DNA of 64,000 nt from Limibacillus halophilus (lineage in GTDB: Bacteria; Pseudomonadota; Alphaproteobacteria; Kiloniellales; CECT-8803), in assembly GCF_014191775.1 (NCBI RefSeq), contig NZ_JACHXA010000001.1, positions 558,001 through 622,000 of the forward strand, read 5' to 3'. Below the pieces are notes generated by a model. That model worked only from the letters and a program-made list of their open reading frames with translations. It did no database searches and was not told where the DNA came from. Both the position numbers and the translations under genes were made by a program. Each line of letters starts with the position of its first letter. Positions within the stretch are counted from its first letter, which is position 1. Positions 1 through 64,000 of this stretch are shown piece by piece.

Positions 1-596
1 TGTGGGAAGAGGACAACGCCACCTTCGAAGGTGAGTTCGTGAAATTCGAGAACATCTCGATCCGCCCGCGCCCCTTGCAGCGCCCCCGTCCGCCCATCTG
101 GCTGGGTGCGGCCGCTGATCCGGCCATCAAGCGTGCGGCGATCAAGGGCGATGCTTGGATTGCAACGTCCGTCACGCAGTATGATGCCGTGAAGGAGCAA
201 GTCGGTCTTTATCATCAGGTTCGCAAGGATGCCGGCCTACCGAGGCATCCGGAGGGAATCACCAAGTGCGTCGAGCTTTACTGCGCGCCTACCAAGGCCG
301 AAGCCATGGAGATGGGCGCACCCTTCATGGCCAACAAGTATAAAGCCTACTATTCCTGGGGCATGGGCAAGAACGTGCCGGGCGTATCCGGCGAGGACCT
401 GCCGCTTGAGGAGTTGATCAAGGGGCGTTTCGTCGTTGGTGACCCGGAAGAGTGCATTGCCGAGTGCCAGCGCCATCGTGACGAGCTCGAGTGCTCGCAC
501 TTGCTGGTGCGTATGAACTTCCCGGGTATGCCGCTGGAGAACGTGCTGAAAGGCATCAAGCTCTTCGGTGAAGAGGTTCTGCCGCATATCCGCTAA
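1..596 (+). CDS. LLM-family (F420/FMN-dependent) oxidoreductase, 3' part
   Basis: This is the C-terminal part of a luciferase-like monooxygenase family protein. The reading frame is open from base 3, and residues encoded before the first possible start (W-E-E-D-N...F-E-G-E-F) match the conserved middle of the family, so the gene begins outside the window. The PRPPIWLGAAADPAIKRAA stretch is the usual (beta/alpha)8-barrel strand that contacts the flavin or deazaflavin phosphate. It ends 25 bases before npdG and heads an F420 biosynthesis operon, so F420H2 is a likelier cofactor than FMNH2. That is inference from context, and the substrate cannot be told. Confidence 0.85.
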   Translation, partial: WEEDNATFEGEFVKFENISIRPRPLQRPRPPIWLGAAADPAIKRAAIKGDAWIATSVTQYDAVKEQVGLYHQVRKDAGLPRHPEGITKCVELYCAPTKAEAMEMGAPFMANKYKAYYSWGMGKNVPGVSGEDLPLEELIKGRFVVGDPEECIAECQRHRDELECSHLLVRMNFPGMPLENVLKGIKLFGEEVLPHIR

Positions 597-621
597 ACAA
601 TTGCAAGAAGAAGAGGGTGTT

Positions 622-1293
622 ATGTCGTCGAACAAACCGAGTGTTGCTGTAATCGGTGGTACGGGGGCGCTCGGTGGCGGCATCGCCTATCGCCTGACGT
701 TAGCGGGTTATCGCGTGATCCTTGGATCGCGCGATGCCGCTAGGGCCGCTGAGGCCTCGCAGGCGTTGAACGCACGTGTTGGAGGGGGTATGGCTGTCGG
801 AGCCTCCAACCGAGACGCGGCGGAAAAGTGTGAGGTGGTCATTCTGGCTGTGCCTTTCTCCACGCATGAGGAAATTCTGACCGATATTGCCGGGCAGTTG
901 GAAGGAAAGGTTGTGGTCGATACGACCGTTCCACTTGTGCCGCCAAAGGTGTCGACCGTCCAGGTTACACAGACGGGGTCGCCGGCAGCCCGGACAGCGG
1001 AAGTTCTGGGTGATAAGGCGCAGGTCGTCTCTGCCATGCAGAATGTTGCCGCCGACAAGTTGGCAAGTGGTGAAGACGTTGCTTGCGACGTGCTGGTCAC
1101 CGGTAACAACGGCGACGCCAAAGCCACAGTGATCACCTTGATTACCGACATGGGTATGCGCGGAATCGACGCCGGTCCCCTGGCAAATAGCATCGCCGCC
1201 GAGGCCTTGACATCGATTCTGATAGGCTTGAACCGTCGGTACAAAGTAAAGGGCGCAGGTATCCAAATCACTGGTCTGGAAACTGCATCCTAG
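622..1293 (+). CDS. npdG: NADPH-dependent F420 reductase
   Basis: This 223-residue protein is of the NADP:F420 oxidoreductase family, which moves hydride between NADP(H) and coenzyme F420. Residues 8-20 form a Rossmann dinucleotide motif (VAVIGGTGALGGG) followed by LGSRD, where the Arg is suited to bind the NADP 2'-phosphate. The ATG at 622 is chosen because a purine-rich AAGAAGAGGG sits just upstream; an in-frame start at 568 would overlap the preceding gene and lacks family similarity. It lies between an LLM oxidoreductase and cofE, so it probably supplies F420H2 to that oxidoreductase. The family and the context agree well. Confidence 0.88.
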   Translation: MSSNKPSVAVIGGTGALGGGIAYRLTLAGYRVILGSRDAARAAEASQALNARVGGGMAVGASNRDAAEKCEVVILAVPFSTHEEILTDIAGQLEGKVVVDTTVPLVPPKVSTVQVTQTGSPAARTAEVLGDKAQVVSAMQNVAADKLASGEDVACDVLVTGNNGDAKATVITLITDMGMRGIDAGPLANSIAAEALTSILIGLNRRYKVKGAGIQITGLETAS

Positions 1294-1331
1294 TCCGGAA
1301 AGCTATCAGAGGAGGGGGCGAAAGCTCGACC

Positions 1332-2102
1332 ATGGGGCCTGCAGCAGTCACCTTGAGCGCAATAGGCGGTATACCGATCGTCGAACCGGGAGATGATATC
1401 GCTGCGCTCTTGATTGCGGGTCTGAACCACAACGGCATTACCCTTCAGGACAATGACGTTTTGGTCGTTGCGCAGAAAATCATCTCAAAGGCCGAGGGCC
1501 GCTTCGTCGATCTGCGCGCTGTTGAGCCAAGTCCGCAGGCCCGAGATTATGCAGATCGGGCGGGCAAGGACCCGCGCGTTGTCGAATTGATTCTGGCTGA
1601 GTCGACAGAGGTTCTGCGCTGCGTTCCGGGTGTTATCATCGTGGCGCATCGATTGGGACATGTCGCGGCAAACGCGGGCATTGATCAGTCCAACGTACAA
1701 AAGGCGGATGGTAAAGAGCCCGTACTTCTTCTTCCGGTGGATCCGGACGACTCCGCTTCGCGCCTGAAACAAGCCCTTGATCGCCATTTTGGCGTTCGCG
1801 TTGCAGTGATCATCAATGATAGCGTCGGCCGCGCTTGGCGTTTGGGCACCGTGGGCATGGCGCTGGGGGTTGCCGGGCTCCCGGCACTGGTTGATAAGGT
1901 GAACCAGCCGGACTTGTTCGGCCGCAAGCTGGAATCCACACAGATAGGGTTTGCCGATGAACTGGCGGCTGCGGCATCGCTGGTCATGGGACAGGCCGAC
2001 GAAGGCCAGCCCGCGGTGTTGCTACGCGGCGTCATCTGGGATCAGACGTCATCCAGCAGTCGTGCCTTGCTGCGCCCAGTGAATGCGGATCTCTTCCGAT
2101 GA
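1332..2102 (+). CDS. cofE: F420-0:gamma-glutamyl ligase
   Basis: CofE adds gamma-linked glutamates to F420-0 using GTP. The protein has 256 residues, the length of stand-alone CofE. It shows the family motifs VVAQKIISKAEGR (residues 45-57) and NDSVGRAWRLGTVG (about 162-175), which help bind the nucleotide and metal. Mycobacterial FbiB is longer because a nitroreductase-like domain that reduces dehydro-F420-0 is fused to its C-terminus; that domain is absent here. A strong ribosome binding site (GGAGGGGG at 1311-1318) precedes the ATG. The stop overlaps the start of cofD by four bases, so the two are probably translated together. Confidence 0.93.
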   Translation: MGPAAVTLSAIGGIPIVEPGDDIAALLIAGLNHNGITLQDNDVLVVAQKIISKAEGRFVDLRAVEPSPQARDYADRAGKDPRVVELILAESTEVLRCVPGVIIVAHRLGHVAANAGIDQSNVQKADGKEPVLLLPVDPDDSASRLKQALDRHFGVRVAVIINDSVGRAWRLGTVGMALGVAGLPALVDKVNQPDLFGRKLESTQIGFADELAAAASLVMGQADEGQPAVLLRGVIWDQTSSSSRALLRPVNADLFR

Positions 2103-3058
2103 CCGGAGGGCGTATATTGGCCCTATGCGGCGGTGTCGGCGGCGCAAAACTGGCTCATGGCCTTGCTGTGACGGTGCCAGCGGACAAGCTCTCGATCATG
2201 GTCAACACCGGCGATGATTTCGAGCATCTCGGGCTGCACATCAGCCCGGACGTCGATACGGTCCTCTATACACTTTCCGGGCGCGCCAATAAGACGTTGG
2301 GCTGGGGGCGTGGCGACGAGACCTGGAGTTTTCATGAAACCCTTGGGGAGCTTGGACTGGAGACTTGGTTCAGGCTCGGAGATCGGGATCTTGCGCTCCA
2401 TGTGGAGCGGACGCGCCAACTGCGATCCGGCGTGAGTCTAAGCGACGTTACAGCGGCGCTTGCAACGCGGCTGGGAGTGGGCCCGCGCATTCTTCCCATG
2501 AGTGATCAGCGCCTCTCGACGGTGGTCCATACTGCTTCCGGACCGCTTGCATTCCAGGAGTATTTTGTTCGGGAAGGCTGTGCGCCAGTGGTAGAGGCCC
2601 TGACCTATTGGGGAGCCGAAGCGGCAGCACCTTCACCCAAAGCGCTTGATCTGCTTAATGACGATGGGTTGGAGGCAGTGGTGATCTGTCCGTCGAATCC
2701 GTTCCTCAGTATCGCGCCGATGCTCGCGATGCCGTCGTTCCGAGATGCGCTTGCGAAGTGCCGCGCCCCGGTAGTGGCTGTTTCGCCGCTTGTCGGTGGT
2801 GACGCTGTCAAGGGGCCTCTGGCGAAGATCATGCACGAGTTGGGCTTGCCGCGAACTCAACGGTCGCTCGTGGAGTACTATGGCGACCTCGTAGACTGCT
2901 GGGTGGTGGACAACCGTGACACGGTGGAAGCCAGAGGGATACCACTGCCGGTTCTGGTGGCCAAAACTGTCATGCATGACGAAGCGAGTCGCGCCCATCT
3001 GGCGGCAGAAGTACTCGAATTCGTGTTGTCCCTGCCACGCGGTGGAGGTGAGTCATGA
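2099..3058 (+). CDS. cofD: 2-phospho-L-lactate (or phosphoenolpyruvate) transferase
   Basis: CofD/FbiA joins FO to the activated phospho-acid made by CofC, giving F420-0 or its dehydro or 3-phosphoglycerate form. The 319-residue protein starts with the diagnostic GGVGGAKL (residues 11-18), followed by NTGDDF (36-41) and HISPDVDTVLYTL (47-59), which line the GDP and FO sites in the family. The ATG overlaps the cofE stop (ATGA), and the stop overlaps the cofC start in the same way. Which phospho-acid is used (2-phospholactate, phosphoenolpyruvate or 3-phosphoglycerate) cannot be read from the sequence by eye. Confidence 0.94.
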   Translation: MTGGRILALCGGVGGAKLAHGLAVTVPADKLSIMVNTGDDFEHLGLHISPDVDTVLYTLSGRANKTLGWGRGDETWSFHETLGELGLETWFRLGDRDLALHVERTRQLRSGVSLSDVTAALATRLGVGPRILPMSDQRLSTVVHTASGPLAFQEYFVREGCAPVVEALTYWGAEAAAPSPKALDLLNDDGLEAVVICPSNPFLSIAPMLAMPSFRDALAKCRAPVVAVSPLVGGDAVKGPLAKIMHELGLPRTQRSLVEYYGDLVDCWVVDNRDTVEARGIPLPVLVAKTVMHDEASRAHLAAEVLEFVLSLPRGGGES

Positions 3059-3807
3059 TTGGCCGCCGATTTAGATGGGTGGAGGGACAACAGGGGTTGC
3101 ACGTTGTGGTGCCGGTGAAATCACTGGCACAAAGCAAAAGCCGTCTGGCGCCCCTTCTTGCGGCCCAGGATCGCCAGAAGCTAACACTCGCGATGTGCAG
3201 CGATATCCTACAGCTCCTGCGTGGATCGCAGACGATCCAGAGTATCAGCGTCGTGACCCGAGATGCGCAGGTCGCGGCATTGGCGCGAGCCGTGGATGCC
3301 ACCGTGTTGGTTCAGCAGGCTGATTGCGGATTGACAGCAGCAGTTGAAGCGGCCGCGGCGCACCTTGCGCGCCAGGGAGCCGACAATCTTTTGTATCTGC
3401 CTTGTGATGTGCCGCTGCTCGGCTATCAAGATCTTGAAGCATTGGCACACTGCGCGGGCCGACCGTCGTCGATAGCAATTGTGCCGTCACATGATGGCGA
3501 GGGAACCAACGGCTTGTTGTGCCGGCCTCCGCAAGGGTTCCCCTTTGCCTTCGAGGGAAACAGCTTCCATCGACATCGAGCGGCGGCGCGCGAAGCGAAT
3601 TTATGCATGCAGGTGCTGCGTCTCGACGGCCCCGCACTCGACATAGACAAGCCAGACGACGTCGAACGCTTCCTGAAGCGTAGCGCCGGCGATCCGTCGG
3701 TGGGTTTACGCACCCGGCGTCTGCTGTTGGATGAACTCCAGCTTCGTCAGGAAATGGCCGGACCAGGCGGCGATTTTGCACGCCAAGGCTTTGGAATGGG
3801 ATTGTAA
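3055..3807 (+). CDS. cofC: 2-phospho-L-lactate guanylyltransferase
   Basis: CofC/FbiD activates the phospho-acid with GTP. The family hallmarks are present: VVPVKSLAQSKSRLAPLL (residues 18-35), the metal-binding CDVPLL (117-122, Asp118), HDGEGTNGLL and GNSFHRH. At 250 residues it is somewhat longer than typical CofC. The extra length is an N-terminal arm of about 14 residues and a C-terminal tail after DIDKPDDVERF. It is sandwiched between cofD (ATGA overlap) and fbiC (TAATG overlap), so all four genes are translationally coupled. Confidence 0.92.
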   Translation: MIGRRFRWVEGQQGLHVVVPVKSLAQSKSRLAPLLAAQDRQKLTLAMCSDILQLLRGSQTIQSISVVTRDAQVAALARAVDATVLVQQADCGLTAAVEAAAAHLARQGADNLLYLPCDVPLLGYQDLEALAHCAGRPSSIAIVPSHDGEGTNGLLCRPPQGFPFAFEGNSFHRHRAAAREANLCMQVLRLDGPALDIDKPDDVERFLKRSAGDPSVGLRTRRLLLDELQLRQEMAGPGGDFARQGFGMGL

Positions 3808-6197
3808 TGGATATGCGACTAGAGACTGATAAGCCTTCAGTGCTGGGTAGAGTTCTGAGCGATGGAGAGGCACGCGAACTCGCGGGCAGACGGAGTCTGG
3901 CAGGCTTGATGACGGCTGCCGGCCACCTGAGAGATCAGGGGTTCGGGGAGCGAATTACCTATTCGCGAAAAGTCTTCATACCGTTATCGCAGCTTTGCCG
4001 CGATGTTTGCCACTACTGCACATTTGCTAAGGCGCCGCGGCATCTGAAGAAAGCGTTTCTGAATCCCGACGAAGTGCTGGAAATCGCTCGGCGCGGCGCT
4101 CAAGCCGGTTGCAAGGAGGCTCTGTTCACTTTGGGCGACAAGCCCGAAGCGCGCTATGAAATCGCGCGTCAGGAGCTGGCAACCCTGGGTCATCGCTCGA
4201 CCTTGTCGTATCTGGCTGAGATGGGTCGGCTTGTCCTTAAGGAAACTGGTCTGCTGCCCCATTTCAATCCTGGGCTGATGACTGCGGAAGACCTCGCCAT
4301 GTTGCGTCCGCACGCTGCGTCCATGGGGATTATGTTGGAGACGGTATCGGATCGCTTGTCGGAACGTGGCAACCCTCACTTTGGGTCGCCCGACAAGTAT
4401 CCGGCCGCGCGTTTGGCCGCGATCGAAGATGCAGGAAAAGCCAAGGTTCCCTTTACGACTGGGCTATTGGTCGGAATCGGCGAGACCAGGGAAGAGATTG
4501 TGGAAGGCCTGCTCGCAATCCGCCGGCTACATGAGGCCTATGGCCACATTCAGGAAGTCATCATCCAGAACTTCCTGCCAAAGCCCGGCACCAAAATGGC
4601 GGACGCGCCCGCGTCGGACCTGGAGACCCACCTATGGGCCATCGCGGTGGCGAGACTCATTCTTGGACCGGAGATGAGCATTCAAGCGCCCCCGAACCTG
4701 CGCCGGGAGGAGATGGGTGCCTTGATTGATGCCGGGATCAACGATTGGGGTGGTGTTTCGCCGGTCACTCCTGATCACGTCAACCCGGAGGCGCCATGGC
4801 CGCATCTTGAGGACTTGGCCACCAAGACCGCACAGTGCGGTAAGGTTCTGACGGAGCGCCTGACCGTCTATCCTCAGTACGTGAAGAACGGCGCCGCTTG
4901 GTTGGATCCAGAATTGAGATCAAAGGTCCTGCCGCTTGTGGATGCCGCAGGGGAGCTCCGCGAAGACGACTGGATCACCGGTATCTCGACCGAGCCGCCA
5001 GCCGCACAGTTAGGCCACTTGATGGCACGCTCGACGCGAACGACCACCCGCGCCTACACGGGCCTGATGCGCAAGGCCGGCAAGGGCATGGCCCTGACCG
5101 AAAGTGAGGTAGCATCGCTGTTCGAGGCACGGGGGCGAGATTTCAGCTACCTTTGCCGGACGGCAGATGAGATGCGTGCGCAAAGCTGCGGTGATGCCGT
5201 CAGTTTCGTCGTCAATCGCAACATCAACTACACCAACATTTGCTATTTTAAATGTCAGTTTTGTGCCTTCTCCAAAGGCAAGATGTCGGAGAACCTGCGG
5301 GGTCGGCCCTATGAACTGGGTTTAGATGAGATTGTGCGGCGCTCTCGGGAAGCCTGGGATCGGGGTGCCAGCGAGGTGTGCTTGCAAGGCGGCATTCACC
5401 CAAAATTCACGGGAGAGACCTATCTGTCTATCTGCAGGGCCATTCGCGAGGCGCTGCCGCAAATGCACATTCATGCCTTCTCGCCGCTGGAGATTTGGCA
5501 GGGTGCGGCCACACTCGGCAAACCGCTGGACAGTTTTCTCGCAGAATTGAAAGAAGCTGGCCTGAATACTTTGCCGGGGACCGCCGCGGAGATTCTAGAC
5601 GACGCAGTGCGCGCTACGCTTTGCCCAGACAAGATCAACACGGAGCAATGGTTGTCGGTGATGCGTGCAGCACACGCAGCGGGGCTTAAGACCACTGCGA
5701 CGATCATGTTCGGGCATATAGACGATACGCGTTCCTGGGCGCGTCATCTGCTTCACATTCGCGCGCTACAGGAAGACACGGGCGGTTTCACGGAATTTGT
5801 TCCACTGCCGTTCGTTGCATCCGAAGCCCCGATCTATCTCAAGGGACGAGCACGCCGGGGGCCGACCTTCCGTGAAAGCGTCTTGATGCATGCAGTCGCC
5901 CGTATCGTGTTCCATGGACTGATCGACAATATCCAGACCTCTTGGGTGAAGATGGGTCGTAAGGGTGCGCAGTCCTGTTTGCAAGCTGGCGCGAACGATT
6001 TGGGCGGTACCCTAATGGATGAGACCATTACCCGATCGGCGGGCGCCAGTCATGGGCAAGAAGTCGTGGCTTCCGATATGGAGAGTTTGATTGCGCAGAT
6101 TGGCCGTCGCCCCTGGCAACGTTCGACCTGTTACGAGAAGATGCTTAGCGATCGACCGGCGGCAGAAACCGAGGCGGCGTGGCAAAACCTGGCGTGA
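3807..6197 (+). CDS. fbiC: FO synthase, fused CofG-CofH radical SAM enzyme
   Basis: FbiC makes the deazaflavin FO from tyrosine and 5-amino-6-ribitylaminouracil. This 796-residue protein carries both radical SAM halves in one chain, as in actinobacteria, rather than the separate CofG and CofH of archaea. The N-terminal half holds Cys64-x3-Cys68-x2-Cys71 and the C-terminal half Cys479-x3-Cys483-x2-Cys486, each a [4Fe-4S]/SAM site. Other CofH marks are EVCLQGGIHP and the LPGTAAEIL stretch. It starts inside the cofC stop (TAATG) and is the last gene of the operon. The converging regulator gene ends only 19 bases further on. Confidence 0.95.
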   Translation: MDMRLETDKPSVLGRVLSDGEARELAGRRSLAGLMTAAGHLRDQGFGERITYSRKVFIPLSQLCRDVCHYCTFAKAPRHLKKAFLNPDEVLEIARRGAQAGCKEALFTLGDKPEARYEIARQELATLGHRSTLSYLAEMGRLVLKETGLLPHFNPGLMTAEDLAMLRPHAASMGIMLETVSDRLSERGNPHFGSPDKYPAARLAAIEDAGKAKVPFTTGLLVGIGETREEIVEGLLAIRRLHEAYGHIQEVIIQNFLPKPGTKMADAPASDLETHLWAIAVARLILGPEMSIQAPPNLRREEMGALIDAGINDWGGVSPVTPDHVNPEAPWPHLEDLATKTAQCGKVLTERLTVYPQYVKNGAAWLDPELRSKVLPLVDAAGELREDDWITGISTEPPAAQLGHLMARSTRTTTRAYTGLMRKAGKGMALTESEVASLFEARGRDFSYLCRTADEMRAQSCGDAVSFVVNRNINYTNICYFKCQFCAFSKGKMSENLRGRPYELGLDEIVRRSREAWDRGASEVCLQGGIHPKFTGETYLSICRAIREALPQMHIHAFSPLEIWQGAATLGKPLDSFLAELKEAGLNTLPGTAAEILDDAVRATLCPDKINTEQWLSVMRAAHAAGLKTTATIMFGHIDDTRSWARHLLHIRALQEDTGGFTEFVPLPFVASEAPIYLKGRARRGPTFRESVLMHAVARIVFHGLIDNIQTSWVKMGRKGAQSCLQAGANDLGGTLMDETITRSAGASHGQEVVASDMESLIAQIGRRPWQRSTCYEKMLSDRPAAETEAAWQNLA

Positions 6198-6216
6198 TTT
6201 CGTAAATCGATGAGGG

Positions 6217-7593
6217 TCAGACGACGGTCCCGCTGACCGCATGCTTGTGCTGGAGGATTCGAGCTAATCTCTCGAGGCCACTTTGCAACTGCTCCCGCGT
6301 CTCGCAGCCACCAAGGCTGATCCGGAAAGCCTGGATTGAGGGTGTCGGAGAAACTGCAAAATGCGAGGCGGGGGAGATTCTTACCCCCTGGCGCAGGGCC
6401 TCAGTGCAGAACTCATCAGCTTGCCAGCCGGCGGGAGCTAGCCCCCACACGTGGTACCCTGGGAAAGTAACGGGTTTTACGCAGTCCAGAAGCGACGTCG
6501 TCAGGGTCACGCGTGCTTTCGCTTCCCGGCGATGAAGGTCTAGGCACTTGTCCATCTGAGACCCGGCTAGAAGGATACCCGCCAGCTCGGCATAGAACAA
6601 AGGCCCGATCCATTGTGTGCTGATCAGCGCATCGTGGAATATAGGAAAAACCTGGGGCGGCACGACGGCATATCCCAAACGGAACCCGGGAGTCACACAC
6701 TTGGAAAAGCTCGTCAGGTAAAGGGTTCGCTCGGGCGCGTAGTGAGCAATCGGGTGTAACTGATCACCGGCCAATGGCACATTGATCGCATCTTCCAAGA
6801 TGATGGCGTCGGCTTTGCGGCATACCTCGGCCAGCGCGCGCCGCCGTTCCATTGAAAGGCTCGCTGTCGTAGGGTTCTGCGCGACCGTCGTGACGATCAC
6901 GATCTTGGCCCCACTGTTCCGCAGTTCCCGGCCGACACTATCTGGCAGCAACCCCTCGTCGTCCATATCCGCGCCAATCAGCTTCAGCCCCCGGTACTCG
7001 GCAATACGCTTAATGCCGGTGTAGGTGAAAGGCTCGCAGATAACACTGTCTCCTGGTTTGGCTAGCGCTCCGAAAGCGGCCATCAATCCTTGATGCACAC
7101 CGTGCGTTGGGAGTACCGACTCGACCCCGACATCAAGTCCGAAGCGCGACACCCACTCGGCGCCAGTAGCGCGGTGCCGGGAATTGCTGCCGTATGAAGA
7201 GTATCCAAAAGCGTCATGGCTGATTTTACGGGCCGCCACTTCTGCCAACGCAGCGTCGAGCAGACCTGCGACCAGATCGCTGGGCAAGGTATTGATACTG
7301 AGGTCGACTATCTCGGGAGCCGCACCGGGTAGCGTGGAGCGGTCTTTTACATAGGTGCCGCTGCCAGGGCGGGCGACCACTAATCCACGTCTCGACGCCT
7401 CCGCGATCGCACGGGTCACCGTCGCAATGGTTACACCGAACATCCGAGCCAAGTCGCGTTGGGGAGGAAGGCGATCGCCTTCCCTCAGATGTCCCCCGCT
7501 GATGCGGTCTTCCAGTGCACCCACGAGGGCAAGATACTTGGGGCCGCTGCCTGTATGTGTTTGCAGTTTCCATTCCGACATCGCGGCACTCAT
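6217..7593 (-). CDS. MocR/GabR-type regulator (GntR HTH plus aminotransferase domain)
   Basis: This 458-residue protein has an N-terminal winged helix (about residues 18-84: LREGDRLPPQRDLARMFGV, then VARPGSGTYV). A type I aminotransferase-fold domain fills the rest, with the pyridoxal phosphate lysine Lys298 in SFSK and Arg in FRLGY. MocR proteins use the second domain to sense PLP adducts of an amine or amino acid. A GGAG box eight to ten bases before the ATG supports this start. It is divergent from an HisC-like aminotransferase gene and converges on the F420 operon. The divergent region holds repeated TACTAT half-sites that could be its operator. The effector is unknown. Confidence 0.9.
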   Translation of the reverse strand: MSAAMSEWKLQTHTGSGPKYLALVGALEDRISGGHLREGDRLPPQRDLARMFGVTIATVTRAIAEASRRGLVVARPGSGTYVKDRSTLPGAAPEIVDLSINTLPSDLVAGLLDAALAEVAARKISHDAFGYSSYGSNSRHRATGAEWVSRFGLDVGVESVLPTHGVHQGLMAAFGALAKPGDSVICEPFTYTGIKRIAEYRGLKLIGADMDDEGLLPDSVGRELRNSGAKIVIVTTVAQNPTTASLSMERRRALAEVCRKADAIILEDAINVPLAGDQLHPIAHYAPERTLYLTSFSKCVTPGFRLGYAVVPPQVFPIFHDALISTQWIGPLFYAELAGILLAGSQMDKCLDLHRREAKARVTLTTSLLDCVKPVTFPGYHVWGLAPAGWQADEFCTEALRQGVRISPASHFAVSPTPSIQAFRISLGGCETREQLQSGLERLARILQHKHAVSGTVV

Positions 7594-8161
7594 TAGCTCC
7601 AGCTATCGCCTATCCCGTTTCAGTGCGAACACGTCCTTCGTCGAGTATCAGGGTGTGTAGAACCTCGACAAGTACAGTCATGGCTATCGGGATGCCATGT
7701 TACAGGTGGCACCCCAAAGTTCAACGTGTGACACCGGCGCCGGTTTGAGATTGTTGGTGATCTCTGCTCGTTGAGTTTTCGAGCAGCAGCATTCTGTGAT
7801 AAGCATGGTTTATATTGTACTATATTTTTCTAATATGCAAAGGAAAAGTGTACTATTTTTGAGAAACCGAAAAGATCGGCCACCCAGCTAGTAAAAAAGC
7901 GAATGAGGGCAAAGCATCTCAGAACTGAAAGGTTAATAAGTGGCAGATTCTGGGAGTTTTTTGCATCCACACAGCCCAGCATCCGGAACGAGGCGAGCCC
8001 GTAAACTGATTAATCAAGACCACAGCAGATCGGTGGCGCGATGCCATGTATTTTAACAATGTAATAGTATTTTTGTGATTGAGATTGTTTTTGCACTAGG
8101 TTAATATCTGATCAGTTGGTGTTCGGTAACTGCGATATTCGTTTAATTGAGGAGCTGAAAA
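7594..8161. promoter_or_regulatory. Divergent regulatory region with TACTAT repeats
   Basis: This 568-base region between the MocR gene and the HisC-like gene contains no convincing gene and becomes AT-rich after about 7800. TGTACTAT occurs twice in the same orientation (7816-7823 and 7849-7856), 33 bases apart, which is about three helical turns. An inverted copy, ATAGTA, is at 8064-8069. A sigma-70-like promoter for the right-hand gene is TTGAGA (8079-8084), 17 bases, then TAATAT (8102-8107). Direct repeats on one face of the helix plus an inverted copy fit what is known of MocR-family binding sites. Assigning them to this MocR is inference. Confidence 0.5.
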
Positions 8162-9289
8162 ATGGTGCGAGTTAGTGTCCCTGCTCTCGTCGAGGGCAAG
8201 GCCTACGTTCCCGGGTTGTCCAGGGAATACGTTGCTGAAAAGTATAATATTCCCATGGACCAGATAGCCAAACTCGGCTCGGCGGAGAATCCCTACGGAC
8301 CCTCGCCCAAGGCGCTGGAGGCTGTGAAGGCCGCCGAGGGTCGGATCGACCTCTATCCGGATTGGACCGCCAAGGCACTGCGCGAGGCTATCGCGAAGCG
8401 TTACAACCTTGATCCGGATTGCGTGGTTTGCGGTTCTGGCGAAACGGAAGTGATCGCCATGGTAATCAGAGCATTCGCAGCTCCTGGCGAAGCCATTCTG
8501 ATGCATGAACCCTGCTTTCCAATTTATCACATTTACTCGAACTGCGAAGGCCGTCGGCCGGTGTTCGTGCCGATGGGGGAAGACTTCGAGCCGATGGTTG
8601 ATCGCTATATCGAGGCTCTGAAACAGAAGCCACGGATTGCGTTCGTTACCAATCCGCACAATCCCAGCGGTCGCTTCATCGAAGAGAGCGACATTCGCCG
8701 GATTTGCGAGGCGGCCAGCAAGGAGACGCTGGTGGTCCTGGACGAAGCCTACATTCACTACACCGAAACCGAGGGTGGGATGCACCTCCTTCCGGATTAT
8801 CCCAATTTGATCGTGCTGCGGACTCTGTCGAAGGCATACGGGCTTGCCGGTTTGCGCGTTGGTTTTGGTGCGTCCGCGAACCGCGACTTGATCCTTCCGC
8901 TTTGGAACATCAAGCCGACCTGGAACATGGGACAGGTACAGGTCGCTGGCGGATCGGCTGCGGTATTCGACGACGAACATGTCGAGAAGACGGTTAAGAC
9001 CATCGTTGAGATGCGCGACTATGTTACCAAGAAGTTGAGTGGCCTGAACCGTTTTCGCATGGTGCCTGGGTCCCGTAGCAATTTCTTCATGCTGGAGATT
9101 CTCGACCCGGCAATTACCTCCACCCATCTTTTCAATGAGCTGTTAAAGCGCGGTATTATTGCGAAGGATGGCCTGGACATCATGAAGGGCGGCGAGCGCT
9201 ACATGCGTATCGACGTGAATCTCAAGCAACACATGGACCGGTTGGTGTGGGCCTTGGGCGATATCGAGGCGTCGCAAGCAGCTGAGTAA
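8162..9289 (+). CDS. HisC-like class I/II aminotransferase
   Basis: This PLP-dependent aminotransferase has 375 residues and resembles histidinol-phosphate aminotransferase. It shows AENPYGPSP (residues 41-49), NPHNPSG (164-170), DEAY (194-197), the PLP lysine Lys224 in TLSKAYGLAGLRVG, and a C-terminal YMRIDV arginine. A GAGGAG ribosome site (8149-8154) fits the ATG at 8162. It is probably not the housekeeping HisC, since no histidine genes are near; it sits alone behind a MocR-controlled-looking promoter and is followed by a terminator. A specialised amine or amino-acid substrate is likely but cannot be named. Confidence 0.85.
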   Translation: MVRVSVPALVEGKAYVPGLSREYVAEKYNIPMDQIAKLGSAENPYGPSPKALEAVKAAEGRIDLYPDWTAKALREAIAKRYNLDPDCVVCGSGETEVIAMVIRAFAAPGEAILMHEPCFPIYHIYSNCEGRRPVFVPMGEDFEPMVDRYIEALKQKPRIAFVTNPHNPSGRFIEESDIRRICEAASKETLVVLDEAYIHYTETEGGMHLLPDYPNLIVLRTLSKAYGLAGLRVGFGASANRDLILPLWNIKPTWNMGQVQVAGGSAAVFDDEHVEKTVKTIVEMRDYVTKKLSGLNRFRMVPGSRSNFFMLEILDPAITSTHLFNELLKRGIIAKDGLDIMKGGERYMRIDVNLKQHMDRLVWALGDIEASQAAE

Positions 9290-9347
9290 TGCTGGCTCTG
9301 GCTCTTTAAGCCGCGTCAGCGGGACGATTCCTCCTTGCCGGGAGGTC

Positions 9348-9382
9348 GGGCGGCATCGGGAAACCATGCCGCCCCTTTTTTT
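9348..9382 (+). terminator. Rho-independent terminator after the HisC-like gene
   Basis: A perfect 9-base-pair stem (9348-9356 with 9366-9374, GGGCGGCAT/ATGCCGCCC) and a 9-base loop are followed by C and a run of seven T. It ends the aminotransferase transcript and separates it from the agmatine deiminase gene. Confidence 0.88.
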
Positions 9383-9515
9383 GCACACACCGTCGGCCTC
9401 TGATCTCCCGTCATCGGCGTTCGGTCCAGTGACGGGGTTGTATGCGACGTGATGGTAGTGCCAAATACCAGAGTTCCCATACGCGTTTGATACTCCCAAC
9501 CGTCGCAAAGTGATC

Positions 9516-10553
9516 ATGGCGCCACGACACCAAAGTGAATCGGATTCTATTCCGGCCGATGCCTACCGGATGCCTGCGGAATGGGAACCGCACGAACGCT
9601 GCTGGATGATGTGGCCGACGCGCGCCGAGATCTGGAACGATATTGCTGCGACCCGGCGCGCCTTTGCGGCGGCGGCACGGACAATTCGGCTGTTCGAACC
9701 GGTGACAATGGTTGTGTCTCCGGCAGATGCGATGGCGGCCCGTGCGCTGTTAGGGCCGGCGATCGATGTACTTGAGGCGCCTATCGACGACTCATGGTGT
9801 CGTGACGCAGGTCCCTGTTTTTTGCTGGACGGCAAGGGTGACCTGGCGGGTGTCGATTTCTGCTTCAATGCGTGGGGTGGCAAGTATCAGGGGTACGCGA
9901 ACGACGCGGCGGTCGCCGCCCGCATACTGGCGGCGGCGGGTGCCGAAAGAATCGGCTCGAGATTGGTCGCCGAAGGCGGCGGCGTAACTGTCGACGGAGA
10001 AGGAACGCTGATCACCACCTTGTCCTGCTTTCCCAACAGCAATCGAAATCCTGATTGGGATCTTGCTGAGATAGAGGATGAGTTGAAACGCTGCCTGGGC
10101 GTGCGCAAGGTGATTTGGCTCCCCGGCAATTCCTTCGACACGGAAACGGATGGCCATGTCGACGGGGTGGCGGTTTTTGCTCGGCCCGGGCTGGTTCTGG
10201 TTCAAACGACCGATGATAAATCCCAGCCGGAGTATCAAGCTTTTGCGGAGAACCTGGAGGCTTTGCGCGGACAGACGGACGCTAAGGGAAGGCCACTCCA
10301 AGTCATGGAAGTCAAAAGCGCCGTCGGCGCGGATTCGACCTCGATGCGCTTTTGCCGCTCCTACGTCAATTTCTATATGGCCAACGGAGCCTTGATCATG
10401 CCTTGCTACGGTGTGGAGGAGGACCGCGCTACGTATCGACTTTTCAGCGAGGTGTTTCCTGAGCGAAAGATCGTGCCTCTCGTTGTCGACGATATTGCAT
10501 TCGGCGGGGGTGGCATCCATTGCATTACGCAACAACAGCCACGGCGGAATTAA
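9516..10553 (+). CDS. aguA: Agmatine deiminase
   Basis: This porphyromonas-type peptidyl-arginine deiminase fold enzyme turns agmatine into N-carbamoylputrescine. Motifs seen are the PAEWEPHERCWMMWP start region, WCRDAGPCF, the catalytic DGHVDGVAVFARP, and the nucleophile cysteine in FGGGGIHCITQQ at the C-terminus. The 345-residue length is normal. A GTG at 9510 and an ATG at 9516 are both possible starts; neither has a strong ribosome site, and the ATG is preferred. No N-carbamoylputrescine amidase lies beside it; an EamA transporter follows 95 bases on. Confidence 0.9.
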   Translation: MAPRHQSESDSIPADAYRMPAEWEPHERCWMMWPTRAEIWNDIAATRRAFAAAARTIRLFEPVTMVVSPADAMAARALLGPAIDVLEAPIDDSWCRDAGPCFLLDGKGDLAGVDFCFNAWGGKYQGYANDAAVAARILAAAGAERIGSRLVAEGGGVTVDGEGTLITTLSCFPNSNRNPDWDLAEIEDELKRCLGVRKVIWLPGNSFDTETDGHVDGVAVFARPGLVLVQTTDDKSQPEYQAFAENLEALRGQTDAKGRPLQVMEVKSAVGADSTSMRFCRSYVNFYMANGALIMPCYGVEEDRATYRLFSEVFPERKIVPLVVDDIAFGGGGIHCITQQQPRRN

Positions 10554-10648
10554 CTGACCGAAACGTCGAATGCCCAACCAAAATTTTGCCTGACCCAGGG
10601 CCTATTTAAGACAGGGCGCGTATAGCCGCGTTCCTGTGAGGATACTTA

Positions 10649-11527
10649 ATGAAAAAGATTGATGTGTTTCTTGCTTTGATGGTGCCGATTCTATGGGGTA
10701 TGGGGTTTGTCGTTGCCAAGCCCGCGGTCGACCAGTTTCCGCCGATTCTTTTGATGGCCATGCGTTTTGGGGTGACGGCCATGTTGCTGGTTTGGTTCGT
10801 TCCAATTCCACGGGCTGCTCTGCGTTCTTTGTTTCTGGTCGCGCTCATCGGATCAACCCTACAGTACGGGCTGACTTTCAATGGACTGCGGCTGTTGGAT
10901 GCGGGGACAACAGCACTTATTGTGCAGGCCGAGGTACCGTTCCTATCGCTGATTGCGGCACTATGGCTCGGTGAGAAGTTGGGCCTACGCAAAATCCTTG
11001 GAATGGCCGTCGCGTTTGGCGGCATTTACCTGATCGCCGGTGAGCCCCGGTTGGAAGGTAAGGCGATTGGCATAGGTCTGGTCCTGGCCGGTGCGTTCAT
11101 GTGGGCGTTGGGACAAGCAATGATGCGGCGCCTGGGCGCCCTTGGCGGTTTTACGGCGATTGCCTGGGTTTCGGCGATGGCGGCGCCGCAGTTGTTCATT
11201 GCCTCGCTGATTGTTGAGGCGGACCACCTGACCTACGTTCGATCTGCGGGCCTGGAGGTCTGGGTCGCGGTCATCTACCTTGGGGCGGTCATGACCGCGA
11301 TCGGCTATAGCTGCTGGTACCACGTGTTGGGCCGTTACGAAGCGAGCAAGGTGGGGCCCTTCATCCTGTTGACGCCCGTGATGTCGGTGCTAGGCGGCAT
11401 TCTGTTTCTGGGTGAGACGTTAACGTTGCATATCGTCATTGGCGGAGTTCTGGTGATTGGCGGCGTCGGCATCGTTCTCATCGAACGCAGAACGCGCTTG
11501 AAGCCTGATCCGGCGTTGCAGGAGTAG
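10649..11527 (+). CDS. EamA/DMT-family transporter
   Basis: This 292-residue integral membrane protein has about ten hydrophobic segments in two EamA repeats. It starts MKKIDVFLALMVPILWGMGFVVAKPAVD, typical of RhaT/YdcZ-like drug/metabolite transporters, and has the second-repeat motif LLTPVMSVLGGILFLGE near residues 235-251. These carriers usually export amino acids, polyamines or related small molecules. Its place after aguA, in the same direction, hints at an amine or amino-acid cargo, but that is only context. Confidence 0.85.
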   Translation: MKKIDVFLALMVPILWGMGFVVAKPAVDQFPPILLMAMRFGVTAMLLVWFVPIPRAALRSLFLVALIGSTLQYGLTFNGLRLLDAGTTALIVQAEVPFLSLIAALWLGEKLGLRKILGMAVAFGGIYLIAGEPRLEGKAIGIGLVLAGAFMWALGQAMMRRLGALGGFTAIAWVSAMAAPQLFIASLIVEADHLTYVRSAGLEVWVAVIYLGAVMTAIGYSCWYHVLGRYEASKVGPFILLTPVMSVLGGILFLGETLTLHIVIGGVLVIGGVGIVLIERRTRLKPDPALQE

Positions 11528-11745
11528 TGGCTGGGGAGCAATGAGCCGCGGGCGCGAATCTTCGGCGGCCAGCCGATAGGCATGGCCGAAGAAAATACGC
11601 TTGCCCGGCCTCGCTTTGTCGACCGTCATGTAATTCATTGAACCTGGTGGTTAGCATAGGACTGGCATATCGGTTGGCGGATTGCCTAGTATCGTCGCAA
11701 GCCCGTCCGGCATGAAAACCAGCTAAAGCCCCGAAAGTACCGCCG

Positions 11746-12396
11746 ATGAGTCAAGAAACACCGACCTTGATGGAACATGCCTACCGCTTGCTGGAGGAAA
11801 AGATCGTCACGCTGGAAATCGAACCGGGCAGTGTCGTGTCGGAAGCAAGCCTGAGCCGTCTGATCGGAATAGGTACGACGCCTATTCGCGAAGCTCTGCA
11901 GCGTCTGGCGCGCGAACACCTCGTTCAGATTCTACCCCGGCGCGGCGTTATCGTCAGCAGGATCGACCTGCAGCAGCAACTCGAGGTCCTGGAAGTGCGC
12001 CGCGAGTTGGATCGTTTGACGATGCGCAATGCGGCGCGGCGCGCGACATCCAAGGAACGTGCGGCCTTTTCCAGTTTGGCCGACCGGATGGCGCAGGTCG
12101 CGGCGGCGGATGATGTTGAAGCTTTCCTCCGACTGGATCGGGAATTCAACGACTTGACGGCGTTAGCTGCCCGGAATGCGATCGCCAGGGAGACTGTAGC
12201 TTCGCTTCAACCCATCGCCCGGCGGTTCTGGTTTTTCTATCATCCGGGGTTTTTCGATACGCGTGAGACTGCGGCCCTTCACATTGAAGTACTGAGGTCC
12301 ATCGTGGGCGGTGATCAGGAAGCCGCCGCGAAAGGGGCAGAGCATTTGATCGACCAGATGGTAAGGATCGCGAAAGAAACTCTGATCTCGGGTTGA
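11746..12396 (+). CDS. GntR-family regulator (FCD type)
   Basis: This 216-residue regulator has an N-terminal winged helix (EKIVTLEIEPGSVVSEASLSRLIGIGTTPIREALQRLAREHLV, residues 14-56, with the classic T-P-I-R-E-A-L recognition helix). A helical FCD effector domain follows, with the metal-binding D-x-x-F-H pattern partly changed (LDREFNDLTALAARN). It precedes two phytanoyl-CoA-dioxygenase-type genes on the same strand by about 130 bases and probably controls them. A perfect palindrome, TGGCATGCCA, lies in that gap. Confidence 0.87.
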   Translation: MSQETPTLMEHAYRLLEEKIVTLEIEPGSVVSEASLSRLIGIGTTPIREALQRLAREHLVQILPRRGVIVSRIDLQQQLEVLEVRRELDRLTMRNAARRATSKERAAFSSLADRMAQVAAADDVEAFLRLDREFNDLTALAARNAIARETVASLQPIARRFWFFYHPGFFDTRETAALHIEVLRSIVGGDQEAAAKGAEHLIDQMVRIAKETLISG

Positions 12397-12486
12397 GAAT
12401 CCTGGGCTGATTCATCCGACATCTCCAGGTCTGTGAGTTCAGTTGAATCCCAAAGGAATCGGCAGTTGATACATTGACTCTTCAGC

Positions 12487-12514
12487 TGGCATGCCAGTAG
12501 TATGCCAATATAAT
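12487..12514 (+). promoter_or_regulatory. Palindrome and TATAAT box before the dioxygenase pair
   Basis: A perfect 10-base palindrome (TGGCATGCCA, 12487-12496) is followed by a second half-like GTATGCCAA, then TATAAT (12509-12514) close to the ribosome site GGAGGAA at 12519-12525. It may be the operator of the neighbouring GntR protein. The spacing to a clear -35 box is poor, so the promoter call is tentative. Confidence 0.35.
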
Positions 12515-12528
12515 AATTGGAGGAAGCC

Positions 12529-13344
12529 ATGCATTTGTCCGCCGAAGACCTCAGCAATTATCGCCGCAACGGATTTCTCGTCTATCCGGAGCTGTTCGCC
12601 GCCGACGAAGTCGCGGCGATGAAGAATGAGCTGCAGCGGTTGGAAAAAATCGACACCGATCATGTTGTCCGTGAACGCAGCAGCGGATCGGCAAAGACTC
12701 TCTACCGCGTGCATGAGGCGGACGGACCGACCGCATCACCTCCGTTTTTTGCCGCTGCCCGCAGCCCGCGGATGTTGGGAACGGCTCAGCAGTTGCTGGC
12801 AGACCCGGAGCTATACATCTACCACACCAAGTGTAATCGGAAGGCGGCGATAGACGGCTCCATTTGGCAGTGGCATCAGGATTATGGAACCTGGGCGCAC
12901 GATGGAACGCCTGCGCCCGAACTGACCACCGGGATGGTCATGCTGGACGAGGCGACGGAGGCAAATGGCTGTCTCTACTTCATCCCCGGCTCACATCGTC
13001 TGGGACTGTTGGACGCCGAACTGGATGATAAGACGACCTCCTACAAGCTTTGGGTCTTACCGAAAGAGCGATTGATCGAGATCATGGAAAAGAATGCCGA
13101 TCCTGTCGCGATTGTCGGCAAACCCGGCACTGTCGTATTCTTCCATCCGACCATACTCCATGGTTCCGGCCACAATATGTCGCGGCATGATCGGTGGCAG
13201 ATCTATTACGTGTACAACAAAGTCGCTAATCGCCCGATCAATGTGGATTCCCCCCGGCCCGACTATGTTCGCTCCACCAACTGGAACGCACTCCAACTGG
13301 GTGAGGACGATATCCTGGGCAAAACGCCTGCCCTGGTTGACTAA
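12529..13344 (+). CDS. Phytanoyl-CoA dioxygenase family Fe(II)/2-oxoglutarate enzyme (1)
   Basis: This 271-residue PhyH-family protein has the iron ligands His116-x-Asp118 in WQWHQDYGTW and a distal His211 in ILHGSGHN. The IPGSH turn (near residues 152-156) is as in ectoine hydroxylase and other PhyH enzymes. The ATG at 12529 has a strong site (GGAGGAA) upstream. It is followed 16 bases later by a second, divergent PhyH gene, so the pair forms one operon, possibly acting one after another or as a heteromeric pair. Substrate unknown; amino-acid, betaine and siderophore-type hydroxylases all occur in this family. Confidence 0.87.
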   Translation: MHLSAEDLSNYRRNGFLVYPELFAADEVAAMKNELQRLEKIDTDHVVRERSSGSAKTLYRVHEADGPTASPPFFAAARSPRMLGTAQQLLADPELYIYHTKCNRKAAIDGSIWQWHQDYGTWAHDGTPAPELTTGMVMLDEATEANGCLYFIPGSHRLGLLDAELDDKTTSYKLWVLPKERLIEIMEKNADPVAIVGKPGTVVFFHPTILHGSGHNMSRHDRWQIYYVYNKVANRPINVDSPRPDYVRSTNWNALQLGEDDILGKTPALVD

Positions 13345-13360
13345 GGTGAAGGAGACTGGA

Positions 13361-14251
13361 ATGGATCAGCAGAAGGTCACCGCCAGGGAGCATTCTCCAG
13401 TTCTTTCAGAAAGCCAGCTGGCCGCCTACCGTGACCGTGGGTTCATCACGATCCGAAACATCTTGGATCAGGACCTGGTGGCCCGTCTCCGGGAAGCGAC
13501 CCAGCGCCTTTGGGATGAAAGTGCGTCGGTGGCGGAGAAGACCCGCTATTACGATATTGCGCCTGGCCACAGCCAGAGCGCGCCGCGGCTTCGCAGGATT
13601 TCAAGCCCAACGGAACTTGACGACGTCTTTTGGGAAACGGCCTTCGTGTCACCGTTGGGTGACATCGCCGCCGATCTGGTTGGTGGCGCCGTCAAATTCT
13701 ATCACTCGAAGATCAATTTCAAGTTACCTCGAGGAGGCGCTGAAATCGGCTGGCATCAGGATTGGCCGGTTTTCCCCCATACGAACACGAACCTGGTTGC
13801 CCTGAGCGTACCGTTGAATCCATCGCGGGCCGGTAATGGTTGTCTCAAGACGATCCCCGGCAGCCACAAGCAAGGTGCTCTAAGCCATTGGTCAGAAGGT
13901 AAATATGCATTGAATTGCAATGCCTGTATGACGGAGGAAACAGTGGCTCTGGCCGAGTTCGATGAGGCTGACCCCGGTGACGTCCTGGCTCATCATGGGT
14001 TGGTAGTTCATGGGTCCGAGGCGAACCTATCAGATGAGATTCGGACCACGTTGATCGTCCAGTATGCTGCCGCGGATGCCTTTGCCTATACTGCCCCTGT
14101 GATCGACAGCATCCACCGCAATGACATGGTGCGGGGCGAAGCTGCAACACATGCCCGGGTGGAGGCGGGAGTGATCGAACTTCCCCCGGATTTCAGCCAA
14201 GGCTACGGGTCAATCTTTAGCCACCAGGAAGGCGCTGCCAAAGCGAGCTGA
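13361..14251 (+). CDS. Phytanoyl-CoA dioxygenase family Fe(II)/2-oxoglutarate enzyme (2)
   Basis: This 296-residue PhyH protein keeps the iron facial triad: His132-x-Asp134 in IGWHQDW and a distal His in VVHGSEANLS, followed by the 2-oxoglutarate-binding Arg in EIRTTLIVQY. The start at 13361 is chosen because AAGGAG lies at 13349-13354; an upstream extension would overlap the preceding gene in another frame. It differs clearly from its neighbour, so this is not a recent duplication. It ends convergently with a CmcJ-like putative non-heme iron protein. Confidence 0.87.
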   Translation: MDQQKVTAREHSPVLSESQLAAYRDRGFITIRNILDQDLVARLREATQRLWDESASVAEKTRYYDIAPGHSQSAPRLRRISSPTELDDVFWETAFVSPLGDIAADLVGGAVKFYHSKINFKLPRGGAEIGWHQDWPVFPHTNTNLVALSVPLNPSRAGNGCLKTIPGSHKQGALSHWSEGKYALNCNACMTEETVALAEFDEADPGDVLAHHGLVVHGSEANLSDEIRTTLIVQYAAADAFAYTAPVIDSIHRNDMVRGEAATHARVEAGVIELPPDFSQGYGSIFSHQEGAAKAS

Positions 14252-14256
14252 TGGGG

Positions 14257-15084
14257 CTAGTCGCTAAAGAAGGCGAAGATTCTGCTCTCGATGCTCTCGC
14301 GCGGTTTGGCCTCCGCCGGCGCATGAGGGTTATCGAACGCCGTGTGAATGGCGAACCGTGCCCGACCGTCCGTTGCACTGTCGTAGGTTTTCAAAAGCAG
14401 CGCTTCATCCAGATCCATGGCCGGGAAGGTGACCCAGCGTTGCTGCGAGTCGTAGTGAGCGAGCATTAGTTCACCGATCCTGTCCTTAGCGATACGTGGC
14501 GTCGGGATCAGATCCCCGGGCTTGGCGGAATCAGCGGCGCAGAGAGCCAGCATGGACGTGACGGCCGGGTGGCTGATGGGCCGCCACACATTGACGATCG
14601 CAAAACGGCGGGAGAGCAACTCATCCGCTTCGCCCTTCATGATATCGCGGACCCGTTGAGGTCCCGACTTGTCGGTATAATCGTTGTGCACGACGGCCGA
14701 AGGTTCGCGCGCACCGCGTGCGCCCCGGGTCTGCGCTGTGGCGGCGCGGCGGGTGTGATCGAAGCAAACGGTCCGCTGTGCGCCGGTTACCTTCTTCACC
14801 AGCGCTTCGACCTCTTTCGCATATATGCGTTCAACCGCTAGGTCATCGTAGAAGTCGGTAACGGCGCTTGCGTGCCTGACAAGACTGAAACCTTCTCGCT
14901 CCAATGTTGGACGATCGCCCAAGCGCCCGTTGGCAATGGCCACAGGATGTTCTGCGTATTCGCCCTCCAGATCGAGCCGGGCCTCCGCCCCTCCTTGGGA
15001 GGCACGGTAAACCGGCGTTCGGCTGCTGGGCGCCAGAAACTTTAGGGTCGCGGAATAGCTGTCGGTTGTTGTCATATGAAGCAT
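14257..15084 (-). CDS. CmcJ/NvfI-family putative non-heme iron protein
   Basis: This 275-residue protein resembles CmcJ from cephamycin clusters and the fungal NvfI/AsqJ-related family, often annotated as methyltransferase but built on a cupin-like oxygenase fold. The His-Asn-Asp (residues 133-135, counted from this start) in AVVHNDYTD, followed by IVNVWRPISHP, is typical. An upstream TTG at 15111 is possible, but GGGGAG eight bases before the ATG at 15084 decides the start. It is the third putative iron-dependent oxygenase in a row, divergent from dadA. The reaction is unknown. Confidence 0.72.
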   Translation of the reverse strand: MLHMTTTDSYSATLKFLAPSSRTPVYRASQGGAEARLDLEGEYAEHPVAIANGRLGDRPTLEREGFSLVRHASAVTDFYDDLAVERIYAKEVEALVKKVTGAQRTVCFDHTRRAATAQTRGARGAREPSAVVHNDYTDKSGPQRVRDIMKGEADELLSRRFAIVNVWRPISHPAVTSMLALCAADSAKPGDLIPTPRIAKDRIGELMLAHYDSQQRWVTFPAMDLDEALLLKTYDSATDGRARFAIHTAFDNPHAPAEAKPRESIESRIFAFFSD

Positions 15085-15264
15085 ATAGGTGTGCTCCCCA
15101 GGTATCGGCAAGCACCTTTGGCTATTCGATTTTTCCTCACCTTATGACTGGCTCACCGCATTAGCCTGGGGCATGGTTGCCCCGAGAGCCAATTGTGTAC
15201 TCTTATTCATCGTAACCTTAAGGCGGTTGTTTCAACCGTATCATGCTTGCAGTGGAGAGTCGTC

Positions 15265-16521
15265 GTGAAGGTCATCGTATTGGGTGCCGGTGTCGTGGGC
15301 GTTACCACGGCCTACTATCTGGCAAAGCAGGGGGCCGAGGTGCTGGTTCTCGATCGCCAGGCGGCGCCGGGAATGGAAACCAGCTATGCAAACGCAGGCG
15401 AGTTGTCTTATGGGATGACATCCCCTTGGGCAGCGCCGGGTGTTCCCCTGAAAGCGCTGAAATGGCTTTTCATGCGGCACAGACCTCTTTTCATCTGGCC
15501 ATTGCTCAGCCCTACCATGTGGGCTTGGGGCGCGCGCATGCTACTCAACTGCAACGCCGCGTCATACAAGACCAACAAGAGCCGCATGGTGCGGATTTCC
15601 AACTACAGCCGCGATGTTCTGACGGACTTAATGTCGGAAGTTCAGCTGAACTTCGATCAGCGGGAAAAGGGAACCCTCCAGCTTTTTCGCCTAAAGAAGC
15701 AGGTAGAGGCTTCGAAGGCCGATCATGAGGTGCTTTCCGAGTTTGGTTCGCCATTCGAGGTGCTCGACCGCGAGGGGTGCATCGCTGTCGAGCCGGGGTT
15801 GGCGCGGGTTGCAGAGAAGTTTGTCGGCGGGCTGCGCCTGACGGCTGACCGCACCGGAGATTGCCGTCTCTTCACCCTTGCGCTCGCCGAAAAGGCGGCC
15901 GAGATGGGCGTGGAGTTTCGCTACGGCGTGACGATCCATCGGTTCGCCGTGGAACAGGGTCGGATTGATGCCGTGATAACTGATCGCGGGGCCGAGCGGG
16001 CTGACCGCTATGTCTGTGCCTTGGGGCCCTACACGCCAACTTTGCTGAATACCGTGGGGATTCGTTTGCCGATTTACCCGATCAAAGGCTATTCGATTAC
16101 CTTGCCGATAACCAATCCCGACGCCGCGCCGCAATCGACGATCATGGACGAGACCCACAAGGTTGGTATCACGCGCTTGGGCGATCGCATTCGGGTTGCC
16201 GGGCAGGCCGAGATCATCGGTTACAACAAGAAGCTTGGACGCCGTGCGACGGACACCGTGCGCCATGTCGTCAACGACTTGTTTCCCGACGGTGGCGATC
16301 TTCGGCAGGCGGAAGGTTGGACCGGCCTCAGGCCCATGACACCGGACGGAACGCCGGTGATCGGGCCGACGCGCTACGAGAATCTATTTCTCAACAGCGG
16401 GCACGGAACGCTGGGCTTCACCATGTCTTGTGGGTCCGGCCGCGCCGTTGCCGATGCCGTGCTCGGTAAGACGCCGGAGATATCTTTCGAGGGCCTGACG
16501 GCGGAACGCTATGGCCAGTGA
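15265..16521 (+). CDS. dadA: D-amino-acid dehydrogenase
   Basis: This FAD flavoenzyme (418 residues) of the DadA type strips amino groups from D-amino acids and feeds electrons to the respiratory chain at the membrane. It opens with the Rossmann motif VKVIVLGAGVVGVTTAYYLA and continues ETSYANAGELSYGMTSPWAAPGVP, close to E. coli DadA. The C-terminal GWTGLRPMTPDGTPVIGP and GHGTLGFTMSCGSG bind FAD. The GTG at 15265 is chosen since family similarity starts there and GGAG (15254-15257) precedes it. No alanine racemase gene is adjacent, so the substrate may be a modified amino acid. Confidence 0.88.
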   Translation: MKVIVLGAGVVGVTTAYYLAKQGAEVLVLDRQAAPGMETSYANAGELSYGMTSPWAAPGVPLKALKWLFMRHRPLFIWPLLSPTMWAWGARMLLNCNAASYKTNKSRMVRISNYSRDVLTDLMSEVQLNFDQREKGTLQLFRLKKQVEASKADHEVLSEFGSPFEVLDREGCIAVEPGLARVAEKFVGGLRLTADRTGDCRLFTLALAEKAAEMGVEFRYGVTIHRFAVEQGRIDAVITDRGAERADRYVCALGPYTPTLLNTVGIRLPIYPIKGYSITLPITNPDAAPQSTIMDETHKVGITRLGDRIRVAGQAEIIGYNKKLGRRATDTVRHVVNDLFPDGGDLRQAEGWTGLRPMTPDGTPVIGPTRYENLFLNSGHGTLGFTMSCGSGRAVADAVLGKTPEISFEGLTAERYGQ

Positions 16522-16550
16522 CCGGCTGTTTCTGAGAACGGGAGTGCAAG

Positions 16551-16616
16551 ATGAGCAACAAGCTCCATGAAGTGGGCCCGGCGCCGAGTGCTTTCGCGCG
16601 ATTCTGGAACTCTTAG
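16551..16616 (+). CDS. Possible 21-residue peptide or gene remnant after dadA
   Basis: A short frame starts ATG at 16551 behind GGGAG and ends TAG at 16616. Its beginning (MSNKLHEVGP) resembles the start of RidA-like imine deaminases, which are common partners of D-amino-acid dehydrogenases, but the frame closes after 21 residues and no continuation is seen. It may be a truncated relic or chance. Confidence 0.2.
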   Translation: MSNKLHEVGPAPSAFARFWNS

Positions 16617-16635
16617 GTTGGCGATAGCAGTTTGA

Positions 16636-17148
16636 ATGACTAACTCGGTAGCCGATGACATGGAAAACGCAACCGACCCAAGGATTACATTCGGGCGTTT
16701 ACCGGACGTTTCACCCCATGAAATTCTAGCTCACATGTCAGATCCGCGTATTGCGGAGCACCTACCGCTTCTCGGCTCGGCCAAATGGGACAGCGACACC
16801 GTCTCTAGCTTTGTCGCCGCCAAGGAAGCCTATTGGCATCGTGACGGTCTGGGTCATTGGGCCATATGCGCCAACGGCCGCTATGTCGGTTGGGGAGGCT
16901 TTCAGAAAGAGGGTGAGGAGTGGGATTTCGGGCTGGTGCTGAAGCCCGAGTTCTTCGGGTTAGGGCTGCGCATCATGAAGATGGCGATCGCATTTGCGCG
17001 AACCGACGCGCGGATACCCTCTATGACTTTCCTCCTGCCGCCGTCACGCAAGCACCTGAGAGCGCTGGACCGCCTCGGCGCGCGATTTGTCGGCGAAACT
17101 GCGTACAACGGTGAGCCTTTTAGGAAGTATCAGTTGGATATTCGCTAA
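16636..17148 (+). CDS. GNAT-family N-acetyltransferase
   Basis: This 170-residue protein has a GNAT fold of the RimJ/RimL-like kind. Recognisable parts are the beta-strand pair GHWAICANGRYVGWGGF and DFGLVLKPEFFGLGLRIMKMAIAFA, where the acetyl-CoA pyrophosphate loop would be. The canonical Q/R-x-x-G-x-G/A loop is relaxed (FFGLGL). The ATG at 16636 has no strong ribosome site; an ATG at 16660 is an alternative. It converges with the HyuA-HyuB gene. Substrate unknown. Confidence 0.65.
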   Translation: MTNSVADDMENATDPRITFGRLPDVSPHEILAHMSDPRIAEHLPLLGSAKWDSDTVSSFVAAKEAYWHRDGLGHWAICANGRYVGWGGFQKEGEEWDFGLVLKPEFFGLGLRIMKMAIAFARTDARIPSMTFLLPPSRKHLRALDRLGARFVGETAYNGEPFRKYQLDIR

Positions 17149-17230
17149 CCGCTTCCTTGATTCTGGACGGCAGTCGGAACCTCGGGGAAGTCCGGAGCAG
17201 GCTCCGGACCTGGACAGCACAAGACTCCGA

Positions 17231-20200
17231 TCAGCCGTCGTTTGGCGGGCCGAACCCACCGCCGCCGGGCGTTTCAATCAGCACACTGTCACCTGCCTTT
17301 ACATCGATATTCTCATTGCCGCCGAACGCTTCGACTGTGCCGTCTGCCCGGATTACACTGTTGCGTCCGCAGGCGCCTGCCTTGCCGCCTTTTAGGCCAT
17401 GTGGAGGAACGATCCGATGGGATGTGAGGGTCGTTGCCGTCATCGGCTCCAGGAAGGTCAAACGACGTCTGACTCCGTCGCCGCCGTGGTATTGCCCTGC
17501 GCCACCGGATCCGCGCCGAATGGAAAACTCTTCCAGGCGAACCGGGAAACGCCATTCCAGGACTTCCGGGTCGGTCATGCGGGTGTTGGTCATATGGGAG
17601 TGAACAGCATCCGTGCCGTTAAACCCCGGACCCGCGCCGGTACCGCCACAGATCGTTTCATAATTTTGTAGCTTCGCGTTACCCCAAACGAAGTTGTTCA
17701 TCGTACCTTGTGACGCAGCCAGAACCCCCAGGGCACTGTAAAGCGCATTGGCGACGGCTTGGCTGACTTCCGTATTGCCTGCGATCACGGCGGCTGGGTA
17801 TTTTGGGTTTATCATCGAGCCTTCAGGGACAATGACGGTCAGGGGGCGGAAGCACCCCTCATTCAGAGGAATGTCCGTGCCCACAAGCGTACGGAACACG
17901 TACAAGACTACGGCGTGGCAGACCGAAAGCGGGGCATTGTAGTTTCCGCTGTCCTGTTCCGAGGTGCCGGTGAAGTCGATGACGGCGGTCCGGTTCTGGC
18001 GATCAACCTTTATATCGACTTTTATCTCCGCGCCGCTGTCCATGGGATACGTGAAATTGCCGTCCTTCAAAGCGCTGATAACGCGCTTTACGGAAATCTC
18101 CGCATTCTCCTGGACGTGGCTCATGTAGGCCAGCACGACGTCCAACCCGAACTGGGCGATCATTTTCCTGATTTCGCGCACGCCGGTTTCATTGGCCGCT
18201 ATTTGAGCGGCTAGATCGGCCATGTTGTCACTCACGTTGCGACAGGGATAGCGCCCCGAACTAAGCAGCGCTCTGGTTTCCTCGCTGCGCAAGCGTCCCT
18301 GGTCGACGAGTTTGAAATTCTGGATCAGCACGCCCTCTTCATCGATGTGGGTGCTGTCTGGAGGCGCAGAGCCTGGTGTGCTACCGCCGATGTCGGCGTG
18401 ATGGCCCCGCGAACCAACATAGAAAAGGATTCTTTCGCCCGCTTCATCAAACACCGGCGTGATGACAGTCACGTCCGGCAAATGTGTACCGCCATTGAAA
18501 GGGTCGTTCAGCATAAACACATCGCCGGGTCTCATCTGCCCCGCATTCTCGCGCAAGACCGTACGGACGGATTCACCCATAGATCCCAGATGAACCGGCA
18601 CGTGTGGGGCGTTGGCGACGAGCCCGCCGTCGGCGTCGAAGAGCGCACAAGAGAAATCAAACCGCTCCTTGATGTTCACCGAGTAAGCGGTGTTCGCCAG
18701 GGTCGCGCCCATCTGATCGGCGATCGACATAAAGAGATTGGAGAAAACCTCCAACATGACAGGGTCTGCCGCGGTACTAATGGATTCAGTGGCTTCAGAC
18801 AGTGTTCGACGGGTTAGTATGAGATTGCCGGTTGCATCGCATGCGCCATCCCAGCCCGCCTCGACAATCGTCGTGGCGATGCTTTCAGAAATCACCGCCG
18901 GGCCGGAGACTTTTTGCCCTGCCAGAAGATCCTCTCGATGGAATACCGGAACAGTGGTCGGCTTGCCGGCAACAGTCATTGTTACCTGATCTGCGGGCGT
19001 CGGGTCAGTGGTGGCACTATCTAGGAGCGGAATCTGAACGCGATCCGTAGAGCCGACGACTTCAACATCCAGCTTGTCGATGATTAGGTCCTGGTTTTCG
19101 CTTGAGAAGCCGAACTGTGCACGGTGAGATATCTCAAATGCTGCGCGCATGGCCTCCCGCGTATCAAGGTTCACGCTCAAGGTGCGGTGTGAGCCAGAGT
19201 AGCGCAGATGTGCGTGTCGCAGGACCTTCATCGCCGCGTCATCAACACCCTGTGCACGCACTTCAGCGCGGGCGTCTTCGATCAAGCCTTCGATGATTGT
19301 GCTTGCTTGGTCCAGATCCTCCAGGGGCCGCTGGAACTGGTGCTGTCGGATGGTGCGGATTTCCGCGAGGCCCATGCCCAATGCTGAAAGCACCCCTGCA
19401 AAAGGGCTGAGAAACACACTGCGCATGCCGAGTGATTCGGCAACCAAACAGGCGTGCTGTCCGCCAGCGCCGCCAAAGCTGTTCAGGGTGTAACGCGTGA
19501 CGTCGTGGCCACGCTGGACCGAGATCTTCTTAATGGCATTGGCCATGTTCTCGACCGCGATGCGCAGAAATCCCTCGGCGAGTTCATAGGGGCTTCTGAG
19601 GGCCTCGCCCGTCTCGGCGGCAATCTCCTTTGCCAGCACCTCAAATTTACGGCGCACGACATCGGCGTCCAGGGGTTGGTCGCCGTTCGGTCCGAACACG
19701 GGAGGAAAATGCGCGGGCTGCAGTTTCCCCAACATGACGTTGCAATCGGTCACCGTTAGGGGGCCGCCGCGTCGATAGCAAGCCGGGCCTGGGTCCGCAC
19801 CGGCACTCCCCGGGCCAACCTGAAAGCGTCCATCTCGGAACTGTAGGATCGAGCCGCCACCCGAAGCGACGGTATGGATGTCCATCATTGGCGCTCGCAG
19901 CCGTACGCCTGCGATTTCTGTTTCAAAGCTGCGCTCGAACGTGCCGCCGAAATGGCAAACGTCGGTCGAGGTCCCGCCCATATCAAAACCGATTATCTTC
20001 TCAAAGCCTGCTTTGCGGGCGGTTTCGACCATACCGACCACGCCGCCTGCCGGACCCGACAGGATCGCATCCTTGCCTTGGAAGAAAGCGGCGTCGCTAA
20101 GCCCACCATTGGACTGCATGAACAACAGCTGCTCGCAGCCGCCGCTTTTTGCGTCGAGAGCGTCACTGACAAGCGCAACATAGCGCCGCAGTATTGGGCT

Positions 20201-20851
20201 GAGATAAGCATCTGCGACAGCAGTATCCGCGCGTCCAACCAGTTTCATCAGCGGACTTGCATCGGCACTGACGGTTATCTGCGTGAAGCCGATCCGTGCA
20301 GCGATTTCCGCCACCTGGGTTTCGTGGACAGGATTGCGATAGCTGTGCAGCAAAGCGATTGCGACGGCGCGAATACCATCGTCATAGGCAGACTGCAGAT
20401 CCGCGGCAACAGCCTCCGCTTCGAGTGGGCGTAATACAGACCCGTCGGCAGCGAGGCGCTCCGGCACCTCGATCGCGCGTTCATAGAGCAGTTCGGGCAG
20501 CTGGATGTTGAGGTCGAAGATCTTCGGGCGGTTCTGATAACCGATCCGCTGCAGATCTTTGAAGCCCTGCGTAATGGCTAACAGCGTGCGTTCACCTTTG
20601 CGTTCCAAAAGGGCATTGGTCGCCACGGTCGTACCCATCTTGACGGCACGAATCGTGCCGGCGGGAATGGGTTCGCCCGGTGCAATTCCAAGAATACTGC
20701 GAACACCAAATACGGCAGCGTCTTCGTAGCGCTCCGGGTTTGTGGACAGGAACTTTTGGCTGGTCAACGATCCGTCCGGGTGCTTGGCGACTATGTCGGT
20801 GAAGGTGCCGCCACGGTCGACCCAAAACTGCCATTGACCGCTGGTGCTCAT
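17231..20851 (-). CDS. Fused HyuA-HyuB hydantoinase/5-oxoprolinase
   Basis: This 1206-residue ATP-dependent lactam or hydantoin hydrolase has the HyuA (ATPase/kinase-like) and HyuB halves in one chain, as in eukaryotic-type 5-oxoprolinase. HyuA covers about residues 1-680: FWVDRGGTFTDIV (9-21), MGTTVATNALLERKGERT, FDMGGTSTDVCHF and ACYRRGGPLTVTDCNVMLG. HyuB covers about 700-1206: NDPFNGGTHLPDVTVITPVF and GSRGHHADIGG, the metal site. The HFPPVFGPNGDQPLD stretch is close to 5-oxoprolinase. An operator-like palindrome lies in its promoter (20901-20913) and is shared with the Liv transporter, Mo-hydroxylase and ligase units. 5-Oxoproline or a related cyclic amide is the likely kind of substrate. 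Confidence 0.88.
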   Translation of the reverse strand: MSTSGQWQFWVDRGGTFTDIVAKHPDGSLTSQKFLSTNPERYEDAAVFGVRSILGIAPGEPIPAGTIRAVKMGTTVATNALLERKGERTLLAITQGFKDLQRIGYQNRPKIFDLNIQLPELLYERAIEVPERLAADGSVLRPLEAEAVAADLQSAYDDGIRAVAIALLHSYRNPVHETQVAEIAARIGFTQITVSADASPLMKLVGRADTAVADAYLSPILRRYVALVSDALDAKSGGCEQLLFMQSNGGLSDAAFFQGKDAILSGPAGGVVGMVETARKAGFEKIIGFDMGGTSTDVCHFGGTFERSFETEIAGVRLRAPMMDIHTVASGGGSILQFRDGRFQVGPGSAGADPGPACYRRGGPLTVTDCNVMLGKLQPAHFPPVFGPNGDQPLDADVVRRKFEVLAKEIAAETGEALRSPYELAEGFLRIAVENMANAIKKISVQRGHDVTRYTLNSFGGAGGQHACLVAESLGMRSVFLSPFAGVLSALGMGLAEIRTIRQHQFQRPLEDLDQASTIIEGLIEDARAEVRAQGVDDAAMKVLRHAHLRYSGSHRTLSVNLDTREAMRAAFEISHRAQFGFSSENQDLIIDKLDVEVVGSTDRVQIPLLDSATTDPTPADQVTMTVAGKPTTVPVFHREDLLAGQKVSGPAVISESIATTIVEAGWDGACDATGNLILTRRTLSEATESISTAADPVMLEVFSNLFMSIADQMGATLANTAYSVNIKERFDFSCALFDADGGLVANAPHVPVHLGSMGESVRTVLRENAGQMRPGDVFMLNDPFNGGTHLPDVTVITPVFDEAGERILFYVGSRGHHADIGGSTPGSAPPDSTHIDEEGVLIQNFKLVDQGRLRSEETRALLSSGRYPCRNVSDNMADLAAQIAANETGVREIRKMIAQFGLDVVLAYMSHVQENAEISVKRVISALKDGNFTYPMDSGAEIKVDIKVDRQNRTAVIDFTGTSEQDSGNYNAPLSVCHAVVLYVFRTLVGTDIPLNEGCFRPLTVIVPEGSMINPKYPAAVIAGNTEVSQAVANALYSALGVLAASQGTMNNFVWGNAKLQNYETICGGTGAGPGFNGTDAVHSHMTNTRMTDPEVLEWRFPVRLEEFSIRRGSGGAGQYHGGDGVRRRLTFLEPMTATTLTSHRIVPPHGLKGGKAGACGRNSVIRADGTVEAFGGNENIDVKAGDSVLIETPGGGGFGPPNDG

Positions 20852-20895
20852 TATTAATCTCCTGTCACGTTGTGTACCGCCTGCCGCATTGACGA

Positions 20896-20927
20896 ATTAT
20901 ATACACGAAGTATTATATTAATGGCAA
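20896..20927 (-). promoter_or_regulatory. Promoter and ATACA-N3-type operator of the HyuA-HyuB gene
   Basis: The palindrome ATACACGAAGTAT (20901-20913, one mismatch from perfect) lies between a -35-like TTGCCA (complement of 20922-20927) and -10-like TATATA/TATAAT (complement of 20896-20903) pointing to the HyuA-HyuB gene. A repressor bound there would cover the promoter. Confidence 0.55.
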
Positions 20928-20997
20928 TGAAATTCCAAACCTCTTAGGCATGATTTTGCCCATTCGATTGTTCTTGCATTCATGCAGGCTTAATAAT

Positions 20998-21010
20998 ATA
21001 CAGATTGTAT
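20998..21010. promoter_or_regulatory. ATACA-N3-TGTAT operator before the quinone oxidoreductase gene
   Basis: The perfect inverted repeat ATACA-GAT-TGTAT lies 21 bases before the start codon at 21032, next to a -10-like TATATT. It matches the sites at 22531 and 31592 in both arms. Confidence 0.6.
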
Positions 21011-21031
21011 ATTTATGAGGAGAATTTTGCA

Positions 21032-22045
21032 ATGAAAGCTTACGAGCTGACGGAATATGGGCCTCCATCGTCCCACGGCCTGGGCGAGGTGGCGCGCCCT
21101 GAGGTCGTTGCAGGAGAGGTCCTTATTCGTGTTGAGGCGATCGGCCTGAACTATCCCGACGCGCTCATGGTGCAAGGAAAGTATCAGAAACGGCCCAACC
21201 CGCCCTTCGTTCCGGGCCGCGACTGTGCCGGAACGGTCGTCGCCGTCGGCGATGGCGTGGATTCAGTTGCACCAGGCGATGCTGTAGTTGCGCAAGTATT
21301 CTCTGGCGCCTTCGCCGAGTTCGTTGCTGCGCCGTTGGAGCGTGTCTTCAAGCGGCCTGATGGTGTTTCCTCGGTCGAGGGAGCAGGTGCCATTACGGTT
21401 TTCAACACCGCATATGTCGCCGTGGTGATCCGAGCCAACGTGCGTGCGGGGGAGCGGGTCGTTGTAACTGGTGCGGCGGGTGGTGTAGGGGCGGCAGCCG
21501 TGCAGCTGGCAAAAGCGCGCGGCGCAGAAGTTGTCGGCATTGTCTCGACTGATGCCAAGGCTGAGCGCGTCCGCGCGCTTGGGGTCGACCACGTGGTTAT
21601 TGTGAGCGATGCGACCGAAGACGGCTTGAAGAATTTGTTCAAGACCGAGGTTCGGGGCCTTTGGCCGGACGGGCGTGGGGTAAACGTGGTCGTCGACACC
21701 GTTGGCGGGCATATGTTCACCGCCGGGTTGCGCGGGTTGGGCTTCGCCGGACGTATGATCGTTGTCGGTTTTGCTTCGGGTGATATCCCCGCAGCGAAGA
21801 CCAACTACCTGCTCTACAACAACCTGTCAGTCATGGGCGCTCCGCTCGATATTCACTTCGCCGAATCACTATCGGAGATTCGAGAGGGCACGGACTGGTG
21901 GTTGTCATTGATGGCAAGCGGTCGCTGTAAGGCTAATGTTGAGAAGACGGTCCCCTTCGACGAACTGATGGACGGCCTCCAGGCTCTTCTGGACCGGACT
22001 GCTATCGGCAAGACCGTCGTCACATTGGATACTTCTGCAACATGA
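21032..22045 (+). CDS. Zinc-type alcohol dehydrogenase / NADPH:quinone oxidoreductase-like
   Basis: This 337-residue medium-chain dehydrogenase of the quinone oxidoreductase branch has the N-terminal GroES-like domain (GLNYPDALMVQGKYQKRPNPPFVPGRD) and a Rossmann domain with VVTGAAGGVGAAAVQLAKARGAEVVG. The structural-zinc cysteine cluster of true alcohol dehydrogenases is missing, as usual for QOR. Family members reduce quinones, enones or acryloyl-CoA. The ATG at 21032 follows GAGGAG (21017-21022); an upstream TTG is rejected. The gene overlaps the thioesterase by four bases, and the operator at 20998 places it in the Liv/Mo-hydroxylase regulon. Confidence 0.88.
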   Translation: MKAYELTEYGPPSSHGLGEVARPEVVAGEVLIRVEAIGLNYPDALMVQGKYQKRPNPPFVPGRDCAGTVVAVGDGVDSVAPGDAVVAQVFSGAFAEFVAAPLERVFKRPDGVSSVEGAGAITVFNTAYVAVVIRANVRAGERVVVTGAAGGVGAAAVQLAKARGAEVVGIVSTDAKAERVRALGVDHVVIVSDATEDGLKNLFKTEVRGLWPDGRGVNVVVDTVGGHMFTAGLRGLGFAGRMIVVGFASGDIPAAKTNYLLYNNLSVMGAPLDIHFAESLSEIREGTDWWLSLMASGRCKANVEKTVPFDELMDGLQALLDRTAIGKTVVTLDTSAT

Positions 22046-22491
22046 CGCATTCACCGAGTCCATCATTGGGCTGGGTACAGGAGCAAGGTGTGCCAGATCT
22101 CACGGCTCTGGAGTTCACGCCGTTCCGTGGCGACGACGCCCTGCTCAACATGCTCGGGACGCTGACCATGGCGCGGTTCGACCTGGGAGTCGTCTTGCGT
22201 TTGGTGACGAATGCCAGCACGGCCAACGCCGCCGGTTTCGTTCATGGCGGCGCTTTTTCGGCCGTGACGGACGTGGCGATGTTCGAAGTTGCGAAGGCAC
22301 ATTTTGGTACTTGCGTGACGATCTCCCAGGACATGCAGTTTCTGCGCGCGACGAAGCCGGGGTCGGTCTTGCAGGCCGTTGCCCGGGCGAAGCGTTTAGG
22401 CCGCCGCATGGCCTTTTGCACAGCCGATGTTTTTGAAGGGGCCGCATGCCTCGCGGCGGCGAACGCTGTGTTCGCGAAGGTCGGTTCCTAG
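22042..22491 (+). CDS. PaaI/YdiI-type hotdog thioesterase
   Basis: This 149-residue hotdog-fold acyl-CoA thioesterase has the motif GFVHGGAFSAVTDVAMF (residues 64-80), the HGG signature of the PaaI group, and ends in AACLAAANAVF. It is coupled to the oxidoreductase by an ATGA overlap. In the same regulon are an acyl-CoA ligase and an alpha/beta hydrolase, so it may release CoA from a pathway intermediate or clear dead-end thioesters. Confidence 0.83.
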   Translation: MTHSPSPSLGWVQEQGVPDLTALEFTPFRGDDALLNMLGTLTMARFDLGVVLRLVTNASTANAAGFVHGGAFSAVTDVAMFEVAKAHFGTCVTISQDMQFLRATKPGSVLQAVARAKRLGRRMAFCTADVFEGAACLAAANAVFAKVGS

Positions 22492-22517
22492 GCTCGGTGC
22501 AGGGCGGCACGAGCAGC

Positions 22518-22546
22518 TTTACAGATTAATATACATATTGTATTAT
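22518..22546 (+). promoter_or_regulatory. Promoter with ATACA-N3-TGTAT operator for the Liv-type operon
   Basis: TTTACA (22518-22523), a 17-base spacer and TATTAT (22541-22546) make a good sigma-70 promoter. The perfect palindrome ATACA-TAT-TGTAT (22531-22543) sits in the spacer and over the -10 box, the usual place for a repressor site. Confidence 0.65.
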
Positions 22547-22576
22547 AACAATCAGTCAAACAGGGGAGTACCGAAT

Positions 22577-23764
22577 ATGAAGAAAACAGTGCGTATGGCC
22601 TTCGCCGCCGCGGCAACCGTCCTAACCTTGGGTGGTAGTCATGTGTTGGCGCAGGATCAAGATCCGGTGAAGGTAGGGTTCGTTCTGTCGCTTTCAGGCC
22701 CGGGCGCCGTCATCGGCCTGGACATGCAGCGCGGTGCAGAGTTGGCAATTGAAGAGCTGGGCGGCACCATCGGTGGTCGTGCGGCCGAGTTTATTTTTGA
22801 AGACGATCAACGTAAGCCTGATGTCGGAAAGCAAGCTGCTGAACGCTTGGTGCAGTCAGAAAAGGTCGATGTCGTTGTAGGGGCATCGTTCTCGAACGTG
22901 ATGATGGCCATCCATCGTCCGGTTACGCGTGCCAAAACGCTTCTGCTGTCTCCAAACCCTGCTCCGGCCCCCTTGGCTGGCGAAGACTGCTCACCTTACT
23001 ATTTCGCCGTTCCCTTCCAGAACGACCAGCCGGCGGAGGCAATCGGCATTCATCTGAATAACATCGGTGTCAAAACCGCGTTCATCTTGGCGCCGAATTA
23101 CCAAGCGGGACGGGATCTGCTGGCCGGCTTCAAGCGCCATTTCAAAGGCGAGCTCGTCGGTGAAATCTACACGCCGCTTGAGCAGACCGATTTCTCGGCT
23201 GAGCTGACGGAAATTCGCTCGGCCAACCCGGAGGCAGTGTTCATCTTCTACCCGGGCGGCCTTGGAATCCAATTCGTCAAGCAATACTCGCAAGCGGGTC
23301 TCAAGGACTCCATTCCCCTGCATTCCGCTTTCACGGTTGGCGGCGCGACGTTGGAGGCTATTGGCGAAGACGGTCTCGGCGTCACCAGCGGGTCGCAGTG
23401 GGCTTACGACCTGCCGAACGAGGCCAACAAGGCTTTCGTTGCGGCCTATCGGGCCAAGTACAACGGTATCCCGTCGGAATTTGCCGCTCAGGCTTATGAC
23501 ACTATTCGCCTGATCGATAGTGCAGCAAAGGCCGTTGGCGGCAAGGTGGAGGATACCGACGCGATGGCTGCGGCAATCAAGTCGGCAAACTTTGAATCGG
23601 TTCGCGGTAGTTTCAGTTTTAACCGCAACAACCACCCGATCCACAACATGTACCTGCTCGTTGTGAAGAAGAACGATGCGGGCGAGTTGGTGGCATCGGC
23701 TGACAGTCTCATCGTAAAGGATATGCCCGACGCGTATGTCGACGCCTGTCCAATGGGTAAGTAA
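22577..23764 (+). CDS. Branched-chain-type ABC transporter, substrate-binding protein
   Basis: This periplasmic binding protein (395 residues) of the LivK/Peripla_BP_6 family begins with a Sec signal peptide (MKKTVRMAFAAAATVLTLGGSHVLAQ). The mature part starts DPVKVGFVLSLSGPGAVIG, and the GADVVVGASFSN-like hinge is seen as VDVVVGASFSNVMMAI. The ATG at 22577 follows AGGGGAG. A hairpin between this gene and the permease (23777-23803) may raise the level of the binding protein. The family binds amino acids, amides, urea or aromatic acids; the regulon suggests a lactam or N-heterocyclic ligand. Confidence 0.9.
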   Translation: MKKTVRMAFAAAATVLTLGGSHVLAQDQDPVKVGFVLSLSGPGAVIGLDMQRGAELAIEELGGTIGGRAAEFIFEDDQRKPDVGKQAAERLVQSEKVDVVVGASFSNVMMAIHRPVTRAKTLLLSPNPAPAPLAGEDCSPYYFAVPFQNDQPAEAIGIHLNNIGVKTAFILAPNYQAGRDLLAGFKRHFKGELVGEIYTPLEQTDFSAELTEIRSANPEAVFIFYPGGLGIQFVKQYSQAGLKDSIPLHSAFTVGGATLEAIGEDGLGVTSGSQWAYDLPNEANKAFVAAYRAKYNGIPSEFAAQAYDTIRLIDSAAKAVGGKVEDTDAMAAAIKSANFESVRGSFSFNRNNHPIHNMYLLVVKKNDAGELVASADSLIVKDMPDAYVDACPMGK

Positions 23765-23776
23765 TCAGGCAAGGTG

Positions 23777-23803
23777 CTGGCGTGGCCTTTCGGGCCGCGC
23801 CAG
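23777..23803 (+). promoter_or_regulatory. Intercistronic hairpin after the binding-protein gene
   Basis: CTGGCG-T-GGCC, loop TTTCG, GGCC-G-CGCCAG forms an 11-pair stem (one G-U) with no T run after it. Such hairpins protect the upstream mRNA, which would favour more binding protein than permease. Confidence 0.5.
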
Positions 23804-23833
23804 TCCGCCTCCAACGGGCCCGGGGACAGAACG

Positions 23834-24757
23834 ATGTTCGAATTGATCGCGGAACAACTGCTAAACGGCCTCCAATACGGCATCCTTTTGTTTCTCATTG
23901 CGGCCGGCCTGACATTGATCTTCGGCGTTATGGACTTCATCAACCTGTCGCACGGGTCAATGTTTATGATGGGGGCCTATTTTTCGATCCTGGCGCAAAA
24001 ACTAACCGGTAATTTCCTTGTTGCCGTGCTTCTTGCCGGTGCTGGCGTCTTCGCGCTGGGCATGCTGATAGAGGTGCTGCTTGCTCGTCGCTTGTATGCA
24101 AGAAGCCATCTGGATCAGGTGCTCGTGACCTATGGCCTGATTTTGTTGGCGAACGAGTCGGTCTCCACTATCTGGGGTTCTGTGCCATTGTATTCCGGCT
24201 TGCCGGAAATCTTGTCCGGCCATATCACCCTTCCATTAGGCATCCCATATCCGGCCTATCGGCTTGTCGTGATAGGCGCCGGTTTTACTATCGCCATCGC
24301 GCTGTTTTTGCTCATTCAACGAACCCGGATCGGCATGTTGGTGCGTGCCGGAGCGACCCACCGTACGATGGTGTCGGTGATGGGGGTCAATATTGGGTTC
24401 CTGTTTGCCGCAGTTTTCGCGCTTGGCGCACTTCTGGCCGGTCTGGCGGGTGCTTTGGCTGGCCCTTTGCTCTCGGTCCAGCCTGGGATGGGGGAAACCG
24501 TGTTGATTCTATCCTTTGTCGTGGTCGTGATCGGCGGATTGGGCTCTATCAAGGGGGCGTTCCTGGCGGCAATCATCGTTGGCCTGCTTGACACAATGGG
24601 GCGCGCATTTCTGCGCGATCTTCTTTCATCGATTTTTTCGCCGTCAGTCGCCAGCGACACCGGGCCAGCGCTGGCTTCGATGCTGGTTTACATACTGATG
24701 GCGTTGGTGCTGTTTTTCCGCCCAGAGGGTCTCATCCCCATGCAAAAGCGAGCCTGA
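23834..24757 (+). CDS. Branched-chain-type ABC transporter permease (LivH family)
   Basis: This 307-residue integral membrane protein has about eight hydrophobic helices. It starts MFELIAEQLLNGLQYGILLFLIAAGLTLIFGVMDFINLSHGS, the LivH hallmark. The EAA-like loop is ALGALLAGLAGALAGPL. The ATG at 23834 is chosen over an upstream start because family similarity begins there. It stops just before the LivM-like gene (GTG at 24762). Confidence 0.9.
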   Translation: MFELIAEQLLNGLQYGILLFLIAAGLTLIFGVMDFINLSHGSMFMMGAYFSILAQKLTGNFLVAVLLAGAGVFALGMLIEVLLARRLYARSHLDQVLVTYGLILLANESVSTIWGSVPLYSGLPEILSGHITLPLGIPYPAYRLVVIGAGFTIAIALFLLIQRTRIGMLVRAGATHRTMVSVMGVNIGFLFAAVFALGALLAGLAGALAGPLLSVQPGMGETVLILSFVVVVIGGLGSIKGAFLAAIIVGLLDTMGRAFLRDLLSSIFSPSVASDTGPALASMLVYILMALVLFFRPEGLIPMQKRA

Positions 24758-24761
24758 GCCA

Positions 24762-25721
24762 GTGTCCTTTATTCGCACCTACGGGAATATCCTGACGCTG
24801 GCGCTCGCGGTCGCTATCGGCCCGATTGTTGCCATCACGATGAATGACCCATATTTGCTTTCAACCTTTGAGCGGATTCTCATTATCGCGGTCGCGGCCG
24901 CCAGTTTGAACATGATACTGGGGTTCGGTGGGATGGTCAGCTTTGGCCACGCCGTATTTCTGGGTGTGGGCGCTTATGCCACCGGATTGATGGCCAATGC
25001 CGGATTGACCAGTCTGCTCGTTCAGCTTCCAGTCGTCATCGTCGCATCCGCGTTCATTGCTCTGTTCATCGGCGCAATAGCGCTTCGTACGACTGGCATC
25101 TACTTCATCATGATCACCCTGGCGCTGGCGCAGATCTTCTATTACATCGCGGTCAGCTCCTCCAGTTTCGGTGGGGACGACGGTATGGTGATCTATGAGC
25201 GTACGACTCTAGGTGGTTTCTACGACCCCTTTGATAACTATCAGTTTTATGGTTTCGTCGCTGCGGTCGCCGTCGTATTGATCCTTTCGATCAATCATCT
25301 TGTTGGCTCAGAGTTCGGACAACGCCTCGTGGCTTGCCGTGAAAACCCTGCACGGGCAGAGGCGTTGGGGTTGAACACATTTGGCATTCGCTTGACGGCG
25401 TTTGTAATTGCGGGCGTGTTCTGTGGTCTTGCCGGGTTCCTGCTGGCCAACCAGAGCGAATTCGCTACGCCGGGCTATGCTAACTGGCAGCGCTCGGGCG
25501 AGCTTCTAGCAATCGTTATTCTGGGTGGGGTTGGCGCACGAAGTGGGCCGGTGCTGGGGGCTTTCGTGTTCATTTGGCTTGAGCATGCCCTGTCCGGCTG
25601 GACCACGCATTGGGCGGCGATTTTCGGGCCCTTATTGATCCTCTCCGTGTTGTTCTTCCGCGGTGGCCTGGCGAGCATCGGCACTTACTTGGGCAATCTG
25701 CGCGGGGAGCGGGCTAGATGA
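24762..25721 (+). CDS. Branched-chain-type ABC transporter permease (LivM family)
   Basis: This 319-residue membrane protein is of the LivM family. Recognisable parts are SLNMILGFGGMVSFGHAVFLGVGAYATG and ITLALAQIFYYIA in the first half, and the cytoplasmic coupling loop ENPARAEALGLNTFGIRLTAFVIAGVFCGLAGFLLA. It begins with GTG, four bases after the LivH-like stop codon, and overlaps the next gene by four bases (ATGA). It pairs with the LivH-like protein to form the import channel. Confidence 0.9.
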   Translation: MSFIRTYGNILTLALAVAIGPIVAITMNDPYLLSTFERILIIAVAAASLNMILGFGGMVSFGHAVFLGVGAYATGLMANAGLTSLLVQLPVVIVASAFIALFIGAIALRTTGIYFIMITLALAQIFYYIAVSSSSFGGDDGMVIYERTTLGGFYDPFDNYQFYGFVAAVAVVLILSINHLVGSEFGQRLVACRENPARAEALGLNTFGIRLTAFVIAGVFCGLAGFLLANQSEFATPGYANWQRSGELLAIVILGGVGARSGPVLGAFVFIWLEHALSGWTTHWAAIFGPLLILSVLFFRGGLASIGTYLGNLRGERAR

Positions 25722-26479
25722 GCTCGGCTCTGATCCTGGATGGCATTTCCAAGAGCTTCGGCGGTATTCACGCGCTGAGTAAGGTGTCTTTCACGCTCAA
25801 GACTGGCGGTATTCACGCGTTGATCGGACCCAATGGCGCAGGCAAGACGACACTTGTCAGTACGATATCGGGCGCTTTGACACCGGACACAGGAACGGTG
25901 AGGTTGGGTGAACGCCTACTGAACGGCCTGTCCGTTCACGAACGATCGCGGCTCGGCCTATCGCGAACCTATCAGTTGACCTCGTTGTTCTCGAACATCA
26001 CGGTGCGAGAGAACTTGGCGTTGAGTTTGGCGGCTCGCGAGACACCGGGGCTCACGTTCGGACAAATGGCCCGCCGGCATTCGGCCAAGCGGTTTGCCCA
26101 TCAGATCGATCAGGCGCTGGAGGATTTTGGGCTACAGGAAAAGGCGGACGCGAACCCCGCAGTACTGTCCCACGGGGATCGCCGTCGGCTGGAGCTCGCG
26201 ATGGCTATTATCACCGAGCCCAAGGTTCTTCTGCTCGATGAACCGCTGGCCGGGCTTAGTAGCGCCGATGCCGAAACACTGGTGCATTTGATCGAAACCC
26301 GTTTACGAGGCGACGTGCCAATTCTCTTGATCGAGCACGATATGGAGGCCGTATTCAATCTGGCCGACGACATCACGGTCCTGGTCAATGGCGAGGTTCT
26401 TAAATCCGGAACGCCGGATGAAGTGCGTGCTTCCAGCGAAGTGCAGGCTGCATACCTGTCGGAGGATGACGATTTCTGA
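25718..26479 (+). CDS. Branched-chain-type ABC transporter ATPase (LivG family)
   Basis: This 253-residue ATPase has Walker A GPNGAGKTT (about residues 37-45), a signature motif changed to LSHGDRRRLELAMA (typical of LivG) and Walker B VLLLDEPLAGL with the H-loop in LLIEHDMEAVF. It overlaps the upstream permease (ATGA) and the downstream LivF-like gene by one base. Confidence 0.9.
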   Translation: MSSALILDGISKSFGGIHALSKVSFTLKTGGIHALIGPNGAGKTTLVSTISGALTPDTGTVRLGERLLNGLSVHERSRLGLSRTYQLTSLFSNITVRENLALSLAARETPGLTFGQMARRHSAKRFAHQIDQALEDFGLQEKADANPAVLSHGDRRRLELAMAIITEPKVLLLDEPLAGLSSADAETLVHLIETRLRGDVPILLIEHDMEAVFNLADDITVLVNGEVLKSGTPDEVRASSEVQAAYLSEDDDF

Positions 26480-27180
26480 TGTTGAAACTGGAGAACGTCA
26501 CTGCGAGTTATGGCGCCGTACAGGTGTTGTTTGGTGTGTCCCTGACACTGGAGAAGGGGTCGGTGACCACCTTGCTGGGTAAGAACGGCATGGGGAAAAG
26601 CACGACGGTTCGCACCATATTTGGTTTGACCGACGCGATTGGCGGCTCCATTACCTTCGAAGGTGAATCGCTGATTCATCAAAAGACTCATAAAATAGCC
26701 CAGCGCGGCATTGCCTTAGTTCCCGAAGGGCGTCAGGTCTTTCCAACCTTGGATGTGATCGAGAACCTGGTCGCTACCTCCCGGTACAGAGGCGCCGCCC
26801 GCCGCCGGGCCGCGGTCGATGAGATTCTCAACCTGTTTCCGCGATTGGCGGAACGCCGGACGTCCTTCAGCGGCCTCTTGTCCGGTGGGGAGCAGCAGAT
26901 GCTCGCTATCGGACGCGCTCTGATGACCGACCCAAAGCTTTTGATTCTTGATGAGGCGACAGAAGGGCTTGCGCCAAACATCAGGCGAGAGATCTGGGCC
27001 GCCCTGAAGCGCTTGAAGTCCGAAGGGATGACGATCCTCGTTATTGACAAGAGCTTGAAACCGCTCTGCCGTATTGGCGATCAGCATTCGATACTCGTCA
27101 AGGGCAAGACGGCCTGGACCGGTCTATCCGCTGAGTTGGAGGATCCCTCGTCTGAGGCGCGGCAACTGCTCGCCTTGTAG
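26479..27180 (+). CDS. Branched-chain-type ABC transporter ATPase (LivF family)
   Basis: This 233-residue ATPase has Walker A GKNGMGKSTT (about residues 34-43), signature LLSGGEQQMLAIGRALM and Walker B LLILDEATEGLAPN. The switch region reads VIDKSLKPLCRIGDQHSILVKG where many LivF proteins have VEQN; LivF often lacks a canonical H-loop histidine. It is the last gene of the importer, converging on the Mo-hydroxylase small subunit with 75 bases between. Confidence 0.9.
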   Translation: MLKLENVTASYGAVQVLFGVSLTLEKGSVTTLLGKNGMGKSTTVRTIFGLTDAIGGSITFEGESLIHQKTHKIAQRGIALVPEGRQVFPTLDVIENLVATSRYRGAARRRAAVDEILNLFPRLAERRTSFSGLLSGGEQQMLAIGRALMTDPKLLILDEATEGLAPNIRREIWAALKRLKSEGMTILVIDKSLKPLCRIGDQHSILVKGKTAWTGLSAELEDPSSEARQLLAL

Positions 27181-27255
27181 CCGAGCAATGCCGTGCGTCG
27201 TTTTACGATACTGGACTTAGGCTGAGAGCCGATTTGAGCGGCCACCCGGCGGGAT

Positions 27256-27759
27256 TCATTCAGCCGCGAGGCTATCCGGACCGAGGACGGTCAAGGCCGC
27301 ATCAACGATCTCTTTGTACCCCGTACAGCGGCAGATGTTCCCGCTAAGCGCGTCGCGAATCTCCGCCTCACTGTAGCGTCGCCCGGTGCGCTTCAACATG
27401 GTGAGCGTCATCAAGAACCCCGGCGTGCAGAATCCGCACTGCAAGGCAAAGTGCTCATGAAAGGCTGCTTGCAGGTCATCGAACTCATCGTCGGTGTTCG
27501 ACAGGCTTTCGATGGTCTCGACGGTTGCTCCTTCGGCTTGAGCGGCGAGCATCAAGCAAGATCTGACGGCCTTGCCCTCGACGAGCACTGTACAAGCGCC
27601 GCAAACGCCATGCTCACAGGCAACATGAGTCCCCGAGGCGCCGATTTCGTGGCGTAGGAAATCGCAGAGCAAGGTGCGTGGCTCGGCGTAGGCATCGACT
27701 TCTTCGCCGTTCAAGGTGAAGCTGATGGGGTGCTTCTGGCCGTCCTTCAAAGTTCTCAC
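27256..27759 (-). CDS. Molybdenum hydroxylase small [2Fe-2S] subunit
   Basis: This 167-residue CoxS/XdhA-type subunit carries two [2Fe-2S] clusters: the plant-ferredoxin type at Cys48, Cys53, Cys56 and Cys68, and the second at Cys108, Cys111, Cys143 and Cys145 (CGFCTPG...CRCTGY). It passes electrons from the Mo site to the FAD subunit. It is the last gene of a three-gene operon, with a four-base overlap with the FAD subunit. Confidence 0.93.
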   Translation of the reverse strand: MRTLKDGQKHPISFTLNGEEVDAYAEPRTLLCDFLRHEIGASGTHVACEHGVCGACTVLVEGKAVRSCLMLAAQAEGATVETIESLSNTDDEFDDLQAAFHEHFALQCGFCTPGFLMTLTMLKRTGRRYSEAEIRDALSGNICRCTGYKEIVDAALTVLGPDSLAAE

Positions 27760-28574
27760 AGCATGGTCTCCCGGATCAGGGTAGCGCCGGCGCGGCGGAT
27801 CAACTCGCGTCGATAGCGTGCGCTGGCGTGGATATCGTCATAACCGCCGAGGCGCCATGCCAGGGCATTCAGCTTTTCGTCCAAGCTTGCTGGATCAAGA
27901 TTGGGCCAGTTCACGGCTAGGGGCGTGTCACCGACGCCGCCGACGGCGAAGCGGACACTTCGTTCCTCGACGATGCAGGCAAGGGCAACGATTGCAAAAT
28001 CACCGTGTCGGCGCGCTATCTCGTGGAATCCTGTGCGGGCGTTCTTGGGAGCGGCCGGGAAGAAGGCGGATACAACGATCTCGTCGGCGCGCTTTGCCGT
28101 GCTGAGCATGCCCGTCTGAAAGGATTCCGCGCTCAGGGTGCGTTCGCCCTGGGTGGATCTCAAAGTTACGGTGCCCTCCAGAAGGCAAAGCAGCAGAGGC
28201 AGCTCCGCACTTGGATCTGCATGGCATAGCGACCCGCAGACGGTGCCACGATTGCGGGTCTGGACATGCCCAACATGTGTAAGGGCCTCCGCGATAAGCG
28301 GTACTTTTGCCATCGCCTCCGCATGGCTCGCCAATGCGCTTTGCGTGACTGCCGCACCAACGGAGACGCCTTTCGGAGTGACCTCGATCCGTTTCAGCTC
28401 ATTGATGCGCGCGATATCGATGAGGTAGTCCGGCTCCGCAAGGCGCATGTTCATCATCGCCATCAAAGACTGACCACCGGCGATGACACGGGCAGCGTCA
28501 CCATATTCTGCGAGTGCCGAAACGGCCTCGTCTATAGTGTCAGGAATCAAGAGTGAGAAAGGTGCCGGTTTCAT
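27756..28574 (-). CDS. Molybdenum hydroxylase medium FAD subunit
   Basis: This 272-residue CoxM-type subunit has the FAD-binding motifs VIAGGQSLMAMMNMR (about residues 30-44) and TRNRGTVCGSLCHADPSAELP, where the usual TxGGN/S segment has Cys for one Gly. The family role is electron transfer from the Fe-S subunit to an external acceptor. It overlaps its upstream and downstream partners by four bases each. Confidence 0.92.
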   Translation of the reverse strand: MKPAPFSLLIPDTIDEAVSALAEYGDAARVIAGGQSLMAMMNMRLAEPDYLIDIARINELKRIEVTPKGVSVGAAVTQSALASHAEAMAKVPLIAEALTHVGHVQTRNRGTVCGSLCHADPSAELPLLLCLLEGTVTLRSTQGERTLSAESFQTGMLSTAKRADEIVVSAFFPAAPKNARTGFHEIARRHGDFAIVALACIVEERSVRFAVGGVGDTPLAVNWPNLDPASLDEKLNALAWRLGGYDDIHASARYRRELIRRAGATLIRETML

Positions 28575-31564
28575 GATTTGCCCCCAATTTTCGTACGCAG
28601 CTTACGCATCCAACCGCCGCCACTATCCGGCGCGTCGGGTGCAGCCCGCTTTATCAGCGCGCGGAAGAACTGGTTGACCAGTGCGCGGGCCGCGCCGGAA
28701 AGTAAGCGACCGCCCACAGAAGCGACCGTGCCGCTAAGGTGAATTGCATAGCGATAACGCACACAAACTTCACCGTCGCCGCTGGGGACGAGCTCCAGGA
28801 ATCCGGTGCCGCTGGAGGATCCGAGCGAGCCTTCCAGGGTTCCACTTATTTCGGCGCTTTCATGAAGCTTTAGATTGTTCAGGCGGATGACCGCGTCGAA
28901 CGTACCGCGTACCGGCCCCACGCCCATGCTGACCACGCCTTTGAAATGCGTATCGGAAACGCGCTCCAGAGATTTGCAGCCTGGAATGATTGCCGCCATT
29001 TCGTCTGGATCGAGCAACGTGTTCCAGACAGATTCGGCACTCGCAGGTACAACGGTCTCACCCGAACCCTTCAAGGCGTCGCCGGAATAGTCGACCCTAT
29101 CGACGCCTTCCGCACCCTCAGATTCAGTATCCGTAGGAGGCAATGGCTCGTCGCCGTTCACCCATTCGAACACTTTGGATGGCGACAACGGCATGGTGAT
29201 GTCCTCATAGCCGATGGCATCCGCGACGGCGTTAGCTAGGCAAACGGGTGTCGTGTACTGGTTGCCTTCGCCAATGCCCTTGGCGCCCAGCCTCGTGAAA
29301 GGCGAGGGGGTTTCGACTGTCTCCACCAGAATTGGATCGACGGCTTCCGGTGCGGTAGCAATCAGATAGTCTGCAAAAGTGCCGGACAGGAACGTGCCGT
29401 CTTCCTTGTAGACAAACTCCTCATAAAGACTGGCGCCGACCGCCGAAGCAAAGGAGCCTCGAATCTGTCCTTCCGCCAGCCCGGGGTTGAGGATCGTGCC
29501 GCAATCGTGGGCTGTCACGTAGTGGTCGATTTTCACTGTCCCGGTGTCGCGATCAACCTCGACACCACAGAAATCGAAGGCAAATCCATAAGCCAACGAC
29601 GTATTGATTTCGTCTTGGGCGGAGGTTGGCGTCAGCTCCGGGGCGTTCCAATAGGCGACTTCTCGTATGCCGGGGTCCATGTTGTCCGGGAGACTACTGG
29701 GAGACCAGTGCGCAAGTCCGCCGACCCGACGGAACTCCATCCGGTTCTCAGGATTTGCACGCGTTTGGATGTAGCCATCCTTGAACAGCAACTCCTCCGC
29801 GGGGACATTCATGTAGGTGCTGGCGATGGCGGCCATCTTGGCTTTCACACGCTCGGCAGCCGTCTTGGCAGCGCTGGTTGACGCCGGCGCGAACCGGCAG
29901 GAATAGTTGCCTGCCGCGATCGACCAGTTGTCCTTTTGTGTGTCGGTTTCCAAATTCACCGTAATTTGTCCGATATCGATGCCCAGTTCGTCGGCGACGA
30001 TCTGGGCCAAGGTTGTCTGGTGCCCCTGACCCTGGGGTGTGGAGTCACCGACGACGCTGACGCTGCCCAGGGGATCGACACTGACGGTGCAAGAGGCGAC
30101 GGCACCATCCTTTGGTCCCGCTTTCTCACGTTCTTCGGCAGTTTTGAGGGTTGAAATATAACCCATGTTCGATTGGCTCGGTTCGACTGCAGCGGCAAAG
30201 CCGATGCCGTAGAGCCGACCTTGCGCGCGTGCAGCATCGCGACGCTTGCGAAGCTCCTCGAGGCCGCCTTGGGCAATGGAGTCCGCGACGACCTTTTGAT
30301 AGTCGCCGGAATCGATATGCGCACCGGCCGGCGCCTTGTAGGGGAACTGATCGGCGCGAATTAGGTTGTGGCACATCAGATCCAAGGGATCGCGATCAAG
30401 CTTCCGGGCGATCTTCGCCATCAAACGTTCAATTGCGAAGTACAGCTGGGGGCCCCCAAAACCACGTACCGCGCCGGTGGGACATTTGTTGGTCATCACG
30501 ATGTTGTTGATGACCCGCACATTGGGTATCCGATAACAGTTCGTCGATAGACCGTGCATCCGGTAGATGGGTGCAGGCATGGGTGCGCGCAGATAGGCGC
30601 CGTGGTCATCCCAGTGCTCCATGCGAAAGGCCTGAACCGTTCCATCGTCGTCATAGGCGGCTTCGATGCGGGTTACCCGATTGGGCGCCACGCTGGCCGC
30701 AGACAGGTGCTCTAGTCGGTCTTCGATCCATTTGACCGGTCGCCCGGCGATACGGGAACATACAGCGAGGACGACAATGTAGGGGAAGATGGTCAGTTTT
30801 GAACCGAAGCTACCGCCAGAATTTGGAGGGCTGCGGTGGCGCAGCTTGCTACCGGGAACCTTCAACGCGATGGCCATGACTGCGTGGACGGAGAAGGGCC
30901 CCTGAAAGTTTGACAGAACATCGTAACCGCCGGTATCGGGTTGATACTCGGCAACGATCCCATAGGTTTCCATCGGCGTGATGGAATTGCGCGGATAACG
31001 GATCGTGATCTCTTCGCGATTGGCTGCTTTCTCGAAGGCATGATCCGGCTCGCCATGGGTGAATACCCGACGAGAAACCCTGTTGGAGCCAGCTTCGTCG
31101 TGCAACACCGGCGCGCCTTCATCACAAGCCTTCACCGGGTCGACGATGGCCGGCAGGGGCTCATATTCAACCTTGATGTGCTTCAGCGCATCTTCCGCAC
31201 GATAGCGGTCGGTGGCGCAAACGACGGCAATCGGCTCTCCCACGTACCGCACCTTGTCGTAGGCGATCCCTCGGTAATCCATCGGGTTTTTGAAGCCGAC
31301 GATGAGCGGTTTAGTGTAAGGGCGGATGTCGGCGCCCGTTACCACGGCCTTGACGCCCTTTTGTTTCAGGGCCTCAGATACATCTATCGAGCGAATCCGA
31401 GCATGCGCGTGCGGCGACCGCAAAAATGCTGCGTGCAAAGTACCCTTGGCGACCGGCAGATCGTCGACAAACTTACCGCGCCCACGCAGGAGGGTTTCGT
31501 CTTCGTACCGCAGAATGCGCTGGCCGACGTAGGTTTCCGAATCTGTTGCCGCCGCTTTGTGCAT
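28571..31564 (-). CDS. Molybdenum hydroxylase large subunit fused to a CoxG-type domain
   Basis: This 997-residue protein holds the Mo-cofactor catalytic domains (about residues 10-800) with the catalytic Glu in KGIGEGNQ. The active-site loop reads GAVRGFGG, not the AYxCSFR of form I CO dehydrogenase or the AYRGAGR of form II, so it is probably an aromatic/heterocycle or aldehyde hydroxylase rather than a CO dehydrogenase. After a linker, residues about 845-997 form a CoxG/SRPBCC domain (GSGETVVPASAESVWNTLLD, IPGCKSLERV). CoxG is normally a separate protein. It is the first gene of its operon, under the operator at 31592, shared with the divergent hydrolase-ligase operon. Confidence 0.9.
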   Translation of the reverse strand: MHKAAATDSETYVGQRILRYEDETLLRGRGKFVDDLPVAKGTLHAAFLRSPHAHARIRSIDVSEALKQKGVKAVVTGADIRPYTKPLIVGFKNPMDYRGIAYDKVRYVGEPIAVVCATDRYRAEDALKHIKVEYEPLPAIVDPVKACDEGAPVLHDEAGSNRVSRRVFTHGEPDHAFEKAANREEITIRYPRNSITPMETYGIVAEYQPDTGGYDVLSNFQGPFSVHAVMAIALKVPGSKLRHRSPPNSGGSFGSKLTIFPYIVVLAVCSRIAGRPVKWIEDRLEHLSAASVAPNRVTRIEAAYDDDGTVQAFRMEHWDDHGAYLRAPMPAPIYRMHGLSTNCYRIPNVRVINNIVMTNKCPTGAVRGFGGPQLYFAIERLMAKIARKLDRDPLDLMCHNLIRADQFPYKAPAGAHIDSGDYQKVVADSIAQGGLEELRKRRDAARAQGRLYGIGFAAAVEPSQSNMGYISTLKTAEEREKAGPKDGAVASCTVSVDPLGSVSVVGDSTPQGQGHQTTLAQIVADELGIDIGQITVNLETDTQKDNWSIAAGNYSCRFAPASTSAAKTAAERVKAKMAAIASTYMNVPAEELLFKDGYIQTRANPENRMEFRRVGGLAHWSPSSLPDNMDPGIREVAYWNAPELTPTSAQDEINTSLAYGFAFDFCGVEVDRDTGTVKIDHYVTAHDCGTILNPGLAEGQIRGSFASAVGASLYEEFVYKEDGTFLSGTFADYLIATAPEAVDPILVETVETPSPFTRLGAKGIGEGNQYTTPVCLANAVADAIGYEDITMPLSPSKVFEWVNGDEPLPPTDTESEGAEGVDRVDYSGDALKGSGETVVPASAESVWNTLLDPDEMAAIIPGCKSLERVSDTHFKGVVSMGVGPVRGTFDAVIRLNNLKLHESAEISGTLEGSLGSSSGTGFLELVPSGDGEVCVRYRYAIHLSGTVASVGGRLLSGAARALVNQFFRALIKRAAPDAPDSGGGWMRKLRTKIGGKS

Positions 31565-31580
31565 GGGGTGCGCTCCAGGA

Positions 31581-31610
31581 TTGCTATTTAAATACAGGTT
31601 GTATTATAAA
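31581..31610. promoter_or_regulatory. Divergent promoter with ATACA-N3-TGTAT operator
   Basis: The perfect palindrome ATACA-GGT-TGTAT (31592-31604) lies between the Mo-hydroxylase and the hydrolase genes. Rightward, TTGCTA (31581-31586) is followed by TATTAT (31602-31607) or TATAAA (31605-31610). The site touches the -10 region just as it does before the Liv-type operon. Confidence 0.6.
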
Positions 31611-31676
31611 GGAATCGCTGTCAACGAGTCTAGTGCTCCGACCCGATTTAATTTTGTCTACTGGTGGTGCCCGAAA

Positions 31677-32585
31677 ATGTCGCAAGTGATCTTGAACGAG
31701 ACCGAAACCTTTACCGCCACGATGGACGACGGCGCGGGCATTACAGTGCGCCGGTGGGGTAAAGTGCGGGCAGAGCGTTTCATCATATCACACGGAAATG
31801 GCCTTGCGGTCGATGCCTTCAAGGATTTTGGTCTCGACCTTTCCCGGGATTTTGAGGTTGTTGCCTTTGATATGCGTAACCACGGCTCAAACGCCACGCG
31901 GATCGGCAACGAAGACAACTGGGCAAGGTTCATCAAGGATTTTCCCCAGATTCTCGCGGCGATCGACTCCGAGTTTGGGGTTAAGCCAACACACGGGGCC
32001 TTTCACTCCCTAAGCTCGCTGACCTGTCTCTATTCCCAGGCCGAGATCAGATATCCCTGGAGATCATTGACGTTGTTCGAACCTCCGGCGACACCACCGG
32101 CGGACTCCGGCTTGCAAGAGGTGATGCTGTCCTATCACGTCGAACTGGCCAATCGAACAAGAGCGCGTCGCCAGATTTTCGATAACCCGGAGCAGTTGGC
32201 GGCCTCCATGCGCCGTTCTCCGGCTTTTGCGCGGATATCCGATGATTCAATTCTTAGGCTGGCGCGTGCGACATTGCGGGCTGACGGGGCGACTTGGCGT
32301 CTTGCCTGTCCTGCGGAATTCGAAGCGGCGACCTATGAGATCGCCAGCAATATAGCCCGCTGGCCTGGTTTGGCCCGCATTGACGTGCCGGTGCGTATCG
32401 TCTTGGGTGAGCGCGAAGATCATAGCTCTCCCATCCTCGTCGAGATCGGCGAACTCTTGGCGAAAACCTTTGGTTTCGACAGCCAGGTACTGCCCGGCAC
32501 AACCCATTTCATGCAGCTCGAGAAGCCAGCGCACTGCGCCGAACTTGCGCGGAACTTTGCCAGCCTTAACAGGAAGGAGGCCTGA
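31677..32585 (+). CDS. Alpha/beta hydrolase
   Basis: This 302-residue alpha/beta hydrolase has oxyanion-loop region ISHGNGLAVDAF (about residues 37-48), FDMRNHG, and a nucleophile elbow FHSLS with Ser111, in which both glycines of the usual GxSxG are replaced. The catalytic His is in TTHFMQLEKP near the C-terminus. The ATG at 31677 is preferred, as similarity starts there. The acyl-CoA ligase gene follows in two bases. It is probably a ring- or ester-opening step in the same pathway. Confidence 0.82.
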   Translation: MSQVILNETETFTATMDDGAGITVRRWGKVRAERFIISHGNGLAVDAFKDFGLDLSRDFEVVAFDMRNHGSNATRIGNEDNWARFIKDFPQILAAIDSEFGVKPTHGAFHSLSSLTCLYSQAEIRYPWRSLTLFEPPATPPADSGLQEVMLSYHVELANRTRARRQIFDNPEQLAASMRRSPAFARISDDSILRLARATLRADGATWRLACPAEFEAATYEIASNIARWPGLARIDVPVRIVLGEREDHSSPILVEIGELLAKTFGFDSQVLPGTTHFMQLEKPAHCAELARNFASLNRKEA

Positions 32586-32587
32586 CT

Positions 32588-34168
32588 ATGCCGACCCAAC
32601 CCGCACAGCCAAACGCAGGAACGCTCCTCGATCGGCTCTGGCATTGGGCGTCAGCAACGCCTGATAAACTTGCCGTGGAGACCCTTGCGGATGGCCAATT
32701 GACCTACCGCGAGCTTGCGGAGAAGTCGGACAGTTTCGCCGCGGCGCTTTGGCGTCTCGGCATCGGCCCCGGCGACCATATTGCTATTCAGTTGCCCAGC
32801 GTGCCTGAGTTCTTGGTAGCCTACTACGCCGCTTGCCGGATAGGTGCGGTGCTGACGACCATGCACGTGCCTTATCGTCAGGAAGAGTTGCGCCCGATGC
32901 TCAAGTTCGCCAAGGCACGTGCTGCGATCTGTACGGTCGTCGGTGCTTATGACGCACCTGAAACCATGCTGGCCTTGGCGGGCGAAATCGATAGCCTGGA
33001 CCATGTCATTGTGGTTGGTAACTCGGTTCGCGAGGGCTGCCTTTCGTTTGATGCGATGGTCGAATCCGGCGATCCAACGACCTTGCCGCCGATGCCGGGT
33101 CCGAATGCAACCTGTACGCTATGCTTTACATCCGGTACGGCCGCGGCACCCAAAGGTGTCGAGCGTAAGCAGGGCCTGATGGCCGAAAACGCAGCCCGCT
33201 TCGTCGAGATGATTGAGATGACCGGGGACGATCGCGTGATGATCGCGCCACCTTTGACCCATGTCTTTGGCTTGCTGTGCTCCGGCAATGCCGTTTACTG
33301 CGGAGCCACGATCCTTCCCGTGCCTCTTTTCACGCCCCAAACCTACGTCGATTTTCTGACGACGTTGGCGCCGACCGTGATTTACTCGGCCCCGGCGCAT
33401 TTGGCGGCGACCCTAAAAAGTGGTGTGCTGGACCGAGAGCCCCCGCCTTCGGTGCGCGACGTTATAGTGGGTGGTTCCATCTGCCCCCCAGAGGTGGCTC
33501 GCCAATTCGAGGATAAGTTACCTAACGGTCGCGTCGGATGTTTGTTCGGCATGACCGAGGCTCTGCTGACGACGCAGACCGATATCCACGGAACCCCTGA
33601 GGAGCGGCATGGAACGGTTGGCAAGTTGGCCGACGGCCTTGCTCTACGAATTGTCGATGATGCCGGCAACTCGATCGAGGCGCCAGATTGCGGCGAGCTT
33701 CAGTTGAGCGGTTACTCGATCCTTTCCGAGTACTGCGACAATCCAGAAGCCAACGCCTCATCCTTCACTGCGGACGGTTGGTTCAGAACCGGCGATCTGG
33801 CCTATTTGGACGAAAAAGGTAACATAGTCATCACGGGACGGTTGAAGGACATAATCAATCGCGGTGGTATCAAGATCAATCCGGCCGACATTGAAAGTCT
33901 TCTGGATGGTCACGAGAACATCATTCAGTCGGCGATTGTGCCAATGCCAGACGAAGTGTTGGGAGAGCGAATCTGCTTGTATGTTGTGCTCAAACCCGGC
34001 TCGACAATCACGCTGGAGGAGGTCCTTGCTTATTTGCAAGACAGAGGAACCGCGAAGATGCGTTGGCCGGAACGACTTGAGATCGTCGATGAGATGCCGA
34101 TGACACCGACGCGTAAGATCAGGAAGGCTATTCTCATTACCGACATACGCAATAAGATGGCCTCGTGA
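32588..34168 (+). CDS. AMP-forming acyl-CoA synthetase
   Basis: This 526-residue ANL-family ligase has the P-loop CTLCFTSGTAAAPKGVERK (about residues 177-195). FGMTEALLTTQ is the acyl/AMP site, and GWFRTGDLAYLDEKGNIVITGRLKD is the hinge region. The C-terminal catalytic Lys lies in MTPTRKIRK. A strong AAGGAGG precedes the ATG. It lies between an alpha/beta hydrolase and a GntR regulator in the palindrome-marked regulon and should activate the pathway acid to its CoA ester. The acid is unknown. Confidence 0.9.
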   Translation: MPTQPAQPNAGTLLDRLWHWASATPDKLAVETLADGQLTYRELAEKSDSFAAALWRLGIGPGDHIAIQLPSVPEFLVAYYAACRIGAVLTTMHVPYRQEELRPMLKFAKARAAICTVVGAYDAPETMLALAGEIDSLDHVIVVGNSVREGCLSFDAMVESGDPTTLPPMPGPNATCTLCFTSGTAAAPKGVERKQGLMAENAARFVEMIEMTGDDRVMIAPPLTHVFGLLCSGNAVYCGATILPVPLFTPQTYVDFLTTLAPTVIYSAPAHLAATLKSGVLDREPPPSVRDVIVGGSICPPEVARQFEDKLPNGRVGCLFGMTEALLTTQTDIHGTPEERHGTVGKLADGLALRIVDDAGNSIEAPDCGELQLSGYSILSEYCDNPEANASSFTADGWFRTGDLAYLDEKGNIVITGRLKDIINRGGIKINPADIESLLDGHENIIQSAIVPMPDEVLGERICLYVVLKPGSTITLEEVLAYLQDRGTAKMRWPERLEIVDEMPMTPTRKIRKAILITDIRNKMAS

Positions 34169-34215
34169 TGCGGCCCACTGCCAGCAAGACGGCTTAGAAG
34201 ACGAAGGAATCGATC

Positions 34216-35001
34216 GTGGCTTCAATCAGTGAATCTGAGACTCAGTCTCCCCCGACTGTGCGGGGAAAACGGGGGCGGCCTCGTGGCAGCGGCACGCAGT
34301 TGGTCTACACCAAGCTCCGCGAGGAAATTCTGCGATTGGTCTTGAAGCCCGGCGATCATATCGACGAGGTTCTGCTTGAAGCGCGATTCAAGGTGTCACG
34401 GACCCCGATACGCGAAGCCTTGATTCGTTTGCAGGCTGACGGTTTGGCCCGATTTGCCCCCAACCGCGGGCACTATGTCTCCAGTCTTGATTTTGCCGAG
34501 ATTCCGAAGATTTTTGAGGCCCTTGATGTCCTTCAATCGGCAATCCTGCAGATTGCGGCCACCAGGCGCAGCGAGGAACACCTTGACCGCATGAAAGCCG
34601 TCAACGAGGAGTATCGGGAGGCATCGGAGAAGGGCGATCATACCGCCATGACCGAAGCCAACCACGCGTTTCATCTGATCACGGCTGAGGCCGCTGGCAA
34701 TCGGATCCTGAGCAGTGCTTACGAATCGGTTTTGAATTTTAATTTGCGGGTTACCCGACTCATATTTGAGACGGCGGCACGGGACTCGAACGTGCCAACA
34801 CCGTACTACAACCGTATCTATGACGAGCACAGCGAGATGATTGAACTACTGTCACGTCGTGACAGCGCGAAGTTGGCCGAACTTTCCAAGGAGCACACCA
34901 ATCTGTTCTATGGCAAGATTAGGCGCTTTCTGCAGTCGAACGCCGCGGTGGACGTCGCGTTCAGATCCTTTGTCGACGACGACCAGTCGGAACCCGCCTA
35001 G
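34216..35001 (+). CDS. GntR-family regulator (FCD type), likely regulator of the Liv/Mo-hydroxylase regulon
   Basis: This 261-residue protein has a basic N-terminal tail (RGKRGRPRGSG), a winged helix (LREEILRLVLKPGDHIDEVLLEARFKVSRTPIREALIRLQADGLA) and an FCD domain with the metal-binding DH-TAMTEANHAFH. It starts with GTG at 34216 after AAGGA (34204-34208), 47 bases behind the ligase gene and on the same strand. FCD regulators bind short palindromes. Because it is the only regulator inside the group of units marked by ATACA-N3-TGTAT, it is the best candidate for that site. Confidence 0.87.
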   Translation: MASISESETQSPPTVRGKRGRPRGSGTQLVYTKLREEILRLVLKPGDHIDEVLLEARFKVSRTPIREALIRLQADGLARFAPNRGHYVSSLDFAEIPKIFEALDVLQSAILQIAATRRSEEHLDRMKAVNEEYREASEKGDHTAMTEANHAFHLITAEAAGNRILSSAYESVLNFNLRVTRLIFETAARDSNVPTPYYNRIYDEHSEMIELLSRRDSAKLAELSKEHTNLFYGKIRRFLQSNAAVDVAFRSFVDDDQSEPA

Positions 35002-35553
35002 GAAATAGCCGAAACAGGCGATCAGTTCACCTAAGCCGTCGCTGAGTGTTCGCTGCGAGGGGGCTGAAGGCAGACGGCCTCATGCTGGAACTCGGTTCAG
35101 CATTCGGACCAAGCATCATTAGATTCCTGACTTCTATAGCGAGAGCCGGTCTCGGGCTTTGTTCGCTTGGAATGCCATGGCGACAAACCGAAACGTCTTC
35201 GGACTTGTACTGTTTCCAGCCTTCAGAATAGGTGGCCGTGGTTGTGGCGGCGGGGCTCACCCGCCCTCGGACGCAGGCGGCGAATGGGAGCGGGTTGTGT
35301 TGCATAGCGGTTGCCGACGAGCGACCGGCCCTCACAATGCCCACCGGCGATGACACGCGTGCCACCTTCTAATCTGTATGTGTCTCGAGAAAATGTATAC
35401 AAAAACATCAAAAAAACATACACAAAGAAGAAAATCACATTATAATCTTACCGAGACGCCGCTCAGATCATGCTGAGTCGAGGGTAATACTAATGAATTA
35501 GCGCGCCAGAAATGTCGTTCAGCCGAAGCGGCGCCATCAGGAGGAGTCTTAGA
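35002..35553. promoter_or_regulatory. Gene-free region with TGTATACA operator-like sites
   Basis: No gene was recognised in the first 370 bases; short frames there show no known motif. From about 35370 the sequence turns AT-rich and holds TGTATGTG (35375-35382), the perfect palindrome TGTATACA (35394-35401) and CATACACA (35418-35425), probably binding sites for a GntR-type protein ahead of the SDR operon. Similar sequence lies before the GntR gene at 40321. A strong AGGAGG precedes the SDR start. Confidence 0.4.
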
Positions 35554-36336
35554 ATGGATTTGGATTTGAGTGGCAAAACCGTGCTCATCACGGGCGCGTC
35601 GAAGGGAATTGGGCAGGCTGCGGCGTTAGCTTTCGCCAGAGAGGGGTGCAATCTTTATCTGTCGGCGCGCTCGGCGGAACGCTTGGATCAAGTCCGTGAC
35701 GAAGTGATCGGGACACACGCTGTCACGGTCACGACGTTCCCCAAAGACCTTTCAACGCCCAAATCCATGATCGAACTGGCAGAGGCCTGCCAAGACGCTG
35801 ATATTCTGATCAATAATGCGGGCGATGTCTCCTCCGGCCCTTTGGATTCTTTGTCGGACGACGATTGGCGCGTTGGGTTCAACCTGAAGGTCTTTGGCTA
35901 TGTGACTTTGACGCGCGAGCTTTACCAGCACATGAGGGCTAGAAAGTCAGGCGTGATCATCAATGATATCGGCAATTCGGGCGAAAACTGGGACGCGAAT
36001 TACATTGCCGGGAGTACCGGGAACGCAGCGCTTATGTCCTTCACCAAGGCGCTAGGCGGTGCGAGTTTGAATGATGGTGTGCGTGTTGTTGGCGTCAATC
36101 CGGGGCCAGTCGCGACGGATCGTATGCTCAAGTTGATGAAACGCCGTGCGCTGGACTGGTATGGCGACGAAAGCCGTTGGGAGGAACTCTTTGAGAAGTA
36201 TCCGGGCGGTCGGCCTGCCACCCCTGAGGAAGTGGCCGATCTCATGGTCTTTCTGGCCTCGCCCAAGGCAGGGTACATCACCGGCACCAACGTGACGATC
36301 GATGGCGGAATCTCCGCGCGCGGCTCAATCATATAA
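35554..36336 (+). CDS. SDR-family protein without canonical YxxxK
   Basis: This 260-residue short-chain dehydrogenase has GASKGIGQ (near residues 16-23), NNAGD and VNPGPVATDRM. Around the active site it reads NYIAGSTGNAALMSFTKAL, so the lysine of Tyr-x3-Lys is not at its usual place; the SDR catalytic step may differ, or the protein may belong to a variant subgroup. Start 35554 follows AGGAGG; an upstream start is rejected. It begins an operon with an aminotransferase, hydrolase and amidase. Confidence 0.85.
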   Translation: MDLDLSGKTVLITGASKGIGQAAALAFAREGCNLYLSARSAERLDQVRDEVIGTHAVTVTTFPKDLSTPKSMIELAEACQDADILINNAGDVSSGPLDSLSDDDWRVGFNLKVFGYVTLTRELYQHMRARKSGVIINDIGNSGENWDANYIAGSTGNAALMSFTKALGGASLNDGVRVVGVNPGPVATDRMLKLMKRRALDWYGDESRWEELFEKYPGGRPATPEEVADLMVFLASPKAGYITGTNVTIDGGISARGSII

Positions 36337-36352
36337 GGGCTGGGCGTTCATC

Positions 36353-37489
36353 ATGAGAGATTTTGAAAAGAAGAACGCGTACTTCGATGGGTTGCTTGCC
36401 GATCCTCAACTGAAGTGGCTTGGTCAGAATACCAACCATGTTCCTATGCATCCAGCCGTGCGCAAGGCGATGATCGAAGCGGTGGAAACCGAGAGCTTTC
36501 ACGCCTATGCGCCTCCGGCCGGCTTGGAAGCGCTCCGCAAAGCCGTGGTGGCCGACCTTGGCCTGGGTGGTGACGCGTCGGCGTTGATCACTGACGGTGC
36601 CGTTGGCGGTTTGTTTCTCGTCTGTCGCGCGTTTTGCAAACCAGGAACGAACTTCGTGACCACCGATCCCGGCTGGAAGTGGCCGATGCAATTTGCCAGG
36701 CAAGCGGGCGCTGAGGTGCGCGAGATCCCAATCTATAGCGCTGAGAATGCCTATCGGCTAACCCCGGCGATGCTCGAAGACGCTGTCGATGAAAAGACGT
36801 CGATCATCTACATCGTCGACCCCAACAACCCACTGGGCATCTGCTATACCGAAGGGGAGATCGAGGCTTTCTGCGCAATCGCGCGCAAGGTTGGCGCAAT
36901 TTTTCTGCACGACTGCACATACCGCGACTTCGCTTATTCCCACACTCTCGCGGCCCGGTTCTATCCTGAGCGTAGCGTTACGAGCTATAGCTTCTCAAAA
37001 TGGCTGGGGTTGGCCGGAATGCGGGTCGGCGCTTTGGTTTCCTCCTTGGATATTATTGAATTCCTCGCTGAACTGTCTCCGACCACGCTGGGGGGCAGCA
37101 TGGTGGCGCAGCGTGGCGCACTTGCCGGCCTTGCAGTGAAGAATGAATGGATGGCGACAGTGCAGTCCATTCAGCGCCGTAATCAGCAAGCAATCGCGGA
37201 TACGGTAGCGGGTATAGACGGTTTATCCCTACCGGTTTATCCCTCGAACGGAAATTTTCTGGTTATCGAATGCGCCGATCTGGGCATCGCTCCCGAAGCG
37301 CTGGTTCATGCCTACCAACAGCGTGGAATCATGATCCGGCAGGGGCGCTATCACACACCGCGTTTTGGCGACCGATTCATCAAGGTTAGCACCACGGTGC
37401 CGGAATCTTGGATCGAGGAATTCTGCGCGCTCTTGCCGGAGATGATAGAGACCGCGCGCGGTGTCAACGCTACCGATCAGCTTTTCTGA
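36353..37489 (+). CDS. Class I/II aminotransferase
   Basis: This 378-residue PLP enzyme has NPLG in DPNNPLGI, the PLP lysine Lys216 in SYSFSKWLGLAGMRVGA, and the substrate Arg near the C-terminus. The N-terminal KWLGQNTNHVPMHPAV resembles aspartate/tyrosine-type aminotransferases. Start 36353 avoids overlap with the SDR; an alternative start at 36302 overlaps it. It probably moves an amino group to or from the pathway intermediate. Confidence 0.85.
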   Translation: MRDFEKKNAYFDGLLADPQLKWLGQNTNHVPMHPAVRKAMIEAVETESFHAYAPPAGLEALRKAVVADLGLGGDASALITDGAVGGLFLVCRAFCKPGTNFVTTDPGWKWPMQFARQAGAEVREIPIYSAENAYRLTPAMLEDAVDEKTSIIYIVDPNNPLGICYTEGEIEAFCAIARKVGAIFLHDCTYRDFAYSHTLAARFYPERSVTSYSFSKWLGLAGMRVGALVSSLDIIEFLAELSPTTLGGSMVAQRGALAGLAVKNEWMATVQSIQRRNQQAIADTVAGIDGLSLPVYPSNGNFLVIECADLGIAPEALVHAYQQRGIMIRQGRYHTPRFGDRFIKVSTTVPESWIEEFCALLPEMIETARGVNATDQLF

Positions 37490-37518
37490 TATCCGTGTCA
37501 CACCTGTGAGGAGCCGTC

Positions 37519-38400
37519 ATGAGTGCCGCCGTAACAGACGATCAGGTCAAGCTTTATTACGAAGAATCCGGCGAAGGCAGCGCCATTGTTTTTGTCCATG
37601 AATTCGGTGGCGACCATCGGAGTTGGGAGCCGCAGATGCGATTTTTCGCGCGGCGGCACCGCTGCGTCACCTTCGCCGCCCGTGGCTATCCACCCTCTGA
37701 CGTGCCTGCCGATTTCACCGATTATTCGCAGAAACGGGCGGTCGATGACATCATCGCCGTGATGGATGCCGCAGCAATCGAGAAGGCACATGTCGTTGGT
37801 CTCTCGATGGGTGGCTTTTCGGCTCTTCATTTTGGGTTGGACCACCCGGATCGCGCGCACTCGATTGTTGTCGCGGGTGCTGGATATGGCGCCGAGAAGG
37901 AGTTTGAAGCCTATTTTCGCGACGTGTCGCTGGATGTAGCGCGGCAGTTCGAGGTGCAAGGAAGTAAGGAGTTTGCAAAGACCTATTCGCTTGGCGCTTC
38001 CCGCGTTCAGTTTCAAAACAAGGACCCGCGCGGCTGGCGGCAGTTTGCCGAGGAACTGGGGCAGCATTCGGCACTGGGCTCGGCGAACACCATGCGCGGC
38101 GTACAGGCGCGCAGACCTTCGATCTACGACCTGGAAGATAGGCTAAAGGTGATGACGGTTCCCACGCTTGTTATGGTCGGCGACGAGGACGACCACTGCC
38201 TTCAGCCGGGCATTTTTCTGAAGAAGACCGTACCGAGCAGCGGCCTGTTTATAGCGCCAAAAACCGGCCATACCCTCAATCTTGAGGAGCCGGAGCTTTT
38301 CAATCGAATGCTGTCGGAGTTCTTGGCGCAAGTGGAGGCGGGCCGGTGGGGTGTTCGCGACGCTCGGGCGCTCCCCTCAGAGATTATGAAAACCTCATGA
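37519..38400 (+). CDS. Alpha/beta hydrolase
   Basis: This 293-residue alpha/beta hydrolase has VHEFGGDHRSWEPQM (oxyanion region), nucleophile Ser96 in GLSMGG and the catalytic His in KTGHTLNLEEP. It resembles 3-oxoadipate enol-lactonase and related C-C or ester hydrolases. GAGGAG lies before the ATG. Its last bases overlap the start of the amidase gene (ATGA), so these two are translated together. Confidence 0.87.
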   Translation: MSAAVTDDQVKLYYEESGEGSAIVFVHEFGGDHRSWEPQMRFFARRHRCVTFAARGYPPSDVPADFTDYSQKRAVDDIIAVMDAAAIEKAHVVGLSMGGFSALHFGLDHPDRAHSIVVAGAGYGAEKEFEAYFRDVSLDVARQFEVQGSKEFAKTYSLGASRVQFQNKDPRGWRQFAEELGQHSALGSANTMRGVQARRPSIYDLEDRLKVMTVPTLVMVGDEDDHCLQPGIFLKKTVPSSGLFIAPKTGHTLNLEEPELFNRMLSEFLAQVEAGRWGVRDARALPSEIMKTS

Positions 38401-39641
38401 TGATTGTAGGTCCAGCCGCTTTTGTGGACGAGGCCCGCATTTGGCACCGTCTCGAACAGCTTGCAGAATTCGGTGCCACGCCCGGTGGCGGCGTCAATCG
38501 GCAGGCATTGTCCGAGCAGGATGCGCGCGCGCGCCTACAACTGGCGGCCTGGGCAAAAGATCTGGGGCTCAGCACAAGATCCGATCCGGCAGGAAATATT
38601 TTCCTTGTTCTGGAGGGGAGCGATCCCGACGCACTTCCAATCCTGACCGGCTCCCACATTGATAGCCAACCAACAGGTGGAAGGTTTGACGGTGCTTACG
38701 GCGTTGTGGCCGGCCTCGAAGCGGTGCAGGCCGTTCTGGAGGCAGGACAACAGCCCAGGCATACCATCGAAGTCGTTGCCTGGATGAACGAGGAAGGTTC
38801 ACGTTTCGCGCCTGGAATGATGGGCTCCGCAGCCTTTGCCGGCGCGCGCGGCCTCAACGATATTCTGGCCGTTCAAGATGACAAGGGCATCTCCGTGAAG
38901 ACTGCGCTGGGGTCGATGCCCGGGTTTCCCGAATATCCTTTAAGGCGATCAATTTTCGCCTACCTCGAAGCACATATAGAGCAGGGCCCGATCTTGGAAC
39001 GGGAGGGACTGACGGTTGGCATCGTGACAGGGATCCAAGGCAAACACACCTACCGGGTGACCGTGGAGGGGGAGGAAGCTCATGCGGGCACGGCTCTTGA
39101 AGCTGAACGCAAGGATGCTTTGTTCGCCGCCATCGATCTGGTGCAGGAGCTCCGGCATGCGTTGCACGATCCAGAGGACCGCGTGCGGTTCACCATAGGC
39201 GCTTTCACTGTCCGACCGAATGCACCTTCAGTGGTGCCGAGTTCGGTGGTGTTCTCAATCGACCTAAGACATCCAGAACAAGAAGTGCTGGTGGCCTGCG
39301 GTGCGAAGATAGAAGAGCTCTGTCAGGAGCGACCGGGGCCTTGCCGCATCGTGCTGGAGGAACTGAGCCGGGCGGCTTCGCTCAGCTTCCCGCAAGCCAT
39401 GCAAGATCGCATAAGCGCGGCCGCCGATGCTTTGGGTATCCCGTCGATGCGGTTGGCATCAAGCGCGGGACATGACGCCCGCTACCTTCACCAGATCGCC
39501 GAAACCGGCATGATTTTTGTGCCTTGCCGAGATGGCGTCAGCCACCGGGAGGATGAATGGGCTTCACCTGCGGCGCTTGCCGATGGCGCCAAGGTTTTGG
39601 CGGACGTCTTGTATGGCCTCGCCCTCGGTCATCCGGCCTGA
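38397..39641 (+). CDS. Zn-dependent amidase, M20 carbamoylase type
   Basis: This 414-residue enzyme of the N-carbamoyl-L-amino-acid hydrolase / allantoate amidohydrolase / beta-ureidopropionase group has metal-site motifs TGSHIDSQPTGGRFDGAYG (His-x-Asp and the bridging Asp), MNEEGSRF and EAHIEQGP, plus the SSAGHDARYLH histidine. It cleaves N-carbamoyl or related amides with release of ammonia or CO2. The 3' end overlaps the converging GntR gene by 13 bases. It pairs with the alpha/beta hydrolase upstream. Confidence 0.9.
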   Translation: MMIVGPAAFVDEARIWHRLEQLAEFGATPGGGVNRQALSEQDARARLQLAAWAKDLGLSTRSDPAGNIFLVLEGSDPDALPILTGSHIDSQPTGGRFDGAYGVVAGLEAVQAVLEAGQQPRHTIEVVAWMNEEGSRFAPGMMGSAAFAGARGLNDILAVQDDKGISVKTALGSMPGFPEYPLRRSIFAYLEAHIEQGPILEREGLTVGIVTGIQGKHTYRVTVEGEEAHAGTALEAERKDALFAAIDLVQELRHALHDPEDRVRFTIGAFTVRPNAPSVVPSSVVFSIDLRHPEQEVLVACGAKIEELCQERPGPCRIVLEELSRAASLSFPQAMQDRISAAADALGIPSMRLASSAGHDARYLHQIAETGMIFVPCRDGVSHREDEWASPAALADGAKVLADVLYGLALGHPA

Positions 39642-40321
39642 CTTGCCTTTGATGGCGTTGCGACTTCCGGGGGCAAAGTGGCGATGAAATCAGTCAAATT
39701 CTCACCAAGCAGATTGACATGATCTCGCATAGCACGGGCCGCACCGTCGGCATCTCCAGAGAGAATCGCGTTGATGACCAATTGGTGCTCATGGATTGTA
39801 GCCACCATGCGCCCTGGACGGTACGTCACATGCCGCCTGTAGGGGCCGACACGGTTGCGCAGTTGATTGGTTTGCTCCGCCAGGAATTCGCTCTCCGAAG
39901 CTTCATAGATCAACTCATGAAACTCGCGATTGATCTCGTAAAATGCTTCGGGCTCGTCGTTATCGAGGGCCACGATCAAACGGTCATGAATTTCCTGCAA
40001 ACGCTTGCGTTGCGGACTCGTCATACGGCGAGTAGCGAGGCGGGCGCAAAGCCCCTCGAGTTCAGCCATGACTTCGAACATCTGAATCAGTTTTGGCAAG
40101 GTCAAAGATGCGACCGTGGGGGTGTGACGTGATCGCATATCCACCAAACCCGACGACGCGAGTTGCCGAAGAGCTTCGCGCACGGGGGTGCGGGAGACAT
40201 TATGTCGAACCGCAAGCGTCTGTTCATCGAGTCGCACGCCCGGCGCCAACTCGCCAGATAGAATCTGTTGTTCAAGAATATGGCGGAGATCGTCCGCTCT
40301 TGTTGCCGATTTCGTTTTCAT
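39629..40321 (-). CDS. GntR-family regulator (FCD type)
   Basis: This 230-residue regulator has a winged helix (LEQQILSGELAPGVRLDEQTLAVRHNVSRTPVREALRQLASSGLV) and an FCD domain (EAFYEINREFHELIYEAS with the metal His). The ATG at 40321 has an AAAGG-like site; GTG at 40342 is also in frame. It is divergent from the isopenicillin-N-synthase-like gene, and the inverted repeat ACAATT/AATTGT at 40372-40388 lies in its promoter. Confidence 0.86.
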   Translation of the reverse strand: MKTKSATRADDLRHILEQQILSGELAPGVRLDEQTLAVRHNVSRTPVREALRQLASSGLVDMRSRHTPTVASLTLPKLIQMFEVMAELEGLCARLATRRMTSPQRKRLQEIHDRLIVALDNDEPEAFYEINREFHELIYEASESEFLAEQTNQLRNRVGPYRRHVTYRPGRMVATIHEHQLVINAILSGDADGAARAMRDHVNLLGENLTDFIATLPPEVATPSKASQAG

Positions 40322-40365
40322 GCTCTGCCTTTTCCGCGCCACAAGATTACCGTACTGTCAAAATA

Positions 40366-40393
40366 GTATACACAATTACTGAAATTGTATGTA
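40366..40393. promoter_or_regulatory. Putative GntR operator between the regulator and the oxygenase gene
   Basis: The sequence GTATACACAATT-ACTGA-AATTGTATGTA forms an inverted repeat with perfect six-base core arms (ACAATT 40372-40377 and AATTGT 40383-40388). TGTATAC-like words recur before the SDR gene at 35394, so one regulator may serve both. Confidence 0.45.
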
Positions 40394-40544
40394 AAATAAA
40401 GTCAGTGCTGTTGATCTATTGGGGCGGTTCGTTCGCGACCCTTGTCGTTCATAACACGAGAAATGGGAGAATGCAGCCATTGACGCTTGCGGCGGAAAGG
40501 CAACCGGTCTTTCTAAAGGGTGGGACGATGGGAGAGTTGAGGTA

Positions 40545-41516
40545 ATGACTAACTTGCCGGTCATAGACATGGAGCGGCTCGGGGCATGTTCAGGAGATCG
40601 AGGTTTACAGGACACAGCCGCTGCAATCCGCTCGGCCTGCCAGGACGCCGGGTTCTTCTATCTGGAGGGGCATGGAATTGACGCGGTATCGATCACCGCC
40701 GCCTTCGAAGCCAATCGAAAGTTTCATGCACAGCCATTGCCGATAAAGCAGCAGATCGCCTACAACCGATGGCATCGCGGGTATCTTGGGTTTGGCGGCG
40801 CCCAACTAAAGGCCTCATCGCGCTATAAACCGGCGAGCGCACCAAACCTGATGGAATCTTTTTTCCTGCGGCACGAGGTTGCTGCGGACCATCCCGACCG
40901 TCTTGAGGGGCGGCCGCTTCAGGGGCCTAACCAATGGCCAGCAGACCCGGGGTTCAAAACGGCCATTAGCCGATACGACTTTATGTTGAGAGATCTTGGG
41001 TTGCGGCTTTTGCCCGCATTTTCGGTAGCCATAGGGCAGGACCCGACATTTCTGCAGCAGTATTTCAATCCGCCATCGACGGCCCTTCGTTTGAATCATT
41101 ACCCGCCGAACCCTGCAAAAGGTGGACAAGAGGCCTTTGGCAGTCACCCGCATACCGACTACGGGTTCTTGACGCTGCTTCTACAAGATAATGTTGGTGG
41201 GCTTGAGGTTGAGGGTGACCGGGGGAAATGGTTCCCCGTGCCTTATCGCCCGAACGCATTTGTGGTCAACATCGGCGATATCTTCGCACGTTGGACCAAC
41301 GATGTTTTCAGATCAACGCCCCATCGCGTGATCAACAAGTCCGCGGACCGGGGCCGCTATTCGATAGCCTATTTTTTCGATCCAAATTTGGAAGCTGTTA
41401 TCGATTGTTTTCCCGCCTTTAGAGAAACTGGCGTGTCGAAGTATGAACCGATCCGCTTCATCGATTATTTCACCGGCCGGCTCGACGCCAATTATCATCG
41501 CGCGAAAACAGTTTAG
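40545..41516 (+). CDS. Isopenicillin-N-synthase-like 2-oxoglutarate/Fe(II) oxygenase
   Basis: This 323-residue protein has the DIOX_N region (LPVIDMERLG, AGFFYLEGHGID) and a double-stranded beta-helix with iron ligands in HTDYGFLTLL (His-x-Asp) and TPHRVIN, plus the oxoglutarate Arg-x-Ser in RGRYSIAYFF. These enzymes hydroxylate or ring-open amino-acid-derived compounds. It heads the next set of genes with an acyl-CoA dehydrogenase and an aldehyde dehydrogenase behind it. Confidence 0.88.
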   Translation: MTNLPVIDMERLGACSGDRGLQDTAAAIRSACQDAGFFYLEGHGIDAVSITAAFEANRKFHAQPLPIKQQIAYNRWHRGYLGFGGAQLKASSRYKPASAPNLMESFFLRHEVAADHPDRLEGRPLQGPNQWPADPGFKTAISRYDFMLRDLGLRLLPAFSVAIGQDPTFLQQYFNPPSTALRLNHYPPNPAKGGQEAFGSHPHTDYGFLTLLLQDNVGGLEVEGDRGKWFPVPYRPNAFVVNIGDIFARWTNDVFRSTPHRVINKSADRGRYSIAYFFDPNLEAVIDCFPAFRETGVSKYEPIRFIDYFTGRLDANYHRAKTV

Positions 41517-41596
41517 GGCCCGGTGGCGAGGGTTCTCGATTCAATGCTGTTCGGGGCTCCCCGGAATGCAAGATAAGAAGGTTCAGTAGCAAAGTT

Positions 41597-43387
41597 ATGC
41601 CGATTTACAAAGCGCCGACCACCGATATCCGGTTTGTCCTTGAGCATGTTCTGAACATCGCCGATTACGCGAACTTGGAAGGATTCGGTGAATTTGGCAG
41701 CGACGATTTGAGTGCGCTTCTAAACGGTGGCGCGAAGATTTGCGAAGAGGTCATTCAGCCGCTCAATCAGTCAGGAGACCTGGAAGGCTGCCGTTTTGAC
41801 GATGGGACGGTGACAACTCCGGAAGGTTTCAGGCGCGCGTACAAGGTTCTTGCTGAAGGCGGCTGGATAGGCTTGGCATCGGACCCGACCTACGGTGGGC
41901 AGGGGCTTCCGGGGGTGCTCGCCGAAGCATTCTATGAAATGCTCTCCGGCGCCAACATGGCCTTTAGCGGATATGTAGAACTGAGCGAGGCTGTTTTCGC
42001 CGCCATCTATGCGCATGGCGATGCGGCGCAAAAGCAAATCTACCTTCCAAAGCTCGCCGCGGGTCATTGGACGGGCGCGATGCACCTGACCGAATCACAG
42101 GCAGGGTCCGACCTGCGTCTGATCAAGACCAAGGCAATTCCACAGGATGACGGCACGTACCGTCTTTACGGCAGTAAGACCTTCATCACCAATGCCGAGC
42201 ACGATCTGTCGGAGAATATCGTCAACCTCGTTCTTGCCCGCCTACCCGATGCACCTGCTGGCACACGTGGCTTGAGCCTTTTCATCGTTCCCAAGTATTT
42301 GGCTGATGAGAACGGCGAACCCGGAACGCGCAATGGCGTTTTTTGCAGTTCGCTCGAACACAAGATGGGGCTGCGGGCGGCGCCGACGGGAGTGATCAAT
42401 TACGAGGCAGCCTCCGGGTTCCTTCTTGGTGAACGCAACCAGGGAATCTCGGCCATGTTCACGATGGTCAACGACGCGCGCATGGGGGTGGCGCTCCAGG
42501 GTCTGAGTATTGCCGAGGTTGCCTATCAGAACGCCGCCGCTTATGCCCGTGAGCGACGGCAGGGCAGGTCTTTATTGCCGGGCAACAGCCAAAGCGATGA
42601 GCCAGTCGCGATAATCGAGCACCCCGATGTTCGGCGGATGTTGTTATCGATGCGGGCCTTTACCGAAGGGGCTAGAGCGCTTGGTCTTTGGGTCGCCCTG
42701 CAAATTGATCTTTCAAAGAGGCTAGAAAACGAGGATGAGCGGGCAAAAGCGGATGGCCTCGTTGCCTTACTGACACCTGTCATCAAAGCCTATTTCACGG
42801 ATGCCGGGTGCGAAGCGGCAGACATGGCTATCCAGTGTTTCGGCGGTTATGGGTATGTGCAGGATAGTGGTGTGGAGCAGTTCTTGCGTGATGTCCGCAT
42901 TACCCGAATCTACGAAGGTACCAACGGGATTCAAGCGCTCGATTTAGTGCGTCGAAAGCTTGATCTCCAGGAGGGGCGGCCTCTGTCATCATTCTTTGGC
43001 ATCATCGAAGAATCAATCAGCGCGGCTCGTCAGGACGCCGTCTTTTCGTATGAATCCAACACGCTGGCCAGAGCACTGGAAGACCTTCACCAGGCTGCCG
43101 GCTGGATGCGCGATCATACAAGAGGGGACGTTGTCGAGGCAGCCGGAGGTTCAACGGACTTCCTCCGCCTTTTCGCCTTGGTTGCAATGGGGTGGATGTG
43201 GATGAGGATGATGGTGATAGCCCAAAGGGAATTGACGCAAGGGCGTGGCAACCTCGACTTTTGGCGAGCAAAGCTGACGCTTGGCCGGTTCTTTTTCCGT
43301 CGCATGCTTCCAGAGACGCGTTTGCTGAACGGGCGCGCGATGGCTGGTGCCTCCGATCTCATGCAGTTGGCGGCCGATGAGTTTTAA
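41597..43387 (+). CDS. Acyl-CoA dehydrogenase, DmdC-like long form
   Basis: This 596-residue FAD enzyme has the extra N-terminal MPIYKAPTTDIRFVLEHVL and a C-terminal extension as in DmdC-type (methylmercaptopropionyl-CoA) dehydrogenases. FAD/substrate motifs include MHLTESQAGSDL, and the catalytic Glu is in RITRIYEGTNGIQ. It is followed by an aldehyde dehydrogenase. The substrate is an acyl-CoA that cannot be specified from sequence alone. Confidence 0.9.
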   Translation: MPIYKAPTTDIRFVLEHVLNIADYANLEGFGEFGSDDLSALLNGGAKICEEVIQPLNQSGDLEGCRFDDGTVTTPEGFRRAYKVLAEGGWIGLASDPTYGGQGLPGVLAEAFYEMLSGANMAFSGYVELSEAVFAAIYAHGDAAQKQIYLPKLAAGHWTGAMHLTESQAGSDLRLIKTKAIPQDDGTYRLYGSKTFITNAEHDLSENIVNLVLARLPDAPAGTRGLSLFIVPKYLADENGEPGTRNGVFCSSLEHKMGLRAAPTGVINYEAASGFLLGERNQGISAMFTMVNDARMGVALQGLSIAEVAYQNAAAYARERRQGRSLLPGNSQSDEPVAIIEHPDVRRMLLSMRAFTEGARALGLWVALQIDLSKRLENEDERAKADGLVALLTPVIKAYFTDAGCEAADMAIQCFGGYGYVQDSGVEQFLRDVRITRIYEGTNGIQALDLVRRKLDLQEGRPLSSFFGIIEESISAARQDAVFSYESNTLARALEDLHQAAGWMRDHTRGDVVEAAGGSTDFLRLFALVAMGWMWMRMMVIAQRELTQGRGNLDFWRAKLTLGRFFFRRMLPETRLLNGRAMAGASDLMQLAADEF

Positions 43388-43437
43388 CCTCCATAGTCGG
43401 TGCACTCACAACCATTGGATAACAGGACCCTAAAAAG

Positions 43438-44943
43438 ATGTCGGAATCACTTCTAAAGACCGTGCCTGCTAACTCTCTGCATTACGGCGGTCAATGGCGC
43501 AAGGCACGTGGCCGTAGCAAGATCCTTGTTCGAAACCCCGCCACGCAGGAGGTGCTTGCCGAGGTGCCGGCTGCCGAGGAAGAGGATGTGGCTGCGGCTG
43601 CGACTGCGGCGCGGGAGGGGTTTGCCGTCTGGGCATCGTTGGACGCCGCAGAGCGCGCGCGCCTCATGGTCGTCCTAGCCGGGATTATGAGGGCAAGAAT
43701 GGACGACTTGGCAGCCCTGGAGTCCCTGGTCACTGGCCGCGCGATACGAGAGATGCGTGCGCAGATGGGTCGAATTCCCGAATGGCTTGAGTATTTTGCC
43801 GCCATCGCACAGGGCCTCGAGGGCGAGTCCAACAGGGTCAAGGGAGGGTTCGTGACACTCACTCACTACGAGCCGATCGGGGTCGCAGCGCTACTGACGT
43901 CGTGGAATCACCCGATCCTGATCCTCGTGAAAAAGATGTCGGCCGCACTGGCTGCAGGAAACACCTGCCTCATAAAGCCCTCTGAGTTGGCTCCGGTGTC
44001 CGCACTTATCCTTGCCGACTGGTGCCGTGAGGCTGGCTTTCCACCAGGCGTCGTCAATGTCGTAACCGGGGAAGGTGCAACCGGCGCGGCGATCTGCAGG
44101 GCTCCCGACGTTGGGATGGTCGACCTGACGGGCGGCACGGCGACCGGCCGGAAGGTGGCGGCTATTGCCGCCGAGCGCCTGATACCGGCAATGCTGGAGC
44201 TGGGGGGCAAGGCCCCAATCGTCATTTGGGACGACGTGCCGTTGGAAGAGGCCACTGCGGGTGCGCTGTTTGCGGCTTTTGTTGCATCGGGCCAAACCTG
44301 CGTTTCCGGCACGCGGTTTCTGGTCTCGGACAAAATATACGAAGCGTTCGTCGCTTCCTTGAAAAAGCGGGCGGAGGCGATACGGGTAGGCGACCCCAGT
44401 CAGACGGAAACCGATATGGGGCCGGTTATCTCTCAAGCCTCGGCGGCGCGTTGCCACGAACACATCGCCACTGCATTGGCGGAGGGAGCACGGCTGGTTA
44501 CAGGAGGCGGTAAGCCGGTTTTGGCGGCGCCTTTCGATTCGGGGAATTTTGTTGAGCCGACTGTTTTTGCCGATGTCCGGCCTGAAATGCGCTTGTTCCA
44601 AGAAGAGGTATTCGGTCCGGTGGTTTCGGTAACGCCGGTCAAGTCCGAGGAGGAAGCCGTTCAGTTTGCCAATAACAGCCCGTTCGGCCTTGGAGCAGGT
44701 ATCTGGACGCGCGATGTCGGCAGGGCTCATCGCTTGGCGTCGGCTGTGCGTGCCGGTGTGATCTGGATCAACGATCATCACAAGAATGATCCGCGATCCA
44801 TTTGGGGTGGTTTTCAAGACAGTGGGCTTGGGAAGGAGAATGGCTGGGACGCCCTGAAGAGTCGGATGCGTAAGCGTAGCGTGATTGTCAGAACGGCTCC
44901 GAATTTCGATGATTGGTTTGCCGGAGGCGCGCGCTACGGCTGA
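43438..44943 (+). CDS. Aldehyde dehydrogenase (NAD-dependent)
   Basis: This 501-residue ALDH has the general-base Glu in MLELGGKAP, the nucleophile Cys288 in ASGQTCVSGTRF, and the C-terminal NNSPFGLGAGIWT cofactor motif. In a window with a hydroxycinnamoyl-CoA hydratase-lyase-like gene it could be a vanillin or hydroxybenzaldehyde dehydrogenase, but the neighbours also allow a betaine- or semialdehyde-type substrate. Confidence 0.9.
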   Translation: MSESLLKTVPANSLHYGGQWRKARGRSKILVRNPATQEVLAEVPAAEEEDVAAAATAAREGFAVWASLDAAERARLMVVLAGIMRARMDDLAALESLVTGRAIREMRAQMGRIPEWLEYFAAIAQGLEGESNRVKGGFVTLTHYEPIGVAALLTSWNHPILILVKKMSAALAAGNTCLIKPSELAPVSALILADWCREAGFPPGVVNVVTGEGATGAAICRAPDVGMVDLTGGTATGRKVAAIAAERLIPAMLELGGKAPIVIWDDVPLEEATAGALFAAFVASGQTCVSGTRFLVSDKIYEAFVASLKKRAEAIRVGDPSQTETDMGPVISQASAARCHEHIATALAEGARLVTGGGKPVLAAPFDSGNFVEPTVFADVRPEMRLFQEEVFGPVVSVTPVKSEEEAVQFANNSPFGLGAGIWTRDVGRAHRLASAVRAGVIWINDHHKNDPRSIWGGFQDSGLGKENGWDALKSRMRKRSVIVRTAPNFDDWFAGGARYG

Positions 44944-45256
44944 TCTCCTGAAGGTGGTAGGCGAACGCGGGTGCCGGGGGAAATCGCATGCGATTTTCTT
45001 GTTGTATGCAGTTTTGATCTATTTGTGTAATTTAATCGTTGTTCTGGACATCCGAGCTGCGTAGAATGTTTTCGCAATGTGCCCGAGAGGGATTCCCTTT
45101 GTGGAATGGGCGCATTGCAGGGGGCGCCGGATACTCGCTGGGGCCCGGGTAAGCGACCGGACGCTGGCTCTTTTGAGGGTTCTCCACCTGGGCCCGAAGA
45201 CAGGGAGGCTTAGCGCCGGAGATCATTAGAAAGCGCTTAAAAAGGGAGAGTGGGAG
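44944..45256 (+). promoter_or_regulatory. Structured untranslated leader before the NMT1-type ABC operon
   Basis: This is a 313-base gap with no gene. A palindrome AAATCGCATGCGATTT (44981-44996) and a short T-rich run may end the ALDH transcript. From 45074 several strong pairings appear: CAATGTGCCC with GGGCGCATTG (45075-45084, 45108-45117), GGGCCCGGGT with ACCTGGGCCC (45141-45150, 45186-45195) and inner AGCG/CGCT. This is a candidate riboswitch or leader RNA; no known class was recognised, and the thiamine box conserved words were not found. Confidence 0.45.
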
Positions 45257-46285
45257 ATGCGAGTTTTGACGCTAGAAAAATTCAAGGGTTACCTCGGTGG
45301 TGCCATCGGTGGGGCCCTGGCGGCCGCTGTCATCGTCATTAGCACCGGTCAAGCCATGGCTCTAGAGCAGGTGTCCATGCGCCTCAAGTGGCTAACACAA
45401 GCGCAGTTCATCGGATTCTATGTCGCCAAAGCGAAGGGCTTCTATGAAGAAGAGGGGCTCGACATGACGATCAACCCCGGGGGCCCGAATCTGAACGGCG
45501 AATCTATGGTGGCTGCTGGTGCGGAGAATTTCGCAGTCGCCGGCGGGGCGGAAAACATGTTGAAAAGCCGCGCCAAGGGCTTGCCTGTCATCGGTATCGG
45601 CATGATGCTTCAGCGGACCCCGTCCGCCTACGTCGCGCACAAGGGCGCGGGGATAGGCTCGCCCAAAGACTTCAAGGGAAAGACCGTTTCTACGTTCTTC
45701 ACCGGTGCGCAGAACACACTGTTCGCCGTTTTGTCGAAGGAAGGCGTAAGTAAAGACGAAGTCAACGTCATTCCGCAGGCGGTTTCACTGGCGCCCTTCA
45801 TCGACAAGCAGGTGGATGTGGCAACAGTCATGCTGTTTAACGAGTTGAACGTTCTAAGAAATCGTGGTGTGGAGGTTGAGGTTTTTCAGGCTGAAGATTA
45901 CGGCGTGAGCTTCCCAAGCGACACAATCATCACGAATGAGACGATGATCAAGGAGCGCCCCGAGACCGTCCAGGGGTTCCTCAACGCTTCGATCCGTGGA
46001 TGGAAGTACGCTTACGAAAACCCGGCCGAAGCGATTGACATTCTCATGGCGGCGGCGCCGAGCCTGGAGCGTCCACACCAGACAGCCATGCTGGAAGAGC
46101 TGAACAAGCTTGTCGTGGCCGATAGAGGCACGACAGACGGTATTGCCGTTCTCGACGTCGAGAAGCTCGAAGGTGTACGGGAGTTCCTGATTGAAAATGG
46201 AGAGCTGCCGGAGAGCGTCACGCTTGCCGAGTCGATAAACACTTCTTTTTGGGATGCGGTTCCCGCAGCCTACAAGAAGCCCTGA
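45257..46285 (+). CDS. NMT1/THI5-like ABC transporter substrate-binding protein
   Basis: This 342-residue secreted protein has a signal-like N-terminus (GGAIGGALAAAVIVISTGQAMA). The mature domain starts VSMRLKWLTQAQFIGFYVAKAKGFYEEEGLD, characteristic of ThiY-like proteins that bind thiamine precursors, riboflavin or other aromatic N-heterocycles. Its operon has one ATPase and two permeases. The mention of thiamine precursors is family-level only. Confidence 0.87.
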   Translation: MRVLTLEKFKGYLGGAIGGALAAAVIVISTGQAMALEQVSMRLKWLTQAQFIGFYVAKAKGFYEEEGLDMTINPGGPNLNGESMVAAGAENFAVAGGAENMLKSRAKGLPVIGIGMMLQRTPSAYVAHKGAGIGSPKDFKGKTVSTFFTGAQNTLFAVLSKEGVSKDEVNVIPQAVSLAPFIDKQVDVATVMLFNELNVLRNRGVEVEVFQAEDYGVSFPSDTIITNETMIKERPETVQGFLNASIRGWKYAYENPAEAIDILMAAAPSLERPHQTAMLEELNKLVVADRGTTDGIAVLDVEKLEGVREFLIENGELPESVTLAESINTSFWDAVPAAYKKP

Positions 46286-46360
46286 TCGGCCGGTAGCACA
46301 CACCACCCTTGGAAACTTCCGGGTTGGGTTACACTCATCTTTTGCGCAGAGGTTAATCCG

Positions 46361-47191
46361 TTGGCTAGTGCTACCTCCGAATCTCAAGATCGGCCTATCA
46401 TCCAGTTGGAAGGTGTATCCAAGACCTTCGACGGCGGCGGCAGAAAGGTCGTCGCCGTCGAGGGGGTCGATCTTGCCGTCAAGTCAGGAGAGTTCGTCAC
46501 CCTGGTGGGGCCAAGCGGTTGCGGCAAAAGCACCCTGTTCAACATAGTCGCGGGCCTGCTGGATGCCGATGCAGGAAGTGGTATACGGTTTAAGGGCGAG
46601 CCCCGACAGGGCCGAGATCTGCTGGGAGCGGTGTCATTCATGCCGCAACGGGATCTCCTGCTTCCCTGGCGTCGCATCATCGACAACGCAACAATCGCTT
46701 TGGAAGTCGAAAATGTACGCCGGAGCGATGCCCGGAAGCGGGCGCAGGCCATGTTCCAGGATTTCGGCCTGAGCGGATTTGAGAACCACTATCCGCACCA
46801 ACTTTCGGGCGGAATGCGTCAGCGAGTCGCTTTGATGCGCACGTTCTTGTTTGAGCGCGAGCTCTTGCTGTTGGACGAGCCGTTTGGCGCGCTGGATGCG
46901 CTTACGCGCATGATCATGCAGCGGTGGCTTTTGGATATCTGGCAAAAACACCGTCGGTCCATTCTGTTCATCACCCACGATGTCGATGAGGCCATATTTC
47001 TGGGGGACCGGGTGGTGGTGATGACCTCGCGGCCCGGACGAATAAAGCTTAGCAAGGAAATCAAACTGCCGCGCCCACGTGATCCGAAGATGACCACGTC
47101 GCCGGAGTTTTTAGACATAAAGGCCGAATTGCTCGAGGCGATCGAGGAGGAAAGCATCAAGTCATTCCTTTCCGAGGACTCTGAGACATGA
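46361..47191 (+). CDS. ABC transporter ATPase (NitT/TauT type)
   Basis: This 276-residue ATPase has Walker A VGPSGCGKSTL, signature LSGGMRQRVAL and Walker B LLLLDEPFGALDAL. It likely starts at TTG 46361, with AGAGG at 46348-46352 eight bases before; no ATG with a site fits. It overlaps the permease by four bases. Confidence 0.88.
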   Translation: MASATSESQDRPIIQLEGVSKTFDGGGRKVVAVEGVDLAVKSGEFVTLVGPSGCGKSTLFNIVAGLLDADAGSGIRFKGEPRQGRDLLGAVSFMPQRDLLLPWRRIIDNATIALEVENVRRSDARKRAQAMFQDFGLSGFENHYPHQLSGGMRQRVALMRTFLFERELLLLDEPFGALDALTRMIMQRWLLDIWQKHRRSILFITHDVDEAIFLGDRVVVMTSRPGRIKLSKEIKLPRPRDPKMTTSPEFLDIKAELLEAIEEESIKSFLSEDSET

Positions 47192-47940
47192 CGGGATGGC
47201 AGGTGAAATGCCAACCCTTGGCCGCTTTGTGCGCCGCTCTCATCCTGTGGGAGATTCTGGCGCGATACTACGCCACCCCATTTCAGGTGATTCCGCCCGT
47301 ATCCGCCATCCTTTCGGACATGGTTGGTAGTGGCGATGTGCTAGTGCGAGGGTTCTTGCGAACCTTACTGGAAACCTTACTCGGGTTTGTTCTCGGTGCC
47401 TTGTTCGGCTTCGCGATGGGGGCGATTTTCGCCGAGGTGCGCATTTTCGAGAAAATGTTTTTTCCTTTGTTTGTTGTCTCGCAAACAATACCGGTAATCG
47501 CATTTGGTGCTTTGGTCGTGATCTGGTTCGGCAATGGGATAATGTCGAAGGTCATGATCGCGTTTTACCTGACCTTCTTTCCGGTGACAGTGAATACGCA
47601 CCGCGGATTGCTATCGGTGGACCAGCAACGCGTTGATCTCTTCAGAAGCTTCGGTGCGACCACCTGGCGCATCTTCTGGACCCTGCGCTTGCCATTCGCG
47701 CTTCCGACCATCATGGCGGCTCTTTTGTTGGGCGTAAGCCTTAGTCTGATTGGTGCCATCGTGGGCGAGTGGTTCGGCGATACGGTCGGCCTCGGTGTTA
47801 TGCTGGTACAGGCCATGTATGCCGAGAACATGGTGAGGCTTTGGTCGATCATCGTGTCCTGCGGGCTGCTCGGAACGGGCCTCTATGGCGTGATCGCCTG
47901 GGTCGGTCGGCGTTACGTGTGGTGGGGGGGTGAACTGTAA
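47188..47940 (+). CDS. ABC transporter permease (NitT/TauT type, 1)
   Basis: This 250-residue membrane protein has a coupling loop DLFRSFGATTWRIFWTLRLPFALPTIMAALLLGVSL, the binding-protein-dependent transport inner membrane signature. It is coupled to the ATPase (ATGA) and to the second permease (TAATG). Its length and hydrophobic pattern fit about six helices. Confidence 0.87.
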   Translation: MTGWQVKCQPLAALCAALILWEILARYYATPFQVIPPVSAILSDMVGSGDVLVRGFLRTLLETLLGFVLGALFGFAMGAIFAEVRIFEKMFFPLFVVSQTIPVIAFGALVVIWFGNGIMSKVMIAFYLTFFPVTVNTHRGLLSVDQQRVDLFRSFGATTWRIFWTLRLPFALPTIMAALLLGVSLSLIGAIVGEWFGDTVGLGVMLVQAMYAENMVRLWSIIVSCGLLGTGLYGVIAWVGRRYVWWGGEL

Positions 47941-48677
47941 TGCTGGAGCGCGCAGGCTACCTGGTGTTTGGCATACTGACCATCGCTTGTGTCTGGGAAG
48001 CAGCAATCAGGCTGTTTGAAATTCCCCCGTTTATCCTACCGCCAATTGCCAGCATTCTGGGCGCGGTTTGGGATTTCTTCCCGTCGCTGATGCGCGGCCT
48101 TGCGGCAACACTGAAAGTCGCTGGCATTGGATATGTGGCTGGATCGCTGGTGGCTGTTGCCTTGGCGGTGGCAATGACACTCGTGCCGCTTCTTGAACGC
48201 ATCTTCAAGCCGGTCATCGTTGCCATCAATTCCGTTCCGGTCGTCGCGTATGTTCCTCTCAGCCTGGTCTGGTTTGGCATGGGGTCGGGATCCAAAATAG
48301 CAATGGTCATGCTCGCCGCGGGGTTCTCTGTTTTTGTGAATGCACTCCAGGGTTTGAAGGCAATCGACCGCTCCGCGATCGATCTCTTCCGCAGCTTTGG
48401 CGCTGGGCCGCTGCGGATTGTTTGGATGCTGCGCTTGCCCGCAGCGCTGCCTGCCATCATCACCGGCCTTCGTGTGGCCGTGGTTCGCAGCATGATCATT
48501 GCCATCGTCGCGGAGATGCTGGGCGCTTACGAGGGGCTTGGGCGAATCATCTATGAATCCACGCAGCAGATTGAGTTTTTGAAGGTGTGGGCGGCTGTGG
48601 TCGTCGCCTCCGCCGCGAGCATGTTGATTTACGGCCTTTTGGTCCTGACAGATCGCCATCTGGTTTGGTGGCGATAG
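47940..48677 (+). CDS. ABC transporter permease (NitT/TauT type, 2)
   Basis: This 245-residue membrane protein has the EAA-type loop DLFRSFGAGPLRIVWMLRLPAALPAIITGLRVAVVRSM. It is paralogous to the preceding permease; a pair of related permeases suggests a heterodimeric channel. It starts inside the stop codon of its neighbour. Confidence 0.87.
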   Translation: MLERAGYLVFGILTIACVWEAAIRLFEIPPFILPPIASILGAVWDFFPSLMRGLAATLKVAGIGYVAGSLVAVALAVAMTLVPLLERIFKPVIVAINSVPVVAYVPLSLVWFGMGSGSKIAMVMLAAGFSVFVNALQGLKAIDRSAIDLFRSFGAGPLRIVWMLRLPAALPAIITGLRVAVVRSMIIAIVAEMLGAYEGLGRIIYESTQQIEFLKVWAAVVVASAASMLIYGLLVLTDRHLVWWR

Positions 48678-48755
48678 CGCCCAATGGAAATGGCCGATGG
48701 CGATGGTTGCGGAGGATTGTCCCGCAAATAATTTGCACGAAGGAGATGTTGAAAG

Positions 48756-49598
48756 ATGAGCGCGCCAGAGCGGAAATTCGTTAAGGTCGATATCAAGGAT
48801 GGAATTGCCTGGACCTACCTCAATAGGCCAAAGAAGAAAAACGCCATGAACCCGGGTTTGCATCTCGAAATGCACGACACGCTGGATGAGCTTGAGGCCG
48901 ATCCGAAGGTCAAGGTTGTGGTGATCGCTGGAGCCGATGGCGTCTTTTCGGCTGGACAGGACCTCAAGGAATATTTCCGCGGGCTTGAGGATAATCCCTC
49001 CGAGGCAAAGCGCATTAGGCTTATTTCCAACCGTTGGCAGTGGGAAAAGCTCTATATGTACGACAAACCTACCATTGCGATGGTGGAGGGCTACTGCGTT
49101 GGCGGTGCTTTCACACACATGCTTGCGACCGATTTTGCGATAGCCGGTTTCGATACGGTCTTTTCGCTTTCCGAAGTGAACTGGGGCATTCTGCCAGGCG
49201 GCATGGTTAGCAAGGCGCTGGTGGACACAGTATTGCCGCGGCACGCGCTCTATCACGCCTGCTTGGGCGAGCCCTTCGATGGCAAGGAAGCCGAAAGGAT
49301 TGGCTTGATCACCCGCGCGGTTCCCAATGGGAAGGTGCAGGAAGAGACCTTAAAGCTTGCTGAAAAACTGATGTCGAAAAGCCCAGCGGCCTTGCGCGGC
49401 ACCAAGCAGGCGATCCGACACGTGCGCCAAATGGACTTCACGCAGGCGGCGGAGTACATGCAGGAAAAGAAAAATGCCATCCGCGTGGGCGACACGGAGG
49501 ACTCCTACAAGACGGGTCTCAAACAGTTTCTCGACGACAAGAGTTACCGGCCCGTCTATGGCTCGTTCAAGATGCGCGCTGAGCGCGGCGAAGAATAG
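48756..49598 (+). CDS. Crotonase-family hydratase, hydroxycinnamoyl-CoA hydratase-lyase-like
   Basis: This 280-residue crotonase resembles p-hydroxycinnamoyl-CoA hydratase/lyase (HCHL, FCA). Shared stretches are AGQDLKEYFR, QWEKLYMYDKPTIAMVEGYCVGG, FSLSEVNWGI (the catalytic Glu) and the C-terminal KQFLDDKS. The Pseudomonas enzyme cleaves feruloyl- or coumaroyl-CoA to an aldehyde plus acetyl-CoA. An ALDH lies 3.8 kb upstream and a CoA-transferase is next. The ATG follows AAGGAG. Confidence 0.8.
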   Translation: MSAPERKFVKVDIKDGIAWTYLNRPKKKNAMNPGLHLEMHDTLDELEADPKVKVVVIAGADGVFSAGQDLKEYFRGLEDNPSEAKRIRLISNRWQWEKLYMYDKPTIAMVEGYCVGGAFTHMLATDFAIAGFDTVFSLSEVNWGILPGGMVSKALVDTVLPRHALYHACLGEPFDGKEAERIGLITRAVPNGKVQEETLKLAEKLMSKSPAALRGTKQAIRHVRQMDFTQAAEYMQEKKNAIRVGDTEDSYKTGLKQFLDDKSYRPVYGSFKMRAERGEE

Positions 49599-49616
49599 CG
49601 ATCAAAGGAGATAGAC

Positions 49617-50765
49617 ATGCCCGGTCCGTTGGAAGGATTCCGTGTCGTTGAGCTTTCGACCATGATCACCGGCCCGCTTACAGGGATGCTTTTGGCTGAT
49701 CTGGGGGCTGAGGTGATTAAAATCGAGAATCCCGAAGGCGGGGATCCCTTTCGCGGTTACGGCGGTGGAACCTACAGCGCGCAGTTCTGCACTTACAACC
49801 GCAACAAGCGCAGTGCCGCCGTTTCGCTAAAATCGGAATCCGGCCGGCGATTTCTCGAACGCCTCGTGGTCAAAAGCGACGTTTTGATCGAGAACTTCCG
49901 GCCTGGTGTCCTGGAACGATTGGGCTTCAGCGACGCGCGATTGAAGGAGCTGAATCCTGCCTTGATTCGCTGTTCGATAACAGGGTTCGGAAAAGACGGG
50001 CCTTATGCAGCGCGCCCCTGTTACGACGCTATAGCCCAAGGGCTAAGCGGCATGTCGAGCCAATTCCTTGATCAGGAAAAGCCGCGTCTTGCGGGAACGA
50101 CGATCTCTGACAACGTGACGGGACAGTACGCCTGCTATGGCATTCTGTCGGCGCTGCTTGAGCGAGAGCGGACGGGCAAGGCCAGGCGGGTCGACGTCAA
50201 TATGCTTGATGCGACAATGGCCTTCATGCCGGAGCCTTTCGCTTACTTGACACAAAACGGCGAGATAGCCGATGCCTATCTTCGCGTCCGCAACTCGCAA
50301 GCATATGCATTCCGCTGCAGTGACGGGAAGATTATCGCTGTTCATATGGCTTCCCAGCAGAAGTTCTGGGAGCGCTTCGCCAAAGCAGTTGAGTTGCCGG
50401 AGTTGATCGAGCATCCGTCGTGCCTGACCCTGGCCGGTCGTGTCGAACACTACGATATGATTCTCGAGAAGGTCGGACAATCGGTTGCCGGTCAGGCTAG
50501 GATTTACTGGATGGAGCGCCTGGAGCGCTACGACGTACCCTTCACGCCGGTCAACAGCATTCCGGAGGTCTTCGAAGACCCGCAGGTGCAGCACCTCGAT
50601 AGCTTCGCCAAAGTTACACATAAACTGCAGGGCGAACTGACGATCTTGAGGCGACCTGTCCGGTTTGATGGTCAACGGGATGACCAGCCGATGATGGCTC
50701 CCCCCACATTGGGAGAACACACAGAAGAACTGATGCGGGAGTTCGGCTTCGACCCCGTTTCCTAG
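49617..50765 (+). CDS. Class III CoA-transferase (CaiB/BaiF family)
   Basis: This 382-residue formyl-CoA transferase-like protein has the N-terminal GLVVELSTMITGPLTGMLLADLGAEVIKIE-like stretch, the nucleotide-binding IENFRPGVLERLGF, and the catalytic Asp in VNMLDATMAF. It moves CoA between carboxylic acids and is often carnitine or oxalate linked. It begins after AAGGAGA and follows the HCHL-like gene by 18 bases, so it could make its CoA thioester substrate. Confidence 0.9.
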   Translation: MPGPLEGFRVVELSTMITGPLTGMLLADLGAEVIKIENPEGGDPFRGYGGGTYSAQFCTYNRNKRSAAVSLKSESGRRFLERLVVKSDVLIENFRPGVLERLGFSDARLKELNPALIRCSITGFGKDGPYAARPCYDAIAQGLSGMSSQFLDQEKPRLAGTTISDNVTGQYACYGILSALLERERTGKARRVDVNMLDATMAFMPEPFAYLTQNGEIADAYLRVRNSQAYAFRCSDGKIIAVHMASQQKFWERFAKAVELPELIEHPSCLTLAGRVEHYDMILEKVGQSVAGQARIYWMERLERYDVPFTPVNSIPEVFEDPQVQHLDSFAKVTHKLQGELTILRRPVRFDGQRDDQPMMAPPTLGEHTEELMREFGFDPVS

Positions 50766-50810
50766 AACATCAGGCGCCCCGCCAGGTTCACGCCCATAGA
50801 GCGTCGCCTG

Positions 50811-51728
50811 TTACTGGCACTCTTGCTTCGAGAACTGCTCGATAATCCAGGCATTGAACAGCTTGGTTGCATGAGATGGCTCGTGCTCCTTCGGCACCGC
50901 GAGAAAGAACGCTCTGCGCTTGATCGGGGGCGCATCAATGATGCGGACCAAGCTGCCATCGTTCAAATAGCGTTGCATCAGGGGCGGGCCTATCAAGGCC
51001 ACCCCCTGTCCATCAAGGGCGGTTTGGACGACGTTGTTGTAAGTATTGACTGTGATCCCCCTGGGCAGTTTATCCACTTTCACGCCCTGCTCTTTGAACC
51101 AATGCAGCCAGGTAGTCTGAATGTCGTACTTGCCTTCTAAATGGATAAGTGGGAGCGCCAGGAGTTCGGCCGGATGATTGATCGGCGGCAGCTTCTCTGC
51201 GAAGACCTTGGCCGCTGTGGGGAAAATATACTCTTGCACCAAAAAGGTGAGGTCGAGGCCCACAGCCTCGACGGCGCCGTAGCGGATCGCGACATCGACG
51301 CCTTCATTTGTCAGATTGAGATCCGTATCGGAGACCAGGAACCGCATTTCGATTTCGGGATGCTCCTGCCTGAACTGCCCAATCTTCGGCAGCAACCAAA
51401 GCGATGAGAAGCCGGCACTTGATGTAATAGTAATGGTGTTCTTGGAATCCTCGCGGCGGATCTCGTTGGTGCCTTTAAGGATGCGCTCAAGCGCAAAAGA
51501 TACGGTCTCAAAATAGCGTTCCCCGGCCCGCGTCAAGCGAAGCGTTCGGTGAAGGCGCAAAAACAAAAGCACGCCCAGATAGCTTTCCAGCGCTTTTATC
51601 TGTTGGCTCACAGCCACGCGCGTAACGTTCAGTTCCTCAGCGGCCCGCGTAAAGCTCAAGTGTCGCGCTGCTGCTTCGAACGTGATCAGGTAATTCGGCG
51701 GAGGGAGCTTAAATCGGAGTCTTTGCAT
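50811..51728 (-). CDS. LysR-family regulator (GcvA-like)
   Basis: This 305-residue LysR regulator has an N-terminal helix-turn-helix (YLITFEAAARHLSFTRAAEELNVTRVAVSQQIKALESYLGVLLF) typical of GcvA-like members and a substrate-binding domain. The start ATG 51728 is preferred over TTG 51737. It is divergent from the MttB-type gene and the ProVWX set, so it may sense a betaine or its product. Confidence 0.88.
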   Translation of the reverse strand: MQRLRFKLPPPNYLITFEAAARHLSFTRAAEELNVTRVAVSQQIKALESYLGVLLFLRLHRTLRLTRAGERYFETVSFALERILKGTNEIRREDSKNTITITSSAGFSSLWLLPKIGQFRQEHPEIEMRFLVSDTDLNLTNEGVDVAIRYGAVEAVGLDLTFLVQEYIFPTAAKVFAEKLPPINHPAELLALPLIHLEGKYDIQTTWLHWFKEQGVKVDKLPRGITVNTYNNVVQTALDGQGVALIGPPLMQRYLNDGSLVRIIDAPPIKRRAFFLAVPKEHEPSHATKLFNAWIIEQFSKQECQ

Positions 51729-51833
51729 AAAGCTCAACTTACGCTGCCGTTCAGGATTTCACAAGTTGCGGCTAAGGCCCTTGCTTTCTAACGTCGGGCG
51801 TTATGGTTGGGCAACGAACGTCAGGAATTGAAT

Positions 51834-53363
51834 ATGAGCGGCAAGCGGGTCAGTCTTCGAGAAAGCAGGCGGCAACGGGGCTCGGCCAGCCGTGCGCCAG
51901 GTATTCTGACCTCCATCTCGGACAGACGCATCCCCACCTATGACTTGGTGCCCGAGGAAAGTGTCGAGTTGATCCACGAGAACTCGATGCAGATCCTGGA
52001 AAATCAGGGGATAGAGTTTCGCGACGAAATCGCTTTGGCGGATTGGCGGCGTGTTGGCGCCGATGTGAAGGGCGCTAATGTTCGCATTGACCGCACGCTT
52101 CTCCTCGACCTTGTGAGCAAGGCGCCCAGCGAATACATACACCATGCCAGGAACCCACGCAGATCGGTGAAGATCGGTGGGCGCGGTATGGCCTTTGCGC
52201 CGATCTACGGTTCTCCCTACGTCCGTGACCTTTCCGGTGAGCGGCGTTATGCCTGCCTTGAGGATTTTCGGAATTTCGTAAAGCTGGCCTATATGGTTCC
52301 GTCGCTGAATGTCTCGGGTGGGACGGTATGCGAACCAACGGACGTTCCGGTTGCCAGCCGTCACCTCGATATGCTCTACGCCCATATGACGCTATCGGAT
52401 AAGCCCTTCATGGGCGGCGTGACGTCGCCGGCCCGCGCAGCCGACTGCGTGGCTATGTGCGAGATTCTCTTCGGCAAGGAGTTCCTGGAGCAAAACACCG
52501 TAATGACGTCACTAACCAACTGTAATTCACCGTTGGTGTGGGATGAGACAATGCTGTCTGTTATACGGGTCTATGCCGCCGCAAATCAGGCCTGTCTTAT
52601 CAGTCCGTTCATCATGCAAGGCGCCAACACGCCCGTCACGACGGCAGGCGCCTTTGCACAGTTGAACGCGGAAGCGCTGGCCGGCATCGCCTATGCTCAA
52701 ATCATTCGGCCGGGCGCTCCCGTAATCTACGGCGCGACACTCTCGACGGTTTCGATGCGTACGGGCGCGCCGATGTACGGTACCTCGGAAACGCAGGTGC
52801 TGACCTTCCTGACCGGACAGCTCGCAAGAAAGTATGGTGTGCCGATGCGCACAGGCGGCATGCGCAACGGTTCCAAAGCGGTCGACACCCAGGCCGCCTA
52901 CGAGTCAGCACAAACCATGCTTCCGGCAATTCTCGCAGGCGGCAACTTCTTCTTGCACTCGGCGGGATGGCTAGAGAGCGGGCTTTCAGCATCTTACGCT
53001 AAGTTCATGCTGGACGCGGATCAGTTGACCGTTCTCCAGCGATTGGCCAGTGGGGTTTCGCTGACAGAAGACGATTTTGCCTTGGATGCCATTTCCGAAG
53101 TGGGGGCCGGGGGGCATTTTCTGGGCTGCGGCCATACACTGGCCCATTATGAAACAGCCTTCTACTCGCCGCAGACGGCAGATCTGAGCACATACGAGCA
53201 ATGGGAAGAGGAGGGTCAGCGCGACGCGCTGCAACGGGCCACGGACATTGCTCGAAACACACTAAATGACTACAGTCCGCCACCAATCGACGAGGCCGTG
53301 GACGAAGCCCTTCAAGAGTTTATCGGAAAGCGCAGAACGGAAATACCCGACGGGTACGAATGA
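51834..53363 (+). CDS. Trimethylamine methyltransferase (MttB) family protein, no pyrrolysine
   Basis: This 509-residue MttB-superfamily protein is read through without an in-frame amber codon, so no pyrrolysine is used. Known non-pyrrolysine relatives such as MtgB and MtpB demethylate glycine betaine or proline betaine onto a corrinoid protein. No corrinoid-protein gene lies in the window. The ATG at 51834 is preferred over a TTG at 51807. It is followed by ProVWX, which fits a quaternary-amine substrate, and preceded divergently by a LysR regulator. Confidence 0.85.
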   Translation: MSGKRVSLRESRRQRGSASRAPGILTSISDRRIPTYDLVPEESVELIHENSMQILENQGIEFRDEIALADWRRVGADVKGANVRIDRTLLLDLVSKAPSEYIHHARNPRRSVKIGGRGMAFAPIYGSPYVRDLSGERRYACLEDFRNFVKLAYMVPSLNVSGGTVCEPTDVPVASRHLDMLYAHMTLSDKPFMGGVTSPARAADCVAMCEILFGKEFLEQNTVMTSLTNCNSPLVWDETMLSVIRVYAAANQACLISPFIMQGANTPVTTAGAFAQLNAEALAGIAYAQIIRPGAPVIYGATLSTVSMRTGAPMYGTSETQVLTFLTGQLARKYGVPMRTGGMRNGSKAVDTQAAYESAQTMLPAILAGGNFFLHSAGWLESGLSASYAKFMLDADQLTVLQRLASGVSLTEDDFALDAISEVGAGGHFLGCGHTLAHYETAFYSPQTADLSTYEQWEEEGQRDALQRATDIARNTLNDYSPPPIDEAVDEALQEFIGKRRTEIPDGYE

Positions 53364-53422
53364 GTGCCGCAGGTGCCCCGTGTATTCTACGTTGGGAGGG
53401 ACAGACTTAGCGAGGAGGTTTG

Positions 53423-54463
53423 ATGGACTGGCAAATTGAATGCGAGGGGGTTTGGAAGATATTCGGTCCAAATCCGGAAGCTGCGCTACAAGCAATTCGT
53501 AGTGAAGGATTGGGCAAGGAAGAGGCGCAGCAGCGCTTTAACAGCGTCATTGGCGTGTCGAACGCCTCGCTGCAGATTCGCCGTGGCGAACTATTTTGCA
53601 TCATGGGTCTTTCGGGGAGCGGTAAATCAACACTACTTCGGCATGTAAACCGGCTGATTGATCCGACTGCCGGGAAAATCATGGTCGGTGGCGTCGATAT
53701 CTCGTTGTTGGACCGTGCGGGCATTGCGCGGCTGCGGTCGAAGACCATCGGCATGGTTTTCCAACACATGGCCCTCTGGCCGCATCGCACCATTCAGGAC
53801 AATGTGGCCTATGGCCTTGAAGTGCAGGGCGTAGGCAAACGTAAGCGGCGCGCCGTTGCTGCTCAAGCGCTTGAGCAAGTGAAACTGCAGGGCTGGGAGA
53901 GTCACTATCCAGACGAGTTGTCAGGAGGAATGCAGCAGCGCGTTGGCTTGGCGAGAGCCTTGGCGTCCGATCCCGATATCCTGCTCATGGACGAACCCTT
54001 CAGCGCGCTCGATCCCTTGATTAGGAATGAGCTGCAGGGCCAGTTCCTCGAATTGTCTTCAACCATGAAGAAGACGACACTCTTTATCACCCATGACTTG
54101 GAAGAGGCCATCAGGCTTGGTGATCGTGTTGCGATCATGAAGGACGGTGTGATCGTTCAGCTTGGAACACCGCAGGAAATCATCCTCAACCCAAGCAATG
54201 ACTACGTTGCCGAATTCGTTCGCACCATGTCGCAGGTTCGCTTCATAACCGCCGAAAGCGTGATGACAAGATTGGCCGATGTAGCGCCAGCGCCGAACGA
54301 CATGGAACTTTCGACCTATGTCTTGCCGACCGCGAACCTCGATCAAATCATTGATGCGGTGCAGATCGCCAAAGGTCCGATCGGTGTGCGCGATGGCGAG
54401 GGGGTGATCGGCAGAATTGAACCGGTCGCCTTGCTATCAGCGATGAAGGATCGTCTCGGTTGA
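53423..54463 (+). CDS. proV: Glycine betaine/proline ABC transporter ATPase
   Basis: This 346-residue ProV-type ATPase has the unusual leader (VWKIFGPNPEAALQ), Walker A GLSGSGKSTLLRHVNRLIDPTAG, signature LSGGMQQRVGLARALASDPDILLMDEPFSALDPLIR, and a regulatory C-terminal part with CBS-like character. The ATG at 53423 sits after GAGGAGG. It begins a proVWX operon. Confidence 0.94.
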   Translation: MDWQIECEGVWKIFGPNPEAALQAIRSEGLGKEEAQQRFNSVIGVSNASLQIRRGELFCIMGLSGSGKSTLLRHVNRLIDPTAGKIMVGGVDISLLDRAGIARLRSKTIGMVFQHMALWPHRTIQDNVAYGLEVQGVGKRKRRAVAAQALEQVKLQGWESHYPDELSGGMQQRVGLARALASDPDILLMDEPFSALDPLIRNELQGQFLELSSTMKKTTLFITHDLEEAIRLGDRVAIMKDGVIVQLGTPQEIILNPSNDYVAEFVRTMSQVRFITAESVMTRLADVAPAPNDMELSTYVLPTANLDQIIDAVQIAKGPIGVRDGEGVIGRIEPVALLSAMKDRLG

Positions 54464-54496
54464 GGCGAATTGACCAGCCACAGTGGGGAGGCTGAT

Positions 54497-55459
54497 ATGG
54501 AACACTTCGATCTTTTAAACCCGTTCGGGACCGGATTTCTTCCCGTGGGGGACTGGACCGAAAACGGGCTGCAGTGGGTGGTTGGCGAGTTTCGCGACTT
54601 CTTTCAAGCCATGAAGCAACCGATCAATGCGGTGCTGACGACTCTCGAGCAAGGTTTGCGAGGAACACCCTCAACAGTCACGATCGCGGCTTTGTTCCTG
54701 CTCGCCTGGCAGGTCGCCGGACTGCGCATAGGATTTTTGGTCGTTTTCTGCCTCGCGCTGATTGGATCAATCGGTGCTTGGGGCAACGCCATGACAACAC
54801 TCGCGATCGTGCTGACGTCGGTTATTTTTTGCACCGCAATTGGCATACCGCTGGGAATCTTCGCGGCCCGCAGCGACGCCTTCAACAGGGTGCTGAGACC
54901 GGCCCTCGATTTCATGCAGACGATACCGTCTTTCGTTTATCTCGTGCCAATCGTCATGCTTTTCGGCATTGGCAATGTTCCGGGTGTTATTGTGACTATC
55001 ATCTACGCCCTGGCACCGGTAGTTCGCCTGACAAATCTTGGTATCAGACAGGTTCGTTATGACTTGGTCGAGGCGTCGGTGGCTTTCGGAGGCAGCCCCC
55101 GCCAAACACTGATGAAAGTGCAGCTTCCGCTTGCTCTGCCGACAATCATGACCGGTGTAAACCAGACAGTCATGATGTCCCTTGCCATGAGCGTCATCGC
55201 TTCGATGATCTCGGTGACGGGCTTGGGGCAAATGGTTTTGCGCGGAATTGGCCGTCTTGACATATCTCTGGCGACCACCGGCGGACTTGGAATTGTGCTC
55301 ATCGCGATCGTCGTTGATCGCATTTCCCAAGGGTTTGGACAAACCAGACGAGACCGGGGCCGGCGCAATTGGTATGAAACTGGCCCGGTTGGTTTGCTGC
55401 GCCGTTTCGTGAAATCGAAGGCACTCCGAAAAGATTCCTCGGTGGCCGCGTCATCCTAG
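54497..55459 (+). CDS. proW: Glycine betaine/proline ABC transporter permease
   Basis: This 320-residue permease with six or more membrane helices shows the ProW features FDLLNPFGT and DFMQTIPSFVYLVPIVMLFGIGNVPGVIVTIIYALAPVVRLTNLGIRQV, the QTIPSF-to-GIRQV signature of the OpuAB/ProW family. A GGGGAGG site precedes the ATG at 54497; an upstream TTG is less likely. Confidence 0.93.
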   Translation: MEHFDLLNPFGTGFLPVGDWTENGLQWVVGEFRDFFQAMKQPINAVLTTLEQGLRGTPSTVTIAALFLLAWQVAGLRIGFLVVFCLALIGSIGAWGNAMTTLAIVLTSVIFCTAIGIPLGIFAARSDAFNRVLRPALDFMQTIPSFVYLVPIVMLFGIGNVPGVIVTIIYALAPVVRLTNLGIRQVRYDLVEASVAFGGSPRQTLMKVQLPLALPTIMTGVNQTVMMSLAMSVIASMISVTGLGQMVLRGIGRLDISLATTGGLGIVLIAIVVDRISQGFGQTRRDRGRRNWYETGPVGLLRRFVKSKALRKDSSVAASS

Positions 55460-55654
55460 GTTGCGTATCCCGCGTGTTGCGTAAGTAGTACTTAACCAAA
55501 TAGATAGGATTTGTGCCGTTTACCGCTTTTCAGCAGCAGATAATCCTTTCCATTCCGATTAAGGACGGGGCAAGAGCTTCGGTTTAACAGGACCCAAAGC
55601 CGCGATTGCGTCAGAAAGGCAAATGGGTCGGCCATCATAGGAAAGGGAGAGACA
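55460..55654 (+). other. Intergenic space between proW and proX
   Basis: The 195 bases between proW and proX contain no gene and no clear hairpin. The ribosome site AAAGGGAGAG precedes proX. The gap leaves room for an internal promoter, but none was identified with confidence. Confidence 0.3.
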
Positions 55655-56674
55655 ATGTTCGTCTTGAGGAAGAGAGTTGAAATGCTCTTCGGAGCAGCCG
55701 CGATCGCTGCTTCCGTGTTAGTGCTCGGCAGCACCGCCGCGCACGCCGGTATGCCCGGCGAAGGCAAGGTCGTGCAACCGATGACCACAGGTCAGTCGGG
55801 TCACGTTTTCTATCATGCGGTGGTACAAATTGCCCTAGAGAAACTCGGGTACGAAGTGAAGCCGCATCTCGAGGCCGAGTATCCGGCTATCCATCTTTCC
55901 GTCGCCCAGGGTGACGCCGACTACACAGCCGGGCATTGGGACCCTCTTCACCAGAAATTTTTCGATCAGGCCGGCGGCGATGAGAAAATGACAAGGGTAG
56001 GTCACCTTATTTCGGGGGCAGGTCAGGGCTACTTTATCGACAAGAAGACGGCGAACGAGCATGGGATCGACAACATCGGTCGGTTCAGCGACCCCAAAAT
56101 CGCCGCGTTGTTTGACACCAATGGCGATGGGAAAGCCAATCTAACCGGCTGCAACCCGGGTTGGGGTTGTGAGCGGGTCATTGAGCATCAACTGGATGCC
56201 TTTGATCTGCGTGGGTCGATCAACCACGATCAGGGCAGCTACTTTGCGCTCATTGCGGATACGATCACCCGCTATCAAGGCGGCGAGTCGATCTTTTTCT
56301 ATACCTGGTCCCCGACTTGGGTCGGCTCTATTTTGAAGCCGGGCGATGATGTCGTGCAGCTGAACGTGCCATTCTCGTCACTGCCGGGTCAGGAGAATGC
56401 GGATACGGCCTTGCCGGATGGACGCAATCCGGGCTTTGGCGTCAACAGCATTCGCGTGTTGGCGAACAACGAGTTCCTTGCGGAGAACCCGGCCGCTCGT
56501 CGTTTGTTCGAGTTGCTTGAGATTCCCATCGCTGACGTGAGTGCTGAGAACAACCTCCAACACCAAGGTGAGGACGCTCCTGAGCAGATTTTCGGTCATG
56601 CGAAGGATTGGATCGCGCAGAACCAGGCCCAGTTTGATGCCTGGATTGCTGAGGCGGCAGCAGTTACCAACTAA
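55655..56674 (+). CDS. proX: Glycine betaine/proline ABC transporter substrate-binding protein
   Basis: This 339-residue periplasmic binding protein closely matches E. coli ProX. The signal peptide ends ...GSTAAHA before GMPGEGKV. The mature protein keeps LFDTNGDGKANLTGCNPGWGCE, an almost identical ProX block, and AGHWDPLH, where ProX has an aromatic ligand-cage Trp. Trp residues in the YTWSPTWV region also fit the aromatic box for a quaternary ammonium. A terminator follows. Confidence 0.95.
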   Translation: MFVLRKRVEMLFGAAAIAASVLVLGSTAAHAGMPGEGKVVQPMTTGQSGHVFYHAVVQIALEKLGYEVKPHLEAEYPAIHLSVAQGDADYTAGHWDPLHQKFFDQAGGDEKMTRVGHLISGAGQGYFIDKKTANEHGIDNIGRFSDPKIAALFDTNGDGKANLTGCNPGWGCERVIEHQLDAFDLRGSINHDQGSYFALIADTITRYQGGESIFFYTWSPTWVGSILKPGDDVVQLNVPFSSLPGQENADTALPDGRNPGFGVNSIRVLANNEFLAENPAARRLFELLEIPIADVSAENNLQHQGEDAPEQIFGHAKDWIAQNQAQFDAWIAEAAAVTN

Positions 56675-56688
56675 GCATTCTGACGAGA

Positions 56689-56723
56689 ACCAGCCGGGGC
56701 ATTACCGTCCCGGCTGGTTTTTT
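56689..56723 (+). terminator. Rho-independent terminator after proX
   Basis: A perfect 10-base-pair stem ACCAGCCGGG (56689-56698) and CCCGGCTGGT (56709-56718) with a 10-base loop, followed by a run of T to 56723, ends the proVWX operon. Confidence 0.9.
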
Positions 56724-57013
56724 CGGTCAGCTAGTACAGTCCTTCGCTCGTTGCACTCATAACTTGGCGCCGGTAGGGGCCTTGGATTCATTTCAAGCAG
56801 TGATGCAAGCGGGCGAGCAACCATTCTTTGAGGTTATGGGTAAGTTTGAATTATCATAACCGCTGCAATTTTCAACGTTTATAACGGAAATGATAAGAAT
56901 ATATTATCTGAGAGTCGTTTGAGACAACTTGCCCAATAAGCCTGAGCTGGAGAGTGAACCTTGCAGATCGGCACAAAGAATTCTGAACGAGCGGCTTTCA
57001 TTGGAGGCAAATC
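56724..57013 (+). promoter_or_regulatory. Intergenic region before the AraC regulator
   Basis: About 290 bases with no gene. AT-rich from 56840; TTATCAT (56851-56857) and ATGATAA (56890-56896) make an inverted pair that might be an operator. A ribosome site GGAGG (57003-57007) precedes the regulator gene. Confidence 0.3.
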
Positions 57014-58126
57014 ATGAGGGGGCAGGCTGCACTGGCTTTGGCGGAGATGGATCTCCGGGATGCCCCCTGTTCTTACTCTCGCGAACGTCCATTGGATGCC
57101 CAACGTGCCGATATTGCGCAACGAGGCGGAGTGACCTCCGAGGCGTTGCGGGTCGATATTCTGCTTCCATCGGGTTTCTCGCTGGCCGAGTTCGGAATTG
57201 TCATGGAAGCCCTTGCTGTCGCCGGATCAACGGAACGTTGTCCGCGTATTCTCAAGCGGGTCATTTCCGAAAGCGCGGGTAGCGTAGCGAGTAGCTGTGG
57301 GGTCTCAGTGAGCACGGTAAGTGTGGAGTCCATCGGCTTTGAGTCCGGCAACCAACCGGATATCGTGATCATTCCGGGCGATACTGAGGACCGGCCCGCC
57401 TATCAGGACAAACGACTGATCAGTTATTTGAGAGTTGCCAATCGGCAAGGCGCCCAGCTTTGTCTGATCGGTGCTTCCTCCTTCCTCGCAGCACGCGCGG
57501 GTCTATTGGACAATCGCAGCTGCGCCGTTCATTGGCGCATCCTGCCGGCGTTTCGAGAGTTTTTTCCAAAAGTGCGGGCAAAGGCGCGGTTCCTGTGCAC
57601 GGACAAGCGCATCGTGTCGTCTTTGGCGGGTACCTGCGCGTTGGCGGCAATCAATAAAGTCCTGCTGGCTTGTCGTGAAGAGCCGGGGCAGGTTATGGAA
57701 CGAGAGCTCGCAGGTCGCTTTTCCGTCGACTCACTACACACCTCGGATCAAATTCCGCTGGCCAGCTATATTGTCGGCCATCCGCGAGGCAGGCAGGTGA
57801 ATGATGCAATCCAGATCATGCACGAGACTGTCGAAAGCCCGGTTCAACTGGACGATCTGGCGCGCCGGGTCGGGACGTCGCGGCGCCAGATGGAGCGGCT
57901 TTTTCGCTCTTATCTCGGAAAGCCGCCACAGAAAGTTTACCGCGAGATTAGGCTGCAAACGGCTTATAGTCTGTTGATGAGCGGCAACATGTCGGTTACC
58001 GAGGTGGCCTATGCTGCGGGCTTCGTATCGCCGTCGCATTTCGGACACAGCTTCGTCAACGAGTTCGGCTTCTCACCGAATTCAATCAGGCGCAGCCGAT
58101 CGCATGGTGAATACGCTCGCAGTTGA
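57014..58126 (+). CDS. GlxA/GbdR-type AraC-family regulator
   Basis: This 370-residue regulator has an N-terminal DJ-1/PfpI-like domain (residues about 45-240, VDILLPSGFSLAEFGIVMEALAVAG and VIIPGDTEDRP) and an AraC DNA-binding domain (about 265-355, RRVGTSRRQMERLFRSYLGKPP, VTEVAYAAGFVSPSHFGHSF). This GATase1-AraC layout is that of GbdR, CdhR and SouR, regulators of glycine betaine, carnitine and sarcosine catabolism. Position after proX and before the racemase fits that role. Confidence 0.85.
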   Translation: MRGQAALALAEMDLRDAPCSYSRERPLDAQRADIAQRGGVTSEALRVDILLPSGFSLAEFGIVMEALAVAGSTERCPRILKRVISESAGSVASSCGVSVSTVSVESIGFESGNQPDIVIIPGDTEDRPAYQDKRLISYLRVANRQGAQLCLIGASSFLAARAGLLDNRSCAVHWRILPAFREFFPKVRAKARFLCTDKRIVSSLAGTCALAAINKVLLACREEPGQVMERELAGRFSVDSLHTSDQIPLASYIVGHPRGRQVNDAIQIMHETVESPVQLDDLARRVGTSRRQMERLFRSYLGKPPQKVYREIRLQTAYSLLMSGNMSVTEVAYAAGFVSPSHFGHSFVNEFGFSPNSIRRSRSHGEYARS

Positions 58127-58199
58127 GCGCGCCAGCTGATTGATCTAACACCCACTGTCTCACAGCGCTCCGTTCGCATCTCTAAGGGACACTCCCACG

Positions 58200-59294
58200 A
58201 TGAAGATCACGCGACTAAGAACAAGGCCGGTTAGCGTTCCACTCGACCGCCCCATAGCAACGGCGATTCATCGCATCGAGTCTGTAGGATGTCTGCTGGT
58301 AAGCCTGGAAACGGACCAAGGCTTGGTGGGCGAAAGCTATCTCTTTACCATCAACGGTGTCCGGCTCAAGGCCTTCGACGAAATGCTGTACGGCTTCGCA
58401 AGTACGGTTGAAGGCCGAGATCCGCATTACGTCGAGGCTATCTGGCAGGACATCTGGAGGGAGATAAACCCGACCGGCCACCAGGGGGTCACAATCGCGG
58501 CTTTATCAACGTTGGATACTGCGTGTTGGGACCTGATCGGAAAAGCCGCCGACCGACCGCTGCATCATCTTTTTGGTGCCTGTAGGGACCGTATCGAAAC
58601 CTATGCCAGCGGCGGCCTGTGGCTTTCTTACTCGATTGATGATCTGGTGGTCGAGGCGGCGGCCTTGCTCGATCAGGGGTTCCGGGCGATGAAGATGCGC
58701 GTTGGCAACGGCGACCTTCGCAAGGACGTGGAAAGGGTTCGGCGGGTTCGTGAGGTGATTGGACCGGAGGTCAAACTGCTGGTCGATGCGAACCAGGCCT
58801 ATCGTCCCAAACAGGCGATCCAACTGGGGCGTTTGCTGGAGCCGTTCGATATTGTCTGGTTCGAAGAACCCGTCGCGGCTTATGACCGCGAAGGGCAGGC
58901 GCTGGTGCGCGAAAGACTGGATATACCGGTAGCCTCCGGTGAAACGGAGTACACCAAGCAGGGAATACGAAGCACGATCGAAACCCGATCCGCCGATGTG
59001 CTGATGCCGGATCTGCAGCGTATCGGTGGCCTCACGGAGATGCTGCGCGCGGCCGCGCTGGCGGACTCTTTCAACCTGCCGATCTCCACGCACATCTTCA
59101 CGGAGCATAGCCTGTCTATCGCCGGCGCCGCGCCGAACTGTATCTCGGTCGAGCACATGCCTTGGCATGCGCCTTTGTTCCGCGAGACACTGGAACTACA
59201 GGATGGTGCATTAATCATTCCGCACCGCCCCGGGACGGGATTTACATTTGACCCGAAAGCGGTCGAGCGCTTCGCTCTGGCACCGGCCCGATAG
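58200..59294 (+). CDS. Mandelate racemase/muconate lactonizing enzyme family protein
   Basis: This 364-residue enolase-superfamily enzyme has the barrel metal ligands Asp196 (DANQ), Glu222 (FEEP) and Glu248 (GETE). The MR-type dyad is His298 (STHIF) and Asp271 (PDLQRIGG). Where the KxK base pair is expected it reads Lys165-x-Arg167 (AMKMRVG). So an MR-like chemistry (racemisation or dehydration of a carboxylate alpha-carbon) is likely, but the unusual Arg makes the base uncertain. It differs from the proline-betaine epimerases that use Lys on both sides. It follows the GbdR-like gene by 73 bases. Confidence 0.88.
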   Translation: MKITRLRTRPVSVPLDRPIATAIHRIESVGCLLVSLETDQGLVGESYLFTINGVRLKAFDEMLYGFASTVEGRDPHYVEAIWQDIWREINPTGHQGVTIAALSTLDTACWDLIGKAADRPLHHLFGACRDRIETYASGGLWLSYSIDDLVVEAAALLDQGFRAMKMRVGNGDLRKDVERVRRVREVIGPEVKLLVDANQAYRPKQAIQLGRLLEPFDIVWFEEPVAAYDREGQALVRERLDIPVASGETEYTKQGIRSTIETRSADVLMPDLQRIGGLTEMLRAAALADSFNLPISTHIFTEHSLSIAGAAPNCISVEHMPWHAPLFRETLELQDGALIIPHRPGTGFTFDPKAVERFALAPAR

Positions 59295-59338
59295 ACGGTC
59301 TTTGTTGCTTCTTTTCTAAGGCACCCTATAGCTGCCTG

Positions 59339-61396
59339 TTACATCGCCACGCACAAACGCAAGGCATCATAAATCGCGGCGTGAATGTTCCGGCTGGAAA
59401 CCGCATCGCCGATGCGATGAAGCTCGAAGGTTCCTTCGGGATTTAGAGTACAGGGTTGCGGTACAACGGCGAGCAGGGCGTCGATATCGGTGACGCCTGC
59501 ATTGCGTGCCTGCCCGCGCAACGCCTTATAGACGTCGTCCATCGGCACGGTTCCGTGCTCCACAACGACTTGGTCCGTTTGGACAACCTGCTCGTCGAGC
59601 GTGGCATCGTTTGCGAGCGTCACTGCCAGACGGTTGCCGACAGGCTCCACGCGAACCAGCCGGTGATCAAATAAGGTCGTCACCCTGTGCTCGTAAAGGC
59701 GCCGTTTCCAGGCGATCCGCTCGGCGTAGGTTAGTTCGGCAGCCAAGTGTCCGTCGATTGAGGCAAAGGTAACAGTCTTACCGTCACGGGCAATCTGGGT
59801 GGCGACTTGAGGGGCAGGGTGTCGCCCGGTGCCGTCGAAGACCAAGACCTCGTTACGTGCGGGTATTTGACCCGAAATGATGTCCCAGGCGGTGGTGCAA
59901 TGCACGGCGCCGTCGATCCAGTCAATGTCAGGCATGCCGCCGGTTGCGACGATCACTACATCGGGCTGAAGTGCGATGACATCTTCTGCCTCCATGTAGC
60001 TGTTGGTGTGAACTTGGACGCCCAGGCGCTCCAGTTCCATAGCCCGCCAGTCGATCAGGCCAATCAAATCGCGCCGCCAGACGCCGCGCGTTCCCAGGAG
60101 AACCTGGCCGCCCAGGTTGGCCGCCGCTTCATGAAGGCTGACTTGGTGTCCGCGTTCGGCGCAGACACGCGCTGCTTCTAGCCCGGCGGGGCCGCCGCCG
60201 ACCACCACAATGCGCCGTTCTGCTTGCTTGGACCGTGTGATGATGTGGGGCAAGATGATTTCACGGCCGGTCGCCGGATTATGCAGACATGATGGGCGGT
60301 AGCCGGACATGCAGTGCGTTGCGCCAACGCAGGGCCGTATTTCACTCTCTCTCCCTTCTCGCAGTTTGGTCACCATCTGCGGGTCGGCAATCTGGGCGCG
60401 GGTCATTCCGGCCATGTCCAGATGTCCTTCCGCAATGGCATAGCGCGCGGAATGGATGTCGGCGATGCGTGCGGCATGGAACACAGGAACGCCCACGGCG
60501 CGTTTGAAATGCCCGACGGGTTCGACCCAGGGCGCAATCTTGGAATCCATGCCCGGCATATTCTCATAGGCAAGGCCACGCTCGGTATCCATGCTGCCAT
60601 AGATCGCATTGAAGAAATCGACGCAGCCGTTCTGTTCGAAGAACTGGCCCATCTTGATGCATTCGTCGGCCGTCAGTTCTCCATCGATACCCTCGTCCAC
60701 GGTGAAGCGCATGCCGACCAGGAAATCATCGCCTGTCGCTTTTCGAATGGCTTGATGGACCATCAACGGGAAGCGGCAACGGTTCTCGAACGAGCCCCCG
60801 AAACGGTCCGTGCGCTTGTTGGTTTTCGGTGACAGAAATTGACCGAGCAAGTGCGCGCCGGTCAGGGTTTCAATGCCGTCCAGACCGCCCTCCTTGCATC
60901 GGAGCGCGGCGGCAGCATAAGCCTTTACCACCCGGTCAATATCGTACTCGTCCATCTCCTTCGGGAAGCTGCGGTGCAGTGTCTCGCGAATCGGCGAGGG
61001 CGCAATGGTCGACAGCCAATCCTGTGTATAGGGGTCGCCGCGTCTGCCCAGATGAGTGATCTGGCACATCAGCGTTGCACCGGTACGATGGATGCGCTCG
61101 GAAAACTGCTGGAGGTGCGGAATTATCTCATCGGTACCCACGTTGAGCTGCCTGAAGATGTTCGGCGAATCAGGTGCAACATTGGAAGAGCCGCCGAACA
61201 TCGTCAGCGCAAGGCCGCCTTGAGCCTTTGCTTCGTGGTAGGTCTGATAGCGCTCGGTTGGAAACCCTCCGTCCTCGAGCCCGCAGGCATGGCTTGTGCT
61301 CATGAACCGGTTACGGAAGAGGACGTGCTTGATCCGCAGCGGTTGGAACAAAGGGTCCGTTGACGGCCTTGATTGGGGCTCCGCTGTTTCGCTCAT
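59339..61396 (-). CDS. DgcA/stachydrine demethylase-like FMN-Fe-S-FAD oxidoreductase
   Basis: This 685-residue protein is built like trimethylamine or dimethylglycine dehydrogenase (DgcA): an N-terminal FMN old-yellow-enzyme barrel (about residues 15-350), an Fe-S segment (Cys356, Cys362 and Cys370; CVGATHC, with Ala where TMADH has another Cys), and a C-terminal FAD/NAD domain with VVVGGGPAGLEAARV (397-411). The CVGAxxC form with LHNPATGRE is typical of the dimethylglycine and N-methylproline (stachydrine) demethylase group as I recall it. It converges on the MR-type gene; betaine genes lie nearby. Confidence 0.85.
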   Translation of the reverse strand: MSETAEPQSRPSTDPLFQPLRIKHVLFRNRFMSTSHACGLEDGGFPTERYQTYHEAKAQGGLALTMFGGSSNVAPDSPNIFRQLNVGTDEIIPHLQQFSERIHRTGATLMCQITHLGRRGDPYTQDWLSTIAPSPIRETLHRSFPKEMDEYDIDRVVKAYAAAALRCKEGGLDGIETLTGAHLLGQFLSPKTNKRTDRFGGSFENRCRFPLMVHQAIRKATGDDFLVGMRFTVDEGIDGELTADECIKMGQFFEQNGCVDFFNAIYGSMDTERGLAYENMPGMDSKIAPWVEPVGHFKRAVGVPVFHAARIADIHSARYAIAEGHLDMAGMTRAQIADPQMVTKLREGRESEIRPCVGATHCMSGYRPSCLHNPATGREIILPHIITRSKQAERRIVVVGGGPAGLEAARVCAERGHQVSLHEAAANLGGQVLLGTRGVWRRDLIGLIDWRAMELERLGVQVHTNSYMEAEDVIALQPDVVIVATGGMPDIDWIDGAVHCTTAWDIISGQIPARNEVLVFDGTGRHPAPQVATQIARDGKTVTFASIDGHLAAELTYAERIAWKRRLYEHRVTTLFDHRLVRVEPVGNRLAVTLANDATLDEQVVQTDQVVVEHGTVPMDDVYKALRGQARNAGVTDIDALLAVVPQPCTLNPEGTFELHRIGDAVSSRNIHAAIYDALRLCVAM

Positions 61397-61662
61397 CGTG
61401 ATCTCACAATCCGTGCTTCTTAAAGGTTAGACACTACCCAAAGTCGGGCGGGGTAGCAGCAACCTGCTACTTGATCGCAGGCGCGGGTTTCGCTGGAATC
61501 GATGATGACTCCTTGGTTCAGGTCTTACCCTTTTCTAAGGGGGTTGGGCACGAGGACTCTCTTGACCGCGTCGTCGGTCTGCCAAAACCCGCCCAATGGC
61601 AGATGAACGCTTGCCATGAAGCCCGCATCGCCAGCGTAATCTTGTTGTGTTTTAACAGCCGC
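61397..61662. other. Intergenic region, no feature recognised
   Basis: The 266 bases between the oxidoreductase start and the RND gene end hold no convincing gene. ACCCTT/AAGGGGGT near 61528-61545 can form a small hairpin, but no terminator run follows on either strand. Confidence 0.3.
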
Positions 61663-64000
61663 TTATTCTGCCGGCTTCGTTAAGGATGGCACTTCACTTT
61701 GGTTCAAAGCGGCATCCAGGGCCCGTCCGGCAGCACCGGAGGGGCGGGCGAACGGCGCCAACAGATCGTAAAGGACAGGCGTCAGGAATAATGTCAAAAC
61801 GGATGCCAATCCTAAGCCGCCGATCACCACGATACCAATGACCTCTCGGCTCTCGGCACCTGCGCCACTGGCCAATGCCAAAGGAACGGCGCCCAAAATC
61901 GTCGAGACAACCGTCATTAAAACGGGGCGCAAACGCAAACTCGCACCATTCAGAATGGCTTCGCGGACGGATTGACCTTCATCGCGAAGCTGATTGGCGA
62001 ACTCCACGATCAAAATACCGTTCTTAGCCATCAGCCCGATCAACAGAATGATGCCGATCTGGCTGTAGACGTTGAGAGAGTTGCCTGTAATCCACAAAGA
62101 AAGAAGTGCACCGGAAACGGCCAGGGGAACCGACAACATGATGATCAGTGGATGAATGAAGCTTTCAAACTGCGCGGCGAGAACCAGATAGACAATGACC
62201 AGGGCCAACACAAAGGTAAAAGCGACACCGCTGGATGTGTCGAGGAACTCCTTTGATTGCCCGGCGAAGGACAACCGAGCCTCAGGTGGCAGGGTCTTCT
62301 GCGCCAACGAACGCATGTAATCTATCGCGGAGCCCATGTCATAACCCGGTGCCAAGGCGCTCTCGATGGTGATAGACGGCAGTCTCGCATAACGGTTCAG
62401 CTCCGGAGCGCTGGCGGTTTCGCTCAAGGTCACCAGTGAATCGAGAGGTGTCAAAAGGCCGCTTGGCTGGGCGCGAACAAAAAGATTGGCGATGTCGGAC
62501 GGAGTCCGCCGGTCAGTCGGCTTCGACTGCAAGATGACCGGATACTCCCTGCCACGATCGACAAACCGGGTGACTTCGCGCGAAGCCAGCATGGTCTGCA
62601 GCGTTCGACCGACGGTTTCAACATCGACACCGAGGTCGCCGGCTCTCGACCGATCCATCCGAACCGTCAGTTCCGGTTGGTTTTTCTCATAGTCAATCTC
62701 AAGTCCCACCAGCCCGGGATTGGCTTCCGCCTCTCGAAGCATAGCCTCAACCCAGATCAGGACCTGCTCGTACTCGGGGCCGCCAACGACGACGCGCAAG
62801 GGCGTGCGATTGCCGCGCAATCCCAGCCCTACCGGTACGACAGGCGTTGCTCTGGCACCGGTCAGGTCGACCAGTCGTTTGCGAATCTCCGTCGCCAAGG
62901 TGGATGCGTCACGCTCACGTTGGTCCCATATGGCAAGCCGCACGACGATGAAACCGCGATGGGGACGGTTCCAGCTACCCGACAAGGCGAACAAGCCAAC
63001 GGCTTCACCGCTTTTCAACAAAGGCTGGACGGCCTCTTCGACCTTGCGCACTTGCGCGTCGGTGTTTGCCAAGTTGGAGCCCTGCGGCGTCGCTATGCTG
63101 ACGAAAAAGATGCCTCTGTCTTCACGAGGGGTCAGCTCGCGAGGTAGCTGGCCGTAAAGCCACCCGGATGTCCCTGCGAAGACCGCTGCCACCAATAGCA
63201 CCAGCAAGGGCGCGGTCAGAGCGATGGATAACGCCTTGCGGTAGGCATCGGCCAACGCCTTGGACAGCCTATTCAAAGCGGCACCCAGTCGACTCTCGGA
63301 TCGACCATCACGCAGCACCGCGGCTGCCAGAGGCGGACAGAGTGTTAAGGCGACAACCGTCGAGATGGCCACGGCGCAGGCCAGCACGAAGCCGAATTCG
63401 GTAAAAAGACGGCCAACGGTGCCCTGCATGAACGAGATGGGGACAAAAACGGCAATCAGGGTCAACGACGTTGCGATAACGGCAAAGGTCACCTGGCGCG
63501 TGCCTCGGGCCGCGGCGGCAAGAGGAGATTCCCCCAGTTCAACACGGCGTTGGATATTTTCAAGTACAACGATTGCGTCGTCGACAACGATTCCGATGGC
63601 CAGAATGAGCGCCAACAGCGTCAGTATGTTGATAGAGAAGCCGAGTGACAAAATACCGATGAATGTGCCCACCAGCGCAACGGGAATGGTAACGCTCGGG
63701 ACGAGAGTGGCCCGTATCGAACCCAAAAACGCGAAATTCACCAGCACGACAACCATGACCGCGATACCCAGGGTGATGATGACTTCGGTGATTGAGCTCT
63801 TGATGAAAATGGCATCGTCGGAAGAAACCTTGAGGATCATGCCTTCGGGCAATGCTGGTCTCACGGCGTCCAGCTCATCTCGGATACGGTTTGAGATGGC
63901 GATTGTATTGGCCTGGGACTGGCGCAAGATCGCCAGACCGATCGCCTGCTGCCCCTCGACCCGGACCACAGACGCATCATCTTCCGGGCCAATATCGACA
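61663..64000 (-). CDS. RND-family multidrug efflux permease, 3' part
   Basis: This is the C-terminal three quarters of a HAE1/MexB-like inner-membrane RND pump; the frame stays open to the right end of the window and its start lies beyond. The visible protein has the first transmembrane repeat with the ILALGIVVDDAIVVLENIQR proton-relay Asp pair, and the second repeat ends with RLRPVLMTVVSTILGAVPLALASGAGAESR. The periplasmic-domain sequence reads VRVEGQQAIGLAILRQSQANT at the start of the visible part. Membrane-fusion and outer-membrane partners are not in the window. Confidence 0.92.
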   Translation of the reverse strand, partial: VDIGPEDDASVVRVEGQQAIGLAILRQSQANTIAISNRIRDELDAVRPALPEGMILKVSSDDAIFIKSSITEVIITLGIAVMVVVLVNFAFLGSIRATLVPSVTIPVALVGTFIGILSLGFSINILTLLALILAIGIVVDDAIVVLENIQRRVELGESPLAAAARGTRQVTFAVIATSLTLIAVFVPISFMQGTVGRLFTEFGFVLACAVAISTVVALTLCPPLAAAVLRDGRSESRLGAALNRLSKALADAYRKALSIALTAPLLVLLVAAVFAGTSGWLYGQLPRELTPREDRGIFFVSIATPQGSNLANTDAQVRKVEEAVQPLLKSGEAVGLFALSGSWNRPHRGFIVVRLAIWDQRERDASTLATEIRKRLVDLTGARATPVVPVGLGLRGNRTPLRVVVGGPEYEQVLIWVEAMLREAEANPGLVGLEIDYEKNQPELTVRMDRSRAGDLGVDVETVGRTLQTMLASREVTRFVDRGREYPVILQSKPTDRRTPSDIANLFVRAQPSGLLTPLDSLVTLSETASAPELNRYARLPSITIESALAPGYDMGSAIDYMRSLAQKTLPPEARLSFAGQSKEFLDTSSGVAFTFVLALVIVYLVLAAQFESFIHPLIIMLSVPLAVSGALLSLWITGNSLNVYSQIGIILLIGLMAKNGILIVEFANQLRDEGQSVREAILNGASLRLRPVLMTVVSTILGAVPLALASGAGAESREVIGIVVIGGLGLASVLTLFLTPVLYDLLAPFARPSGAAGRALDAALNQSEVPSLTKPAE

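Follow-up and report, generated by a model that had tools for sequence, protein, structure and literature searches.

Introduction

The described pathway for 4-hydroxyproline betaine and proline betaine starts with a Rieske-type demethylase. PDB entry 4H2H is a 4-hydroxyproline betaine 2-epimerase (according to the available part of PMC11961199), and the downstream steps of 4-hydroxyproline catabolism are carried out by enzymes of the DAAO, DHDPS and ALDH families (according to the available part of PMC4113996).

In Ruegeria pomeroyi, mtgC and mtgD are both required for methionine synthesis and for the demethylation of glycine betaine, and one MtgC is found alongside several PF06253 (MttB-superfamily) proteins (PMC12478193). 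When this organism is on N-osmolytes, its RamA and DUF1638 proteins increase, as do two PF06253 proteins, the N-osmolytes in the latter case including glycine betaine (PMC12478193). Such bacteria have up to seven PF06253 open reading frames, and the authors suggest that diverse methylated compounds enter the route (PMC12478193). In Eubacterium limosum, one corrinoid protein serves MttB paralogues that demethylate carnitine, gamma-butyrobetaine and proline betaine; the gene for the paralogue MtyB adjoins a transporter and is divergent from a regulator (available part of PMC8604678). The MttB-superfamily enzymes characterised in the available text of these two reports use a corrinoid protein (PMC12478193, PMC8604678).

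Here we analyse the gene for an MttB-superfamily protein of Limibacillus halophilus, which lies in a stretch of 64,000 nucleotides (called the window throughout). What is new is that sequence comparison appears to set this gene apart from the glycine betaine methyltransferase MtgB, and that a likely substrate class is put forward for it as a hypothesis. An orphan-looking gene is thereby turned into a testable prediction, in which the tree and the gene neighbourhood give a substrate class for one clade.

The window gene and its cassette

The open reading frame at 51834-53363 (forward strand) starts with ATG and has no internal stop; a further in-frame TTG lies upstream at 51807. In a profile search its product matches PF06253 with 695 bits (cut-off 25) over model positions 5-500 of 500, and this full-length domain places it in the MttB superfamily. 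Since the frame has no internal stop, and TIGR02369 (pyrrolysine-type MttB) gives 294.5 bits against a cut-off of 525, it is a non-pyrrolysine member; a pyrrolysine-type trimethylamine methyltransferase was rejected on that score and on the lack of an in-frame amber codon. The closest solved relative is PDB 4yyc (595 bits, residues 15-508), which its depositors name only "putative trimethylamine methyltransferase", and the glycine betaine methyltransferase (MtgB) structures 2qne and 9yce match at 402 bits. The protein is predicted to be a betaine:corrinoid methyltransferase; its use of a corrinoid protein is well supported by inference, and the substrate proposed below is hypothetical.

The preliminary description had mttB following a lysR gene and directly preceding proVWX, and the positions of the reading frames bear this out, lysR being divergent from mttB across a gap of 96 bases. 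It had missed that the cassette extends past proX to 61396; the additional genes are those of a GbdR-type regulator, an enolase-superfamily protein and a flavoprotein of the TMADH/OYE type. The features are as follows.

50811..51737, minus strand: LysR-family (GcvA-type) regulator, divergent from mttB (NF008352 270 bits, below the cut-off of 288; homologues at 52-53% in the cassettes L019, L020 and L022)
51738..51833, no strand: divergent intergenic region of 96 bases, presumed from its sequence to hold promoter and operator
51834..53363, plus strand: MttB-superfamily (non-pyrrolysine) methyltransferase, predicted betaine:corrinoid (matches as given above)
53420..54463, plus strand: ProV-like ATPase of a betaine/choline-type ABC importer (TIGR01186 350 bits, above the cut-off of 326.6)
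54470..55459, plus strand: putative ProW-like permease, whose true start may be downstream (homologues at 63% in L019 and L020)
55655..56674, plus strand: ProX-like betaine-binding protein (NF008334 427 bits, cut-off 215)
57014..58126, plus strand: GbdR-like AraC-family regulator (NF052371, a choline-metabolism model, 166 bits, below the cut-off of 480)
58200..59294, plus strand: enolase-superfamily protein, on the mandelate racemase/sugar-acid dehydratase side (Pfam MR_MLE; best PDB match 2og9, next mandelate racemase)
59339..61396, minus strand: TMADH/OYE-type flavoprotein, predicted N-demethylating dehydrogenase (PF00724 178 bits, with Pyr_redox_2)

The genes proV, proW and proX span 53420-56674, downstream of mttB. 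The top model for ProV is the choline ABC ATPase TIGR03415 (362.5 bits, below the cut-off of 483.75), and the ProW-like permease matches the annotated proline/glycine betaine permease of a plasmid locus discussed below (L198) at 48% over 172 residues. ProX matches E. coli ProX (PDB 1r9l) with 362 bits, and the tryptophans that we take to make up the betaine cage of the latter are aligned and kept. Among the cassette genes scanned against NCBIfam and Pfam, none reached the cut-off of a carnitine- or choline-specific model. The enolase-superfamily gene at 58200 was considered as an HpbD-type betaine epimerase and rejected, given the structural matches listed above and a match of only 26% over 186 residues to the HpbD homologue of locus L156.

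Elsewhere in the window, positions 568-6197 hold a coenzyme F420 set, consisting of an NADPH-dependent F420 reductase, CofE, CofD, CofC and a fused CofGH, each above at least one NCBIfam cut-off. Positions 43438-50765 encode an aldehyde dehydrogenase, an SsuA-type ABC importer, a p-hydroxycinnamoyl-CoA hydratase/lyase (331 bits, cut-off 276) and a CaiB-family CoA-transferase; this cluster is perhaps one for hydroxycinnamate degradation, unrelated to mttB.

A single corrinoid protein on another contig

The genome comprises 3.48 Mb on 18 contigs, with an estimated completeness of 100%. It has six PF06253 genes, that of the window and five others (C2, C3a, C3b, C7 and C10). The preliminary description had reported neither a corrinoid partner nor a reactivating gene in the 64 kb, and tblastn searches of the window agree, the genome's own MtgC, MtgD, RamA, DUF1638, PF13769, MetF2, MetA and MtgE giving no match at 1e-3. 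Nor was a corrinoid gene found just outside the window in the mttB operon group, which it had named as the finding that would speak against it: the genome-wide search with PF02607 gave a single match, a frame of 248 residues on contig C2, and the window lies on contig C1. PF02310 matched this C2 protein and three more proteins, in mutase-sized frames of 682-728 residues.

The check it had put forward, a search of the genome for B12-binding proteins and methyltetrahydrofolate:corrinoid methyltransferases, gave one MtgC-like and one MtgD-like protein, encoded with a RamA-like protein in a single operon on C2. The order of this operon is corrinoid protein, DUF1638, PF13769, MTHFR-like, methyltetrahydrofolate:corrinoid methyltransferase, RACo/RamA-like and MetA. 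The corrinoid protein matches MtgC, MtbC and methylamine-type models with 177-206 bits, below their curated cut-offs, and the MtgD-like methyltransferase matches NF005719 with 368 bits (cut-off 259). D130, H132 and T183 of the corrinoid protein are spaced like the triad of MttC, which is Asp105-His107-Thr158 in the available part of PMC9842639. The genome has only two Pterin_bind proteins, both on C2, these being the one in the operon and a higher-scoring one taken as FolP. A PF02574 homocysteine-methyltransferase-domain protein (MtgE-like) is encoded on contig C7. No full-length MetH was found in the genome, and a conventional MetH was rejected because the only PF02607 protein is the 248-residue frame. 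A single MtgC with MtgD, MtgE and RamA, and no full-length MetH found, is the genome-level pattern of MtgBCDE, and by its sequences the C2 gene set resembles the MtgBCDE/split-methionine-synthase system that has been in print since 2025.

The preliminary description considered the methyl acceptor unclear, naming either tetrahydrofolate with an unlinked corrinoid protein or a different mechanism. The former idea gains support from the C2 operon; the anomaly implied there is not supported. In E. limosum several unlinked MttB proteins are served by one corrinoid protein, in R. pomeroyi one MtgC is found alongside several PF06253 proteins, and no different mechanism is needed to account for a missing local partner. 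The apparent orphan status of the window gene is thus a known arrangement, and the puzzle is largely explained.

Co-occurrence within the order points the same way. Among 50 genomes of the order (this one included), PF06253 is found in 47 and PF02607 in 49. A frame that has a corrinoid domain without being MetH-like, tallied by hand from frame size and score, is present in 45 of the 47 genomes with MttB and in none of the three without. The chance of such a split is 5e-4 if the genomes are independent, whereas they are kin, and two of the three MttB-less genomes are of one genus. Weak cases among the 45 are G020 (a frame of 127 residues) and G004 (frames of 366 and 666 residues). The two MttB-containing exceptions, G005 and G014, are drafts (96% and 90% complete) in which the MtgC search gave nothing beyond a MetH-type match (33-36%), apart from a further match of 25% in G005. 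In a further draft, G031 (91% complete, 5% contaminated), there are 20 PF06253 matches and a single PF02607 match, which is an MtgC homologue at 85%.

Six paralogues and their neighbours

When named genomes were searched with the window protein, 583 matches were confirmed, of which the best 80 were kept as loci. Among these 80, four loci (L019-L022) are 70-72% identical to the window protein, and in 76 the MttB is closest to the C2 paralogue. To these were added 60 stretches from the order, which do not form a random sample: one hub stretch of G001 and 59 consecutive rows of a score-ordered list (own rows skipped; matches scoring above or below this block, or absent from the list, left aside). 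Several of the stretches end at contig ends. Neighbours were counted within 7 kb, with later loci included and the genome's own paralogues left out except for the window gene, and "DMGDH-like" means a protein with DAO and GCV_T domains.

Among the 79 C2-like genes, MtgC, MtgD or RamA is found at a distance of 7 kb or less in 66 cases, a DMGDH-like neighbour in 13/79 and an OYE-type neighbour in 0/79. The window-like genes (window included) have the opposite pattern, with an OYE-type neighbour in 9/18 and a DMGDH-like one in 0/18, several of these stretches being shortened. C3a-like genes have both (OYE-type 14/31, DMGDH-like 9/31); among C3b-like genes the counts are 0/17 and 3/17, and the one C10-like gene has a DMGDH-like neighbour. 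In the genome itself, the C2, C7 and C10 paralogues are directly beside DMGDH-like genes and C3a adjoins two OYE-type genes. C3b has neither type adjacent, the nearest DMGDH-like gene being about 6.4 kb away.

Two trees were calculated. For the first, 151 rows were reduced to 87 by randomly dropping 64 of the 78 MttB rows from L023-L098; the second, of 70 rows, omits six long-branch rows (including the genome's own C7 and C10) and 11 of the 17 C3b-like rows. In the 70-row tree the window protein and L019-L022 form a clade of five rows (100/100), which joins 12 rows from genomes of the order at 98/93. Elsewhere in this tree are a C2-like clade of 16 rows (100/98) and a C3a clade of 31 rows (100/100). 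The C2 paralogue groups with the genes beside mtgC and mtgD at 100/98 and the window protein does not, the R. pomeroyi MtgB sequences themselves being absent from the tree. Judged by clade and neighbours, the window gene is not the orthologue of the glycine betaine MtgB; the C2 paralogue is.

HpbD-linked relatives

Eight of the 12 rows that neighbour the window clade themselves form a clade at 100/100, and five of these eight lie beside genes for a DHDPS-family protein, an aldehyde dehydrogenase and an FAD oxidase. This set was found, at the thresholds used, in none of the remaining 152 of the 157 stretches searched. Two of the other four rows have an OYE-type neighbour. In L156 (genome G027, 3054-14315), one of the five, the gene order is proV-proW-proX-DHDPS-ALDH-mttB-epimerase-SDR-SDR-FAD oxidase, and the epimerase adjoining MttB scores 509 bits against PDB 4e8g and 417 bits against 4h2h.

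Relatives of the L156 MttB are also found on plasmids. The four examined, out of ten listed, are about 81% identical to it and stand outside the tree. In three of the four regions (L196-L198, from Leisingera thetidis and two Mesorhizobium strains) MttB has as its neighbour an HpbD homologue at 58-70%, a match that in L196 covers only 298 of 368 residues. The DHDPS/ALDH/FAD-oxidase set is present in two of the four (L197 and L198), and L195 has neither HpbD nor the set. In the plasmid records listed, PF06253 proteins are named "trimethylamine methyltransferase family protein" or are unannotated. It is worth adding that MttB is directly beside the HpbD homologue in L156 and L196-L198, and is accompanied by 4-hydroxyproline catabolic genes in L156, L197 and L198. 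A Rieske demethylase would be expected at such an HpbD-linked place.

The window protein itself shares only 46-48% identity with these four plasmid proteins. No HpbD or DHDPS/ALDH/FAD-oxidase genes were found around the window mttB, and no full-length HpbD was found in the genome. In the open-access literature searched, no description of HpbD-linked MttB clusters was found; these clusters are the more novel lead, and their presence in named bacteria makes them a strong test case.

The OYE-type flavoprotein

The flavoprotein at 59339-61396 combines an OYE FMN domain (PF00724) with a pyridine-nucleotide domain (PF07992), an architecture that we take to be that of the StcD-type N-methylproline demethylase. 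Trimethylamine and histamine dehydrogenases are among its PDB matches, ranked below NCR and 2,4-dienoyl-CoA reductase. For demethylation of N-methylproline there is only the record name of a 54% relative (H14). Its homologues were also found in ten plasmid regions (eight at 58-67%, two at 52-54%) with no MttB within 9 kb, and so the flavoprotein alone does not imply betaine use. The suggestion that it fixes the substrate as N-methylproline was rejected on account of these other contexts.

A homologue at 61-63% is found near mttB in all four orthologous loci (L019-L022). In the window its gene is on the opposite strand, five genes from mttB; L019 (Tabrizicola soli) and L020 (Defluviimonas sediminis) have in common the cassette mttB-proX-OYE-proV-proW-gbdR-lysR. 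The two loci share 99.3% identity over 11.6 kb (approximately 9549-21155) and therefore count as one observation. Their left flanks differ, and comparison of the sequences suggests that the mttB cassette may have been transferred recently.

Two further observations concern gene arrangement. In L019 the mttB cassette is immediately preceded by an open reading frame resembling that of an IS transposase. A C3a-type mttB followed by a different enolase-superfamily gene and an OYE-type flavoprotein, with a divergent LysR gene, recurs in L118-L120, L141, L143, L144, L146, L151, L154 and L155; for the enolase-superfamily gene of this cassette, the one tested (L144) has 4dye and 2oqh as its best PDB matches.

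A proposed pathway and its alternatives

The sequences show which genes are present, how the paralogues are related, to which clade the gene belongs and which genes are paired; from this we infer a transfer of methyl to MtgC, a substrate and an order of steps. It is probable, in our judgement, that the cassette serves to import and begin the degradation of a quaternary-ammonium betaine, with MttB methylating the shared MtgC and the flavoprotein acting next, and that this betaine is of the proline-betaine type rather than glycine betaine. ProVWX would import the betaine, and MttB would take one methyl group off its quaternary nitrogen and load it onto Co(I) in the one shared MtgC, encoded on C2. 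MtgD would pass this methyl on to tetrahydrofolate for oxidation or, alternatively, MtgE would deliver it to homocysteine, with RamA keeping the cobalt reduced. The tertiary amine left over would then be oxidatively demethylated by the flavoprotein. Dividing the steps in this way is chemically reasonable: such a flavoprotein presumably requires the lone pair of the nitrogen, so that one methyl of a quaternary nitrogen would have to be removed beforehand in some other way.

Three points favour a proline-type betaine, namely the neighbouring clade, the OYE-type partner and the fact that the C2 gene already accounts for glycine betaine. This idea is weakened by the lack of HpbD and 4-hydroxyproline genes near the window, by the choline-type models for ProV and GbdR, and by the OYE relatives that occur without MttB. 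L-proline betaine would presumably need no epimerase. The eight Rieske-domain matches in the genome count against the MttB reading.

More tentatively, and with somewhat less than an even chance of being right, we propose that aerobic alphaproteobacteria have a cobalamin route for proline- and hydroxyproline-type betaines, in which MttB replaces the oxygen-dependent Rieske demethylase, the methyl goes by way of the MtgC hub to methionine or C1 oxidation, and OYE flavoproteins take the remaining methyl. The window cassette would be one version of it, and the HpbD-linked clusters of Leisingera, Mesorhizobium and the relative in the order a second. If this is true, the B12 demand of these bacteria reaches past glycine betaine to ring betaines.

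The window protein could also be a second glycine betaine methyltransferase on the same corrinoid hub. The two PF06253 proteins of R. pomeroyi whose amounts rise on N-osmolytes, glycine betaine among them (PMC12478193), would fit this, as would the glycine-betaine/choline-like ProVWX and GbdR-type genes and the score of the MtgB structures. However, it is the C2 paralogue, itself with a DMGDH-like neighbour, that falls in the mtgC/mtgD-linked clade; the window protein belongs to a separate clade (100/100), and no DMGDH-like gene is near any of the 18 window-like genes (within 7 kb, some stretches being shortened). An OYE-type partner would, moreover, be redundant with dimethylglycine dehydrogenases, and we consider this explanation quite unlikely. 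Another quaternary amine demethylated via MtgC, such as carnitine, gamma-butyrobetaine, a methylated amino acid or a choline compound, is a possibility that we also rate as unlikely. It draws on the substrates of the E. limosum paralogues and on the layout around MtyB, which is as in the window (available part of PMC8604678), and for choline on the top model of ProV (362.5 bits, cut-off 483.75); the absence of any carnitine- or choline-specific model at cut-off among the cassette genes scanned argues against it, and the tree and neighbours point to ring betaines.

It would be very surprising if MttB passed its methyl directly to tetrahydrofolate or some other acceptor with no corrinoid protein. 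The window has no corrinoid gene, and G005 and G014 have MttB with no detectable stand-alone MtgC, as such a mechanism would allow. We nevertheless rejected it on the co-occurrence within the order (45/47), and the characterised enzymes of the superfamily, in the available text of PMC12478193 and PMC8604678, use a corrinoid protein.

Comparison with known systems

With MtgBCDE of Ruegeria pomeroyi DSS-3 and the split methionine synthase of Phaeobacter inhibens, this genome has in common a single MtgC-like protein, MtgD-, MtgE- and RamA-like proteins, DUF1638, several PF06253 proteins and no full-length MetH found. It differs from the R. pomeroyi system in that the window protein falls outside the MtgB clade and its partner is an OYE-type flavoprotein, not a DMGDH-like one.

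Eubacterium limosum, unlike the organism studied here, is an anaerobic acetogen, and to our knowledge its MtpB/MtcB/MtyB system includes no adjacent flavoprotein demethylase. What is shared with that system, MtqC-MtqA included, is the principle of MttB paralogues that each have their own quaternary amine and use one unlinked corrinoid protein together with a single THF methyltransferase (available part of PMC8604678).

The comparison with the Hpb pathway is less direct for the window itself, which has neither HpbD nor 4-hydroxyproline genes, than for its relatives: in the neighbouring MttB clade and among the plasmid relatives, mttB is clustered with genes for HpbD-like and DHDPS-family proteins, an aldehyde dehydrogenase and an FAD oxidase, and in some cases with ProU genes as well.
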